Of a stretch of DNA of 48,066 nt, positions 1 through 48,066 are shown in pieces. A program made the translations under genes and the position numbers. Numbering within the stretch: the first letter of the stretch is position 1; every line of letters begins with the position of its first letter. This DNA is from a virus: positions 1-48,066 of IMG/VR virus record IMGVR_UViG_3300047089_000085. One strand, 5' to 3'. The notes under the pieces are model-generated. The model saw only the letters and a program-made list of their open reading frames with translations, searched no databases and was not told where the DNA came from.

Positions 1-19
1 GGATGTCGTCGTCGGTCAT
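1..19 (-). CDS. Start of a gene cut by the left window edge
   Basis: An ATG at 19-17 overlaps the TGA stop of the next gene upstream (ATGA overlap), the coupling used throughout this phage. Only the first six codons (MTDDDI) are inside the window, so no function can be given. Reading on across a hypothetical join to position 48066 soon reaches a stop in a poor-quality frame, so the gene really continues outside the window. Confidence 0.45.
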
Positions 20-369
20 GCGAGCGCGAAGCTCCTGAAGAGGTCGCCGGCCCGTATCTCGTCGTCGGCGATCGGACGCAACAGGTCCGAGATGCGCGCG
101 GCGAGCGGAGGCGGATCGTCGGAGTCGTCCGACTTGTCAGGCGGGATGATTTGAACGCGCCACTCGTCGGTGGCGTCGGGGCCGCGGTGCGTGATCGTAA
201 TGCTCACGCGGTCGCCGGTGCTCGGCGGGTGGCCATTGAACAGGCCGAGCGGCACGAGGAGCCGGTGCGTCACGCCGTGCTCGTCGGGCTCGGTCTCGAC
301 CACCACCGTCGCGTGGTCGCCCTGCCTTTTGATCCGCGCGACGCTGCCGATGTGCTCCTCGATGCTCAT
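16..369 (-). CDS. Hypothetical phage protein, 117 aa
   Basis: Not recognised. It is a soluble acidic protein. The first half looks like a small beta domain (alternating hydrophobic residues from about residue 5 to 75), followed by an Asp/Pro-rich linker (PPDKSDDSDDPPP, about residues 76-88) and a short helical tail. ATG start; the stop of the upstream gene lies two bases before it (TAG-CC-ATG), so translation is probably coupled. It is the last complete gene of the tail block, behind the large tail fibre, so a fibre-assembly or lysis role is possible, but nothing in the sequence decides this. Confidence 0.7.
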   Translation of the reverse strand: MSIEEHIGSVARIKRQGDHATVVVETEPDEHGVTHRLLVPLGLFNGHPPSTGDRVSITITHRGPDATDEWRVQIIPPDKSDDSDDPPPLAARISDLLRPIADDEIRAGDLFRSFALA

Positions 370-371
370 GG

Positions 372-740
372 CTACTCGGCGGGCTTCGCGGCTGCCGCGA
401 TCCGTTCGAGGAGCAAGCCGATGCGGCGCGCGCCGAGACCCGACAGGCCGACCACCTCGATCACCTTGTTCAAGAATTCGTGATTCTCGACCGTCAGATC
501 GTAGCTGTGGCCCTTGTCGCCCGCCTGCTCGTCGGTGAGCGGCCTGCCGGCTTCGACCTGCTCGAGCAGGTCGTCCATGCCGAGCGCCTCGAAGCAGCGG
601 TTAAACCGCCGCCGGTCGGCCTCGCCCTTGATCTCGACTGACTTGAGCAGCAGCGTCGCGAGCGAGAATCGCTCTCGCTCCGAGACCTTTACGCTGAAGG
701 TCTGCGCTGCGGCCTTTTTCTTTTCTTTCGCTTCGCCCAT
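372..740 (-). CDS. Hypothetical phage protein, 122 aa
   Basis: Not recognised. It has a Lys-rich N-terminus (MGEAKEKKK) and then a mostly helical, charged body without membrane segments or cysteine motifs. The start is the ATG at 740, preceded by AGGGGATCTA as ribosome binding site. A longer reading from 788 would overlap the fibre gene by 25 bases and has no ribosome site, so it is not used. It directly follows the tail fibre gene and may act with it, for example as a fibre chaperone, but this is only positional. Confidence 0.7.
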   Translation of the reverse strand: MGEAKEKKKAAAQTFSVKVSERERFSLATLLLKSVEIKGEADRRRFNRCFEALGMDDLLEQVEAGRPLTDEQAGDKGHSYDLTVENHEFLNKVIEVVGLSGLGARRIGLLLERIAAAAKPAE

Positions 741-763
741 TAGATCCCCTTGTCTATCGATTG

Positions 764-3049
764 TTAGGTCGCATCGGGATACATCCATAATGCCCAGTCG
801 TATTTTCCGGTGCGCGCCGCCGAGCTTGCATTGCCGAACGTGAGTACAGTTGGCCGGCCCGGCTCGGTGACATCTACGAACGATGATCCCGTGGAGTGAG
901 ATACCGGGGTTTCATCGTTGACGGAAATATAGATGTTTGTGCCGTCTTGCCACGCTTCGATGATTACCCAATTAGTCGTTGGGGCCACCGTGCTAAGTAC
1001 GCTGTTTGCGATGCTGGTGCTCGCGCAGACCATGTAAAAGCCTGTGGAGATTTGACTGAACACGCCCATCATCGGCGACTGATACCCGGATGCGGTCACC
1101 GCTCCCACGACATACTGATCGCCGGATCCGCTTGTTCTGACGACGGGCGTAGTCCCTACTTTGATGCGCGCCGCCATATACCATTTCGCAGATGGACCAT
1201 TGGCAATGGCCGCGCCGCTGGCCCTTATTTGAGCCAGACCACCGCCCGCGGCGACTGTGTTCTGCGCCAGCACGCCGCCGCCAACGTCGGTCGCTCCCCT
1301 AAGGAGCGATTGCGTCCCGCCGCCAGCGTACGTTGTCAGCCAGTCCGCCGCTTCGAGGGTGGCGGACACACTGAGCGAGTGGAAATCGTCCCACGTGTAC
1401 GAGAACGCATTGGCCGTGAATCCGGCCTTGGTGTAGCCGCGCCCGAGATACTTTTGCAGCGTGGTCGCAGTCGGCGATCCGCCTGCCCCATTGTCTGCCC
1501 ATGACATCGTCACGACGCCGCCGCTTGGGGCGGTCCCCGTCAGCACCTGGCCAGCCGTTGGATCCGCCGCCGGCCACACGAAAGACAGCGCCGAGGCTGC
1601 ATTGCCCGCCTGGATCTTCGTGAGGTTGGCCGAGCTGGCGTGTGCCAGCGCGAGCACGCCGGTGTGCGACGAGACCGTGCCGAGCCCGAGGATGTGATTC
1701 GTGTTGTCCCAGGTGTAGTCGGCCGAGCCGCCGAGCACCGAGCCCGAAGCCGACCAGTAAGCCGCCTGCCCCGACGTCCCGCCGCCCGTGACGACAGTCG
1801 CGTAGCTGCCCGCGTTCTGCGAGACCTCGGCCGCTCCGCCATTACTGCGGAAACGAACGGTGCCCGAGGCGCCAGCGGGCAGGAGGCTGTTTCCCAGCAT
1901 CTCGACGCCGCCGTAAAGCAGCGCCCCGCCGCGCAGAAACGGCGTCAGCACAGCGTCGGTCTGATTCCACCACTGGATCTCCGACGGCGGATTGCCGTCG
2001 CCGGCCGCGAGCCGCACGGCCGCTAAGCGCGCAAACTCCGTGTTCGTGTCATCGCGCCACAAGATACCGGTGCCGAAGCCAGTCGACGCCGAGCCGCTCG
2101 TCAGGTGGTCGATATAGATCGAGTCCGTCGTCGTCGTCGTCGCGGTGTCCGACTCGAACACGTGCAGCCTGGCGAGCACGCCCGTGTAGTCGGCCGAGCT
2201 GCCAGACAGCGGATTCACACCGACGCCGACGTTGCCGAACGACGTTTGAAGCGGGACGATCGAAGCGCTGCCGTCGTACGTGTAGAGCGCGGCGTTCACC
2301 GTGTCGCTGCCGGAGACCTTCTTCCACGTGAGCTTGCCGCGCTCGCCGCCGGTCGAATCGGCGTTGTTGCGCATGCTCGCCACGACGCTGACCGACGGTG
2401 TGCTCGATGCCGCCGCGTGATTTGCTCGCAGCGAAATCGCGTTGCCGACGGCGACGGAGGACAGAGCGCCGCCCTGGCCTACAACGAGCGTGTCGGTGCC
2501 CGTCGTGCGTTGCGCGAGCTGCCCGAAGTGGTGGTCCGTGCCGAGCGCCTCGAACGCGCCTCCGACCTGGAGGATGCGGCCGGACGTCGGCGCGCCGCCG
2601 GTATTGATGCCGAGCGCCGTGTTCGCGTGGTCGTAGAACAGCGACGAGTAGCCGCCGATGTTGGTCGACGTCGTCCAGACCGCGACGTAGTCGGCGGTGC
2701 CGGTGCCGGTGACGAGACCGAGATCCGCGACCGGGGCTTTGTAGGAGACGCCGAGGGCCGCGCCGCTGTCGGCGGTCAGCACCTTGCCGTTGCTGCCGAC
2801 GGGCACGCGGGCGTCGGCCGTGTCGAATCCCCACAGGTCGCCCTTGGTGGTGAGCGGGCTCGAGCTGCCGCCGCCGGACGAGGTCGCGCGGACGTCGCCG
2901 TGCGAGAAATCCCAGGTCACCGAGGCGGTGTCGGTGAACAGCACCCGGGCGCTGGCATAGGGCCCCCCGCCGCCCACGGCGCCGGCTCCGATGTCGTCCC
3001 AGTCGCCTTGCAGGTTGCCGGAGTCGTGGGCGAGACGGCCGATGCTCAC
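764..3049 (-). CDS. Large tail fibre / receptor-binding protein, 761 aa
   Basis: Structural virion protein, probably the host-recognising fibre. Residues about 65-110 hold the fibre motif PLTTKGDLWGFDTADARVPV followed by GSNGKVLTAD, typical of phage fibres that carry short beta-repeat stalk segments. The middle is Gly/Ser/Thr-rich stalk. The last roughly 210 residues form a separate compact domain (YMAARIKVG, WVIIEAWQDG, YDWALWMYP) that looks like a concanavalin/LamG-type beta-sandwich, which fits glycan binding. It starts with GTG; AAGGGA lies 7 bases upstream inside a promoter-like repeat (3054-3086). It is the first minus-strand gene after the plus-strand lipoprotein insertion, so it needs its own promoter. 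The 3' end of the gene is visibly less GC-rich than its neighbours, as often seen in exchanged receptor-binding tips. Confidence 0.85.
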   Translation of the reverse strand: MSIGRLAHDSGNLQGDWDDIGAGAVGGGGPYASARVLFTDTASVTWDFSHGDVRATSSGGGSSSPLTTKGDLWGFDTADARVPVGSNGKVLTADSGAALGVSYKAPVADLGLVTGTGTADYVAVWTTSTNIGGYSSLFYDHANTALGINTGGAPTSGRILQVGGAFEALGTDHHFGQLAQRTTGTDTLVVGQGGALSSVAVGNAISLRANHAAASSTPSVSVVASMRNNADSTGGERGKLTWKKVSGSDTVNAALYTYDGSASIVPLQTSFGNVGVGVNPLSGSSADYTGVLARLHVFESDTATTTTTDSIYIDHLTSGSASTGFGTGILWRDDTNTEFARLAAVRLAAGDGNPPSEIQWWNQTDAVLTPFLRGGALLYGGVEMLGNSLLPAGASGTVRFRSNGGAAEVSQNAGSYATVVTGGGTSGQAAYWSASGSVLGGSADYTWDNTNHILGLGTVSSHTGVLALAHASSANLTKIQAGNAASALSFVWPAADPTAGQVLTGTAPSGGVVTMSWADNGAGGSPTATTLQKYLGRGYTKAGFTANAFSYTWDDFHSLSVSATLEAADWLTTYAGGGTQSLLRGATDVGGGVLAQNTVAAGGGLAQIRASGAAIANGPSAKWYMAARIKVGTTPVVRTSGSGDQYVVGAVTASGYQSPMMGVFSQISTGFYMVCASTSIANSVLSTVAPTTNWVIIEAWQDGTNIYISVNDETPVSHSTGSSFVDVTEPGRPTVLTFGNASSAARTGKYDWALWMYPDAT

Positions 3050-3053
3050 GGCT

Positions 3054-3086
3054 GCGTCCCTTGTCCCCAGCGGGCGCGGCTGTCAA
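3054..3086 (-). promoter_or_regulatory. Promoter-like repeat, copy A (before the tail fibre)
   Basis: On the minus strand: TTGACA (3086-3081), 17 bases, then CAAGGGACGC (3063-3054), four bases, then the GTG start at 3049. The same arrangement with exactly 17 bases occurs at 23872-23904 and 25557-25589. TTGACA at this distance suggests a -35 box. CAAGGG is not a standard -10 box, so a modified or phage-directed RNA polymerase is inferred. AAGGGA may also serve as the ribosome binding site. Confidence 0.5.
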
Positions 3087-3181
3087 CCACGAGGGCATGG
3101 TGCCCGTCGGCCGAGAGCCGTCGCTAACCGGGGCGCCGCCCACCCCTACCCACGCGCGCCCACCTGAACGAACGTCACATA

Positions 3182-3210
3182 TTGCACGGCCCTGCGCAGA
3201 GCAGCACAAT
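3182..3210 (+). promoter_or_regulatory. Possible moron promoter
   Basis: TTGCAC (3182-3187) and CACAAT (3205-3210) are separated by 17 bases and lie just before the ATG at 3217. The match to sigma-70 boxes is moderate (three and four of six bases). The -10-like box is only six bases from the ATG, which would give a leaderless transcript. It fits the need of the inverted lipoprotein genes for their own promoter. Confidence 0.3.
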
Positions 3211-3216
3211 GGCTGT

Positions 3217-4125
3217 ATGTCGACCATGCAGAAACCGAAGGCGAAGGCGGACCGGCGGACCCTCACGATCATGGTGCGGGCGACGGCCGTCGAAAAAGCG
3301 ACGCTTGCGGCGGCCGCGGCGCGCGTAGGCCTCGACCTGAGCGGCTGGCTGCGCTCGGTGGGCCTCCAGGCTGCAGCCAGGGCCTCCGCGCTCGCGCTGG
3401 TGGCCTTCCTGGCCGCTGGGGGCTGCTCAGGCTCGGCGGCCATGCCGGGGACCGCTGGCGGGGCCGGGGGGGCCTCGGGGGCGGGCGGAGACGACGCGGG
3501 CGCCGACACGCTCGGGCAGGCCGGCGCGGGGGGGACGGGCGGGAACGCCGGGGCGGGGGGCGCTGGGGGCTCTGCCGGAGCTGGTGGCGCCGGTGGCGCG
3601 GCGGCTGACGGCGGGGCGCCCGACACCGGGAAGGACACGGCCCCGGCGAGCGATGCGGTGAGCCACTGCCCGACGTCGGCTCCGTGCGATGCGGCGCCGG
3701 ACATGCCCCCGGCTCCGATCGGAGCGTGCGGTCAGGCGAACTGGCCAGCCGAGGGAAGCGCGTGCGTCGGCACGAACAAGTGGTCTCTCAATCCCCACGT
3801 CCAAAATCCAACGTGGACATGCTGGTGCGACGGTGGTGAGGCCGACGGGGGCGAAGGCCTGGCAGGAAAGATCGTCTGCATGTGCCCGCCACCGGTCGAC
3901 GCCGGTCCGGTCTACCCGAGCTGCCCGGCGAACGGTCGCCTGCCCGAGGGCGTGTCTGGCTGCGCAGCGCCGGAAACGCCGTGCGACTGGCCGGTCGGCG
4001 CCACGTGCAACGCCGTCAACACGGATGCAGGCGCCTCAGTACCAAAGGGATCCCGCTGCCTGTGCGAGCCCGCCGATGGCAGCGGCGATCTCACCCATCC
4101 GCGCGTCGTGCGCTGCTATTGCTGA
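3217..4125 (+). CDS. Ribbon-helix-helix domain joined to a Cys-rich lipoprotein (moron)
   Basis: An unusual 302 aa protein. Residues about 10-47 look like a ribbon-helix-helix DNA-binding domain of the MobC/antitoxin type (a basic beta strand RRTLTIMV, then EKATLAAAAARVGLDLSGWL). This runs directly into a hydrophobic stretch ending LAAGGC, a lipoprotein-like lipobox. A Gly/Ala-rich linker (GGAGG repeats) and a Cys-rich C-terminal half follow, of the kind seen in myxobacterial outer lipoproteins. An in-frame GTG in LRSVGLQ (about residue 43) could start a plain lipoprotein with a good signal peptide (V then GLQAAARASALALVAFLAAGGC), so one gene may give two products. It lies on the plus strand inside the minus-strand tail block: a moron, probably expressed in the lysogen. 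A role in surface change or exclusion of other phages is only a guess. Confidence 0.75.
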   Translation: MSTMQKPKAKADRRTLTIMVRATAVEKATLAAAAARVGLDLSGWLRSVGLQAAARASALALVAFLAAGGCSGSAAMPGTAGGAGGASGAGGDDAGADTLGQAGAGGTGGNAGAGGAGGSAGAGGAGGAAADGGAPDTGKDTAPASDAVSHCPTSAPCDAAPDMPPAPIGACGQANWPAEGSACVGTNKWSLNPHVQNPTWTCWCDGGEADGGEGLAGKIVCMCPPPVDAGPVYPSCPANGRLPEGVSGCAAPETPCDWPVGATCNAVNTDAGASVPKGSRCLCEPADGSGDLTHPRVVRCYC

Positions 4126-4138
4126 AAGGAGAAAGGAA

Positions 4139-4510
4139 ATGCTACTCCGCCTAGGTCTCATAGCAGCACTCGTATTCGCAGCGTCAGGGTGTTCGGTGGC
4201 CGATTCGGCCGATGCCAGCGATGGAAGATCTGACTACGACTCGGGCACAATCGACGCTGTCACAGTTTGCGATCCGACCAATGCGTGCTCATTCCAATAT
4301 CGCGCAGGACTAACCTGCAACGGCCACGCGTTTGTCGGATTCACTCCGTGCGTCGACGAGTCCCAAGCGGAAACCAGAATAGGAACCTGTTACCCGTTGA
4401 ACGAATCTTGTACCGGATATGGTTACCAGGCTGATCCGTGCGTTATTGGAGACGAAAATCTTGCTTGCGTCTCAAGCTGCGAGGCCTGCGGCCTCCACAA
4501 TAGGCATTAG
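4139..4510 (+). CDS. Small Cys-rich lipoprotein (moron)
   Basis: A 123 aa lipoprotein. The N-terminus MLLRLGLIAALVFAASGC is a clear signal peptide with lipobox ASGC; the mature part is acidic (Asp-rich to about residue 42) and then holds about ten cysteines, likely forming disulfides outside the cytoplasm. AAAGGAGAAAGGAA in front of the ATG is a strong ribosome site, 13 bases after the stop of the preceding lipoprotein gene, so the two form one operon. Its base composition is clearly lower in GC than the surrounding phage genes, a sign of separate origin. The stop overlaps the stop of the convergent gene at 4507. No specific family is recognised. Confidence 0.8.
   Translation: MLLRLGLIAALVFAASGCSVADSADASDGRSDYDSGTIDAVTVCDPTNACSFQYRAGLTCNGHAFVGFTPCVDESQAETRIGTCYPLNESCTGYGYQADPCVIGDENLACVSSCEACGLHNRH
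4481..4495. terminator. Short hairpin at convergent gene ends
   Basis: GAGGCC-TGC-GGCCTC is a perfect 6-bp stem with a 3-base loop, placed where the plus-strand moron operon meets the minus-strand tail genes. It lies inside the end of the lipoprotein gene and is not followed by a T-run on either strand, so it is at best a weak or factor-assisted terminator. Confidence 0.25.
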
Positions 4511-5676
4511 GTGACGTTGAGTGCCGGCAGCACGCCGATCGAATAGGCGCCGATCCGCAGCGTGTTCGTGGTTCCGTTGCTCTTGCCGGCTAGGACGATT
4601 CGCTCATAGGCTAGATCGGCGCGGCCATCGAAATACATTGCGGACGTCGAAAGCGCCGGATACCAGGCCCAGCTCGTTCCCGAGATCGTCGTGATGAGGT
4701 TCGCGAAGCTCGTCATCCCGCCGGCGCCGTCTTGGTGGCTCACGCCGACGCTACCGTTATCAGTGGCACCGGACATCGCGGCATAAACGCGCACCGCGAC
4801 ACGAACGGTTGTGGAGATCCCGGTCGCCGCCTTGTAGAGCGGGAACGTGATCGCTGGTCCCGTCGACGCCGGAGACGTGCCGCCGGTCCCGACCGATTGA
4901 TCATGGATGTAGCGGTAAGCTTGCGTGCTGGTATTGAAGTTGACATAGCCGTTGCCGGGGTCGATGGCGTCCCAGCCGATCATCGGGCGCTTGCGGTTGA
5001 CGGTGTGGTTGAAGTTCGAGCGGAAGGTGTCGAGCATCGACGTGCTCGAACCGATGCCCTCCGTCACGATGTCACGGCCTGGCGCGATGTGATCGTGTGG
5101 CGTGTACCCCATCAGGGAGGCGTCCTGAGAACTCTCAGCGCATTCGTACACGATGCCCGCCAGGATCTGCACGCCGTTGGTCGTCAGACTGCCAATCGTG
5201 ACCTCAAACAACCGCTGATTTACGTCGTCCGGCGTTACCTCGAAGGACATCACCTCGGAGCCCGTAGAATCGAGAAAGCGCTCCGTCGTGTTGATGAGGT
5301 TGTACAGCGTCTTCTCCACGATCGGATTATCAGGAAAGATGTGACCGCCGGAATCGATCCCGCTGATGCGAATCGCCTGGCCGTCGACCTGTGCACCGTT
5401 GGGGCGCACGACGATGAGCACGAACCGGAGACGAGTCGCAGCCTGGTGCTGATGATCCCAAAGGAACCGGCGGAGCGCGTTCGCATCTCTCGTGTCATCG
5501 CCACCCCAGAAGGTTCGGATGATACGACCGCTCGAAGCGATCGAATTGAGCGCCGAGACGTAGCGCGCCATCAGCGAACCACTCGGGATGCCGAGGTTGC
5601 CCTGGCGCTCGGCATCGTCGAATCCGCCGAAGGCTCCGGGCTGCACGACCGCGAACCGTCCTGGAACGTAGACCAT
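4507..5676 (-). CDS. Tail-associated structural protein, 389 aa
   Basis: Probably a virion protein of the tail tip, by position between the 972 aa tail protein and the fibre. It has no signal or membrane segment. The N-terminal half is mixed alpha/beta (RFAVVQPGAFGG; RLRFVLIVVRPNG). The C-terminal part from about residue 240 is a Gly/Ser/Thr-rich beta domain (GYVNFNTSTQAYRYIHD; RIGAYSIGVLP) resembling the beta-sandwich end domains of the fibres here. ATG start; AAGGAG lies at the end of the preceding gene (AAGGAGTAGCGATG), so translation is coupled. No named family is recognised. Confidence 0.7.
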   Translation of the reverse strand: MVYVPGRFAVVQPGAFGGFDDAERQGNLGIPSGSLMARYVSALNSIASSGRIIRTFWGGDDTRDANALRRFLWDHQHQAATRLRFVLIVVRPNGAQVDGQAIRISGIDSGGHIFPDNPIVEKTLYNLINTTERFLDSTGSEVMSFEVTPDDVNQRLFEVTIGSLTTNGVQILAGIVYECAESSQDASLMGYTPHDHIAPGRDIVTEGIGSSTSMLDTFRSNFNHTVNRKRPMIGWDAIDPGNGYVNFNTSTQAYRYIHDQSVGTGGTSPASTGPAITFPLYKAATGISTTVRVAVRVYAAMSGATDNGSVGVSHQDGAGGMTSFANLITTISGTSWAWYPALSTSAMYFDGRADLAYERIVLAGKSNGTTNTLRIGAYSIGVLPALNVT

Positions 5677-5678
5677 CG

Positions 5679-6320
5679 CTACTCCTTGGTGACCCAGGCA
5701 GTGAAGTCGCGGATGTCGGCGTAGTTGAGGTTCAGACCTTCCACTTCATTGCCGCTGCCGGTGACGGTCAGGATCAGGAAGCCCTCGCGGCCGCCGCCGG
5801 TCTCCACGAGCCCGCGCACCGGTGTTAATCCGTCGCCGCCGCTCACATCGATCAGCAAGTACGCGCCAGTCGCACCGGACGCGAACCAGGTGCCTGGCGA
5901 CGTCGCAAGCGATCCGTAACCGACTGCCAGCTTTGTCGCATCGAACCCCACGATCGGGCCCGTGTAGATCCCGGATGCCAGGTAGATGTTGACCGATGTG
6001 ATCTCCGTCTCGTCGTCGACATTCGGAGCGGCTACGTTGGCCCCGAGCGTGTAGAGCAGGCGCTTCGCGCCGCGTGGAATCATCACCGGAACCTGCGCGA
6101 CGAAGAATTCTTTCGACACGCCGCCGCTCGACATCTGAACCCGCAGCGCACCCGTCGGATCCATGCAATAGATCACGGGCGTGTCGCAGTAACCCCACAA
6201 GTTATTGAGCGCCCGCGCCGAGTCGAACATCAGCCGCGCGTGCAGCGGATCGCCCTTGGTGAACAGGGTGGCGCCCGAAGCTGGGAGCATCGAGACCTGC
6301 GTGGTGAGCGTCTTCGCCAT
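5679..6320 (-). CDS. Tail-associated structural protein, 213 aa
   Basis: Not recognised by family. The protein is rich in beta-forming residues (VIYCMDPTGALRVQM; EFFVAQVPVMIPRGAKRLLY; SVNIYLASGIYTG) with no membrane segment, in line with a small virion protein. It starts three bases after the stop of the 972 aa tail protein gene and is followed after two bases by the 389 aa gene, so the three are one translation-coupled group. Its end motif (LNYADIRDFTAWV) suggests a compact fold rather than a fibre. A tail-tip or fibre-attachment role is inferred from order only. Confidence 0.65.
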   Translation of the reverse strand: MAKTLTTQVSMLPASGATLFTKGDPLHARLMFDSARALNNLWGYCDTPVIYCMDPTGALRVQMSSGGVSKEFFVAQVPVMIPRGAKRLLYTLGANVAAPNVDDETEITSVNIYLASGIYTGPIVGFDATKLAVGYGSLATSPGTWFASGATGAYLLIDVSGGDGLTPVRGLVETGGGREGFLILTVTGSGNEVEGLNLNYADIRDFTAWVTKE

Positions 6321-6323
6321 CGC

Positions 6324-9242
6324 CTACCCCCAGATCATGTTCGGAATTCCCGACGAGACCTCGCCGTTTTCTGCGCTGCCCTGATATGCGACCAGGCCAG
6401 CCTGCGCTGGAGTCACGCCGCCGTACGTCTCGCCGATGATGATCGATTCACCGTCAGTCGACAGCGGCGCCCACCCCCCCGTCGTGAGCGTGATTTCCTG
6501 CCCGTCGACGCTGATCGCCGCGATCGTGTCGCTGTACGTGTACGCGGGCGCGCCGTCGTTGTTTTTGGTCGTGATGCGGATGTTGTCGCCGACCGCAAAA
6601 TCGATCCCGTCGAAGACGGTACCGGTCTGCTGCGTGTAATAGTTGTCCATCTTGATCTTGTCGGGCGGCCCCGTCAGATACCCGTCGGTGTAACCGCCGC
6701 TCGTGACCTTCGCGATGAGTCCGACGGGGGCCACGAGGCGGATGCGGGTAGGCGGCTGCCGCGACTGGATCGCGAGCTCGACATTCACGAGACCCGTCTG
6801 AGGCACGATGCTCACGCTGGTCAGGAGCCCATAGATCGAGTCACCGGTCACGATGCCGAACGCGCCCGTGTACGGGTTGTGAATCGAGGCGTCGATCACC
6901 TTGTGGACCGAGCCCGGCGACTGGAAGATGGCGCCCTTCTGCACCGTCCTCTGCATGCGGGTCCACGGGTACTCGTAGAACGCGCCGCGCTTGCTGAGCA
7001 GCTCGTCTATGATCGCGCCGGCCTGCTCGATGTAGTCGAGGCTCTTGTCCTCGATCTTCTGCTCCTTCGCCGAAATGCCGTAAACCGCCATCGGGAAGTA
7101 GTCGTTAACCTTCAGGGTCGGCCCGACAAACTTCTGCTGCGCGGCGTCCCATCCGACAGCGATTGACCACCCGGTCCGCATCGACGACATATCGATCCGG
7201 CTCTGCGTGATATCGGCCGGCGATGCCCGGTTGGACTCGTTGAATTGAAGATTTGAAGCGCCCACTCTCGACGGCATGTGGAGCTGGCGCAAGGTGATCT
7301 TGCCAGCGACCGGATCCCACACGATGAAGAAGCCGAGCTCCTTGCACACGGCGTCGAGGATGTCAGCGAGCTTGGTCTCGCGATCCACCACGATGCGCCG
7401 CCCGCCGATCGAGTCACCGATGCGCCATGAGGACTTGTCCAACAAGGCGCCGAGTCCGAATCCGATCCCTGGTGGATAAAAGTTGAAGTCGTCCGCTGCG
7501 GTAGCGCCGCTGTCGGAGGCGATGAACTGCCCCAAGAGGCGCGCCGACGATGGCGGCTGGATCCAGTTGTCCGGCGCGATGATCACCTGCTCGATATGAG
7601 CGGAGGAGCCTGCCGGGGCGAAGAAGAAGCGGCCGTCTCCGGGCAGCTCGCCCGGACGCTGCGGCCCGAAGACGGCCGCGTCGATCGACACCGTGCCGGA
7701 TGTGTGACCGGTGACGCGAACGATCGCGCCGTTGTCGAGGCGGGCCCACGATGTGTTGCTGCCGTCACCCTGGTCTTCGAAGAAACGCGAGCCCGGCGCA
7801 TCGCGACCGAAGAGCAGGAGATCGACGGGGACGATACCGGTGAAGGCGAACGCGATCCATGGCGCCGGGTTGTCCGCGAGAACGACCTGGTTATAGGCCG
7901 CCGTTGGGTGACCGCCGGCGGTGCTGGCTGGATCGACCGCCCATATCGCATCTTGTGTGTTGCCGAATCCGAGGAACGACAGCAGCGACTGATCGTGCCG
8001 GGCGCCGGTCAATGAGACGTCGCCGAGGAGAAACGCGGTGCCATCGTACCCGTGTCGCACGTAGAAATTCGCGGCCACGTCGCTGTACGGCGTGCCGTAG
8101 GCGCGCGTGAAGCGGACGCGCCGCCCCTCGCCCTCGCCGGTATACGTGTCGCAGCGCAGCGACTTCAGGTCGTCGTTGCCCCACGGTCCCGATGGCGGGG
8201 TCGCGGCAGCGATTGCGGCGTTGATCGCCGAGCACAGCTCCTGAAGCAGGTAGTTGCCGGCTGCCACCTGGATGACGATCTCGGCGCTCAGGAAGTTGGC
8301 CACTTTGTCCTGGTGCCTGATGCCGATCAGAAACGTCTGCAGCGGCGCGTACTGTGGGACCACGATCTGGTCGCCGCGGATCTCGGCGCTCTCGAGCTGC
8401 GGCGCGACGACACCCTGCGACAGGTCGGCGATGACGCTCTCGAGCTCAGCGAGCCACGCGCCGCCTGAATACTCGAACCCCTTGAGGCGGCCGGCGATCA
8501 GGAGCACGCCGTCCGCTTCTGCCGTCGGCGTGCCGTTCGGATCGATGTGGCCGCAGTAGAGCGCGGCGGTGCGGCCGATCATCCCGACGGCGTCGCTCGA
8601 GACCGGAAGGTTGGCGCTCGGCAGCGTCTCGTTGGTGGAGGCGTCTTTTAAGACGCGATAGAGCGCTGGCGGCGGCCAGGTGATGCCGTTCCAGTTGTCG
8701 ACGGCTGGGAATTTCTGGCGCGCGTCGATCGTGAAGGTCTGCACGCCCCCCGAGATCCCGCTCTTGGCGCTGTACGTTATCGCCTCCTGGCCGATGTAGG
8801 CGGTGGACGGCGCGGCAGGGAACGCTGTTGCGCCCCGCACCTCGAACGTGTCTCCGGTCGAGGCGGACGCCAGGAGATCCGCATTCAGGAATCCCCACGT
8901 CACCGCCGAGACGTTGCGCGCGCGCCCGGGCGCGATCAGGCGCCCGAACATCTTGTATGGCCCGGAGCTGTCGTACTGGTCGATGTCGATCAGCCTGAGC
9001 CGGCAGCGCGCGGCGCTGGCGATGCCACCCACGAGGTCGGGTAGCTTCTGCTCGATCGTGTCGGACGGGACGTCCATCCCGCGCTTGCCCGTGTACCCCG
9101 TGGGCAACGTCCAGGCGAAGGATCCGAAGGCCGACGCCGTCGGGTCAACCGTCGCCCAGAAGTAAAACGGCAGGCCGCTGATCTTGAGCCAGTAAAAAGG
9201 CTGCCATCCGATGCGTGAGACCTCGTCTGACGTCGCTCCCAT
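6324..9242 (-). CDS. Large tail tip / host-interaction protein, 972 aa
   Basis: By position (two genes after the tape measure) and size this is the central tail-tip or hub protein that links the tail tube to the fibres, comparable in place to lambda J. The N-terminal part (WQPFYWLKISGLPFYFW) is a tail-hub-like start. A region around residues 610-670 (DRETKLADILDAVCKELGFF then VWDPVAGKITLRQLH) resembles the hub segments in which a helix and a beta pair describe local coordinates. The C-terminal roughly 150 residues are Gly/Thr-rich beta repeats (PAYTYSDTIAAISVDGQEIT). It is fused in no obvious way to a lysin domain. ATG start six bases after the preceding stop. The exact family is not certain. 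Confidence 0.75.
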   Translation of the reverse strand: MGATSDEVSRIGWQPFYWLKISGLPFYFWATVDPTASAFGSFAWTLPTGYTGKRGMDVPSDTIEQKLPDLVGGIASAARCRLRLIDIDQYDSSGPYKMFGRLIAPGRARNVSAVTWGFLNADLLASASTGDTFEVRGATAFPAAPSTAYIGQEAITYSAKSGISGGVQTFTIDARQKFPAVDNWNGITWPPPALYRVLKDASTNETLPSANLPVSSDAVGMIGRTAALYCGHIDPNGTPTAEADGVLLIAGRLKGFEYSGGAWLAELESVIADLSQGVVAPQLESAEIRGDQIVVPQYAPLQTFLIGIRHQDKVANFLSAEIVIQVAAGNYLLQELCSAINAAIAAATPPSGPWGNDDLKSLRCDTYTGEGEGRRVRFTRAYGTPYSDVAANFYVRHGYDGTAFLLGDVSLTGARHDQSLLSFLGFGNTQDAIWAVDPASTAGGHPTAAYNQVVLADNPAPWIAFAFTGIVPVDLLLFGRDAPGSRFFEDQGDGSNTSWARLDNGAIVRVTGHTSGTVSIDAAVFGPQRPGELPGDGRFFFAPAGSSAHIEQVIIAPDNWIQPPSSARLLGQFIASDSGATAADDFNFYPPGIGFGLGALLDKSSWRIGDSIGGRRIVVDRETKLADILDAVCKELGFFIVWDPVAGKITLRQLHMPSRVGASNLQFNESNRASPADITQSRIDMSSMRTGWSIAVGWDAAQQKFVGPTLKVNDYFPMAVYGISAKEQKIEDKSLDYIEQAGAIIDELLSKRGAFYEYPWTRMQRTVQKGAIFQSPGSVHKVIDASIHNPYTGAFGIVTGDSIYGLLTSVSIVPQTGLVNVELAIQSRQPPTRIRLVAPVGLIAKVTSGGYTDGYLTGPPDKIKMDNYYTQQTGTVFDGIDFAVGDNIRITTKNNDGAPAYTYSDTIAAISVDGQEITLTTGGWAPLSTDGESIIIGETYGGVTPAQAGLVAYQGSAENGEVSSGIPNMIWG

Positions 9243-9248
9243 GGCGCC

Positions 9249-10151
9249 CTACTGCGGCGTCTCGCCGGTCTCGGTGAGGTTGAAGCCGAGTGCCACGTTC
9301 CAGAGGTAGAGGTTCGCCGGCGTCAATTGCGCCGCGGGGAACGTCTTGCACAACGCGTCGTTGGGGTAATATTCAACGTAGTTGTACGGCGACGCTGACC
9401 CCTTCGACGGGGCGGAGGTGTTCACGCCGACGGCGTTGTCCCGGTCGCGCCACATGAGGACGCGATTCCCCAACGCGGGGCCGTAGCGCCACCACGTCTC
9501 CAGATCGGCGTTCGTGTGCCCCACCTGCGGACGGATGCGCCAGTAAGGCGACACACCGGTGAACTGATACTCGGCCGGCGTGTTGAATCCATTGTGCGTG
9601 AAGCTCATCGAGTTGTCCGACGACTGCTGGGCCGTGGTGTTCGCGTTCGGCACGCCGACGTTGATCGACGGGTCGAAGAGCGTCGGGCCCGTGCCGTGGA
9701 TCGGCACCTCGGGCGACCACCAGAAGCGCGGCAGAACGTCGACTGTGCCGACCGTCGACGCGGGCACCGTGAGCGTGCCGGCGTTGGTGATGCCGAGCAC
9801 CGTGCGGAACGTCGGCGAATTTGCGGCGGCGCTGTCGAGAAAGTTGAGCACGAGGGCGGACGTGCTGCTGTGACTGAAACGGACGATGTAGTCCGAACCG
9901 AGGTAGACCTGCCACGTCGTCGAGGCGTTGCCGCTGATCGTCTGGATGCTGGTGTTGAGCGCGGTCTTCACGGCCGAAAGAAACGACTGCCCATTCGACG
10001 ACGCCGAGACGCCGCTGATTCCGTAGTAGTAACGCGTCTGCGAGAGCGCCTCGACCGTGCCGGTGCTGCCGCCACTGACGTCAGCGCGCACCGAATAGAC
10101 CGATGCGTCGGCCTGGAGCATCGACACGAACGCTGGAATCGGGGTCGCCAA
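9249..10151 (-). CDS. Tail protein behind the tape measure, 300 aa
   Basis: Probably the distal tail or a tail-tip-associated protein, because it is the first gene after the tape measure. The first roughly 150 residues are a Ser/Thr/Gly-rich beta structure; the second half holds aromatic patches (RFWWSPEVPIHGTG; SPYWRIRPQVG; TWWRYGPALGNRVLMW) that could bind sugar or protein. No membrane segment. The start is TTG at 10151, one base after the TAA of the tape measure gene, so it depends on coupling. The family is not recognised. Confidence 0.7.
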   Translation of the reverse strand: MATPIPAFVSMLQADASVYSVRADVSGGSTGTVEALSQTRYYYGISGVSASSNGQSFLSAVKTALNTSIQTISGNASTTWQVYLGSDYIVRFSHSSTSALVLNFLDSAAANSPTFRTVLGITNAGTLTVPASTVGTVDVLPRFWWSPEVPIHGTGPTLFDPSINVGVPNANTTAQQSSDNSMSFTHNGFNTPAEYQFTGVSPYWRIRPQVGHTNADLETWWRYGPALGNRVLMWRDRDNAVGVNTSAPSKGSASPYNYVEYYPNDALCKTFPAAQLTPANLYLWNVALGFNLTETGETPQ

Positions 10152-10152
10152 T

Positions 10153-12201
10153 TTAGTGCCCCATCGGAATCATGCCGGTCTTGCTGTAATCGGCGTTGAG
10201 AGCTTCGCGCACGCGTCGACCGGCTTCGGCCTCGCCGCCTGGAAGGATCGTCTGGTTGATGACGATGCTCTGCGGCTGGCCGTTGTTGTTCGCTGGCGTT
10301 CCGATCGTGCTCGACGGGATGCCCGAGCCGCGGTTGACTGCCGGCGACGAGGTCGACGGGCGCCCAGCGTTCCCGCCCGCGCCCCCCGTGCCGACCGCGC
10401 GCGCGCCGAGGCCGGCGGCGACCGCAGCGCCTTCCCAGAGCCCGGCCGCCTCGAACGCGAGGGCTGCCTGCGGAACGTCGCCGTAGACGAGGAACCCGGC
10501 GCCCTCGGCAGCGAATTCGAGCGCGCGGATCTGATACTTGGTGCCGAGCGCCATCAGTTGGTCGTGCACGATTCGCTTGAGGCTCTCGGACTGTGCACCA
10601 CCGATAGCGGCCTCGATGCTCGCGCCGGCCGCATGAGCCATCTCCTGACTGGCTTGGCTGATGTCGGCCATGAGCTGCAGCGCGACGTCGCTCGTGCCCT
10701 TGACCTTCTGGATGAAGTCCTCGCTGGGGTCGCCGTGCTCGTCGGTGGACTCGCCGAACATCAGCTTACTGAGAAGGCCGCCCTTCTTGATGCCGGCGGC
10801 CGACAATCGGCTGTCCTGCTTGGCGAGCATCTCCTTCTGGATCTTCTCGTAGTCGGCGATCAGCTTCTGCGCACCGCCTTCGCCGGTGTCCTTGTCCATC
10901 AGGTAGCCGGTCATGTCGCCGCCGATGGGACCACCTTGCGAGGCGTAGCCCGAGCCAGACGCACCCTTCAGGATGTTGTCGAGAAACACGCGGTCACGGC
11001 GTGCCTTCTCGGCGGCGGCTTCGCCTGCCTTGTCACGCTTCGGCCCGCCCGCCATCGCGCCGCGTCCCTCGAGCCCCGTTCGGATCTGTCCCGGCAGGCC
11101 CACGTCCTGGCCGCCTTCGTTCAGGTCGGCGCCCGCGGCCTCGAGCGCCGCGTCGGCTGCTGCTCCACGTTCTTGCGCTGCCGCTGCTCGCTGCGCGTCG
11201 ATCCGCTTGGCCAACTCGAGCGAGTCCTCCTCGTGCAGCTTAAATCGACCGAGCGCAGCGACGCCGCGATTGATCATGTTCACGATCTCGTTCCACTCGC
11301 GGAGGAACTCCTGAGCGAACGTAATCGACTCGTCGCCAAGCTCCTTTTGCTTGTCCTTCATCTTCGTGAGCGCGGCGATCTGGAGCGCGTGAAGCTTGTC
11401 CTCTTGCGTGAGCTGGTCGACGTTCACGCCGATCGACTTGGCATATTCCTCGTTGGCCTTCGTGGCATCCACGACCACGCCAGCCTTTGCGAGTAGACGC
11501 GCCCGCCCGGTAGCGAGGCCGTCGATCAGCTTGTCGAGCGCCGTCTTGACGTCGGTTCCGGTCACCTCGGCGAAGTGCTGGGCCGTGGCGGCCAGCGCCG
11601 CGAATTCCTTGTCCGTGAGGTTCAGGTCTTTTTCGGCCGCGCGGTTCCGCTCCTGGATGAGCGTCAGTTCAGTGACCTGTCCATGCATCGCCGCGCTCGC
11701 CTCGGCGACGGAACCTTTGAGCGAGCCGTAGGCCATCGAGACGCTGTTGACGTACTCGGCGGCATCGTGAAGCTTTTCGATTCCTCCGATGATGGACTCG
11801 AAACCAGCCTTTACGCCTTCGGCAGCCTCCGCCAAGTGCGCGATATTCGCGAGCGTGACGTTGTAGTGCTCCTTTTCAGCCGCGGCGGCTTCCTTCGCCG
11901 CGCGTTGGGCCTCTTTGATCTGGGCGTTGGCGAGCTTGGTGGCCGCGGCCTCCTGCTCGTCCATCAGCCCCTGGATGACCTTGCCCTTGCGGATCTCCTC
12001 GTCGATCCGCTGCTGCGAGTATTTGATGTCACTCGCGAGCAAGAGCTTGCTCTGTTGCTCGTGGAGCTCGAGCAGCTTGGCGTTGACGCCATCCATCGCA
12101 CCGGCGAACTTGTTCCCGGCGTCATTCGCGATCGATTCGGCCTGCCCGGGGTCGAGACCCTTGAGCAGCAGGCGAAGCAGTAGATCGTCGTCGTTGGCCA
12201 T
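10153..12201 (-). CDS. Tape measure protein, 682 aa
   Basis: Sets tail length and occupies the tail lumen. Residues about 25-115 form long coiled coil (many Lys/Glu/Gln/Ala heptads, LHEQQSKLLLA). Residues about 130-300 match the usual tape-measure domain (TELTLIQERNRAAEKDLNLT, then TALDKLIDGLATGRARLLAK, AGVVVDATKANEEYAKSIG). The last roughly 120 residues have Ala/Gly-rich hydrophobic stretches (EAAGLWEGAAVAAGLGARAV) that may enter the host membrane. At about 1.5 angstrom per residue a tail near 100 nm is expected, which is siphovirus-like. Its ATG overlaps the stop of the preceding gene. Confidence 0.9.
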   Translation of the reverse strand: MANDDDLLLRLLLKGLDPGQAESIANDAGNKFAGAMDGVNAKLLELHEQQSKLLLASDIKYSQQRIDEEIRKGKVIQGLMDEQEAAATKLANAQIKEAQRAAKEAAAAEKEHYNVTLANIAHLAEAAEGVKAGFESIIGGIEKLHDAAEYVNSVSMAYGSLKGSVAEASAAMHGQVTELTLIQERNRAAEKDLNLTDKEFAALAATAQHFAEVTGTDVKTALDKLIDGLATGRARLLAKAGVVVDATKANEEYAKSIGVNVDQLTQEDKLHALQIAALTKMKDKQKELGDESITFAQEFLREWNEIVNMINRGVAALGRFKLHEEDSLELAKRIDAQRAAAAQERGAAADAALEAAGADLNEGGQDVGLPGQIRTGLEGRGAMAGGPKRDKAGEAAAEKARRDRVFLDNILKGASGSGYASQGGPIGGDMTGYLMDKDTGEGGAQKLIADYEKIQKEMLAKQDSRLSAAGIKKGGLLSKLMFGESTDEHGDPSEDFIQKVKGTSDVALQLMADISQASQEMAHAAGASIEAAIGGAQSESLKRIVHDQLMALGTKYQIRALEFAAEGAGFLVYGDVPQAALAFEAAGLWEGAAVAAGLGARAVGTGGAGGNAGRPSTSSPAVNRGSGIPSSTIGTPANNNGQPQSIVINQTILPGGEAEAGRRVREALNADYSKTGMIPMGH

Positions 12202-12674
12202 CAGCGCACGTCGACCCTGACGCCCATGCTGTTGCGCAGCTCGCCAGTCGCTTCGAGGATCGGCTTATCGCCGAACTTCTTCCGCTTCGCCTTGGCGTAT
12301 TCCTCGGTCAGCTCGCGAAAGGTGCTGCCGCCGGGGTTCCGTTGCGCCTCGAAGTGCGACTCGATACCAGTCACCATGAGCCGCCCGATCGCGTTGAGGT
12401 CATCGCGCGTGAGCCCGCCATCCCGCTGCATCGCCTCGTGCACACGGTCCCGGATGACGGCGCGCGTGTCGGGGTCGAAGTAAAACGGGTTGCGGGCGTG
12501 CGCCTTCTGGACGGCGGCGATCATGGCGTTCTTCGAGCCGCCGCGGCTGCCACCGGCGACCACGTCCACGGTTGCCTCGCGGAAGGTCGCCAGCCGGCGC
12601 TGAATCGCGTTGCGGATGGCCTCAGCGATGCCCTCCGTCTGCATCTGGAAGAGGGGAACGAACGGGCTACCCAC
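12201..12674 (-). CDS. Tail completion / virion morphogenesis-like protein, 157 aa
   Basis: The C-terminal half (STFRELTEEYAKAKRKKFG, then ILEATGELRNSMGVRVDV) matches the shape of Mu gpG / HK97 gp10-type virion morphogenesis proteins: a Tyr-Ala-Lys-Lys helix followed by 'L-x-A-T-G-x-L-R-x-S'. These help complete the tail or join it to the head. The start is GTG at 12674 with AGGGGGG upstream, overlapping the end of the frameshift product gene by eight bases. Its place between the chaperones and the tape measure is unusual; such genes normally sit near the tail terminator. Confidence 0.65.
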   Translation of the reverse strand: MGSPFVPLFQMQTEGIAEAIRNAIQRRLATFREATVDVVAGGSRGGSKNAMIAAVQKAHARNPFYFDPDTRAVIRDRVHEAMQRDGGLTRDDLNAIGRLMVTGIESHFEAQRNPGGSTFRELTEEYAKAKRKKFGDKPILEATGELRNSMGVRVDVR

Positions 12675-13616
12675 GGCCCCCCTCTTTCTTGCGGGCGAAG
12701 GCGCGCGCGGCGTCCCGCTCGATTTGGTAGAGCTGCGACAGGGAGGCTCGCTTCGGGGTGAGGTCCCGGTAGCGGATGGCCCCGGCTTCGAGCTCGGCGA
12801 CGTCGGCCGAGACCAGCGCGATCGGGTGACGTCCGTCGACGAGGTGATCCGCTGGGAGGTCCATGGACATGGTGCGCAGGTAGTACTGAGGGCACTCGTG
12901 GAACTCGTAGTCGCTGCCCGGGATGGGGACGGTGCAGCCCTCTGGCAGGGTCGTTGCCACGTCGGGGCACGCGACGCTGCGCTGATAGTTGGGCGGCATG
13001 ATTTCGGCGCAGCCTACGCAGCCTCCGCGGCCGGCGCGCTTGTGGTAGTCGCTGTCGGGGACGCCGTAGGCGTCACGGATGGCGTCTCCGTGGGCCGCGG
13101 CGATGATGCTTTTTTTTCCGGCTCCGTCGCCTTCGACGCCAGCCACACGTGGTAACCGTACGTCGAGATCATCGATCCGAAGCGCTTGTCGACGGCCCGG
13201 GTGAACCAGTCGGCGAGCATGATGAACGCCCCGACCTTGACCCGCCGGCGGTGAACGGCCCCGCTGGCGTCCGTGACCTCGGGGGGCTCGTCCGGGAAGT
13301 CGACGCTGAGGGCGAACGCCGCCGCCGCCGCCATGAGGGCGCCAGAGACACCTGCGGCGCTGAGGCTCTGCCCATCGACATAGGCAGCCTCCATGGTCGA
13401 AAGGCCACGGAAGGTGATGCGGCTGGGCTTCGTGCCCGGGCGCGCGTAGTCGCGCACGTGGGAGGCGTCCAGGTCGACACGCCAGGCCTCCAGCGCAGCC
13501 GCAGGGACGCGGTGGTTGCCCGTGGAACCATCCGGAGCCAGGTCGTAGAAGCAGGCCTCCCAGGGCCAGCAGGACTCCCGCTCGTCGTTTGGTTCCCAGC
13601 CGAAGGCAAAGCCCAT
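12667..13616 (-). CDS. Tail assembly chaperone, frameshifted long form (GT-like), about 316 aa
   Basis: Translation of the G-like frame reaches the slip site A-AAA-AAA at 13116-13110; a -1 shift there continues in a second open frame down to the stop at 12667. The joined protein is 169 residues of the G part plus 147 residues (KK then SIIAAAHGDAIRDAYG...). The shifted part is protein-like: GGCVGC cysteine pair, YYLRTMSMDLPADHLVDG, and a helical basic end. The second frame has no good start of its own: the first ATG at 12999 lacks a ribosome site and would discard conserved-looking sequence upstream. In lambda, GT binds the tape measure and recruits tail tube protein; the same role is inferred. 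Confidence 0.75.
13014..13616 (-). CDS. Tail assembly chaperone, short form (G-like), 200 aa
   Basis: Two genes ahead of the tape measure, where tail assembly chaperones lie. The body (MGFAFGWEPNDERESCWPWE at the start; ADWFTRAVDKRFGSMISTYG near residue 145) is a compact mixed fold. Past residue 169 the zero frame gives only a low-complexity Pro/Thr/Ser/Ala tail (PTETPSVTPTASPTATTTSA), as expected for the unshifted product behind a slip site. ATG start at 13616 overlaps the TGA of the preceding gene. The G-like name is inferred from position plus the frameshift signal, not from sequence similarity. Confidence 0.75.
   Translation of the reverse strand: MGFAFGWEPNDERESCWPWEACFYDLAPDGSTGNHRVPAAALEAWRVDLDASHVRDYARPGTKPSRITFRGLSTMEAAYVDGQSLSAAGVSGALMAAAAAFALSVDFPDEPPEVTDASGAVHRRRVKVGAFIMLADWFTRAVDKRFGSMISTYGYHVWLASKATEPEKKASSPRPTETPSVTPTASPTATTTSAPAAEAA
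13110..13116 (-). promoter_or_regulatory. Programmed -1 ribosomal frameshift site
   Basis: The minus strand reads GAA AAA AAA GCA in the zero frame. This is the ideal slippery heptamer A AAA AAA (within A8, positions 13117-13110). The two open frames differ by exactly -1. GC-rich sequence follows downstream and could form a stimulating RNA structure. An 8-base homopolymer could also be a sequencing error, but place and direction match the classical tail-chaperone shift. Confidence 0.75.
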
Positions 13617-13822
13617 CAGGCGCCGTCCTCTTCGTCGTCCTGGACGCGCGCGGCGGCCAGCGTTGCCAGGGGGATGGGGGGCGCGGCGCCGAATGACAGG
13701 CCAACACCGCACGAGCAGTGTAGGTGGATGTATCCCGGCGGCCCGGCGGCCTGCTCCTGGCTGTGGGCGGCGTGATCGGGCGCGCCGGTCGCTACCAGGA
13801 CCGCGATGTCCTCCGGTGACAT
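13616..13822 (-). CDS. Small CxC-motif protein, 68 aa
   Basis: Not recognised. A short protein with His and Cys clustered as GYIHLHCSCGVGLSFG (about residues 30-45), which might bind a metal, and an acidic end. It resembles the C-terminal part of the next upstream gene product (SPEDIAVLVATGAPDHAAH against SPREASVIASLRNAHPAHV, and CSCG against CKCG), so the two may be an old tandem duplication. ATG start after TAG-CC; its stop overlaps the ATG of the chaperone gene. Lies between the tail tube and the chaperones. Confidence 0.7.
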   Translation of the reverse strand: MSPEDIAVLVATGAPDHAAHSQEQAAGPPGYIHLHCSCGVGLSFGAAPPIPLATLAAARVQDDEEDGA

Positions 13823-13824
13823 GG

Positions 13825-14178
13825 CTATCGGGCCTCCCCGGGCTGCGCGTCCCGAAACCTCACGTAGAGCACGTCGCCGCACTTGCAGTTGATGACGGCG
13901 CGGTGGCCGAGGTCGAGGGCGACGCTCCCGCCGCCGTGAGTCACGTGCGCCGGATGGGCGTTGCGCAAGCTCGCGATGACCGAGGCCTCCCGCGGGCTGA
14001 CGGCCCCGTTGGGCGCCACGGCGGCCGGCGCTGGCTCTTGTGGCTTCGCGGTCGCCGTGGGCGCGGTATCCGCCGCCACCGGGGTCACCGCCTCGGGCGT
14101 CGCCTCGGGCACCGGGGGCGTCGGTACCTCGAGGACCACCGTCGTCTCCTCCGAGGCGTCGATCTTGCGTCGGGCCAT
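13825..14178 (-). CDS. Pro/Ala-rich protein with C-terminal CxC motif, 117 aa
   Basis: Not recognised. Residues about 15-60 are a low-complexity Pro/Ala/Thr/Val linker. The C-terminal half carries SPREASVIASLRNAHPAHV and then INCKCGDVLYVRF, a small fold with a C-x-C-G pair like that in the following 68 aa protein. ATG start right after TAG-CC at the end of the tail tube gene. Because it directly follows the tube gene it may be an accessory tail protein, but this rests on position alone. Confidence 0.7.
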   Translation of the reverse strand: MARRKIDASEETTVVLEVPTPPVPEATPEAVTPVAADTAPTATAKPQEPAPAAVAPNGAVSPREASVIASLRNAHPAHVTHGGGSVALDLGHRAVINCKCGDVLYVRFRDAQPGEAR

Positions 14179-14180
14179 GG

Positions 14181-15848
14181 CTACAGCCACCCCATCGAGA
14201 GCGCCGGCAGCGCCGCGTTGAAGCTGTTTCCGGGGATGTCCTGGGGCCGAATGGCCGCCCACTTGGCGGCATACTCGCCTTGCCCGGCGGTGTACTTCTG
14301 CGGCGCCGAGACCACCTGCAGCGCCGGCACGGCTACCGCCCACGTGTTCCCCGGGGCGCTGCCCTTCTGGTAGAGAAAGTCCAGCGAGGCGCGGCGGTTC
14401 ATCAGGTCGACCACGTCCTCGAAGCTCGAGCGATCGTCCTCGTCGCTCTTGATCGTGAACGTCCCGCCCTGCGGCTTGAGGGTCATCATGCAGCCGTCGG
14501 ACTGGTTCGAACCGGTGAGGCTGTTTCGTAGCACCGGCACGAAACCAAAGTCGATCGTGAGGTTGTCCATGAGGACGTTCACGCCGTTGAAGAGGCAGCG
14601 GCTGCCCTTCGCGTCGAAGGGGACCGTCGTGTCGAGGTTCGCGATCGGGAGCGTCGCCGCCGGCGTGACCCAGGTCGACAGCGTGTATTCGTGACCCTCG
14701 GCGACCATGTACTTGAACGCGAAGCTCACCATCTGGTCGCGCGTGATGCTCACCGTGAGCGTCGGCATGCAGCCGTGCGCCACCTTGCGGAACAGACCTC
14801 CCATAAAATAGTCGAAACAGAAGGTGCGGAAGTCGGTCGCCTTGCGCTGGTACCAGCTCGAGGCGTAAACCGCCGCCTCCTCTTCGACGCTGGCCGCCGT
14901 GATGTGGCTCGGGCCGACCGTGATCGCCGTGCTGGCGATGCTGCGCACCTGGCCGACCTCGCCGGTTGGGGCGAGCATGAAACCGCCAACCGACCAGCGC
15001 GATCCGCCGGTGGTGACGTTGATGACGTTGCCGCTCGAGCTCGGCGCCGAGAGATCGCCCGTGTCGAGCGTCTGCGTGAAGATGGCCGCGAGGAGATCGC
15101 TCATCTCGACCGGCGCCACGGCCGCGGTCGCGTTGCCTGCCGAAGCCGTGAGACCGCGCACTGGCAGATTGAAGCCGACGCTGCCGTCGTAGTTCACCAT
15201 GACGCTCGGTGCCGCATCGCCGTAGCCGACGATGGTTCGCGCGATCTCCTTGCGGTTGAGATCGAAGGTGACCTGCCCTTCGGGCCGCAGGCGCTTGCGC
15301 AGCAGCCACAGCTCGTCGGCGACCGTGGAGGTCACGGCGTCGGCGATCGTAAACGTGCCCCCCGACGTGGCGAAGGCCGTCACCTTCGATGCCTTGCCGG
15401 CGTTCTGTCCGCCGGCCGCGATGAGGTGGTACCCCTTCGCGAGCCAATACGAATCGGGCTCGTTGGTGATGCTCGCGTGCGGCGAGCTCACCACCGTCGT
15501 CGTGGAACCGCTGCCGGTCGCGCGCACCGGGACATCGCCAGGCGTCCAAACACGAACACTCGTGACGCTGGCCGTCGATGTCCATGCGGCATCGACGGTA
15601 CCCGTCGTGGTCGATCGCGACTTGATCTGACGAAGTTGATCGCGGGCGCTGCCGTCTTCGGGCTGGACGTACGCGCCGATGTGCGATGCGCCGAGGTTGC
15701 CGTCCTTGATCGTCGTCGTCGTCATGGTGTTGGTGGACGTCGTGGGCGAGAACGACCTCGGGCTGCCTTCCTGCGACGTCCGATACTGCGTCTCCTCGCA
15801 CGCGAGAAGAACGTCAGATGTTTGGCGCCGTGGTTCCTGGTAGCTCAT
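14181..15848 (-). CDS. Major tail tube protein (probable), 555 aa
   Basis: Large structural protein at the place of the tail tube gene: after the terminator-like gene and before the chaperones. It contains beta-rich tail-tube-like stretches (VTFDLNRKEIARTIVGYGD; SFAFKYMVAEGHEYTLSTW; MDNLTIDFGFVPVLRNSLTG) and repeated Thr/Ser-rich insertions, including an Ig-like or beta addition in the first 180 residues (VTAFATSGGTFTIADAVTST). At 555 residues it is longer than many tube proteins (150-300), so added surface domains are likely. ATG with AAAGGA 11 bases upstream. Confidence 0.65.
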   Translation of the reverse strand: MSYQEPRRQTSDVLLACEETQYRTSQEGSPRSFSPTTSTNTMTTTTIKDGNLGASHIGAYVQPEDGSARDQLRQIKSRSTTTGTVDAAWTSTASVTSVRVWTPGDVPVRATGSGSTTTVVSSPHASITNEPDSYWLAKGYHLIAAGGQNAGKASKVTAFATSGGTFTIADAVTSTVADELWLLRKRLRPEGQVTFDLNRKEIARTIVGYGDAAPSVMVNYDGSVGFNLPVRGLTASAGNATAAVAPVEMSDLLAAIFTQTLDTGDLSAPSSSGNVINVTTGGSRWSVGGFMLAPTGEVGQVRSIASTAITVGPSHITAASVEEEAAVYASSWYQRKATDFRTFCFDYFMGGLFRKVAHGCMPTLTVSITRDQMVSFAFKYMVAEGHEYTLSTWVTPAATLPIANLDTTVPFDAKGSRCLFNGVNVLMDNLTIDFGFVPVLRNSLTGSNQSDGCMMTLKPQGGTFTIKSDEDDRSSFEDVVDLMNRRASLDFLYQKGSAPGNTWAVAVPALQVVSAPQKYTAGQGEYAAKWAAIRPQDIPGNSFNAALPALSMGWL

Positions 15849-15873
15849 TGTGTATGTCCTTTCGAAGCGTTCA

Positions 15874-17409
15874 TCAGAACGTCGGAACCCCGCACACGAC
15901 CTTGCCGAGGCTGTCGTCTCGAACCGGCAACTCGTTGTAGTCGTACTTCACCGCAGATCCGAACTGCACCGGCTTGCCGCTCCCGGTCGCCGTCCAGCTC
16001 GTGAACGGACTGGACACGGCACACGCACGCGTTCCCTCGTTGTAGAAATTGAGAATGCTTCCGAGGTTGCCGCTGCCACTGAGCACGTCGAGGCGGATGT
16101 CGGCGTTGAATTCCAGTGTGATCGCGCTGTCCTGGCAATCCCAGAAGCCGAATTCAGAATCAGCGCCGTTCTCGGTATTTGTCATCGTCGCGCGAGACAT
16201 GAATTGCAGGAATGACTTGTAGACGGTGTTGAAGCCGCCGACCGTAACCTCGGCGCCGTTGAAGTAGGCCCCTCCCGTCCGATCGTCGAAAAATGTGGAA
16301 TTCGTGAAGAGAGGCGAGCCGGTGAACGTCATCCCAGAATTACCGCAGTTTAGCTCGCTGATGCTGCCGCCGAGCGACGACGTAAAGGTAAACCACGTCA
16401 GCGCGGCGAGTATCTGCGAGCCGAGTGGCGGACGGACGGCGGTCGAGATAATGCCGTCGCCGCCGATGGTCAGCGTTTGAACGCGCGTGTAGATATTCGG
16501 CGCGATCCGCAGGTAGGCCAGGCGTGGGAAGGTGATGATTTCGTACTGGTCGCCGACGATAAACTCGCTCCGCACACACGACGTCTGCTGATCGATGCCC
16601 TCAAATGTGTCCGTCGGCGTCGCAATCTGCGCAGTCTTCGAGCCGAGGTCGGCGAGCATCCATGCGTGCTTCGTGCCACCAGTGTTTCGGATCATGCGAC
16701 CGCGGAGCTTTGTCGAAATGCATCCGGCGTGGTCCGCTGCGCTCGTGCAGCCGGCCGTCCATGAGGAGGTAAGCCCCGAGTCGGTGACGGTGCCCCTCGT
16801 GTTCCCGCTCTGTGCAACGACCGCAGACAGCGTGCCGGATCCGATGACGGTCGGCTTGCCGAGGAACATCAGCGTGCCTTCTTGGCCGCTGTCCACGTTC
16901 GTGCTGCTCGTCGGAAAGAAACCGTCGATGTAGACGTTCTCGGTGTCGTCGTCGAGGATGTGAACGGCAAGGATGTCACCTAGTCGGCAGCCCTTCATGC
17001 GGCGGATAAACTCGGCAAGGCTCGCAAGCGGGTGCGCGTCGGCCGCAGCCATGCTCGCGCCCCATCCCGCGTTCTCGTCGTTACCGGTCGCGGGGCTGAG
17101 CGACCAAAACGACTGGTGCGAGCACCACGCCGGGTTAGGCGTGAACGTGCGCACCCACTGGTGCGTACCGTCGCTCGCGCTGACAATCGTGATCCCGTCT
17201 GTGGTGAGCGTCGTCCCGGACTGGAGGCGGAAATAGTCGCCGACCGAAGCGACCCACGTCAGGCCGGATGCACCCGGCAGAGACTTTGTGCGCATCGCCG
17301 ACAGAGCGGCAAGAGTCGCGGCGCCGGTGTCGCCGATGGCGTCCGGTGGCGCGCAGCAGAGCGTGGCTGCCAACGTGACGATAGCGGCGAGGCGTTTGAG
17401 CAGGCGCAT
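15874..17409 (-). CDS. Spike-like structural protein with signal peptide, 511 aa
   Basis: The N-terminus MRLLKRLAAIVTLAATLCCA is a typical Sec signal sequence (basic start, hydrophobic core), odd inside a tail block. It is followed by TLAALSAMRTKSLPG and VASVGDYFRLQSG, a motif seen at the front of phage spike/appendage proteins, and then by beta-helix-like sequence (LGDILAVHILDDDTENVYID; GGSISELNCGNSGMTF; GGFNTVYKSFLQFMSRATM) as in pectate-lyase-like tailspikes. The ATG at 17409 lies two bases after the upstream TGA, which fixes the start. Either a spike exported to the envelope or a hydrophobic N-terminal anchor in the virion is possible. GC content is lower than in the neighbours. Confidence 0.7.
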   Translation of the reverse strand: MRLLKRLAAIVTLAATLCCAPPDAIGDTGAATLAALSAMRTKSLPGASGLTWVASVGDYFRLQSGTTLTTDGITIVSASDGTHQWVRTFTPNPAWCSHQSFWSLSPATGNDENAGWGASMAAADAHPLASLAEFIRRMKGCRLGDILAVHILDDDTENVYIDGFFPTSSTNVDSGQEGTLMFLGKPTVIGSGTLSAVVAQSGNTRGTVTDSGLTSSWTAGCTSAADHAGCISTKLRGRMIRNTGGTKHAWMLADLGSKTAQIATPTDTFEGIDQQTSCVRSEFIVGDQYEIITFPRLAYLRIAPNIYTRVQTLTIGGDGIISTAVRPPLGSQILAALTWFTFTSSLGGSISELNCGNSGMTFTGSPLFTNSTFFDDRTGGAYFNGAEVTVGGFNTVYKSFLQFMSRATMTNTENGADSEFGFWDCQDSAITLEFNADIRLDVLSGSGNLGSILNFYNEGTRACAVSSPFTSWTATGSGKPVQFGSAVKYDYNELPVRDDSLGKVVCGVPTF

Positions 17410-17411
17410 GG

Positions 17412-18041
17412 TCACATCCCCGTCACAGCGGCAGCGAGGCGGTCGAGCGCCTCGGCGATGGTGATTGGGGCCGAGCCCGCCCAGTCTCCCGGCTGAGCCG
17501 GCGAGTAGGCCGCCCAGAAGGCGGTCGTGTCGGGCGGCACGAAGATGGCCCCCGGTCCGCCGATGGCGGTCACGAGGTCGGACCGCCACTCGACCCAGAA
17601 ACGCACGGCCCAGACCTCGGCGCGCGGCTTGTCGATGATTCGCTCGGCGCCGATGAACCGCACCTCGCGAATGCCTGTGACGCTACCGGCGTAATAGGCA
17701 GGGTTCGACAGGACATCGGCCACCCGCTGGGCGTCGCTGGCGGCGTTGCGCATGACGCTCTGCCGGTCGCCTTCGTCCATGTCGCCGCCGCCGCGGTAGT
17801 ACCCGAGCTCGACGGCGATCGTGGCCTCGAAGGTCGATTCGGTGTTGCCGAATGTGGCTTTCACCTTGGGGATCGCCGTGATGTCGATGAAGTAGACGCC
17901 GTCGACGGCCGAATCGGGCTCTTTGCCGAGCGCAAGCCGGTACCCCGACGCCTTGAAGGTCTCGTCTGATGCGTCCGACGTGACGAGCTCGAGGTTAGCC
18001 GCGAACTGCGCCAGGACGAGCGAAGCAAACTGGAAAGCCAT
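17412..18041 (-). CDS. Tail terminator-like protein (probable), 209 aa
   Basis: Size and order (after the connector gene and before the tail tube) fit a tail terminator or minor tail protein (lambda U place). The body is mixed alpha/beta (FASLVLAQFAANLELVTSD; STFEATIAVELGYYRGGGD; VWAVRFWVEWRSDLV), ending in a helix. The ATG overlaps the stop of the preceding gene by one base. No signature residue proves the family, so another head-tail joining protein is possible. Confidence 0.55.
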   Translation of the reverse strand: MAFQFASLVLAQFAANLELVTSDASDETFKASGYRLALGKEPDSAVDGVYFIDITAIPKVKATFGNTESTFEATIAVELGYYRGGGDMDEGDRQSVMRNAASDAQRVADVLSNPAYYAGSVTGIREVRFIGAERIIDKPRAEVWAVRFWVEWRSDLVTAIGGPGAIFVPPDTTAFWAAYSPAQPGDWAGSAPITIAEALDRLAAAVTGM

Positions 18042-18901
18042 CAGGCGCGATCCAGGGTGATGGAGGTGAAGCCGACGTCATCAACACCGTCAGTTCGCTC
18101 GTCGCCGTCGGTGTCGAATGCGACCTGGCTGCGCAGGTGCTCGATTTGGGCCTGATAGTCCTTCGCGAGCTGCGCCATGATGTCCGCGAAGTCGTCGCCC
18201 AGGGCGTAGCGGCGCTGCAGCCACCACTTCATCGCGCACGGTTCGCGGAAGGCGCTGGCACCGAGGGCGGCATAGACGCGGAACTTGCCGCCGAAGTCGA
18301 GCAGGAAGCGGTCGCGGGCCGTGCGCAGCGTGCGCGGGAGATCGAGCTCGGCGTCGACGATCTTGCCGAGCTTCGGGAAAATCTCGCGCAGGTCGCTCTC
18401 GTCGCAGAGCATCTCGGGAATCTTGTGCGCGACGCAATCGACGTCCTCGGTCACCGGATCGCCGGATGCCGGGATGAAGTCGGCATGACCGCCCCACCAC
18501 AGCGTGTCCGCCTGCGTCGATGTGACGTCCATGTACGCGCGCAGCCCTGTGAACACCGCTCCTGTCGCGTGCGCTGCGATCGTGGGCGCCGTGAGCGTCG
18601 CCGTGGAGCCGCTCAGGCTTTTCACGGTGACGACCTCGGTGGGGTCGGTCGATGCCGTGGCGCCGAGGCGGTAGCGCCGCCCGTTGACGACGCCCGTCGC
18701 CGACGCAAGGGAAAGCGTCGTCGCCTTCGCCGCCACCGTCGTGACGCTGGTGCTGACGCTGTCGAGCGAGACCGTGCCGGCGCTGACCTTGAGCGCGCCC
18801 TGCGCGTTGTACAGGTTGACCGTGCAGGACGACGGCGTGCCGTTCAGGAAGTACGTCTCGAGCGTGCCACCGACGCCCTTGACCAATGCGAGGAGCGCCA
18901 T
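18041..18901 (-). CDS. Head-tail connector-like protein (probable), 286 aa
   Basis: Between fibre and terminator genes. The first 130 residues form a Thr/Ser/Ala-rich beta domain (CTVNLYNAQGALKVSAG; VVTVKSLSGSTATLTAP). The second half is helical and acidic (ESDLREIFPKLGKIVDAELD; FADIMAQLAKDYQAQIEHL), as in adaptor or connector proteins. The beta domain looks like an added surface domain. ATG start; its stop overlaps the next ATG. The role is inferred from order. Confidence 0.55.
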   Translation of the reverse strand: MALLALVKGVGGTLETYFLNGTPSSCTVNLYNAQGALKVSAGTVSLDSVSTSVTTVAAKATTLSLASATGVVNGRRYRLGATASTDPTEVVTVKSLSGSTATLTAPTIAAHATGAVFTGLRAYMDVTSTQADTLWWGGHADFIPASGDPVTEDVDCVAHKIPEMLCDESDLREIFPKLGKIVDAELDLPRTLRTARDRFLLDFGGKFRVYAALGASAFREPCAMKWWLQRRYALGDDFADIMAQLAKDYQAQIEHLRSQVAFDTDGDERTDGVDDVGFTSITLDRA

Positions 18902-18913
18902 GATCTTGTCGCT

Positions 18914-19726
18914 TTACGGAGCGCCCACCAAACAGAGCACATCATAAGCGTTGGCCGTATGGCCGCCCGCGGCGTCATCACCAACCTGCATACGGATTTC
19001 GTAGGGACCTGCGCCAGATAATACGCCCCACGCCGCAGTTACAGCCGCAGCCTGATCGAGACTCGCGCTCAGATTGGCGCCGCCAGTGTTCCACATTTCG
19101 ACGGTGTGAAGCGCGGTGTCACGCGCAACGGTGGTGTCGGTTATTACCGAGGTGCCAATCGACAGGAAGAAATTCGACAGCGTCATGTCAGGCTTGTCGA
19201 TGCCGAACCAGATATTTTGCCCGGCACCGCCGGATAGCAGCCCCATGAGTAATTTTGTATTATCGTTCGGCGTTGTGATCATCTTGAACTGAACCGCGAG
19301 ATACCAGCTATCGCTCTTCACGTTCGACGTAACGTTTTGGTACTTCGTCTTCCATGACGCCGTCACCCCGCCAGCGCTCGGCAACGTGAATACGCCTCCG
19401 CGGTCGCCCGACGCCGCGCTTACCGAGCCAAGCGCCCCGTTCGCCCAGTTGGCGTCCGTAAACAGCGGATCGTAGAACTCTGTCACGCCGGCAGCCGTTA
19501 ACCCTAGGAGCCCAAGGCCGCGGACCCGGTAAATCTCCTGCCAGGTTTGGGCGGCGGCAACCAACGTGGAACCACTCCGGCGTACGCGATGACCATCGGA
19601 GATGGTGCCGGCTGTCATGCCGTTGAGCGCGGCCACCGTCGGACTCGGGTATGAGCCACTGAGATCGCCGCTTGCGGCACCCCCGGGGATGCCGCCGACC
19701 TGCCCGCTTTCGTCGAATGAGGCCAT
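18914..19726 (-). CDS. Short fibre protein with lectin-like end, 270 aa
   Basis: A fibre or head-fibre protein: residues 17-30 read AASGDLSGSYPSPT, the well-known phage fibre repeat (GDLSG-x-YP-x-P). The C-terminal 190 residues are a beta-sandwich-type domain (SWYLAVQFKMITTPND; WFGIDKPDMTLSNFFLSIG; EIRMQVGDDAAGG) of the same general kind as the end of the large tail fibre. ATG start after TAG-CC. It lies in the head/connector region, so head fibre or whisker is possible. Base composition is less GC-rich than its neighbours. Confidence 0.75.
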   Translation of the reverse strand: MASFDESGQVGGIPGGAASGDLSGSYPSPTVAALNGMTAGTISDGHRVRRSGSTLVAAAQTWQEIYRVRGLGLLGLTAAGVTEFYDPLFTDANWANGALGSVSAASGDRGGVFTLPSAGGVTASWKTKYQNVTSNVKSDSWYLAVQFKMITTPNDNTKLLMGLLSGGAGQNIWFGIDKPDMTLSNFFLSIGTSVITDTTVARDTALHTVEMWNTGGANLSASLDQAAAVTAAWGVLSGAGPYEIRMQVGDDAAGGHTANAYDVLCLVGAP

Positions 19727-19728
19727 GG

Positions 19729-20157
19729 CTACTCGAGCGGGATCCCGACCCAGGTTGAAACGACGTGGTTCGAACCGGGGATGCAGCGAGTTGCGAACCG
19801 CTCGAAATTGCGCGGAGCCACCGAGAAATACTCGGTCAGCACCGCGGTCGAGGCGTCTGGTGACCACTTCGATGTTGCCGCGGTGATGCTGCTCCCGCCG
19901 TTCAGCGACCCGAGATACGACCAGTTCCCCGCCTGCGCGCTGTAGCCGTAGACAGGGACCGTGCACGAGATTGTCCCGGTCGTGATCTGGATCCTCGCCA
20001 TGACGAACAGGCGGTTTGAGGCGTGGCCACTGGCGCCGGTGGCCATCCCAGATAGCCCGACGCCGTCGGTTGATGCCGACGGGTAAGGCGTGGCCGCGGT
20101 GCTGCCCACCAGGTCCTGGATCCAGTCGACGCGGCCCTCGGTCAGAACGAGCGACAT
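19729..20157 (-). CDS. Virion decoration/fibre-associated protein, 142 aa
   Basis: Not recognised by family. It begins MSLVLTEGRVDWIQDLVGST, similar to small capsid-surface proteins in which an N-terminal strand and helix precede a beta domain; the rest is beta-rich (RLFVMARIQITTGTISCTV; AGNWSYLGSLNGGSS). The ATG at 20157 is used; extending upstream would run into the glycosyltransferase gene. It ends two bases before the fibre ATG and begins one base before the glycosyltransferase stop, so the three genes are tightly linked. Confidence 0.6.
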   Translation of the reverse strand: MSLVLTEGRVDWIQDLVGSTAATPYPSASTDGVGLSGMATGASGHASNRLFVMARIQITTGTISCTVPVYGYSAQAGNWSYLGSLNGGSSITAATSKWSPDASTAVLTEYFSVAPRNFERFATRCIPGSNHVVSTWVGIPLE

Positions 20158-20158
20158 T

Positions 20159-21043
20159 TCAGGCTGCCTTTCGCATCGCCGCACCTTCGCGCTTGCGACA
20201 CTCGGATACGTCGATGCATTGAATGCCGTCGACGAGGATGATCTGTGAGCCGTCGGGCGCTCCAACGGTGTGCTTCTCTGCGGCTTCCCACGGCCCGTGC
20301 TGGAATTCGAGCCGGCCGCTGTCCTTCTCGTGGACCGTCGCGAGTGTCGGATCCGCGAGCACCTTCCAGCCGGCTTGCTGCGCGCGCCAGCAAAAATAGA
20401 AATCCTCGCCCATCACTTCGTTCGTGCCGTACTTCGTGCGGTACGGCCAGAACAGGAACGGGTCGATGCCGCCCGTCTTTCGCGCGATGTCGCGGAACAC
20501 CTGCGTCCGCACGAGCATGAAGCCGGTACCGATGCCGCCGCACTCGAATGGCGTTTGTGGCAGGCCACAGACGGCGCTCACCATCTCACCCGGCACGTGC
20601 TCGGACCCTGCGCCGTCGGGATGCCACATGTTCACCGTCGGGATCATCGGCGCCTCGCGCAGGTAGACAGCGCCCACGACGCCAACCTTCGGGTCGGCCT
20701 TCATGTGACCGAGGAACGTGTCAAGTGGGTTGCCGGCCGCCCCACCCCGATGGTGGACGATGAGATCATCGTCGTGCATCAGAACGTAGTCGTAGCCGCC
20801 GGTGAGCGCCTGTCGTGCGATCTCGCAGCGCGCTATCTGCACCGGGCCAGACGTCATGACGAAGTCCTCGGCGTCATGCGCGAACGCCTTTTGGCCGAGC
20901 CGAATCGCCATGATCGAGGTCAGGTACCCGAGCCGTGGATGGCGGCCGGTCGGCGTTGCGTAAAGCAGACGCGGGCGCACGTCAGACCGGGCCGCGAGTT
21001 TCCCCGCGCCTACCTCGGTCTCCGTGCGCACCGCGTCGCTCAA
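20159..21043 (-). CDS. GT-A-type glycosyltransferase in the head gene block, 294 aa
   Basis: Transfers a sugar from an NDP-sugar; acceptor unknown. After RPRLLYATPTGRHPR there is YDYVLMHDDDLIVH (residues 84-97), in which DDD is the metal/nucleotide-binding DxD. Later GGIGTGFMLVRTQVFRDIA and GEDFYFCWRAQQAGWKV match the acceptor and catalytic part of such enzymes. The start is TTG at 21043 with AGGAG seven bases upstream, just after the stop of the decoration gene. Its place between decoration, capsid and fibre genes suggests it modifies a virion protein, but it could act on a host surface sugar. Confidence 0.85.
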   Translation of the reverse strand: MSDAVRTETEVGAGKLAARSDVRPRLLYATPTGRHPRLGYLTSIMAIRLGQKAFAHDAEDFVMTSGPVQIARCEIARQALTGGYDYVLMHDDDLIVHHRGGAAGNPLDTFLGHMKADPKVGVVGAVYLREAPMIPTVNMWHPDGAGSEHVPGEMVSAVCGLPQTPFECGGIGTGFMLVRTQVFRDIARKTGGIDPFLFWPYRTKYGTNEVMGEDFYFCWRAQQAGWKVLADPTLATVHEKDSGRLEFQHGPWEAAEKHTVGAPDGSQIILVDGIQCIDVSECRKREGAAMRKAA

Positions 21044-21053
21044 CGTGATGCTC

Positions 21054-21428
21054 CTAGTAGCCCTGCGCCATGATGGTCGTGGTCAGGGTGCTGATGTCCG
21101 CCGTGGTGTTGTCCACGAAGAGCCCGGCGCTCGATGTGCCCGAAAGGCCAGCGTTGAAAAGCTGAACCTTCGCCACCAGGGTCGTGTTCGGATCGCCGCG
21201 GAAGGCCGCCGTTGCGCCCACGCCGGCGAGCGCGATCGCCACCGATGGGTTGATGCACGCCGCCGGATTCCCGCCGAGGAACTTGTGCGGGAAGTAGGTC
21301 GAAAGCGTGACGCTCTCGCCGCCTGCGGTGTAGGGATTGGTGAACGAGCCGGTGAACCGGATCGTTTTCACGCCGTCGCCGGCGTTGCCTTGGTACTGAT
21401 CGTCGATGACTGTGAGTGTCAGGGTCAT
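21054..21428 (-). CDS. Head decoration-like protein, 124 aa
   Basis: Small beta-rich structural protein (MTLTLTVIDDQYQGNAG; TIRFTGSFTNPYTAGGE; TAAFRGDPNTTLVAKVQLF) with a repeating Gly/Thr/Ala surface. It lies two genes after the major capsid gene, the usual place for a capsid decoration or cement protein. ATG start with AGGAGAGCAAC upstream. No metal or membrane motif. Function is inferred from position and composition. Confidence 0.65.
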   Translation of the reverse strand: MTLTLTVIDDQYQGNAGDGVKTIRFTGSFTNPYTAGGESVTLSTYFPHKFLGGNPAACINPSVAIALAGVGATAAFRGDPNTTLVAKVQLFNAGLSGTSSAGLFVDNTTADISTLTTTIMAQGY

Positions 21429-21437
21429 GTTGCTCTC

Positions 21438-22067
21438 CTAGACGCGGCTCTCCGCGCCCTTCGATTTGTGTGCTGATGCTGCTGGTGCGACCGGCTCGAG
21501 CGCGTCGCGGATGGACGCGTGCAAGTCGATCACCTCTTTCGATGCGGTGGGCAGCGTCGCCTCGACCTTCAGCCATTCCCATTCGACGACCGTTCCTCGT
21601 CGGTTGCCCTTCGAGCGGTTGTCCTTCATCGGCCATCCGGAGGCCACGAGGACCTTCCGCGCTTCGAGATGCGACAGCGTCGCGTCTTTGCCGAGCGGAA
21701 CGTCCTTGGTGACCTTGCGGGTATGGTTGGTGCCGGGAACGACTTCGGTAAACTGGCGACGGATCTTGATCTGCCCATTCGGGTCGTATGCGACGGTCGA
21801 GCCGTCGTTCTTGATTGCGACGAGACGAACCGGCCGGCTGGTAACGAGCTCGTCCTCGCGGAGGACAACCTCGGCGACGGTCGGCTTCCCCGAATCCACG
21901 ACCACACCGTCCATGCACTCGAGGCCGAGCGTTCGAAACGGCTCGTCCTCCATGAGCAAGTTCGTGATGAAGAACTTGCCCGTGGCAATGAGACCCATGA
22001 GCCACGTGCGGCAAGCGTTTCGACGCTTCTCGTCCGTGGGCTGGTTCTTGACGGTGGGATCGAACAT
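21438..22067 (-). CDS. Capsid-adjacent protein, 209 aa
   Basis: Not recognised. It follows the major capsid gene by 14 bases. The N-terminal part is helical (DEKRRNACRTWLMGLIATGK), the middle holds beta strands (TVAEVVLREDELVTSRPVRL; GQIKIRRQFTEVVPGT), and the end is Lys/Ala-rich. AAAGG upstream of the ATG at 22067 supports the start. A head completion or capsid stabilising role is possible; nothing decisive is visible. Confidence 0.65.
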   Translation of the reverse strand: MFDPTVKNQPTDEKRRNACRTWLMGLIATGKFFITNLLMEDEPFRTLGLECMDGVVVDSGKPTVAEVVLREDELVTSRPVRLVAIKNDGSTVAYDPNGQIKIRRQFTEVVPGTNHTRKVTKDVPLGKDATLSHLEARKVLVASGWPMKDNRSKGNRRGTVVEWEWLKVEATLPTASKEVIDLHASIRDALEPVAPAASAHKSKGAESRV

Positions 22068-22081
22068 TCGGGGTCGCCTTT

Positions 22082-23023
22082 CTAGGCGGAGAAGCCGGTG
22101 AGCTTGAACGCCTTCATGCGGTTGCGGGTCGTGAGACCACCGGCCCAGGTCATGAGCCAGCGATCCGAGTCGTCGTTTTTGGCGAGCGGCACGACGTTGA
22201 GCGGGCGCTGCGTCGCGATCTCGATCTGCTCGCGCTCGACGCCCATCCAAATGCTGTTCGTGAGGTCGCGCAGCGGGATGACCGGGATGCCACCGACGGC
22301 CATGTTGGTGTAGTCGCCGAGATTCATCACGTAGCCGCCAGCGCTCACCAGCGTGCGGACGCTGTTGCTGGTCTGGCCCGGATTCCCGAAGACGCCCTTG
22401 GCCTTCATCATCTGCTTGTGCGACGTGAGGATCAGGTTGATGTTCGCGGCGTACTCGGGATCGCGAACGTTCTGCAGCGCGGTGTCGATGTCCGCGACCG
22501 CGATCGTGGTGCTCGACGTGTTCTCGTACGCCGCCCACCACGTGTAGGTGTTCGGGTCGATGCCGGCGAGCGTGCCCGCGCTGTCGACGATGCCCTGGAT
22601 GCCGACGGGAGCCGTGACGCCCGTGCCGAGCATGTCGGTGGTGATCAGGTCGACGAGATCCTTCGTCGCGTATGTGAATTCCTTCTCGGCCTGGTCGAAG
22701 AAGACGGCCGTCTGATTGCCGCCCTGCGTCTGATCGTAGACGTGGCCGGTGATCGAGATCGTCGCCCGGTAGTGCTTCTCCGGGAAGTTCGCGGTGAGGT
22801 AGCTCTGCGAGCCGGCCACACCGAGGGCGTCGCCTTCGGCGTAGGTGCTGACGCTCGAGTTGCCACCGTAGTGGATCTTGTAGTTCTTCGTGGCGCCGCC
22901 TTCCCAGCCCGCGGGGGCGAAGAGCGGCATGAGCTCGTTGTTTCGGAAGAGCGCTTCGGACAAGCCGGCTGCGGCCGTGGTCCGAAGTGCTGCGGTGAGT
23001 GCTGCTGTGGCCGTACCTGCCAT
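22082..23023 (-). CDS. Major capsid protein (HK97-like fold, probable), 313 aa
   Basis: Forms the icosahedral shell. It follows the scaffold gene directly and has the expected size. The N-terminal Ala-rich helix (TAALTAALRTTAAAG) is followed by the extended-arm-like region (VSTYAEGDALGVAGSQSYLT) and then by strands and helices of a capsid core (KHYRATISITGHVYD; DLVDLITTDMLGTGV; INLILTSHKQMMKAKGVF; GGIPVIPLRDLTNSIWMG). No N-terminal delta domain is present; a separate scaffold gene replaces it. ATG start 15 bases after the scaffold stop. Confidence 0.85.
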   Translation of the reverse strand: MAGTATAALTAALRTTAAAGLSEALFRNNELMPLFAPAGWEGGATKNYKIHYGGNSSVSTYAEGDALGVAGSQSYLTANFPEKHYRATISITGHVYDQTQGGNQTAVFFDQAEKEFTYATKDLVDLITTDMLGTGVTAPVGIQGIVDSAGTLAGIDPNTYTWWAAYENTSSTTIAVADIDTALQNVRDPEYAANINLILTSHKQMMKAKGVFGNPGQTSNSVRTLVSAGGYVMNLGDYTNMAVGGIPVIPLRDLTNSIWMGVEREQIEIATQRPLNVVPLAKNDDSDRWLMTWAGGLTTRNRMKAFKLTGFSA

Positions 23024-23038
23024 GATCCGTGCTCCCGA

Positions 23039-23749
23039 CTACATCCCCTCGACCTGGCGCTTGCCCTCGAAGATTTCGAGTGCGGCGCGCGCGAGATCGC
23101 CTGGTTTGTAGACTTCTGACTTTCCGTTACCGGCTGTGCCGGCGGTGCTTGCGCCGGCGGCGGCGCCGCTGCTGTGCTCGCCCTTGGGCGGGACCTTTCC
23201 GGTGCCCGTGCCAGGTTTGAACTCTGCAGCGCGGAGATGCGGCTTTGCCTCGAGGAACTTGTCGATGTACGCGCCGAGGTCGGTACCATCCGGTGCGGCC
23301 GCGGTGCCGTCCTCCGCAAGCACGAGCCGCGATGACAGATGGACCTGCATGTCCTCTGGATCGCGGAATTTCGTCGCATGCGGTGACAGCGCCTTTGAGC
23401 GCAACGTCTGGTCCTTGAAAACCGACAGCTCACTGATGGTCTTTTCAGACTCCCTCAGCTTGCTTTCGAGCTTCTTCTGCGCGGCGGTGAGTACTTCGAC
23501 TTCCCCTTTCGCCTTCTTCGACGTCGCCAGGCGCGTCTTGACCTCGCCGAGATCTTCATCGTCGTCGAGCTCGAGACTCGCTAGGACATCGGCGCGCGCT
23601 TTCGCCGCCGTTTCCTTGGTCGCCTTCTCCACCCGCTTTTTCACTTCCTGATCGAGCAAGTGCAGGTACTCACCCTTGGTCTTGAAAACGACCTCGGGCT
23701 TGTCCTTTTCTTCGGTGGTATCCGGCTTGGCGTCGTCTTTTTCTGGCAT
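23039..23749 (-). CDS. Capsid scaffolding protein, 236 aa
   Basis: Guides capsid assembly and is later lost. It is highly charged and helical, with long coiled coil (residues about 20-105: EVKKRVEKATKETAAKARAD; EVLTAAQKKLESKLRESEKT), a flexible Gly/Ala linker near residue 205, and a short basic helix at the end (ARAALEIFEGKRQVEGM) of the kind that binds the capsid protein. The start is the ATG at 23749 because GGAGAG lies seven bases upstream; the in-frame ATG at 23767 would place that site inside the gene. It lies between portal and capsid genes, as usual. Confidence 0.85.
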   Translation of the reverse strand: MPEKDDAKPDTTEEKDKPEVVFKTKGEYLHLLDQEVKKRVEKATKETAAKARADVLASLELDDDEDLGEVKTRLATSKKAKGEVEVLTAAQKKLESKLRESEKTISELSVFKDQTLRSKALSPHATKFRDPEDMQVHLSSRLVLAEDGTAAAPDGTDLGAYIDKFLEAKPHLRAAEFKPGTGTGKVPPKGEHSSGAAAGASTAGTAGNGKSEVYKPGDLARAALEIFEGKRQVEGM

Positions 23750-23778
23750 CGCTTCTCTCCAGCCCACTCTTCGGCGTG

Positions 23779-23843
23779 GGTTGCCGTCGCCTGATTGCGG
23801 CTCAGGTAGCCGTCGCCGGATTTAGGCCCCGGTAGCCTTCGCC
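23779..23843 (-). repeat. Three 26-bp tandem repeats between portal and scaffold
   Basis: On the minus strand the core GGCGA(A/C)GGC(T/A)ACC occurs at 23843-23831, 23817-23805 and 23791-23779, exactly 26 bases apart, with GCC conserved at the same offset behind each core. The array covers the last codons of the portal gene and the leader of the scaffold gene, downstream of promoter-like copy B. A binding site or leader RNA element is possible. Confidence 0.55.
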
Positions 23844-25552
23844 TGGATTGGCCGCCCAGGTTGCGGTTTTTGCGTCCCTTGTTCCCCCGGCTTGGCGTTG
23901 TCAATAGGCTTCGCGCCGGGCGGTAAATTGGTGGCGCCGGCGAGCGACTCGGGGGCGTCTGAGATGGCGAGCGCGGCGGCCTGCATAGCCTCGCGGACCA
24001 TGGCGTCTTGCGCCTTTTTGTCCTCGACGGACTTCAACAGCGCGTCGACCTCCTCGGATGGCAGTGAATCGCTCCACCGTCGGCGCACGAGGTCGGAGAT
24101 CAACTGCACATCCACCTCGGCTGGCAACCCGAGCTTTTGGAACGCGAGCGCTTCGTCGAGGTCGGCCTTGAAGCTGCGCACGTCGAAATCGCGCGGGTAG
24201 ACGATTCGGATCTTCGCGGCCTTCGTGTCCTTGGTGGAGTAGGACAGCACGAGCTCGGCGATGCGCCGCTCGGCGTCCTGGCCGGCCTGCGCGATGTCGG
24301 CGAGCAGCGATTTCTTGTCGTCGCTTTCGAGCTCGAGCGCGGCGGCGCTGGACTTCTGCTTGCTGCCCTCGCTCTGCCCGCGGCCGACCCCGATCACGCT
24401 CTTGGCCTGCTCGAGCTCGGAGCCGATGAGCATCATCAGCACTTCGAGCTGCTTCGCGTCGGGCGAGATGTACTCAGGCTTTGCGCTCGAGGCGCCAGGG
24501 TCGTAGCCGAACGCCGTGTTGGTCCCGATCTGGGTGGCGTCGAGCGACTTCGACGGATCCGGGATGATGAGCCACGAGAACGTCTGCTTGTAGGCGATCT
24601 CGTCGGCCAGCGAGCAGTGGTTGAAGATGCTGTTTCCGATCTTGGCGATGTCGCCGACCAGAGACACGCCGTGCGGAAAATCGCTTTCGGTGTCCTGCTG
24701 CGCGTACACCGGCTCCCACGGCACGCGACCGATCGTGATCGGCCGACGCGCGACCTCCTGGTAGCCCTGCGCAACGTTGGCCGGCCCGCGCGTCGACTCG
24801 TAAACGACGTACTCGATCATCTCGGTCTTCGTCCAGATGCGATAACGGCTCTCGGCCTCGAATGGCTCGTCCCATCGCCGTTTTTTCTCGGTGGCGACGT
24901 ACTGTTTCAGCCATTCGATCTCGCCGTCGTCGTCGGCTTGCCAATCGACGACGTCCTGCGGGCTCACGCCGTAGACGTAGGGCTTGCCGTCGGCATCCTC
25001 GTCGTTCGGATCGTCGTTGATGTCCGCGACGACCCACCACATCCCGGCCCAATTGGCTTTGCGCAGGATGTCGCGCATGAACACCTCCATCGAACAGAGC
25101 CGGTCCTCGTCGGTAGCCTCCCAGAAGTCTTTGAGCACCTTCGGGCCGTCGCGCGTAACGCCCGACTTCATGGCGTGCGACACGAGCGAATTGACGACGG
25201 GCTTGACGATGTTGAAGTAGCGCGCGCGGCGGTTGCGGTTGTAGTACTCCCAGGCTTTCTCGCGGGAGTGCCGGTGGAGCATCGAGCGAAACGCGGTGAC
25301 CGAGAGCTCGAGCTGCTGCTGTTGCGTCGCCAGCGTGGTCAGGGTGCCATCGCTGTTGCGGCTCAGGATCGGCTCCGTGAACTCGACTGAGTACCTCACC
25401 GGCTCGAGGTACGACTGCCCTCCCTCGTAGCTGATGCGCAGGAACTCCCACCACTTGTCGCGGCGGTTGTAGAGGGGGTGACGCTTTGCGATCCAACCCG
25501 CACCGGCCGTGTTGATGGTCGTGGCTACGGAGGCGGCGCCTGCTACGGACAC
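23822..25552 (-). CDS. Portal protein, 576 aa
   Basis: Forms the dodecameric ring at the packaging vertex. It is placed after the terminase genes and before the scaffold. Portal-like features: HPLYNRRDKWWEFLRISYEG near residue 25, the stem/wing part SIFNHCSLADEIAYKQTFSW (about residues 310-330), a helical crown-side segment LELESDDKKSLLADIAQAGQ and a long helical C-terminal region with a Pro/Gly-rich tail. The start is GTG at 25552 with AAGGGA seven bases ahead, inside promoter-like copy C. Length is normal for siphovirus portals with an extended C-terminus. Confidence 0.85.
   Translation of the reverse strand: MSVAGAASVATTINTAGAGWIAKRHPLYNRRDKWWEFLRISYEGGQSYLEPVRYSVEFTEPILSRNSDGTLTTLATQQQQLELSVTAFRSMLHRHSREKAWEYYNRNRRARYFNIVKPVVNSLVSHAMKSGVTRDGPKVLKDFWEATDEDRLCSMEVFMRDILRKANWAGMWWVVADINDDPNDEDADGKPYVYGVSPQDVVDWQADDDGEIEWLKQYVATEKKRRWDEPFEAESRYRIWTKTEMIEYVVYESTRGPANVAQGYQEVARRPITIGRVPWEPVYAQQDTESDFPHGVSLVGDIAKIGNSIFNHCSLADEIAYKQTFSWLIIPDPSKSLDATQIGTNTAFGYDPGASSAKPEYISPDAKQLEVLMMLIGSELEQAKSVIGVGRGQSEGSKQKSSAAALELESDDKKSLLADIAQAGQDAERRIAELVLSYSTKDTKAAKIRIVYPRDFDVRSFKADLDEALAFQKLGLPAEVDVQLISDLVRRRWSDSLPSEEVDALLKSVEDKKAQDAMVREAMQAAALAISDAPESLAGATNLPPGAKPIDNAKPGEQGTQKPQPGRPIQAKATGA
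23872..23904 (-). promoter_or_regulatory. Promoter-like repeat, copy B (before scaffold and capsid)
   Basis: Minus strand: TTGACA (23904-23899), 17 bases, CAAGGGACGC (23881-23872). It lies inside the 3' end of the portal gene and 123 bases ahead of the scaffold ATG. Because no gene starts directly behind it, the conserved CAAGGGACGC cannot be explained as a ribosome site alone, which supports a DNA-level role such as a promoter for scaffold and capsid. Confidence 0.5.
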
Positions 25553-25556
25553 GAGG

Positions 25557-25589
25557 GCGTCCCTTGTTCCCAGCCGGGGCCGGTGTCAA
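25557..25589 (-). promoter_or_regulatory. Promoter-like repeat, copy C (before the portal)
   Basis: Minus strand: TTGACA (25589-25584), 17 bases, CAAGGGACGC (25566-25557), four bases, then the GTG of the portal gene. Spacing to the GTG is identical to that of copy A before the tail fibre. It starts seven bases after the stop of the small gene at 25596. Confidence 0.55.
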
Positions 25590-25595
25590 GAGGCG

Positions 25596-25772
25596 TCAGT
25601 TGGACGTGGGGCGCCGGACGTACTTTACGAGCGTGGCGACGCGCTTGATGTGGTCCACCATCGCCTGGTCGAGGTTGTCGCCGTAGGTGCGGCGGTCGTC
25701 GCGGATCTCACGGATGCGGCGCTGGAGCGCCCGGGTGCCCGGGATCACGCGCTTTGGTGGTTTCTTGGGCAT
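25596..25772 (-). CDS. Small basic protein, 58 aa
   Basis: ATG at 25772, TGA at 25596. The product starts MPKKPPKRVIPG and continues as two amphipathic helices rich in Arg, Lys and Asp (ALQRRIREIRDDRRTYGDNL; AMVDHIKRVATLVKYVRR), which is protein-like and probably nucleic-acid or protein binding. No clear ribosome site is seen. It stands alone just ahead of the portal promoter-like site. No family is recognised; a role in packaging control is only a guess. Confidence 0.55.
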   Translation of the reverse strand: MPKKPPKRVIPGTRALQRRIREIRDDRRTYGDNLDQAMVDHIKRVATLVKYVRRPTSN

Positions 25773-26083
25773 GGGTGCGCTACGCGCGGTCGGCTAATCG
25801 TAGAGATTTCCGTGTCTCGCGCGCGCTCGCCGGAACTATCGCCCTAGCTGGTCTTGCTACCTGCAGCGTAGGCTTCGACTCGCGCGCTATAAGACATACC
25901 GGCTGCCCCTCGACTTCCGCGATGCGCACAGTCCAGCGTGGGCGGCGTCCTCCCGACGAGCCCGCGTAGCCTGTACCCCACGAGCGTGACCGCAGCACGC
26001 GCTCGCGACAGAAGCCTTGGTTATGATGACCGGCACGCGATCGGGTCCCGTGCCACGGGCGCACGGCGAGCGCAAGGGCGATG
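25773..26083. other. Gap of about 310 bases without a convincing gene
   Basis: Short open frames on both strands have no ribosome site and poor composition. The right end holds a weaker match to the promoter-like repeat: TTGCGC (26075-26070), 17 bases, CACGGGACCC (26052-26043), directly behind the stop of the gene at 26084. Part of it is also a palindrome, CCCGTGCCACGGG. No tRNA or other RNA gene was found. Confidence 0.4.
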
Positions 26084-26446
26084 TCAGCCGTCGTCGCTGA
26101 CCAGGTCCGAATAGCGCAGGTACGGCGGGCGTGGCTCAGGGCGCCCAGGAGCTCTGAGAACGGGCAACCCGTCGAAGCGCGCGGCTATCTCCTGCGGCGT
26201 GGCATCGCCGGGTAGGTCGAGCATCCGCAGCATGTGGAAGCGCTCAACCGCGGCGTTGAATTCGGCCTCAACGCGGCGTGCTTCCCACACATCCTCTTGG
26301 CACTCCGGACATCGGAGTCGCTCCATCGTCCTGTCGAGCGAAGCGCGGAGGTCGTCGGCCGTCGGCGGCGGGCCCACGGTGTTGCTCCACGTCGAATCGC
26401 CGAGCAACAGCGGTTCCACCGGCGGGTTGTGCTTCTCGCAAGCCAT
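26084..26446 (-). CDS. Hypothetical protein with CxxC pair, 120 aa
   Basis: Not recognised. Residues 1-7 contain a Cys-His pair (MACEKHN) and residues 45-50 read LRCPECQ, so a small zinc site is possible. The middle is a helix (AEFNAAVERFHMLRMLDLPG), followed by a Pro/Arg-rich stretch. ATG start ten bases after the stop of the large terminase gene. Lying between terminase and portal it may help packaging, for instance as a terminase accessory protein; that is inference from order. Confidence 0.6.
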   Translation of the reverse strand: MACEKHNPPVEPLLLGDSTWSNTVGPPPTADDLRASLDRTMERLRCPECQEDVWEARRVEAEFNAAVERFHMLRMLDLPGDATPQEIAARFDGLPVLRAPGRPEPRPPYLRYSDLVSDDG

Positions 26447-26456
26447 ACCGGCGAGT

Positions 26457-27833
26457 CTACAGCGCCCGCATCACCGGGGGCTTGATCGAGTAGCTGATGG
26501 CATAACGCAAAGCGGTCACCGCGTGATCACTCTGATGCGCCGCTGGTTTCTCGAGCCAATCCCCGCGCGGCGTCTGCTCCCATCGGTAGCTGCCGATCTC
26601 ACGTACGAGGTTCGGACACCTCGGCTTGACGATGTGCACCATGCCTCGATGGATCAGGCTCGCCACGGTTCTGATGCCGCTCAGGATCGACCTGGCGTGC
26701 TCGTCGTACTTGCCGCTGCCGAAGTTGCGATGGCCCACCGCCCGCATGCCAGCGCGGGTGAACCGACGCAAGTTGTCGGGCTCGGCAGGGTCGCACACCC
26801 ATTCCGAGAACTGGTGCTCGGCCTGCAACCTCAGGCCATTCGGGACCCAGAAGTCCTCCACGAGCTCGGAACGCTGATAAACCTCGTCGAAGGCCCAGAT
26901 GTGGCCGCCTTGGGTGATGCCGACGATGAGCTCGGCGCCCGGGTTCGAGATGCCCCAGTCAACCCCGCCGAGGATGCGCGCGAACTGGATGCCCTCGGGC
27001 AGAGCGTCGTGCTCGTAGCGAGTGTGCCAGTGCTTGTAGATCTGACCCTCAAAGACGTTGAAGCGTCCGCGGTACTCCCGCTCGAAGTACTCGGGCGGCA
27101 TGTCCCGTTGCGCGTCGGCGATCTCCTGCCGCGGAATGTAGGGGTTGTCCGCCGTCTCCCAGGTGAAGAACGCATAGCCGGGGGTGCCCTTCTCGGCCGG
27201 CTCGACAAACCGCTGGTGCACCCAGTCGTAACCCATGGGCGTCGTGGTCACGATGGCCCACCCGTCTTTGTCCGACAGTGCGGCGCGAAGGAACTGCAGC
27301 CACGCCGATGGCAGGAGCCGCACGGCCTCCTCGATCCACAGGCCGTTTAGACCTCGAGCTACCAGCCGCTTCGGGACCTTGCCCGACTTGAACTGGATTT
27401 TGATGTCCTGCTCGAGCCACCACACCCGGCTAGCGGTGTTGGTGTGCTCCATCAGCTCCTCGGGGATGACCTGAGACAGCGCCACCTGCGACTCGTCGAG
27501 GAGGTCATACGTCTCGGCGACAACCCAATACAGCAGCCGAGGCTTTCGTTTGTGCCATTCGGCCGTGTCGACCTTGGCGTTGCCGCGCGAATAGATCAGG
27601 GCGGCGTTGTGCGGCTTGCCGGCGTCCCGCTTGGCGATCTCTCTAGCTTCGGCGCGCTGGTTCCATTCGAGATCGCGCATCATGCGGTTGGCGAACTTGC
27701 GCGCGCCCGAGTAGGTCTTGGTGCCGCGTCGGCCGGTGACGGCGCAGACGAACCGCGCCGGTGACTTCATGAACCCAAGGGCCGCGGGTATCGGCTGGAG
27801 GCCGCCGCCCATGCGGAGCGCCTGCTCGATCAT
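26457..27833 (-). CDS. terL: Terminase large subunit, 458 aa
   Basis: ATP-driven DNA packaging motor and nuclease. Walker A is TGRRGTKT (residues 33-40), Walker B is GLWIEEAV (about 164-171) with Glu168/169 as catalytic candidates, and TTTPMGYDW (197-204) is the coupling motif. The RNase H-like nuclease part has acidic residues in GGVDWG (Asp292), VCDPAE (about Asp348) and QSDHAV (Asp436). The ATG at 27833 overlaps the stop of the small subunit gene (ATGA). Length is normal for the family. Confidence 0.9.
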   Translation of the reverse strand: MIEQALRMGGGLQPIPAALGFMKSPARFVCAVTGRRGTKTYSGARKFANRMMRDLEWNQRAEAREIAKRDAGKPHNAALIYSRGNAKVDTAEWHKRKPRLLYWVVAETYDLLDESQVALSQVIPEELMEHTNTASRVWWLEQDIKIQFKSGKVPKRLVARGLNGLWIEEAVRLLPSAWLQFLRAALSDKDGWAIVTTTPMGYDWVHQRFVEPAEKGTPGYAFFTWETADNPYIPRQEIADAQRDMPPEYFEREYRGRFNVFEGQIYKHWHTRYEHDALPEGIQFARILGGVDWGISNPGAELIVGITQGGHIWAFDEVYQRSELVEDFWVPNGLRLQAEHQFSEWVCDPAEPDNLRRFTRAGMRAVGHRNFGSGKYDEHARSILSGIRTVASLIHRGMVHIVKPRCPNLVREIGSYRWEQTPRGDWLEKPAAHQSDHAVTALRYAISYSIKPPVMRAL

Positions 27834-28246
27834 GCTGGCTCGTCCGGCTCTGGCTCCTTCGGTTCGTCGGCCTCAGCTTCGTCGTCGCCAGGCTCGGGCT
27901 CGAGCGGCCGCTCGGGCTCGAACTCCACGATCACGCGCTTGGTGCCCGCCGGCAGTTGTCCGCCATCGTTCGGCTGCGCCGCCTTGCCCCATGCCCGCTC
28001 GATAATGATCTCGGCTGCACGGACCTGGGCGGGCCCGGTGCCTGACATCATGATTTGCGCAAGCTTTTTGAGAGCGACGAGGGAGATTTCGCGTGCCGCT
28101 GCGACGAATTCCTCGTTCGTCTTCGGCCGCCCACCAGGGTTGCCTGACACCCCCGCCGCGAACTGGCCAGTGGGCACGCGGCCCGGCGCCGGTGGGGGCG
28201 GCGGCGCCTGATCCTTGCCTGATCTCAGGCGCGGCTGTTTCGCCAT
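27830..28246 (-). CDS. Terminase small subunit-like protein, 138 aa
   Basis: Probably recognises phage DNA for packaging. Residues 23-40 read VPTGQFAAGVSGNPGGRPKT, the 'G-x-F-x-x-G-x-S-G-N-P-G-G-R-P' motif of the DUF5681 family, often found in the gene just ahead of the large terminase. It continues with a helical part (AREISLVALKKLAQIMMSG; AQVRAAEIIIERAWGKA) and a very acidic Glu/Pro/Asp end. ATG start one base after the methyltransferase stop; its stop overlaps the terL start. Confidence 0.75.
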   Translation of the reverse strand: MAKQPRLRSGKDQAPPPPPAPGRVPTGQFAAGVSGNPGGRPKTNEEFVAAAREISLVALKKLAQIMMSGTGPAQVRAAEIIIERAWGKAAQPNDGGQLPAGTKRVIVEFEPERPLEPEPGDDEAEADEPKEPEPDEPA

Positions 28247-28247
28247 C

Positions 28248-29618
28248 TCACGCTGCCTGCACAGCGCGGCTTTCGACCAGCTTCGGCTGCAGGCCCATGC
28301 CGGCCATTCGCTCCAGGATCACCGCGGCGTACCGCGGGTCGAGCTCCATGGCGAAGCAGCGGCGGCCGAGCTGCTCCGCGGCGACAAGCTGGCTCCCCGA
28401 TCCGCCGAAGGGCTCGAAGCACACCTCGCCCGGCTTCGTGTGGTTGCGCATCGGGATCGCGAAGATCTCGACGGGCTTCTGCGTCGGGTGGACACGCTTG
28501 CCGTTCGAGGTCTCGTTGGTGATTTCCCAGACCGACGTCTGGTTCCGCTCACCGTAGAACGGCGGCCTGTGCCCCTGCACCCAGCCGTAGAAGCACAGCT
28601 CGTGGCGCCAGTGGTAGTCGCCGAAGCCGAATAAAAGTGACGGCTTCACCCAGATAATTTGTCTGTGGAGCACGAGATTTGCAGCAGCAGCAGCAGCAGC
28701 AGCAAAAAAAGCCTGCGTCTTATGCGCGTGCCACAGGTACCAGGCGGCGGTGGGCTCGAGCGCGGAGGCTATCGCCGCGCGGAAGCAGGCCTCGAGGAAT
28801 GGCTGGATGTCCTCGCCCGTCTTCTCGTCGTTGTCGATGCCGTCTTCCCACTTCGGCATCCGCGCCTGCCGAACGTGCGCACGGTCGGCAGCTACACGCG
28901 TATCGTCGGTGTACGCCACGCCGTAGGGCGGGTCGGTCGCCATGAGCGCCGCGCGCTGCCCGTCCATCAGCCGCGCGACGTCCTCGGCCTTCGTCGAGTC
29001 GCCGCACATCAGCCGGTGCGCTCCGATCTCCCATACCTGCCCGAGCGCCGTCGCCCACTTCGCCGCAAGCGCCTCGCCGGCCTCCGTGTTCGCACCGGGG
29101 TCTTCGCCCGTCTGCGGCTCTGGCCCGAAGTTCGCCCAGAACTTCTCCAGGTCAAGCTCGGCGAATCGAAAGTGCTGCTCGATCTCCTCGAACTCTATCC
29201 CGCCCTCGGTCATGAACTCGGACAGCCCCTCCCCGGTGATCTCGCCGAACTGGCTCGTCAGGCTGAGCACCTTCATCCGTGCCTCGCGCTCGTCTGCGGC
29301 CTCGACCCACGAGACGGGTAGCGGCGGCACCGTCCACCCATCCTCGCGCATTTTGGTGAGCGCGCGGACACGCTGGTGGCCGTTGAGGATTCGGATCTTG
29401 CCGTCGGGATGCTTCCAGCATGAGACGGGCTCGCTGAAGCCAAGCTCGATGATGTCGAGTCGGAGCTTCTCGTAGTTCTCCTTCGATAGGTCTTTGAGGC
29501 CACCTTGAAATGCAGTCAGCTTGTCCAGCTCAACGACGGCGGCGCCGCTGCACGCGATGCGCACGACGCGCTCACCGCCCGACGTTGCCACCGGCTTGGG
29601 TTGCTTCTTACTCGCCAC
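28248..29618 (-). CDS. ParB-domain DNA methyltransferase, 456 aa
   Basis: Methylates amino groups of adenine or cytosine in DNA, probably to protect the phage genome. The N-terminal ParB-like domain carries ILNGHQRVRAL (about residues 77-87). The methyltransferase domain has DPPYGV (229-234, motif IV) and EPFGGSGSQLV (SAM-binding motif I) near the end, i.e. circularly ordered as in beta-class enzymes. GTG at 29618 is chosen because AAGGGGA lies seven bases ahead; a GTG at 29636 lacks this. A run of eight alanines encoded by (GCT)7-GCA follows FF near residue 300. Adjacent to the terminase genes. Confidence 0.85.
   Translation of the reverse strand: MASKKQPKPVATSGGERVVRIACSGAAVVELDKLTAFQGGLKDLSKENYEKLRLDIIELGFSEPVSCWKHPDGKIRILNGHQRVRALTKMREDGWTVPPLPVSWVEAADEREARMKVLSLTSQFGEITGEGLSEFMTEGGIEFEEIEQHFRFAELDLEKFWANFGPEPQTGEDPGANTEAGEALAAKWATALGQVWEIGAHRLMCGDSTKAEDVARLMDGQRAALMATDPPYGVAYTDDTRVAADRAHVRQARMPKWEDGIDNDEKTGEDIQPFLEACFRAAIASALEPTAAWYLWHAHKTQAFFAAAAAAAANLVLHRQIIWVKPSLLFGFGDYHWRHELCFYGWVQGHRPPFYGERNQTSVWEITNETSNGKRVHPTQKPVEIFAIPMRNHTKPGEVCFEPFGGSGSQLVAAEQLGRRCFAMELDPRYAAVILERMAGMGLQPKLVESRAVQAA
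28681..28710. repeat. GCA x8 trinucleotide repeat plus A7 run in the methyltransferase gene
   Basis: On the plus strand GCA is repeated eight times (28681-28704) and runs into AAAAAA, giving seven A in a row. In the protein it encodes Phe-Phe and eight alanines. The triplet run can change length without shifting the frame; the homopolymer could switch the gene off by slippage. Confidence 0.85.
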
Positions 29619-29889
29619 CCGCAGTCCCCTTGCCACCGTTGCTCGTGAATCGCAAGACGACCTCGTAGCGTGGCGGGTCGTCGGGGTTGTGGTGGCGGTG
29701 GCTCTCGGCCTGAAACGACACGCCCAGCCGCGTCAGGTAGCGGGCGTCCCTCCCGTAGGCCAGCACGACCGGGCCGCATGTCGCTTGGTACCTCAGCAGG
29801 GCGTGCACACGTAGGGAACTGTGGGTTGCGGTACCGTTACGGCTGCGCGGGATGTACGTCTTTTCGCTCTCTTTGGGCTTCCGCTTCAC
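29608..29889 (-). CDS. Hypothetical basic protein, 93 aa
   Basis: Not recognised. It starts KRKPKESEKTYIPRSRNG after the initiating GTG, and the body has several strands (PVVLAYGRDARYLTRLGVSF; RYEVVLRFTSNGG), so a small beta domain is likely. The GTG at 29889 overlaps the TGA of the preceding gene (GTGA), and its stop overlaps the start region of the methyltransferase gene, which ties the three together. No cysteine motif or membrane segment. Confidence 0.6.
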   Translation of the reverse strand: MKRKPKESEKTYIPRSRNGTATHSSLRVHALLRYQATCGPVVLAYGRDARYLTRLGVSFQAESHRHHNPDDPPRYEVVLRFTSNGGKGTAGGE

Positions 29890-30275
29890 CCGGTCCCTTC
29901 GGGCTCGGCCTTCTCGGTGCCGGCGATGCGCCGCACCCATGCCACGCCGTAGGGGTCGGACACCGTCGTGACCTTGACCAGCAGGTCGCCGGCTTGCCAC
30001 TCTCCGAGGATCACGTCATCGCCCTTGGCTGTCCTGAACGGCGTGCCGGTCGACACGAGCCGCTGCTTGTCGACACGCCCGATGCAGAGCGGCGACCGTT
30101 CGCGATGCGCCCGGTCGAGCCGCTTCAGGATGCCGACGCCATCCTTGCTCTCGGCGTAGGTGATAGCGATGACATCGCCCGCGTCACAACGGGTGCAGCG
30201 CCAGCGCTGGGCCATGCTGTGAGAGACGACGCGGCTGAGGTTGTCGCGCTCGGGGTCGTAATTGGCGCGGCTCAT
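29886..30275 (-). CDS. Hypothetical protein with CxxC pair, 129 aa
   Basis: Not recognised. Residues 25-31 read RWRCTRCDAG, a C-x-x-C pair that could be half of a zinc ribbon; a further Cys is at about residue 64 (PLCIGR). The second half is beta-rich (DVILGEWQAGDLLVKVTTVS). ATG start five bases after the glycosyltransferase stop; the stop overlaps the next GTG. Position between the glycan block and the DNA methyltransferase gives no clear role. Confidence 0.6.
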   Translation of the reverse strand: MSRANYDPERDNLSRVVSHSMAQRWRCTRCDAGDVIAITYAESKDGVGILKRLDRAHRERSPLCIGRVDKQRLVSTGTPFRTAKGDDVILGEWQAGDLLVKVTTVSDPYGVAWVRRIAGTEKAEPEGTG

Positions 30276-30279
30276 GGTT

Positions 30280-31074
30280 TCACCATCCGACTGCTCCCCA
30301 CCGTCGAACCATCTCCTGGTGCTCAGCCGCGCTGCGTGCCCCGACCGCTGGGTCCGTGCCGATGGCTGCGAAGCGCCCCGCGCTGTTGACCATGCGATGC
30401 ACGAGCGAGTCGGGCGCCGTGCTCTCGACGAGCGCCGAATGCGCGCCGACGTTCTGAATCCACGCGAACCGGCGATGCGCCTCGGTCACCACGTCGCCCT
30501 CGGGCGCGATGTTCAGCGCGCCCGATTCAAGGATGTGGCACCGACGAACACCAGCCGCGTTCGCCTTCGCGAGAAACGCGGTGTCACAGTGATACCAATC
30601 CTCGTCGAAGCCACCGAGCGACTTCCAGATATCGCGTCTGACGACCCATCCCGAACACGTGGGAAAATCGTTGTGCCTCACGAAGTTTCCGCCCTCGTCG
30701 ACCTCGCGCTGGTTGCTGGTCACGAAGTCGAAGCGGTCGCCGACGACTGACAGCGCCGTCGCCAGCCACGCCGGCTCCCACGCGTCGTCGTCCTCCAAGA
30801 ACGCGAGCCATTCACCCTGCGCGAGCGACGCGGCCCCGTTGACGGCGTGCGCCTGGGTGGCCTGAGACGCCATGACGAAGAACACGCCGCCGTCCCTGAA
30901 GCGCGCGGGCACCTTGTCGAGCGCGCCGGGGTCGAGTCCCACGATCACCTCGTGCGGGCGGTGCGTCTGCCGCCATGCGGAGTTGACGGCGCGGTCGAGA
31001 CACAGCGTCCCCGAGACGATGGTGGACGGCAGCGGCTGAAGCCGCGACGGGATGATGACGCTGACCGTGGTCAT
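30280..31074 (-). CDS. Family 2-like glycosyltransferase, 264 aa
   Basis: Sugar transferase using an NDP-sugar. MTTVSVIIPSRLQPLP is the standard first strand of GT-A enzymes; EWLAFLEDDDAWEP (residues 88-101) holds the metal-binding DDD, and FDEDWYHCDTAFLAKANAAG the later acceptor/catalytic Asp region. It lies at the downstream end of the glycan block. ATG at 31074 overlaps the stop of the preceding gene (ATGA), so the long upstream reading is not coding. No membrane segment, so it acts in the cytoplasm. Confidence 0.85.
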   Translation of the reverse strand: MTTVSVIIPSRLQPLPSTIVSGTLCLDRAVNSAWRQTHRPHEVIVGLDPGALDKVPARFRDGGVFFVMASQATQAHAVNGAASLAQGEWLAFLEDDDAWEPAWLATALSVVGDRFDFVTSNQREVDEGGNFVRHNDFPTCSGWVVRRDIWKSLGGFDEDWYHCDTAFLAKANAAGVRRCHILESGALNIAPEGDVVTEAHRRFAWIQNVGAHSALVESTAPDSLVHRMVNSAGRFAAIGTDPAVGARSAAEHQEMVRRWGAVGW

Positions 31075-31553
31075 CCGGCGGCTCGTCGCGAGCGAATCTC
31101 GTCCACCTTCGCCGAGGCACGTTCGAAGAGCGATTGAAGAGCCTCCACCTTGCGACCCTCGTCGGTGAACAGCTTGCCGGCCACGGCCAAGTTGTCGCGA
31201 TGCCGCGACGTGGCGACCTCCAGCCGTCGCCGCGTACGCGGCGCCGCGTTCTCCTCGGTGTCCTTCCCCGGCCTCGTCGCGCGCCACGAGCCGCGATCCT
31301 TCCGGTCGCTACACCACCCCAGTCCATACTGCGACATCAGCAGATCGCGAATCCTGGTCGCATGACGTTTGAGCAGCACGATCTCGTTAACGCCGACCTC
31401 GTCAAGAGCAACGCCAAGAACAATGCTCGCTAGTTCCGACCATTGAAATGAAGCTCCAGGTCGTCGCCTGGACTGATATTCGACGGCGGCAGCGGCTCGC
31501 GCGACGACTGGTTTGCCATGATCGGCCTTGAATCCTGCGAAATTGAGCATCAT
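31071..31553 (-). CDS. Hypothetical protein, 160 aa
   Basis: Not recognised. It has a hydrophobic helix pair around residues 38-70 (WSELASIVLGVALDEVGVNE; IVLLKRHATRIRDLLMS) and a charged, Arg-rich second half with a coiled-coil-like end (VEALQSLFERASAKVDEIRS). The ATG at 31553 has GGAGG seven bases upstream and overlaps the preceding TGA. It lies between two sugar genes, but shows no enzyme motif. Confidence 0.6.
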   Translation of the reverse strand: MMLNFAGFKADHGKPVVARAAAAVEYQSRRRPGASFQWSELASIVLGVALDEVGVNEIVLLKRHATRIRDLLMSQYGLGWCSDRKDRGSWRATRPGKDTEENAAPRTRRRLEVATSRHRDNLAVAGKLFTDEGRKVEALQSLFERASAKVDEIRSRRAAG

Positions 31554-32056
31554 GTCTTGTCCTCCGTTGTTGTAGGCGTCGCGACAAATGAAATCTCATT
31601 CAAGACTCTCCACGAGCTTGCTGGCCAGTGGTGTCCGTAATTGCAGTGCTCAGTGCATGGTTCTATCGGATAGAGGCGTTCGCCCCATTTCACAATCACT
31701 CTCGCTCCACACGGGGACGTGCCCCACTTCATCCGCGGACGAGGAGCGAGACCGGCCAGCGGCCGCTTCCCGACGCGCGCCAACGCCGCTTCGAGTCTTT
31801 CGATCTCATTGAGCAGATCTGGCACCATTGCGCTGATGCTTACCTCCGCATCGATCGCAACTACTTGCTGGCCACGGTAGGCGTCTGCGCCACGGTACTC
31901 GCCGCGCGCGATATCGCTCTCGACCATCGCGAGCAATTTCCGGCCAGCGTCTTTTGATCCGCCCACGTTGCGGTGCCTGAGGGTGCCATCCGGCTCGCGC
32001 CAGCGCGCGACCCATGTCCGCCCGCGCTGATCCTTCCGCTTGAACAGTGCGCCCAT
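31550..32056 (-). CDS. Protein with integrase-like arm-binding domain and Cys/His end, 168 aa
   Basis: Residues 1-55 (LFKRKDQRGRTWVARWREPD; GSKDAGRKLLAMVESDIARG) look like the N-terminal arm-type DNA-binding domain of tyrosine integrases ('R-G-x-x-W-x-A-R-x-R-x-P-D-G'). No catalytic domain follows. Instead there is a helix pair (MVPDLLNEIERLEAALARVG) and a new end with EPCTEHCNYGHHW, a possible metal site. The real integrase lies at 46053. It may be a DNA-binding regulator built from an integrase fragment. ATG after TAG-CC; linked to the fusion gene upstream. Confidence 0.6.
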   Translation of the reverse strand: MGALFKRKDQRGRTWVARWREPDGTLRHRNVGGSKDAGRKLLAMVESDIARGEYRGADAYRGQQVVAIDAEVSISAMVPDLLNEIERLEAALARVGKRPLAGLAPRPRMKWGTSPCGARVIVKWGERLYPIEPCTEHCNYGHHWPASSWRVLNEISFVATPTTTEDKT

Positions 32057-32058
32057 GG

Positions 32059-33522
32059 CTACGCCTCCATGAGCTGCTTGAGGTAGGGCCGATAGAGAAT
32101 CTCGGCCTGTCGGTCATTCAAGAAATACTCAGGACGAGTCAGAACGTCGGCGCCGTGCGGCAGAAGCTGGAGCGCTGAATAGTGATAGGACACGACCGGC
32201 CGCCCCCCTCGATGCGGGACGCCCCCGCGCACGTCGAGCGCCCTCGCGTGGATGTTCCACGGCGCCGCCATTGCCCCCGGATGCGTGACGACGTGGGCGC
32301 CAAACCGCTCCGGCCACGCGTCGAGGTACGCCTGGTCGCCGTACCGCATGCGTCGGTCCTGAACCGGCGCCTGCTCGATGCGATCGAAGCACCAATCCCG
32401 GCACTCGCTGGCCCAATCCTCGGCAACGGCCTTGTCGCCGAAGTGCACGATGCCGACGTTGAAGGTACCGAAGACGCCGTGGCTCTCGACCGTCGGCCCC
32501 GGCAGCCCCGCCGACCTGGGCGCGAAGCCATGAGGGATGACCCCAGCGCGCGCCCCGCCGATTTCCGCGAAGACCGGCTCGGGGGAGCTGAAAAACGCCA
32601 CATCGGCGTCGACGTAGGTCACCGGCTCGCCGGTCTGCCGCATGACGTGCTCGACCCACTGCGGACCCACCGACCACATGTGCTCGGTGCGCGTCCGCCT
32701 CGGTCCGGGGAGCGCGTCGATCGCGAGCGCGGGCCACTCGGCGAGGAATGCATCGACGGGCGTCGCGCGCATCCCGGCCGCATTGGCCTTGTCATACGCC
32801 TCCGAGTCCCAGCACAGCGCATGAAGCTCGACGTGCGGCATGTGCTTCTGAAGCGTCGCCCACATCGTGCGCGCGCGCGTCCAATACTGCGCGTCGAAGT
32901 ACGTCGCAAAGACGCGCGGGCGCGAGAAGACGATCGCCATCGTGCCGGCGTCCGCTTCGAACACCAGGCCGCGAGTGAAGCCGTGGCGTTGCATCTCGGC
33001 CTCAAGCTCGGCGACGCCGAGTCGAAGCGCGGGGAACGATTGTCCGTAGCCTTTCGTCTCGAACCGCTCGGTCTGCTCGGCAAGCGGGATGCGATGCAAG
33101 ATGACCCAGCGCCGCGATGCCGCGCACATGTTCGCGACGTGCTCTTTCCACTCGTCGCCGTCGGTCCGATGAATGAGCGAACAGCCGTCGATCGTGATGT
33201 CGAAGGAGCGGGGCACCACCTGCGTCCCGAGCTCGGGCAGCCACCGCGACTCGGGGTAGCGCTCGCGCGCGATGGCGAGCGCCGGCTCGCTGATGTCGAT
33301 GCCGGTGTATGAGCGATAGGGAATACCGCCGCGGTCGAGCACCTCGCGCCCGTATCCGCTCGCGCACCCATATTCGAGGATGGAACCGGGGCAGTTCGTC
33401 GACTCGATGGCCTTCATGAAGGCGCCGAACGCCTGCGGCCATGTCTGGCTCGCGATCTGCTCGTCAACCAGCGCACGCTGCTGCGCCGCGACATCGGCCG
33501 TGCACCACGCTTCGCCGCTCAT
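32059..33522 (-). CDS. SAM methyltransferase fused to a glycosyltransferase, 487 aa
   Basis: Two enzymes in one chain. Residues about 25-200 are a class I SAM methyltransferase: ILEYGCASGYGREVL (48-62, motif I) and YTGIDISEPALAIARERYP (72-90, motif II). Residues about 205-487 look like a nucleotide-sugar transferase with VTYVDADVAFFSSPEPVF (301-318), DAD being the metal-binding motif, and GTFNVGIVHFGDKAV later. It could add a sugar and methylate it or its acceptor. The ATG at 33522 overlaps the preceding TGA; the in-frame ATG at 33546 is not supported. No membrane segments. Confidence 0.8.
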   Translation of the reverse strand: MSGEAWCTADVAAQQRALVDEQIASQTWPQAFGAFMKAIESTNCPGSILEYGCASGYGREVLDRGGIPYRSYTGIDISEPALAIARERYPESRWLPELGTQVVPRSFDITIDGCSLIHRTDGDEWKEHVANMCAASRRWVILHRIPLAEQTERFETKGYGQSFPALRLGVAELEAEMQRHGFTRGLVFEADAGTMAIVFSRPRVFATYFDAQYWTRARTMWATLQKHMPHVELHALCWDSEAYDKANAAGMRATPVDAFLAEWPALAIDALPGPRRTRTEHMWSVGPQWVEHVMRQTGEPVTYVDADVAFFSSPEPVFAEIGGARAGVIPHGFAPRSAGLPGPTVESHGVFGTFNVGIVHFGDKAVAEDWASECRDWCFDRIEQAPVQDRRMRYGDQAYLDAWPERFGAHVVTHPGAMAAPWNIHARALDVRGGVPHRGGRPVVSYHYSALQLLPHGADVLTRPEYFLNDRQAEILYRPYLKQLMEA

Positions 33523-34412
33523 GACGCGCTCTTTCCGAGATTGCATGTCGAACAGAGCGCTCTAAGGTTGTCCTCTTCGTTGCCGCCCCCTCGGGCTACG
33601 GCGACAATGTGATCGACATGAAGCACAACGTGTGGCGGTTTGGCGCCGCACATCTGACATGTCTGGCCGTCACGCAATAGTATTCGATGCCGCACAGATG
33701 GTCGTACGGCATCGCGACGCTTCTGCGGTCGGCGAAACATCCATAGTAATTCCTTCCACAGTCTGACGCGTTCATCGGTACTGTTGTGCGTCGGATCCGC
33801 GCGCCAGTCCTCGCCGCGTTGATCGCAGTCTTGCAAGTAGCGCCATAGCATCCCCTCGTACCTCTCCGCCGCGCGTCGCCCAGCTGTCGCCCACCACTGT
33901 TCGCCCAATACTCTCGCACTACTCCTGCGCAACCAGTCGCGTCGCTTTGGCCCTGGCTGCGGACCGGCGTAGATTAACCAGCGCCTGTCTTTCCCATCCT
34001 CGCCGGCAGGCTCTCCCTTGCCGCGTAATGCGAAACGTCTATCGCCCTGGTCCTCATTGTACATGCAGCCCAACTCTCGGATATCGAGCTTCGAGGTGCA
34101 ATGGGCTTCTGCGATACGCCATTCAGCGCGTTGTGCTTCTCTCCATGCTTCCCGGCTGGTCGCAGCCTTCATTAGTCCGACGAGGTATCGGCTCATATCA
34201 GCCGCCTTTATCCGCGGCTTCTTGGGCCAGTAATAGAATGATTCGCTGATATAGAAGTCTACGTCGAGCGCGGGAAAGGTCTTCTTGAGAGCATGGTGCT
34301 CGGTGAGCGTATAGCTGTAATGATCCGGCTCGCCCCTGACCGGAAACCGCAACAGCTCACGCACACCAGACGAGTCGTCCGCCGCGCTTTTGCACTGTGC
34401 CGCGCCGCTCAC
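33519..34412 (-). CDS. HNH endonuclease-like protein, 297 aa
   Basis: The C-terminal 60 residues are a clear HNH domain: CQMCGAKPP, then VLHVDHIVAVARGGGNEEDN and LRALCSTCNLGK, with both zinc Cys pairs and the His-Asn-His core (DH, N, and the following helix). The first 220 residues are not recognised; they are charged and Trp/Arg-rich. The GTG at 34412 overlaps the preceding stop. It interrupts the sugar block, and its base composition is lower in GC than its neighbours, so it may be an inserted mobile gene. Confidence 0.8.
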   Translation of the reverse strand: MSGAAQCKSAADDSSGVRELLRFPVRGEPDHYSYTLTEHHALKKTFPALDVDFYISESFYYWPKKPRIKAADMSRYLVGLMKAATSREAWREAQRAEWRIAEAHCTSKLDIRELGCMYNEDQGDRRFALRGKGEPAGEDGKDRRWLIYAGPQPGPKRRDWLRRSSARVLGEQWWATAGRRAAERYEGMLWRYLQDCDQRGEDWRADPTHNSTDERVRLWKELLWMFRRPQKRRDAVRPSVRHRILLRDGQTCQMCGAKPPHVVLHVDHIVAVARGGGNEEDNLRALCSTCNLGKSAS

Positions 34413-34984
34413 AGCTTCCTCACGGCGATCAGCTTCGCGCTCTCATGTAGCAGCTCCAGCTTCCGCCTGTAGCAGGACACGAAGGCGCGAATCGCCGTGC
34501 CCGGCGCGTCGGTCGGATCGCGATCCACCGGTCGCCACTCGTAATCGTCGAACATGAGGATCCCTCCAGGCTTGAGTAAGTCGAAGACGCGCACGGCGTC
34601 GTTGAGCACAGCGGCTGACGAGTGGTCGCCGTCGATGAAAGCGGCATCGAACGGAGCCCAACGGACGCCGCTGTTACGAGCGTCCTCGACGCGCCACATG
34701 GCATCGACCGGCAGCGCGCGGCCGCGGGTGTTGTCCACCCATCGACGACGGACGGCGTCCCAGTCGTCTGTAGGCCGGTCGGCATACGAGGCGAACGGCT
34801 CGACGCACACGATGTCGCAGTCCTCGCCCGTCAGGATCTCATCGAGGAACCAGCATGCCGTGCGCCCCTCGTAGCTGCCGACTTCCAGGATTTCGACGCC
34901 GTCCTTGCCGACGAGGTGCGCGAGCATGTCCTTCATCGCGGGATAGATCTCGCTCGACCAGTCGACGGTGAAGTCGTAGGCCAT
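34409..34984 (-). CDS. SAM-dependent methyltransferase (type 24-like), 191 aa
   Basis: Methylates a small molecule or sugar. VEILEVGSYEGRTACWFLDE (residues 30-49) is the SAM-binding motif I, DIVCVEPFASY motif II, FDAAFIDGDHSSAAVLND (112-129) the Asp/His region typical of methyltransferase type 24, and LLKPGGILMFDDYEW the post-IV motif. ATG at 34984 shares a base with the preceding stop. Part of the tight sugar block; often found with glycosyltransferases in surface-sugar clusters. Confidence 0.85.
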   Translation of the reverse strand: MAYDFTVDWSSEIYPAMKDMLAHLVGKDGVEILEVGSYEGRTACWFLDEILTGEDCDIVCVEPFASYADRPTDDWDAVRRRWVDNTRGRALPVDAMWRVEDARNSGVRWAPFDAAFIDGDHSSAAVLNDAVRVFDLLKPGGILMFDDYEWRPVDRDPTDAPGTAIRAFVSCYRRKLELLHESAKLIAVRKL

Positions 34985-35586
34985 CAGACGGCCCTCGCGA
35001 CGATGGCGCAGCTTTGCACCGCTTGCGGCTGGCCCGTGTGAATGTCGAGGATTCCCGCCGACGCCGGGATGTTCAGGCGCCAGTCGCACGAGAGAATCTC
35101 CCAACACGGGCGACAAAAGATGATGCGCAGGCCCGACGGCGTGAACCGCCAATGATCTGAGGGACTGGGGTGATAGGGGAACTGGAACGGCACCGACACG
35201 ATCGCGAGCCCGCCGACGCGCAGCACGTCGCGTATCTGCATGACCGCCTCGAACGGCTGCTCGACGTGTTCGAGCGTCGACAAGCAGATAACCGTGCCGA
35301 CGCTGTTGTACCCGTACGCCTCCGAGAGCTGCGCGATAGAGCATCCACCGGTGCCGGGGTCCTCGCATCGGTAGCCGGGCGCCCACTCCTCGAGCGGGCG
35401 GTGCGCGTTGATGTACCGAAGCTCTTGCGCCTTGACGATGTCGACGCCACGCTTCAGTGCGTCGATGGTGCGGCGGTAGTCCGCCAGGCATGGGTATTCG
35501 AGTCCACCGGCCTCCACCACGAGCTGCGGCAGCGCGCCGTGCGCGGCGACCGTCTCGGCGATGAGCCCAACGTCATCCGCAAACAT
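34984..35586 (-). CDS. SAM methyltransferase (type 11-like), 200 aa
   Basis: Carries VICLSTLEHVEQPFEAVMQI (about residues 98-117) and VLRVGGLAIVSVPFQFPYHP, the motif IV and post-IV regions of type 11 methyltransferases, and DHWRFTPSGL, a common finish of sugar-cluster methyltransferases. The usual Gly-rich motif I is weak or missing near the N-terminus (residues 20-60), so the first part may be shortened or divergent. It begins directly after the aminotransferase gene's stop (TGA-ATG). Confidence 0.75.
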   Translation of the reverse strand: MFADDVGLIAETVAAHGALPQLVVEAGGLEYPCLADYRRTIDALKRGVDIVKAQELRYINAHRPLEEWAPGYRCEDPGTGGCSIAQLSEAYGYNSVGTVICLSTLEHVEQPFEAVMQIRDVLRVGGLAIVSVPFQFPYHPSPSDHWRFTPSGLRIIFCRPCWEILSCDWRLNIPASAGILDIHTGQPQAVQSCAIVARAV

Positions 35587-36666
35587 TCAAGTCAGCTCCT
35601 TGACGGCCGCGATCACGGCGTCCTGTTCGTTGTCTCGAAGCTCCGGGTAACAGGGGAGGCTCAGAACCGTGCGCGCCAGCTCCTCGGCATTGGGGAACTG
35701 CCCGGCGAAGCCGAGATGACTCCACCGCTCATGCTGGTGAATCGCTCGGCTGTAATGGATCTGCGTGCCGATGCCGCGCTCTTCAAGCCCCGCCTTCAGC
35801 CGGTCGCGCTCGGGGTGCCGCACCACATAGCAGTGGTAAACGGAGCCGCGACCAGCGACCGGGACGACCTTGCCGTCAAGCTCCTCGTCGTAGCGCTCCG
35901 CGATGTCCCGGCGGCGTTCGTTCCACTCATGGACACGCGGGAGCTTGATGCGAAGGTATGCGGCCTGTAGCTCCGAGAGGCGCGAGTTTTGGCCACGCGT
36001 TCGAACGTTGTCGCCATCGAAGCCGTAATGTCGCATCGCGCGAGCGCGGCGGTCGATGTCGTCGTTGTTCGTGATGATGGCGCCACCGTCACCGAGCGCG
36101 CCCATGCTCTTGGATGGGTAGAAACTGACGGCGCCGGCCGCTCCTTCGGTACCGACCAGTCGACTCGGGTTGTCGACGCTCGCCCAATTCGTCGGCGCTC
36201 CCATGGCGTGCGCAATGTCCTCGACGATGGACGCCACGGGCACCGCGCGCCCCGTGTCGATCGGCGCGGGTGTGCCGAACATGGACACCGCCAGTTGCGC
36301 GCGCGCGTTCACCGGCTCGTCGCGCAGGTCGGCGTTTGCCGTCAGCAGGTAGACGTCGCGCAGCACGATGTCCGCCCCCGTCGCCTCGATGGCGTTGGCG
36401 CACGGGACGGCGGTGAACGCGGGACACAGCACCTTGTCGCCCGGCCCTACGCCGACACACCGCAGCGCGATCTCGACCGCGTCCGTTCCCGACGCGACTC
36501 CGATCGCATGCTTCACGCCGAACCATGCCGCCAGTTCCGACTCGAATGCTTCGAGCTCGTGGCCGTAGAGCACGCGGCCCGAGTCGATGACGCGCGCGGT
36601 CGCGGCGAGGATCGAATCGCGCAGCTCGTGGTTCTGCCGCCCGACGTCGAGAAACGGAACGCGCAT
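35587..36666 (-). CDS. DegT/DnrJ/EryC1-type sugar aminotransferase, 359 aa
   Basis: PLP enzyme that puts an amino group on a keto-sugar nucleotide. MRVPFLDVGRQNHELRD is the family's start; ASGTDAVEIALRCVGVGPGD (58-77) binds the cofactor phosphate, VEDIAHAMGA (148-157) holds the ring-contacting Asp, and SFYPSKSMGALGDGG (181-195) holds Lys186, the Schiff-base lysine. Full length and intact. ATG at 36666 with GGAGCTGCTTTG ahead. No sugar dehydratase or epimerase lies in the window, so the substrate must come from the host or genes outside. Confidence 0.9.
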   Translation of the reverse strand: MRVPFLDVGRQNHELRDSILAATARVIDSGRVLYGHELEAFESELAAWFGVKHAIGVASGTDAVEIALRCVGVGPGDKVLCPAFTAVPCANAIEATGADIVLRDVYLLTANADLRDEPVNARAQLAVSMFGTPAPIDTGRAVPVASIVEDIAHAMGAPTNWASVDNPSRLVGTEGAAGAVSFYPSKSMGALGDGGAIITNNDDIDRRARAMRHYGFDGDNVRTRGQNSRLSELQAAYLRIKLPRVHEWNERRRDIAERYDEELDGKVVPVAGRGSVYHCYVVRHPERDRLKAGLEERGIGTQIHYSRAIHQHERWSHLGFAGQFPNAEELARTVLSLPCYPELRDNEQDAVIAAVKELT

Positions 36667-37505
36667 CAAAGCAGCTCCTTCACGAGATCGAGGATCTGCG
36701 GGACGCGGTTGACGTAGGTATGCGACTGCAAACACTCGGCCTCGATCACAGGGACGTGTAAATCAACGTTGTTCATGGATCTGCGGATCGCATCGCGCGC
36801 CGAAGCGATGTCGTCGAAGCTCCAACTAATCGGAGGCGGCGCATGCGCCAAGGGCGCTTTGCCATCGCTGACGACTGCGCAGCCCATGCCGGCCGCTTCG
36901 AAGATCCGCATGTTGTTTGCGGCCCCCCGCGCCCACTCCGCGTGAACGTTGAAAACCACCTTTGCTCGCGCCAGCGTCTTGAAGTACTCGGGGCCGAAGA
37001 CGGGCGGCAGGACCGTCACGACATCCGCCAGCTCGGCCAGCATCTGCGTGCGCCGCTGGTGGTTCGGCCCCGTCGTCCCAATGAAGATGCAGCCGAGGTC
37101 ACGCTTCACGCCCATCCCGTGCACGCGCGCCCGAGTGTCGAAGCAGAGCGGCATGTAGCGCGCGCGAGCACCCGCTGCGGTCGCTGCCTCGACCATCCAG
37201 GGAATCGACGACAGGATGAGATCATATGCATGGGTGCCGTCGCTCTTCAGGCATTCCCACGGCATCGGCTTGCACACGGCCGCCACCTGCGCGACGCGAA
37301 CCGCGCCCCACGCATGGGCCATGACGCCGAAGTTGTCCATCGCATAGACCACGTCCGTCTGATGCGACTTCGGCGGGGCGCCATCGTTCAGAACCCACCC
37401 CGTCACATCGTGGTCCATCTGCGCGAGGTAGAAACACGTAGCGTCGAGGTGCCCGTAGGGGATCGCCTCTTTGCAGTAGACAGAATCGGCAACCAGGATC
37501 TTCAA
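36666..37505 (-). CDS. CgeB-like glycosyltransferase, 279 aa
   Basis: GT-B-type transferase. KILVADSVYCKEAIPYGHLD is the N-terminal fold start; RDLGCIFIGTTGPNHQRRTQ and FNVHAEWARGAANNMRIFEA, AGMGCAVVSDG (about 186-215) match the nucleotide-sugar-binding C-terminal half of CgeB / Glyco_trans_1_2 proteins, known from spore coat and surface sugar clusters. The start is TTG at 37505: AAGGAACACGCC precedes it and it overlaps the preceding TGA (TTGA). Its stop overlaps the aminotransferase ATG. Confidence 0.8.
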   Translation of the reverse strand: MKILVADSVYCKEAIPYGHLDATCFYLAQMDHDVTGWVLNDGAPPKSHQTDVVYAMDNFGVMAHAWGAVRVAQVAAVCKPMPWECLKSDGTHAYDLILSSIPWMVEAATAAGARARYMPLCFDTRARVHGMGVKRDLGCIFIGTTGPNHQRRTQMLAELADVVTVLPPVFGPEYFKTLARAKVVFNVHAEWARGAANNMRIFEAAGMGCAVVSDGKAPLAHAPPPISWSFDDIASARDAIRRSMNNVDLHVPVIEAECLQSHTYVNRVPQILDLVKELL

Positions 37506-38017
37506 GGCGTGTTCCTTCCGGTGAGCAGCATCAAGTTCCCGACGCGATCCACCTCGCGAAAGTGCGTTTCCCAAATCGGCGCGTACTCGGGTCTGTGGCA
37601 GTCGTGCAAGAAAATGCAGCGCGGCGGGTTCACCAGGTAGGAAACGATCTTCGCGAGGAACGCGGCGCATTCGACTCGTGCCCGCCCGTCGATGAGAAAC
37701 ACATCCTGACGCCCGGCGGTGACCTGGACGTAGTCGCGAAACGTGATCCCGTTCCCATCGTCGCCCGTGTCGACCCATGGACCACTCGGCGGGACGTAGA
37801 GCAGCGACACGTTCGGCGGGATGTCGGCCAACAGCGCACGGGCCCATTCGAGTTGATGCTCGACCGTCGTCACACGGGCGACGCGCCCGGCAAACCACCG
37901 CGTCGAGGCGCCCGAACCCCACTCGAAAACTCGATCGCTTGGACGCAGCTTGCTACCGAGAAACGCGACCTCGTCCGCGGTCATCATCGGCAGGTCGGTC
38001 ATATGTATTTCGTGCAT
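37502..38017 (-). CDS. SAM methyltransferase-like protein, 171 aa
   Basis: Residues 28-40 read DRVFEWGSGASTRW, a class I SAM motif I (E-x-G-x-G-x-S-T), followed by VTTVEHQLEWARALLAD (motif II) and VFLIDGRARVECA (motif IV-like Asp-Gly). The end (CIFLHDCHRPEYAPIW) resembles small sugar-cluster methyltransferases. ATG at 38017 with GGGGAGCAGCG ahead is the clear start; the open frame upstream to 38374 is Arg/Pro-rich and not needed. First gene of the sugar block. Confidence 0.8.
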   Translation of the reverse strand: MHEIHMTDLPMMTADEVAFLGSKLRPSDRVFEWGSGASTRWFAGRVARVTTVEHQLEWARALLADIPPNVSLLYVPPSGPWVDTGDDGNGITFRDYVQVTAGRQDVFLIDGRARVECAAFLAKIVSYLVNPPRCIFLHDCHRPEYAPIWETHFREVDRVGNLMLLTGRNTP

Positions 38018-38389
38018 CGCTGCTCCCCGTTTCGCGCGCCCGCGAGGTCGCCGGCCGTGCGCGCATTGCACCGGTGGGTCCTCGTCGTGTCGCCCTTCAC
38101 TCATCCCCGGTTTTCGCTTCGGACGGACCAGCCTCCTGACCGCCACCCTCCCTCTTCCGAGGGTAGGGTAGCTACGTGTTCCTATTGGACCTACAACCTG
38201 CTGGCGACATGGCCCCTGGTGGCTTTCAGGGTCGTTCGCTTCTGAGTTGAGCCTATGTGATGTGATCGACCGTCTCCCGTGGAGTGTCTGGGCGTGCGAC
38301 GGGCGACTGGTGGACCCGCTGCCTTTCATGAGCACGTCCTGATCGATCTTCACGCCCGTCGGCGTGTCGGCCATATTTATTCGCGGCAG
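38018..38389. other. Gap of about 370 bases between helicase-side and sugar-side genes
   Basis: No convincing gene. A minus-strand frame from ATG 38374 starts protein-like (MADTPTGVKIDQDVLMKG) but soon turns Arg/Ser/Pro-rich and lacks a ribosome site. An imperfect hairpin lies at 38145-38169 (ACCCT/AGGGT outside, CCTC-TTCC-GAGG inside), without a T-run. The gap separates two gene groups and is a natural place for a promoter of the sugar block, but no strong box pair is visible. Confidence 0.4.
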
Positions 38390-38734
38390 TCAGCATGCCG
38401 GTCTCTCAACATCGAGAGAAACAGTGCCACCGAGAGCACCAATGGACCCCGTGAGGGGTGCTGACGGAATCTTTCCGCCGTCGAAGGCGGGACAAATCAC
38501 ATAGTGCGGATGCCGCTTACCGAAGCGGACCGCGCAGAACTCCGAACAGAGCCCCGCACACCGTTGCTCCGGCTGCATCCACAGTTCCCGCCTCGGCTTC
38601 TCGTCTTCGCCCGTCGGCGGCGCCGCGACCTGGCGCGAAGCCGGATAGCCGGCGAGGCCGAACGCCATGAATTCGATCGGCACCACGATCCCGCATGCGT
38701 CGCAGCGCATCGGCAATGTCGACAGGTCGATCAC
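38390..38734 (-). CDS. Zinc-binding hypothetical protein, 114 aa
   Basis: Not recognised by name. MRCDACGIVVPIEFM near the N-terminus and CAGLCSEFCAVRFG near residue 65 give two Cys pairs, likely a zinc ribbon; a further Cys ends the chain. GTG at 38734 is chosen since it overlaps the helicase stop (GTGA); a TTG one codon earlier is possible. Last gene of the helicase group before the 370-base gap. Confidence 0.65.
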   Translation of the reverse strand: MIDLSTLPMRCDACGIVVPIEFMAFGLAGYPASRQVAAPPTGEDEKPRRELWMQPEQRCAGLCSEFCAVRFGKRHPHYVICPAFDGGKIPSAPLTGSIGALGGTVSLDVERPAC

Positions 38735-40374
38735 CAATCACCCAGCGTGGCGTTTGCCGGCCGTTCTTCCGGCAGCCGCTGCCATCCGTTCTTCGCGAGC
38801 GCGTCCATCGTCGCTGACGCCTTTTCGAAGCTCATCTCCGACGTGTCGTAGCCGTAGCGCTGCAATGTCTTCATCTGTCCGAAGGTGCAAAGTCCCCGCT
38901 CTTGCCGCTGAAACATCGCGCCTATGAGACGGCTCGCCTGCTGTGACGTGCAGTTGTCGGGCACTGGTACCTTGCGCTTCGCGAGCAGCGCGAGCTGCTT
39001 GTCGCTCGCGGGCTTTCCGCCGAATTGCCCGCCGTATTGCTGCGCGGGGTCCTGCACGTTGAAGATCGCGAACGGGTTCACGTTCTGTGTTCGATAGGCG
39101 ACCTTCGCCCGCGCCGCCCGCCGTCGCTCCGCTGCCTCCTGCGCTTCCTTCTCGCGCGCAACCTGCGCCTCCGCGGCGGCGAGCGCCTCGCTGGCCGCAA
39201 TGCCCGGCTCGCGCTCCACGATCTCCTTGGCCTTCGCCACCACCTCGTCGCTGTATTTGCCGGCGAGGACATCGACGGCCGAAACGAGTGAGTGCTTGCC
39301 TGCGTTGCCGACGAAATCGAGCACGAGCAGATCGGATTTACCCGGCAGAATCCGCGTCCCACGTCCAACCATCTGCGTATAGAGCGCGCGGCTCTTCGTC
39401 GGCCGCCCCATCGCCACGCACGCGATCGCGGGATCGTCGTATCCCTCTGTCGCGATACCCACGTTGACGAGGTACTGAAACCGCCCGGCCTTGTGGTCGG
39501 CGAGGATCTGCCGTCGTAGATCCATGTCCATCGAGCCGTCGACCGCGCGAGCCGACTCTGGCTTGTACCGACAGAACACCTCCGCGAGCCGATGCGCGTT
39601 CTGCACCGACGTCGAAAACACAAGCGTCCGCCGATCGCCAGCGAGCTCCACCGTCGGCTTCGCCACGCCATGTAAGACCTTCTCGGCCGACATGACGGCG
39701 TCGAGGTCGCCCTGATTCAAGTCGCCGGCCACCGTCTTCACGTCGGCCAGACTCATGGACTCGATGAGCACCGACGTCGCGCGAATGGGGCAGAGGAACC
39801 CGTCGCCGATCGCGTCTTCGATGTCGTAGACGTATGCGACGCTGTCGAACACCTGGCCCATCGCGAGGCGATCCGCGCGGTCGGGGGTCGCCGTCACCCC
39901 GAGCACCTTCGCCTCGAAGTAGTCGAGCACGCGGCGAAAGGACGGCGCGACGTAGTGGTGCGCCTCGTCGGCGACCACCAGCGCGAACGAATCGACGGGG
40001 AACCGTGATAGCCGCTTTTCCTGATAGAGCGTCTGGACGCTCGCGACCACCACGTCATCGCGGGTCGACGCGAAGAGGTCAGCCTTTTCGATTCCGACCC
40101 GCCGCCCGGTCTGCCGCTCGATGCGCGAGACCGCCTGCTGCACGAGCTCGTCGCGATGCGCGAGCACCAGCACCCGTCCGTCGGTCTTGTCGATCACGTC
40201 ACTGAACGTGGCCGTCTTTCCGGTACCTGTCGCCATCACCAGCAGCGTCGACTGGTTGCCTTTGAATTCCTCTTGGATGCGACGGACCGCCTCGACCTGA
40301 TACGGGCGCAATACGACCGCGTCGCGCGTTGGCGCCGGCGTCCGCGGCTCGAATAATGCGCCCTGCGCCGTCAC
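38731..40374 (-). CDS. DEAH-box superfamily 2 helicase, 547 aa
   Basis: ATP-dependent DNA/RNA unwinding or translocation. Motif I VMATGTGKT (46-54), motif II VADEAHHY (134-141, DEAH), motif III VTATPDRADR (160-169), motif V NVGIATEGYDDPA, motif VI YTQMVGRGTR (333-342) are all intact. The C-terminal 130 residues are an added part with coiled coil (EAQVAREKEAQEAAERRRA) and a helical end. Similar helicases occur in phage replication blocks and in type I/III restriction enzymes; no nuclease domain is present here, so a replication or recombination role is more likely. ATGA overlap with the ParB-like gene. Confidence 0.9.
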   Translation of the reverse strand: MTAQGALFEPRTPAPTRDAVVLRPYQVEAVRRIQEEFKGNQSTLLVMATGTGKTATFSDVIDKTDGRVLVLAHRDELVQQAVSRIERQTGRRVGIEKADLFASTRDDVVVASVQTLYQEKRLSRFPVDSFALVVADEAHHYVAPSFRRVLDYFEAKVLGVTATPDRADRLAMGQVFDSVAYVYDIEDAIGDGFLCPIRATSVLIESMSLADVKTVAGDLNQGDLDAVMSAEKVLHGVAKPTVELAGDRRTLVFSTSVQNAHRLAEVFCRYKPESARAVDGSMDMDLRRQILADHKAGRFQYLVNVGIATEGYDDPAIACVAMGRPTKSRALYTQMVGRGTRILPGKSDLLVLDFVGNAGKHSLVSAVDVLAGKYSDEVVAKAKEIVEREPGIAASEALAAAEAQVAREKEAQEAAERRRAARAKVAYRTQNVNPFAIFNVQDPAQQYGGQFGGKPASDKQLALLAKRKVPVPDNCTSQQASRLIGAMFQRQERGLCTFGQMKTLQRYGYDTSEMSFEKASATMDALAKNGWQRLPEERPANATLGDW

Positions 40375-41297
40375 GCGAGGTCCGCCAGCGTTCGGAATTT
40401 CTCGCCGAGGAAGATCCCAGCCGCATCGCCCTCGCGAAGCAGCTCCTTGGGCGCGTCGCGGAGTTGGACGTCGAGCGAGTAGCCGACGCCCTTGCAGGCC
40501 GCGCAGTGCTCGGTCTGCCCCTTGACCAGCTTGCAGTAGATACAGACCCTCGCCGGTACCGCGTCACGCACCTTGACGGCCGCGGCGTGAATCTGCCGGT
40601 GCAGCGGCGCGAGGTCGGCGTGCTCAGCGTGCTTTACCGGAAGCTCCTTGAGGAGCGCCGTCAGCCGTCCCTGCGCGCGCACGAGCAGGCCTGAGACCTC
40701 GAGCAGGCCAGCGCGGAGGAGCGCCGCAGGCGCCGGCAGATCCATACTCGGAGGCTTGGGCGGCGGCTCGTGTTTTTCGGCCTCCTTGGCCACCGCGCGC
40801 TCGACCGTCTTGACCGATACTCCGGCCTTCGCGGCGACATCCTCAATGGCTGCCGCACGCGGCGTCTTCGGCCGCCCTGGCTTGCGCTTCTTCGGCGGTC
40901 GCTTCTCCTCTAATTCTTCGACATTGTCGGATAATTCGGAGGCTGTGGATAACTCCGACGTCGTGTCGTCCGCCATCGCTGCAAGCTCGGCCGCCGAGAA
41001 CTGCCGACGGCGCAGGTTCTCGTCGCGCCGCACAGCCAGCATCTCGGCGTCCGTGCCGTCCCACATCCGAACCTCGACCCACTCCGCCCCGAGCGCATCG
41101 AGCGCCGCGATCCGGTCCGCCCCGGCCACGATCTCCATCGTCGACTTGCGGATGATCGGCGCGTGCAGGACGGTCCCGCGCTCGCGGATGCTCTGCATCA
41201 AGCCAGCGAGATGCGGCGCCTTCATCGCCGCGCGCCAGCCGCCTGGCTTCACGATCTCGGTGATGCGCACGCGCTTGTAGCCGCTGAAACCGATCAC
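40371..41297 (-). CDS. ParB-like protein with zinc ribbon, 308 aa
   Basis: Residues about 5-100 resemble a ParB/sulfiredoxin-type domain (RVRITEIVKPGGWRAAMKAP; IVAGADRIAALDALGAEWVE; LAVRRDENLRRRQFS), followed by a Glu/Lys linker with an AT-hook-like KKRKPGRPKTPR and a helix-turn-helix (AIEDVAAKAGVSVKTVERAV, about 150-169). The C-terminal region has CIYCKLVKGQTEHCAACKG, a four-Cys zinc ribbon. GTG at 41297 overlaps the preceding TGA; the longer reading from 41336 has no support. Probably DNA-binding, in replication or gene control. Confidence 0.75.
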   Translation of the reverse strand: MIGFSGYKRVRITEIVKPGGWRAAMKAPHLAGLMQSIRERGTVLHAPIIRKSTMEIVAGADRIAALDALGAEWVEVRMWDGTDAEMLAVRRDENLRRRQFSAAELAAMADDTTSELSTASELSDNVEELEEKRPPKKRKPGRPKTPRAAAIEDVAAKAGVSVKTVERAVAKEAEKHEPPPKPPSMDLPAPAALLRAGLLEVSGLLVRAQGRLTALLKELPVKHAEHADLAPLHRQIHAAAVKVRDAVPARVCIYCKLVKGQTEHCAACKGVGYSLDVQLRDAPKELLREGDAAGIFLGEKFRTLADLA

Positions 41298-41722
41298 GAC
41301 GCCCTCGCCGCGCAGCACACCACCAGCCGCCGCCACGTCGCCAACACCCGCGCCGAGTAGGCCGTCGGTCGCGCGCGCCGTCCCGAGTAGGTCGACAGTG
41401 CCGCGTCAGCCGACCGAAACCGCGCGAACCGCCGCACGAGCTCCGCGCACCCGATGCGCAGGTTGACGGCGATGTCCGTGAGCACGTCGCCCGGATGCAG
41501 TCTGGAAAGGACGCCCAAGAGCCCAGCGGCCCCCGTTCGCACGTTCACCTTCGCCGGATCGAGCGACGACTCGACGTCAGCCACCGCCACCACCAGCAGC
41601 GGGTCGAGCTGCCTGCAGCTCGGCTCACCCGCGATGCCCGCCGCGATGGCCCGCGCCTGCGGCTTCGGCATCCTGGGGTGAAGTGTTGCGACGGCAGCGA
41701 GCACCACGGCCGCCGTCGTCAT
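41294..41722 (-). CDS. Short lytic transglycosylase-like protein (possible endolysin), 142 aa
   Basis: Cuts peptidoglycan. DPLLVVAVADVESSLDPAKV (about residues 41-60) is the SLT catalytic motif with Glu in ESSLDP; GAAGLLGV is the second motif (usually GAxGLMQ); NLRIGCAELVRRFARF and ALSTYSG complete the domain. The N-terminus (TTAAVVLAAVATLHP) is mildly hydrophobic and may act as an export signal. It is short, near the minimal SLT size. ATG overlaps the preceding TGA. It is the only lysin candidate in the window. Confidence 0.7.
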   Translation of the reverse strand: MTTAAVVLAAVATLHPRMPKPQARAIAAGIAGEPSCRQLDPLLVVAVADVESSLDPAKVNVRTGAAGLLGVLSRLHPGDVLTDIAVNLRIGCAELVRRFARFRSADAALSTYSGRRARPTAYSARVLATWRRLVVCCAARAS

Positions 41723-41943
41723 CGAGCCGACCGAATCGCGTGAACGAGCGCAGCCTTCGCAGATCCGACGCCGGCGAAGGTGCCGAGCCGCTTGTTCTTT
41801 TCGCGCAGCCGCGCCCACGCCCTTCGCCCGTCCGTGAAAACAAAGCCCAACTCCATCCCGGCGAGGTCGCGCGCGGTGTGCGTGTCGGGCGGCCCCTCCG
41901 TCCAGACCACGCCTTCGAGCGCCGGCAGGGCGACGGCGGTCAT
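41719..41943 (-). CDS. Hypothetical protein, 74 aa
   Basis: Not recognised. A small soluble domain (EGVVWTEGPPDTHTARDLAG, ELGFVFTDGRRAWARLREKN, then a helix FAGVGSAKAALVHAIRSA). ATG at 41943 overlaps the preceding TGA and its own stop overlaps the ATG of the transglycosylase gene, so it is firmly placed in the operon. No membrane segment, so not a holin. Confidence 0.65.
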   Translation of the reverse strand: MTAVALPALEGVVWTEGPPDTHTARDLAGMELGFVFTDGRRAWARLREKNKRLGTFAGVGSAKAALVHAIRSAR

Positions 41944-42407
41944 GATCGCGCCTGCGCCTCGGCGGGCACCGGAAGCTCCATCGAAAGCTGGCGGTCGACC
42001 GTGGTCATTTGCACCCGCGCGCCGGCGTGCCGCCCGAGGAACATCCAAACCGCCTCCGACCACAGACATGAGAAAACGAGGTCGATTTGCGGCGGCTCCC
42101 CGCTTTCGGCGTCGCCTTCCTTGCACGTCGCCTTCATCCCCAGCATCTGCGGGATCTCGACGGGCACCCCGGAGCCGCCGAGCAGGGTTCCGCTGACGTT
42201 CACAGCGTCGAGCGGCAGCACCACCTGCTCCATGCCGTGATCGCGGAGCGCGTTCAAAGCCACGAGCGCCTCGGGCGAGATGGCGCGCGCGATCGCGGCG
42301 TCGAACTCACACGAGAACTTCATCTCGCACGAGCGCACAATGAATCCGTCGATGTTCTTGACCTTCACCTTGACGCTGTCGACGGCGGCGGAGAATTCGA
42401 TTTCCAT
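41940..42407 (-). CDS. Hypothetical protein, 155 aa
   Basis: Not recognised. Beta-rich N-terminus (EIEFSAAVDSVKVKVKNIDG, FIVRSCEMKFSCEFDAA), helical middle (PEALVALNALRDHGMEQVVL), and beta end (IDLVFSCLWSEAVWMFLG, QLSMELPVPAEA). The pattern suggests a compact nucleic-acid or protein-binding domain, with no catalytic motif. ATG at 42407 shares a base with the preceding TAA. Part of the early operon between small genes and the transglycosylase. Confidence 0.65.
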   Translation of the reverse strand: MEIEFSAAVDSVKVKVKNIDGFIVRSCEMKFSCEFDAAIARAISPEALVALNALRDHGMEQVVLPLDAVNVSGTLLGGSGVPVEIPQMLGMKATCKEGDAESGEPPQIDLVFSCLWSEAVWMFLGRHAGARVQMTTVDRQLSMELPVPAEAQARS

Positions 42408-42595
42408 TACGCGCAGGCTTTCGCCCGCGGCGGTCCGTCGATGTCCGTCGCCGCCATCGCTTCGGCTTCTTCGCGGATCTCCCTCAGCATCGCGTTGATC
42501 TTGCGCGCGGCCTGAAGCTCGATGAGAGCCATGGCGCAGCGCTCATCGAGATAGGACCTGGCGGATTGTGGTTTACTGCGCGATTTCTTTTCCAT
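42407..42595 (-). CDS. Small helical protein, 62 aa
   Basis: Not recognised. A basic start (MEKKSRSKPQ) and one long helix (CAMALIELQAARKINAMLRE, IREEAEAMAA). GGAGG lies eight bases before the ATG at 42595, a strong ribosome site, so it is well expressed. Probably a small binding or regulatory protein. Confidence 0.65.
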   Translation of the reverse strand: MEKKSRSKPQSARSYLDERCAMALIELQAARKINAMLREIREEAEAMAATDIDGPPRAKACA

Positions 42596-42597
42596 GG

Positions 42598-42798
42598 TCA
42601 GCCTCCAATAGCGCATGCGGCAATGACGGCCGCGGTTGTGATCAAGATCTCGACGAGAGCAAACGGCAGTTGCAGCGTCGGCCACCGGCGAACGTGGCGG
42701 TCGCTCTCGAATTCGGCGGCCGCACGGCACGAGCCGCAGAGCCCCGAGCGGGAGCCGCCACGCACACCAGGACGCCGCCGGCAGAAGGCGCAGCTCAC
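42598..42798 (-). CDS. Zinc-ribbon protein with C-terminal membrane helix, 66 aa
   Basis: Two Cys pairs (CAFC near the start and CGSC about residue 21) form a likely zinc ribbon; the last 25 residues (LPFALVEILITTAAVIAACA) are one membrane helix. The start is GTG at 42798, overlapping the preceding TGA. Candidate membrane-linked regulator or lysis protein, being only 0.9 kb from the transglycosylase gene, but no known holin family is recognised. Confidence 0.6.
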   Translation of the reverse strand: MSCAFCRRRPGVRGGSRSGLCGSCRAAAEFESDRHVRRWPTLQLPFALVEILITTAAVIAACAIGG

Positions 42799-42986
42799 CA
42801 CGCCCCCCAAAGCCGTCCGAGCACCTCAGCCCCCAACCCCACGAAGCACGCCCACCCAATCGAGAACAGGATCCATTCGACGAGGCGCGGCGCGCCATCC
42901 ACCCGGTCCCCGTATCCCCGGGCGTAGCCGAGCTGATACGCCTCGTCCACGTCCGTGGCGTGGGGGTTGTCACGGTATGGGCTCAC
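42795..42986 (-). CDS. Small membrane protein, 63 aa
   Basis: The first half is polar (SPYRDNPHATDVDEAYQLGY), followed by one membrane helix (LVEWILFSIGWACFVGLGAE) and a short tail. GTG start at 42986 overlaps the preceding TGA. With the next gene it forms a pair of one-helix proteins close to the transglycosylase; a holin or pinholin role is possible but unproven. Confidence 0.6.
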   Translation of the reverse strand: MSPYRDNPHATDVDEAYQLGYARGYGDRVDGAPRLVEWILFSIGWACFVGLGAEVLGRLWGAW

Positions 42987-43270
42987 CAGCCGTTGTCCCG
43001 TTGGTGTTTCTCATAGGCGGCGAGCGTCGCCTTGGCCTTCTCTCGCTTGGCCTCCTCGCGCAGCTCGCGCTCGACGACGCGCTCGTAGCGGGCGTCCTCC
43101 CGGTCAGCGAGCGCCACTTCGGCGGGCGTCCCGGTCCAGCCGATTCCACACGCGTGGCACACGAGGTCGTACGCGGGCGCATACTCACCGGCCCGGTGGT
43201 GCGTCCGCATCGGGGCGCCCGTCTGAGTCAGGCACTTGGGGCACATCGGCCCGCGCCAAGGGCGGGCCAT
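42983..43270 (-). CDS. Zinc-ribbon protein, 95 aa
   Basis: CPKCLTQTG (about residues 10-18) and LVCHACGIGW (about 37-46) are the two Cys pairs of a zinc ribbon; the rest is a long charged helix (EVALADREDARYERVVEREL, REEAKREKAKATLAAYEKHQ). Likely binds DNA or RNA. ATG at 43270 shares a base with the stop of the 16-codon frame before it, and the stop overlaps the next GTG. Confidence 0.7.
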   Translation of the reverse strand: MARPWRGPMCPKCLTQTGAPMRTHHRAGEYAPAYDLVCHACGIGWTGTPAEVALADREDARYERVVERELREEAKREKAKATLAAYEKHQRDNGW

Positions 43271-43320
43271 TAGGCCGACCGCCGTAGGGGGGAGCCGCGC
43301 TTCAGGGCGGTGCGCTTCAT
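43270..43320 (-). CDS. 16-codon frame like the N-terminus of a phage nuclease
   Basis: The frame reads MKRTALKRGSPLRRSA and then stops. It is joined by ATGA to the gene before it and by TAATG to the gene behind it, so it fills the space exactly. 'M-K-R-T-x-L-K-R-x-x-P-L-R-R' is a common start of phage HNH/NinG-like nucleases. It is thus either a truncated remnant or a tiny basic peptide. Confidence 0.4.
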   Translation of the reverse strand: MKRTALKRGSPLRRSA

Positions 43321-43949
43321 GCCGCCACCGAGGCAGGCCGCGCACTCGCGGCGATGCTCAGAAGGAGGTCGCGGAACGGCAGCGGGGTGGCGGCGCGCTT
43401 CCTCGCCGACATCTGCCGCACGATGCTCGTGCGCTTGGCGACGACACGACGACGCTCCTCGGCGCTGTGGCACCCGAGATCAAGCTTCGCGGTCGCCGGC
43501 GACTTCCACCAACGAAGGGACGGCAGCGAGTCGACGCCGAAAACGTAGAGCCACGTCGCTTTTCTCGCCGCGTGCCCATACCAGCCCTGCTCAACGCAGC
43601 ACGTCCACCCGCCATCGCCGGCCGCCTGCCACCCGGGCCCACGTGCCGGCGGCAGTAACCCGAACGCGTGCCACGCGGATGAAGCCTCAGGGTGCTCCAA
43701 GACCCCGCCCCATGCGCGAACGCTCGCCAGTGCCGAAGCGAAGCACCCCCCGTCGTCACCTTTGACGAGCCGCACCTTCGCGGACGGCCCGCCGAACCAG
43801 TACCGGCCCCACCTCGCACACGGCGGATGCGCAACGACAGGCAAGTTGCCGGGATACAACCTGGCGTCTCGCGAGACGCCCCAGACATCAACATCCGGGA
43901 GGCCGGCGTAGGCGCCTTTCTCGTCGACGAACAGCGCCGCGACCTTCAC
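43317..43949 (-). CDS. Conserved hypothetical protein with HPPC motif, 210 aa
   Basis: Resembles a widely found phage/bacterial family of unknown function: KVAALFVDEKGAYAGLPDVD, VVAHPPCARWGRYWFGG, GDDGGCFASALASVRAWGGV, LEHPEASSAWHAFG and GGWTCCVEQGWYGHAARKAT. The HPPCxRWG and LEHP parts recall DNA methyltransferase active-site loops, but no SAM motif is seen. GTG at 43949 has GGAGG eight bases ahead and overlaps the preceding TGA. Confidence 0.75.
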   Translation of the reverse strand: MKVAALFVDEKGAYAGLPDVDVWGVSRDARLYPGNLPVVAHPPCARWGRYWFGGPSAKVRLVKGDDGGCFASALASVRAWGGVLEHPEASSAWHAFGLLPPARGPGWQAAGDGGWTCCVEQGWYGHAARKATWLYVFGVDSLPSLRWWKSPATAKLDLGCHSAEERRRVVAKRTSIVRQMSARKRAATPLPFRDLLLSIAASARPASVAA

Positions 43950-44518
43950 GAGACATGCCTCCACGACTCGCGTCTAACGATTGCCGTGATTGTGGTTCGA
44001 TCGACCTCGTAGTGACGGGCCAATCCGCGAGCCGTCGCGCCCGATGCGTGCGCCGCCCTAATGGCGCGCACCTGGCCTGGACCTAGGCGGCTAGTGTTGA
44101 CTTCCGCGCCGCGGCGCAGGCGCTCAGGATGCAATCTCGCCCCGTTCCCGTCGCCGCGCGCCGTCCGCTCGGGCTTCGTGTGTCGCCCGTTTTTCAAGCC
44201 GCTCGCATCGCGCCCCTTAGCGTGGCGGTCGGCTGTGTTATCGGCGCTGGTCCCGATGAAAAGGTGATCCGGGTTCACGCACTCCGGCGTGTCGCACCGG
44301 TGGCAAACGCACAGACCGTCAGCGATTGGCCCATTCGTCCATTCCCATGAAACTCGATGAGCTCGGCGCGAAAGGCCACGGAGCCAGAAGCACCCATAGC
44401 CGCTACCAAACAGCGTGCCGACCCAGAGCCAGCAACCGGTATTCGGCTCGGGCATGACCTTGCTCGCGAAGCGCGCGTGATCACACCCGCCCGTCGCCAC
44501 GAAGAGCGCCGCAATCAC
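43946..44518 (-). CDS. HNH homing-type endonuclease, 190 aa
   Basis: GCWLWVGTLFGSGYGCFW followed by RRAHRVSWEWTNGPIADGL, VCHRCDTPECVNPDHLFIG and TSADNTADRHAKGR is the HNH_3 homing-type nuclease with complete His-Asn-His residues. The C-terminal 45 residues (LGPGQVRAIRAAHASGATAR, GLARHYEVDRTTITAIVRR) form a helix-turn-helix. GTG start at 44518. A mobile, self-spreading gene is likely. A related gene lies at 45242. Confidence 0.85.
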   Translation of the reverse strand: MIAALFVATGGCDHARFASKVMPEPNTGCWLWVGTLFGSGYGCFWLRGLSRRAHRVSWEWTNGPIADGLCVCHRCDTPECVNPDHLFIGTSADNTADRHAKGRDASGLKNGRHTKPERTARGDGNGARLHPERLRRGAEVNTSRLGPGQVRAIRAAHASGATARGLARHYEVDRTTITAIVRRESWRHVS

Positions 44519-44549
44519 GCCCGCCCCCGAAGAGAGCGCGCGCCCTGGG

Positions 44550-44777
44550 TTACAGCTTGCCGTTGAGCGCGATCGATGCGTTGGCGGTCATGACGGCCTC
44601 GCGCACCTTGCGGAGCGCCGCCGACTGATCTGCGGACACCGGCGTGTGCCTCAGGAGAACGCCCGCGAAGGTCCGCGCTGCGACACGGATCGCCTCGTAA
44701 CTCACCCTCTGGACATCGTCCGGCGGGTTGTACGTGAAAAGCGTTTCGATCTGCGCCTCGGTCAGTGCCTCGCCCAT
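44550..44777 (-). CDS. Acb2/Tad1 hairpin-domain protein (possible anti-CBASS sponge), 75 aa
   Basis: A short two-helix protein: EAQIETLFTYNPPDDVQRVS, YEAIRVAARTFAGVLLRHTP, then SADQSAALRKVREAVMTANA and SIALNG. The pattern 'F-x-Y-x-P-P ... Y-x-x-I-R-x-x-A ... P-x-S-x-x-x-x-A-L ... A-V-M-x-A-N-A-x-I-A-x-N' is that of the Acb2/Tad1 hairpin family. Known Acb2 proteins bind cyclic di- and trinucleotides and so block CBASS (and some Thoeris) defence. Whether this one binds such signals is inferred. ATG with AAAGGAG seven bases ahead. Confidence 0.7.
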   Translation of the reverse strand: MGEALTEAQIETLFTYNPPDDVQRVSYEAIRVAARTFAGVLLRHTPVSADQSAALRKVREAVMTANASIALNGKL

Positions 44778-44809
44778 GTGGTCTCCTTTGGTTTTCGGTC
44801 GGAAGAGAG

Positions 44810-44861
44810 CGCGCGCCGCCGGCCCTTGTCGGGCCCCGCGAAAGGCCCCCGGCGGCGCGCG
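44810..44861. repeat. GC-rich inverted repeat upstream of the Acb2-like gene
   Basis: CGCGCGCCGCCGG (44810-44822) and its exact complement (44849-44861) form a 13-bp stem around a 26-base loop that can itself fold (GGCCC/GGGCC). It lies in the 96-base gap between two genes. No T-run follows, so a plain terminator is not evident; a structured leader or factor site is possible. Confidence 0.6.
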
Positions 44862-44873
44862 TAAACCTGGATG

Positions 44874-45245
44874 TCATGGCGTCTCACCCGCGGGCTCGTA
44901 CGTCGCCTCGAAGATGGCCGGCTTACACGGATACCGCTCGCCCGCGACTCCCGTGATGATCCAGTCGCCGGGGCAGACCGTGTGCCCGCCCTCGGGCGTG
45001 TCGATCCATCCGTGGTCGTGCATCGTTGCGCCGCACGGGATGCTGCTGATACACGGCTCGGATCCCCTGACATCGGGATGCCGGTAGTACCGCACCACGT
45101 CCCCCTCCCAGCCCTTCTCGCGGCGCACCGCGGCCGGGAACATGACGTCAAAGCCCTGCTCGTCCTTCGTGTAGTCGTCGGGGTGGTCGCCATTTTTGAA
45201 CCACCGCGACGCCTCGATGACGACCGGGCGCTTGCGGAACTTCAC
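44874..45245 (-). CDS. Conserved small phage protein of unknown function, 123 aa
   Basis: Begins KFRKRPVVIEASRWFKNGDH after its GTG start and ends PGDWIITGVAGERYPCKPAI, FEATYEPAG. This is a very common phage protein family ('M-K-[FY]-R-K-K-P-V-V-I-E-A ... P-G-D-[WY]-I-I-x-G-x-x-G-E-x-Y-P-C-K-P-D-I-F-x-x-T-Y-E') without a known function. GTG at 45245 overlaps the stop of the HNH gene before it. Confidence 0.8.
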   Translation of the reverse strand: MKFRKRPVVIEASRWFKNGDHPDDYTKDEQGFDVMFPAAVRREKGWEGDVVRYYRHPDVRGSEPCISSIPCGATMHDHGWIDTPEGGHTVCPGDWIITGVAGERYPCKPAIFEATYEPAGETP

Positions 45246-45838
45246 AGCCCCACCCCATGAGATAGAGAAGCCGGGGGGGGGGCCGGGAGGTGCGCCCAGT
45301 TCACGCCCTTGAGCGCCTTCCACATGCACTGGAGGTCGACGCCGAAGCGGTCGGCCAGGCGCTTCGCGGACCCGCGGCGCCCGTCGTACAGGCCCCGGGC
45401 CTCGACCACGATGGCCTCGGTGAGCTGCGCCTTGTAGTGCGCGGCCCCGTGTGAGGTCCGGCCCTTCGCCGTGCGGTCGGCGATGTTTTCGGCCTGGGTC
45501 CCTACCCGAAGGTGGCCCGGTCCGACCCTGACGCATGCCGGCGTATCGCAGTCATGCAGGGCGGTCGCGCCGGCCAGGGGGCCGAGCGCCAGCTCAAGCG
45601 CGAACCGGTGAGCCTTGACGGTCCGCCCGTCCCAGAAGTAGCCGTACCCGTCCCGGTCGTGCGACCCGGTCCAGAGGTGACAGCCGCTCGGGCGCGGTTG
45701 GGTGTCGACCCAGCGCCAAAAACGGGAGGCAGTTTTTGAATTCGCTCGCTGCGGTGACCCCAAGCGGACTTGAACCGCTGTGTTCGCCGTGAGAGCGCGA
45801 ATTCCACTTCGCTCACTTGCGCCATCTATCGAGTCCAT
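45242..45838 (-). CDS. HNH endonuclease-like protein whose 5' end spans attP, 198 aa
   Basis: GCHLWTGSHDRDGYGYFWDG, VKAHRFALELALGPLAG, LHDCDTPACVRVGPGHLRVG and TQAENIADRTAKGR form an HNH_3-type domain, followed by a helix-turn-helix (AKRLADRFGVDLQCMWKALK). The Asn of HNH (VNPDH in the related gene at 43946) is replaced (VGPGH), so activity may be reduced. ATG at 45838 has GGAGG four bases ahead; no usable start with a ribosome site lies between it and the HNH domain. Residues about 13-29 are therefore encoded by the tRNA-like attP sequence, so integration would split this gene. Confidence 0.7.
   Translation of the reverse strand: MDSIDGASERSGIRALTANTAVQVRLGSPQRANSKTASRFWRWVDTQPRPSGCHLWTGSHDRDGYGYFWDGRTVKAHRFALELALGPLAGATALHDCDTPACVRVGPGHLRVGTQAENIADRTAKGRTSHGAAHYKAQLTEAIVVEARGLYDGRRGSAKRLADRFGVDLQCMWKALKGVNWAHLPAPPPASLSHGVGL
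45753..45800 (-). other. 3' half of tRNA-Glu(CTC): probable attP core
   Basis: On the minus strand: anticodon arm TCGCG-CTCTCAC-GGCGA (loop 45795-45789, anticodon CTC; one G-G mismatch at the inner pair), four variable bases, a perfect T arm AGCGG-TTCAAGT-CCGCT (45779-45763), then TGGGGTC, A and CC as 3' acceptor strand. The D arm and the 5' acceptor strand (GACCCCA) are absent, so this is not a working tRNA. Such 3' tRNA halves are the usual core of phage attachment sites, and the integrase gene is 250 bases away with its 3' end toward it. Confidence 0.7.
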
Positions 45839-45907
45839 GCGACCTCCGATGTCGGCTAGACCTCGACCATCCAAGTCACCGTCGGACGTACTGCGACGCC
45901 TTTAGTT

Positions 45908-45970
45908 GGCACACAAGACAGCGGAGCGCGTTCGGCGGTGACTAGGTGGGTCGAAGTCATCTTGTGTGCC
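45908..45970. repeat. Inverted repeat between attP core and integrase
   Basis: GGCACACAAGA (45908-45918) and its exact complement TCTTGTGTGCC (45960-45970) are 41 bases apart in a non-coding stretch. They could be integrase arm sites or an excisionase site. A smaller imperfect hairpin, GGTTCACC-ATAA-GGTGAGACC, lies at 45974-45994. The stretch 45839-46052 holds no gene. Confidence 0.5.
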
Positions 45971-46052
45971 TAGGTTCACCATAAGGTGAGACCCGTATCG
46001 AGCGCAACGAAAAAGATTAGGGCTTGCAAAGAAAAATTGCTCTGTCGCCGAT

Positions 46053-46988
46053 TCAGCGCAATTTGGCTCTGATCTCGGCGCGCACGTCATCGTTGATGGC
46101 GTCGTAGTACCGCTGCCCGACCTTTTCCGAGTGGCAGAGCCAGAGCCTCACCCATGCCGGCGGGTGTCCCTCCGCCATCAGACGCGCCTCGCATCCTCGA
46201 CGGAGATCGTTAACCGTGAAGCGCGGGACGCCGGCCGTCTCGCACGCCCGTCCGATGTCGCGCGCGGCGTTGGGCCAGTCGCCGCACACCCGGTCCGTGT
46301 CGCCGTAGGCGCCGAGCTCGAACGCCTTCGTGAGCAGCCCGTGGAGCCTCGGCGGCATCGGAAAAATCTCGGGGACGGCCTTCGTCTTGGTGCTCCGGCG
46401 GAGCCAGTCTTTGTTGACCAGGTCGAAGTGGTACCGACGGGATCCGGCGACGTCCAGCTTGCGCATGCCGCACCAGTACGCGACGTCGTACCAGGTCAGA
46501 TGGTGCGCCGGGATGTGCGGCCGCACGGCGTTGTATTCGGCCAGGGTGGGGGCGCGCTTCTTTCGCTTCGGTCTCGTGTCGACGAGCTTCGGCCAGGGCG
46601 GGACCTCGTCGATCACGCCGCGCTTCCACTGCTCGTCGAGCGCCTGCTTCAGTGTCCCGAGTCGATGCCGGATCGTCGGCGTCGACATCCCGCGCTGCTT
46701 CTCGCTGTCGCGGTACCGGCAGAGCAGCTCGTAGTTGATCTCCGCCATCATCGTGACCGGCGGGTTCTGCGCCTGGAACCACTCGGTCAGGTATCCGCGG
46801 TGCTCCTTGTGCTTGGCCATCGTGGCGTTGCCCCAGCCCTCCGCCCCTCGCAAGAACAGCCAATCAAAAGCGGCCTCCAATGACCCCTTCGCCGCAAACG
46901 AAAGCGGAAGCTGGAACACAGGCGCGCGTGTGCCAGTCGTCACGAGACGTAGCCGTCCTGTCGATATGGGTGGCCCTTGACCGAGCAT
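46053..46988 (-). CDS. int: Tyrosine integrase, 311 aa
   Basis: Site-specific recombinase for integration. After a core-binding part (about 35-130) the catalytic domain shows YWCGMRKLDVAG (Arg176), a Lys in STKTKAVPEIF (about 201-203), VNDLRRGCEARL (259-270, with Asn260 in place of the usual His of HxxR and Arg263), WLCHSEKVGQRYYDAI (His286 and nucleophile Tyr294/295). The set is complete apart from the His-to-Asn change, which is tolerated in some family members. ATG at 46988 with GAGG five bases ahead. It reads toward the probable attP, as in lambda. Confidence 0.9.
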   Translation of the reverse strand: MLGQGPPISTGRLRLVTTGTRAPVFQLPLSFAAKGSLEAAFDWLFLRGAEGWGNATMAKHKEHRGYLTEWFQAQNPPVTMMAEINYELLCRYRDSEKQRGMSTPTIRHRLGTLKQALDEQWKRGVIDEVPPWPKLVDTRPKRKKRAPTLAEYNAVRPHIPAHHLTWYDVAYWCGMRKLDVAGSRRYHFDLVNKDWLRRSTKTKAVPEIFPMPPRLHGLLTKAFELGAYGDTDRVCGDWPNAARDIGRACETAGVPRFTVNDLRRGCEARLMAEGHPPAWVRLWLCHSEKVGQRYYDAINDDVRAEIRAKLR

Positions 46989-47183
46989 GATTCCTCATGC
47001 GGACCCCCAAACTCCCCCCAGTCGCCAGACCAAGAGATGAGTGTTCGCGGCAAATTTTCTACGCCATCTGGCATCGGGTCGACTACGTAAAAGTGCCGTT
47101 TGTGCATCCTTTTCTGCGGGGCTGTATCCCCGGTTACAGACGCGCCTCCGGTGTCCGTCCGGCCGTACAGCCTAGGTGTAAAG
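46989..47183. other. Intergenic region upstream of the integrase
   Basis: About 195 bases without a convincing gene. A short plus-strand frame (46997-47212) has no ribosome site and an irregular composition. A 5-bp hairpin CGGGG-CTGTAT-CCCCG lies at 47117-47132. The integrase promoter must be here or further right; no clear box pair was found. Confidence 0.4.
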
Positions 47184-47444
47184 TTACGGCTTCGACGGAA
47201 TCAGGCCCTTGAGCACCCCGATCACGTCGTCGAAGACCTGATCGCATCTGCCATCCGTGACGAGCCACCCGCGGCGCGCGCGCTCGCAGGCCACGATCGC
47301 GTCGGTGAGCCCCTGGATCAGGCCGCGGATCTCGGCGAGGTCGAGCCCCGTCGCGATCCGCTCTTCGAGGTTCATCGGCGTGCCAAACTCGGTGAGGTTG
47401 CGCGCGATGCCCGGGGCCCGCGCGAGGTTTGCGTTAGATGCCAT
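47184..47444 (-). CDS. Hypothetical protein, 86 aa
   Basis: Not recognised. A soluble, mainly helical protein (MNLEERIATGLDLAEIRGLI, QGLTDAIVACERARRGWLVT, DQVFDDVIGVLKGLIPSK). ATG with AAGGAG ten bases upstream. Last of a run of small genes before the integrase; no DNA-binding motif can be defended. Confidence 0.65.
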   Translation of the reverse strand: MASNANLARAPGIARNLTEFGTPMNLEERIATGLDLAEIRGLIQGLTDAIVACERARRGWLVTDGRCDQVFDDVIGVLKGLIPSKP

Positions 47445-47477
47445 GCTCGTGTTGCTCCTTCGTGTTGCAGGGGCCGG

Positions 47478-47654
47478 CTACCGGCGCGGGGCCTCCGGGT
47501 ACAGGCGGGGGCATCGCGGGAGCTTGCCGGCGGCGAAGAGTCGCAGCAGCAGATGGGCGCGCCGTCGGATGCGGTCCCAGGCTCGGCCGCGGGTGTCGGC
47601 ACGGTGCTGTCGCTCCCGGCGACCGACGACCTTGTGCGCCACGCGGATCCTCAC
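47478..47654 (-). CDS. Small basic protein, 58 aa
   Basis: Not recognised. GTG at 47654 overlaps the TGA of the preceding gene (GTGA). The product is very Arg-rich with a helical stretch (AWDRIRRRAHLLLRLFAAGK) and a CPRLYPEAP end, possibly nucleic-acid binding. The GTGA overlap supports this frame over a longer reading from 47666. Confidence 0.5.
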   Translation of the reverse strand: MRIRVAHKVVGRRERQHRADTRGRAWDRIRRRAHLLLRLFAAGKLPRCPRLYPEAPRR

Positions 47655-47848
47655 GACGGCGGCCACAGGATGGAGACGGCGCCGAACTTAGCGCGCGTCG
47701 GTCTGACTGCATCGTCGATCGTCCAGCCTCGGCCCTCCATCTCCGAGCAGATGGCGGACGCGACCGCCGACTGACCGTGCGGCACCGACGCTTTCGCCGC
47801 CGCGACGCATTCCCGCCACGCCTTGGCGAGATTCCAGTCGTCGCTCAT
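47651..47848 (-). CDS. Hypothetical protein, 65 aa
   Basis: Not recognised. A small helical domain (NLAKAWRECVAAAKASVPHG, SAVASAICSEMEGRGWTIDD) and a short beta end (KFGAVSILWPPS). ATG at 47848 overlaps the stop of the gene before it (ATGA) and the stop overlaps the next GTG. Position suggests an early-region regulator or accessory protein. Confidence 0.65.
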   Translation of the reverse strand: MSDDWNLAKAWRECVAAAKASVPHGQSAVASAICSEMEGRGWTIDDAVRPTRAKFGAVSILWPPS

Positions 47849-48066
47849 CGCTTCGCCTTCCTTCTCTTACGACGCTTTCGCTGACCTGAATTGATGGTCC
47901 ACCGCACGGCATCCTCGACCATCAGCAGCCGACTCAGGTATGAGATCCCCTCAAACCCCGCGGTCTCATAGGCGAGCCGCTCGACGGTCACGCCCCGAAC
48001 AAACGCCTGCGCGATGGCGCGCCGCCGCGCGGGAGATAGGCAGGCGCTGGCGATGGCTGGGCGGGT
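47845..48066 (-). CDS. C-terminal part of a gene cut by the right window edge
   Basis: 73 codons and a stop are visible; the start is outside the window. SPARRRAIAQAFVRGVTVER, LAYETAGFEGISYLSRLLMV and a very basic end (RKRRKRRKAKR) suggest a small helix-turn-helix DNA-binding protein. Its stop overlaps the next ATG. A regulator is the best guess. Confidence 0.6.
   Translation of the reverse strand, partial: TRPAIASACLSPARRRAIAQAFVRGVTVERLAYETAGFEGISYLSRLLMVEDAVRWTINSGQRKRRKRRKAKR

Follow-up and report, generated by a model that had tools for sequence, protein, structure and literature searches.

In a viral record of 48,066 nucleotides (IMGVR_UViG_3300047089_000085; this whole stretch of DNA is termed the window), one gene encodes a ribbon-helix-helix (RHH) DNA-binding domain that continues in the same reading frame into a lipobox-containing lipoprotein signal, which is followed by a linker rich in Gly and a domain rich in Cys. 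Both RHH regulators and surface lipoproteins of phages are familiar, and phages normally make a small RHH domain as a separate protein; the frame described here is genuine, unusual, and built from these two known kinds of part. The sequence itself shows that the frame is continuous, that it encodes an RHH domain and a lipoprotein signal, and where the join lies with respect to unfused relatives, and a fusion of two genes is the likely interpretation. The product may act at the surface and at the same time control its own gene; alternatively, two neighbouring genes may simply have fused.

The Fused Gene and Its Setting in the Phage

The 302 codons are open from ATG 3217 to TGA 4123–4125 (plus strand; Table 1), and a codon-preference measure derived from the genes of this phage supports this frame over 3210–4109, the join included, which bears out the single unbroken frame from RHH to exported region reported in the preliminary description. 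Between 3340 and 3605 there is no stop in any of the forward frames, thus a single sequencing or base error cannot have made the fusion or masked a stop of the RHH part. The phage carries an integrase gene (46053–46988, minus strand). The fused gene and the ordinary lipoprotein gene that follows it are flanked by minus-strand genes at 764–3049 and 4507–5676, the latter lying 3′ of the second lipoprotein gene. This two-gene plus-strand block is a moron-like insertion, and the earlier placement of the gene in a moron fits, since the phage genes around the two are encoded on the other strand.

Table 1. Features of the fused gene, its neighbour and selected phage genes in the window.
Feature	Position	Strand	Basis
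Fused RHH-lipoprotein gene, 302 aa	3217..4125	+	open frame, codon preference
RHH (NikA-like) domain, residues 13-55	3253..3381	+	Pfam PF21983 (domain alone), profile search, alignment with stand-alone RHH proteins
In-frame GTG (V48), proposed second start, inside RHH helix 2, no Shine-Dalgarno	3358..3360	+	alignment, start-site scan
Hydrophobic signal, residues 56-69 (ASALALVAFLAAGG)	3382..3423	+	hydropathy, lipobox scan
Lipobox cysteine C70	3424..3426	+	PS51257-like pattern
Gly-rich low-complexity linker, residues about 71-141	3427..3639	+	translation, tandem repeats
Cys-rich domain, residues 151-302	3667..4122	+	Cys positions
Shine-Dalgarno AAGGAG (strong), second gene	4126..4131	+	
Second, ordinary lipoprotein gene, 123 aa, Cys-rich (textbook signal MLLRLGLIAALVFAASGC)	4139..4510	+	ORF, lipobox
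Major head protein	22082-23023	-	
Portal	23822-25552	-	
Large terminase	26457-27833	-	
Glycosyltransferases (two)	30280-31287, 36666-37922	-	
DegT-type aminotransferase	35587-36735	-	
Helicase	38731-40374	-	

The RHH Domain

By sequence comparison, residues 13–52 are assigned to an RHH domain of the NikA/MobC kind. The Pfam NikA-like family (PF21983, gathering cut-off 27 bits) matched these residues with 29.7 bits when residues 1–57 were scored alone, i.e., without the low-complexity remainder of the protein, and with 28.1 bits in the genome search; the whole 302-residue protein scored 25.4 bits, under the cut-off. The match stops at about position 41–42 of the 72 profile positions, and positions 42–72 are unmatched in the window protein. 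The NCBIfam relaxosome RHH models MbpA, MobA and TraJ, which describe accessory RHH proteins of plasmid mobilisation, matched the same stretch weakly. A profile was also built from 17 phage RHH proteins; the window was excluded from it, but the proteins had been gathered by means of a pattern based on the key residues of the window. This profile recognised the window frame with E 2.9e-11 (the next frame had E 0.5) and with 43.6 bits, against a maximum of 10.7 bits in 2000 shuffles. Since that set was chosen by the window's key residues, it is the Pfam search that provides the independent, unbiased test. With the window domain added as first row, the 17-protein profile led to the NikA structure 2ba3 (E 1.7e-10).

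The motif VRxTxxE...A...GLxxSxWLR is common to the window, the NikA-like or MobC-type relaxosome RHH proteins and the small phage RHH regulators. However, known NikA-like members are cytoplasmic and either end after the domain or go on into a helical tail, whereas in the window protein a lipoprotein signal follows instead. The beta-alpha-alpha fold of RHH proteins is an obligate dimer, the strands of which form only in the dimer; hence a single-sequence AlphaFold model of residues 1–61, a monomer computed without alignment that gave one long helix (pLDDT 70, pTM 0.36), is uninformative on the fold, and so was AlphaFold on the whole protein. The assignment of residues 1 to about 47 to an RHH domain in the preliminary description therefore stands as to the domain, on Pfam and profile evidence, but not as to its extent, which reaches to about residue 55.

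Position of the Join and Start Codons

Stand-alone RHH relatives from other phages and from bacteria are about 50–75 residues long and end where the lipoprotein signal of the window begins. In the alignment of the join, one of them (L102) finishes with ...LDVSAWLRSLGLREAGQKPG and a stop, another (L070) with ...LSVSTWLRDIVLKAAR and a stop (its last residues being WLRDIVLKAAR), and the window reads ...LDLSGWLRSVGLQAAARAS before the join and ALALVAFLAAGGC directly after it. The stand-alone relatives thus continue through the residues that were first assigned to the lipoprotein leader. Since they span that stretch, V48 must be placed within the RHH helix, and it follows from their extent that the lipoprotein lacks a separate start codon ahead of the hydrophobic core. 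The suggestion that an RHH gene has fused with a lipoprotein gene is well supported, as the stand-alone relatives stop at the join and a second virus (L029, see below) has the two as separate, overlapping genes.

The cysteine of a lipoprotein usually lies within about 15–35 residues of the start. Counted from ATG 3217, C70 is at position 70, which is unusually remote from the N-terminus; counted from GTG 3358 it occupies position 23, as is normal. It may thus be proposed that two products arise from one frame, the lipoprotein mainly from the GTG (MGLQAAARASALALVAFLAAGGC, a normal 23-residue signal) and a minor long form that bears the RHH domain, and the L075 fusion described below, in which the exported part retains its own start within the fused frame, speaks for such an arrangement. 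However, the alignment makes GTG 3358 a codon of RHH helix 2, it is not preceded by a Shine-Dalgarno sequence, and there is no stop that would yield a free RHH domain. A Shine-Dalgarno sequence is likewise absent at ATG 3217, and because several other genes of the phage also have no clear one, its absence does not decide between the two codons. Production of the lipoprotein from the GTG is accordingly judged rather unlikely, yet serious as an alternative; of the two in-frame starts proposed earlier, what holds is that dual starts in RHH-to-export fusions are possible in general, by analogy with L075. The promoter-like hexamers just upstream of ATG 3217 are weak (7 of 12 positions matched), and as 2.6% of ATGs do as well, the idea of a leaderless promoter was set aside. 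No operator at the fused gene was found by inspection.

The Lipoprotein Signal and the Exported Part

The segment that follows the join, ALALVAFLAAGGC, is the most hydrophobic stretch of the fused protein, and the lipobox segment ALVAFLAAGGC has a mean hydropathy of 2.2. Among the 465 stop-free frames of at least 60 aa in the window, a lipobox after a strongly hydrophobic stretch occurs at two sites only, in the fused gene and in the next one, and when residues 56–302 were shuffled, a lipobox with a hydrophobic stretch at most 25 residues from the RHH end appeared with a frequency of 0.0003 (0.03%). Lipobox scan, hydropathy and shuffles thus confirmed the signal and the Gly-rich, Cys-rich region seen earlier. 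The Cys-rich domain contains the spacing CxC-x16-CxC twice (202/204/221/223 and 281/283/300/302) and had no family match in domain searches. An internal duplication of the Cys-rich half was considered and rejected: the Cys spacing does repeat, but the alignment is not significant (59 of 500 shuffles reached an equal score).

The host is suspected, on account of such Gly-rich lipoproteins, to be a myxobacterium. For myxobacterial lipoproteins a sorting rule is cited in PMC5562445, according to which proteins with no Lys at +2 and no Ala at +7 would go to the outer membrane. If the host is a myxobacterium, the fused protein, with neither residue, would be predicted to reach the outer membrane. 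Ala occupies +7 after the lipobox Cys in the second lipoprotein (window 4190–4210, plus strand) but not in the first, so that in such a host the two might be sorted differently.

Relatives and Comparison Cases

As to homologues with and without the N-terminal domain, stand-alone RHH relatives were found as described above, and whole-protein and domain searches of four collections (viral_contigs, genome_contigs, phages and plasmids) gave no homologue of the complete fusion. A DNA pattern for VRxTxxExxxLxxxAxxxGLxxSxxLR retrieved 61 viral loci, and 28 loci, of which 23 were new, came from a second pattern; read in frame, the viral loci collected in this way all resemble short RHH proteins. The 61 loci were inspected in detail, and apart from the window gene only L075 joins RHH to an exported protein; in 198 genomes from a single bacterial phylum there were 25 RHH matches, none of which continues in frame into a strongly hydrophobic segment. 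The joining of RHH to export is rare, and no enrichment is claimed. Some candidates were discarded. An initial DNA pattern, which was biased in GC, gave matches due to chance, at one viral locus and at three genome loci, the genomes of the latter having no NikA-like match. An apparent relative reached by reading L070 through its TAG stop was a low-complexity alignment, and the next reading frame of L058, with a hydrophobic start, was regarded as the antisense of an ORF on the minus strand. In the titles and abstracts of the papers retrieved by full-text search, with most subscription journals outside the scope, no fusion of RHH to a lipoprotein or signal peptide was described, and a literature search of the same scope for membrane-tethered RHH regulators found none.

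An unfused arrangement is that of L029, a 46.7-kb virus record in which, as in the window, RHH immediately precedes a lipoprotein (MNRLILVVLFSAC) that has a Gly-rich linker and a Cys-rich domain, and the pair is located on the strand opposite to the adjoining minus-strand, portal-side genes. In contrast to the window, there are two genes, the RHH gene ending in ...CGATGA and the lipoprotein gene beginning at the overlapping ATG (ATGA), and the lipoprotein has a C-terminal hydrophobic anchor. The L029 RHH protein scored 27.3 bits against the NikA-like family, above the cut-off, and no relative of the window's terminase or P0001 was found in the record. Together with a small membrane protein the two form a coupled mini-operon (L029:6276–7216, plus strand) with TGATG and ATGA junctions.

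In L075 (IMGVR_UViG_3300020195_000020) a small RHH domain runs in frame and with no stop into an exported protein, as in the window, but this is a DUF1559 pseudopilin with an N-methylation motif (Pfam E 1.9e-28 and 1.9e-7), a prepilin signal and an H-X9-DG C-terminus, so that the export signal is of the prepilin type, and the exported part has its own internal ATG with AAGG upstream. L089, which comes from a different metagenome, has the same fusion and differs at a single one of 4269 bases. The RHH-pseudopilin fusion, the nearest plasmid matches of which are from Planctomyces and Singulisphaera, is independent of that of the window. The unfused L029 pair and this second fusion suggest that the arrangement may recur.

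The rarity of such joins and the single known instance of the RHH-lipoprotein fusion are in line with a neutral or recent accidental event, in which the RHH domain, tolerated as a long n-region, would be a passenger with no regulatory role. However, every invariant position of the RHH family is retained in the window domain and codon preference is intact over it, thus no decay is visible, and an accident of this kind is considered unlikely. Even if the fusion were accidental, it would still document that morons bring their own regulator and that such gene pairs merge.

A Possible Mechanism

The explanation preferred here, although only tentatively, is that a phage RHH regulator gene was fused at its normal C-terminus to a gene for a Gly/Cys-rich surface-lipoprotein cargo in a temperate-phage moron, and that the RHH domain is cytoplasmic and represses its own gene until export relieves the repression. 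The precursor made from ATG 3217 would be inserted by Sec with RHH on the cytoplasmic side, and signal peptidase II would cleave before C70, so that the lipoprotein proceeds to the cell surface and the RHH domain is retained at the inner membrane by the remnant of the signal. As long as the precursor is cytoplasmic, RHH dimers might repress the moron's own promoter, and export or tethering might then take RHH off the DNA, in the way that PutA is taken off by membrane binding. For the surface part, a role in lysogenic conversion, e.g., superinfection exclusion of the Ltp type, is conceivable. One chain would then be both regulator and surface lipoprotein, a compact tie between the expression of a lysogenic-conversion protein and its export. 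It is a considerably more doubtful proposal that some phage morons encode repressor and surface cargo as one precursor, and that the DNA-binding domain is cut off or set free by export itself, through signal peptidase II in the window and prepilin peptidase in L075, which would report successful export to the promoter.

Autorepression relieved by export is preferred by analogy with PutA, which represses its own gene through an RHH domain and comes off the DNA on binding to the membrane (PMC5293562). Both proteins have an N-terminal RHH domain on a protein that also acts, or would act, at the membrane; yet PutA is a trifunctional peripheral flavoenzyme and is not exported, and a Pfam search of the window protein found no proline/P5C dehydrogenase domains of PutA. 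Another likeness is to the SitA outer-membrane-exchange toxins of myxobacteria, which are also lipoproteins carried by prophage-like elements (PMC5562445). Membership of this group was rejected, as no toxin domain (nothing beyond the NikA-like match), no adjacent immunity gene and no overlapping sitB were recognised in the window.

The N-in topology and the single hydrophobic segment would suit a one-component membrane regulator like ToxR or CadC, with RHH inside, a Cys-rich sensor outside and no cleavage by signal peptidase II. The segment is, however, only about 14 residues long and ends in a lipobox, which is typical of a cleaved signal, and the next gene encodes an ordinary lipoprotein, so a regulator of this type is very improbable. 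Least credible of all is an assembly or sequencing artefact joining two genes: the join is found on a single contig, the near-identical fragments L002–L004 stopping short of it, but with no forward-frame stop near the join a single indel would be insufficient, and codon preference is continuous.

Other Genes of the Phage

A sugar-modification cluster extends over 30280–37922 (minus strand) and includes, besides the glycosyltransferases and the aminotransferase of Table 1, two proteins with a methyltransferase domain; it may modify the virion or the host surface. A ParB-like domain is joined to a DNA methyltransferase at 28248–29636 (minus strand), and a second ParB-like protein is encoded at 40371–41336 (minus strand). 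Near the integrase gene there is a tRNA-Ala (cgc) at 45753–45835 (minus strand), which is possibly att-related.
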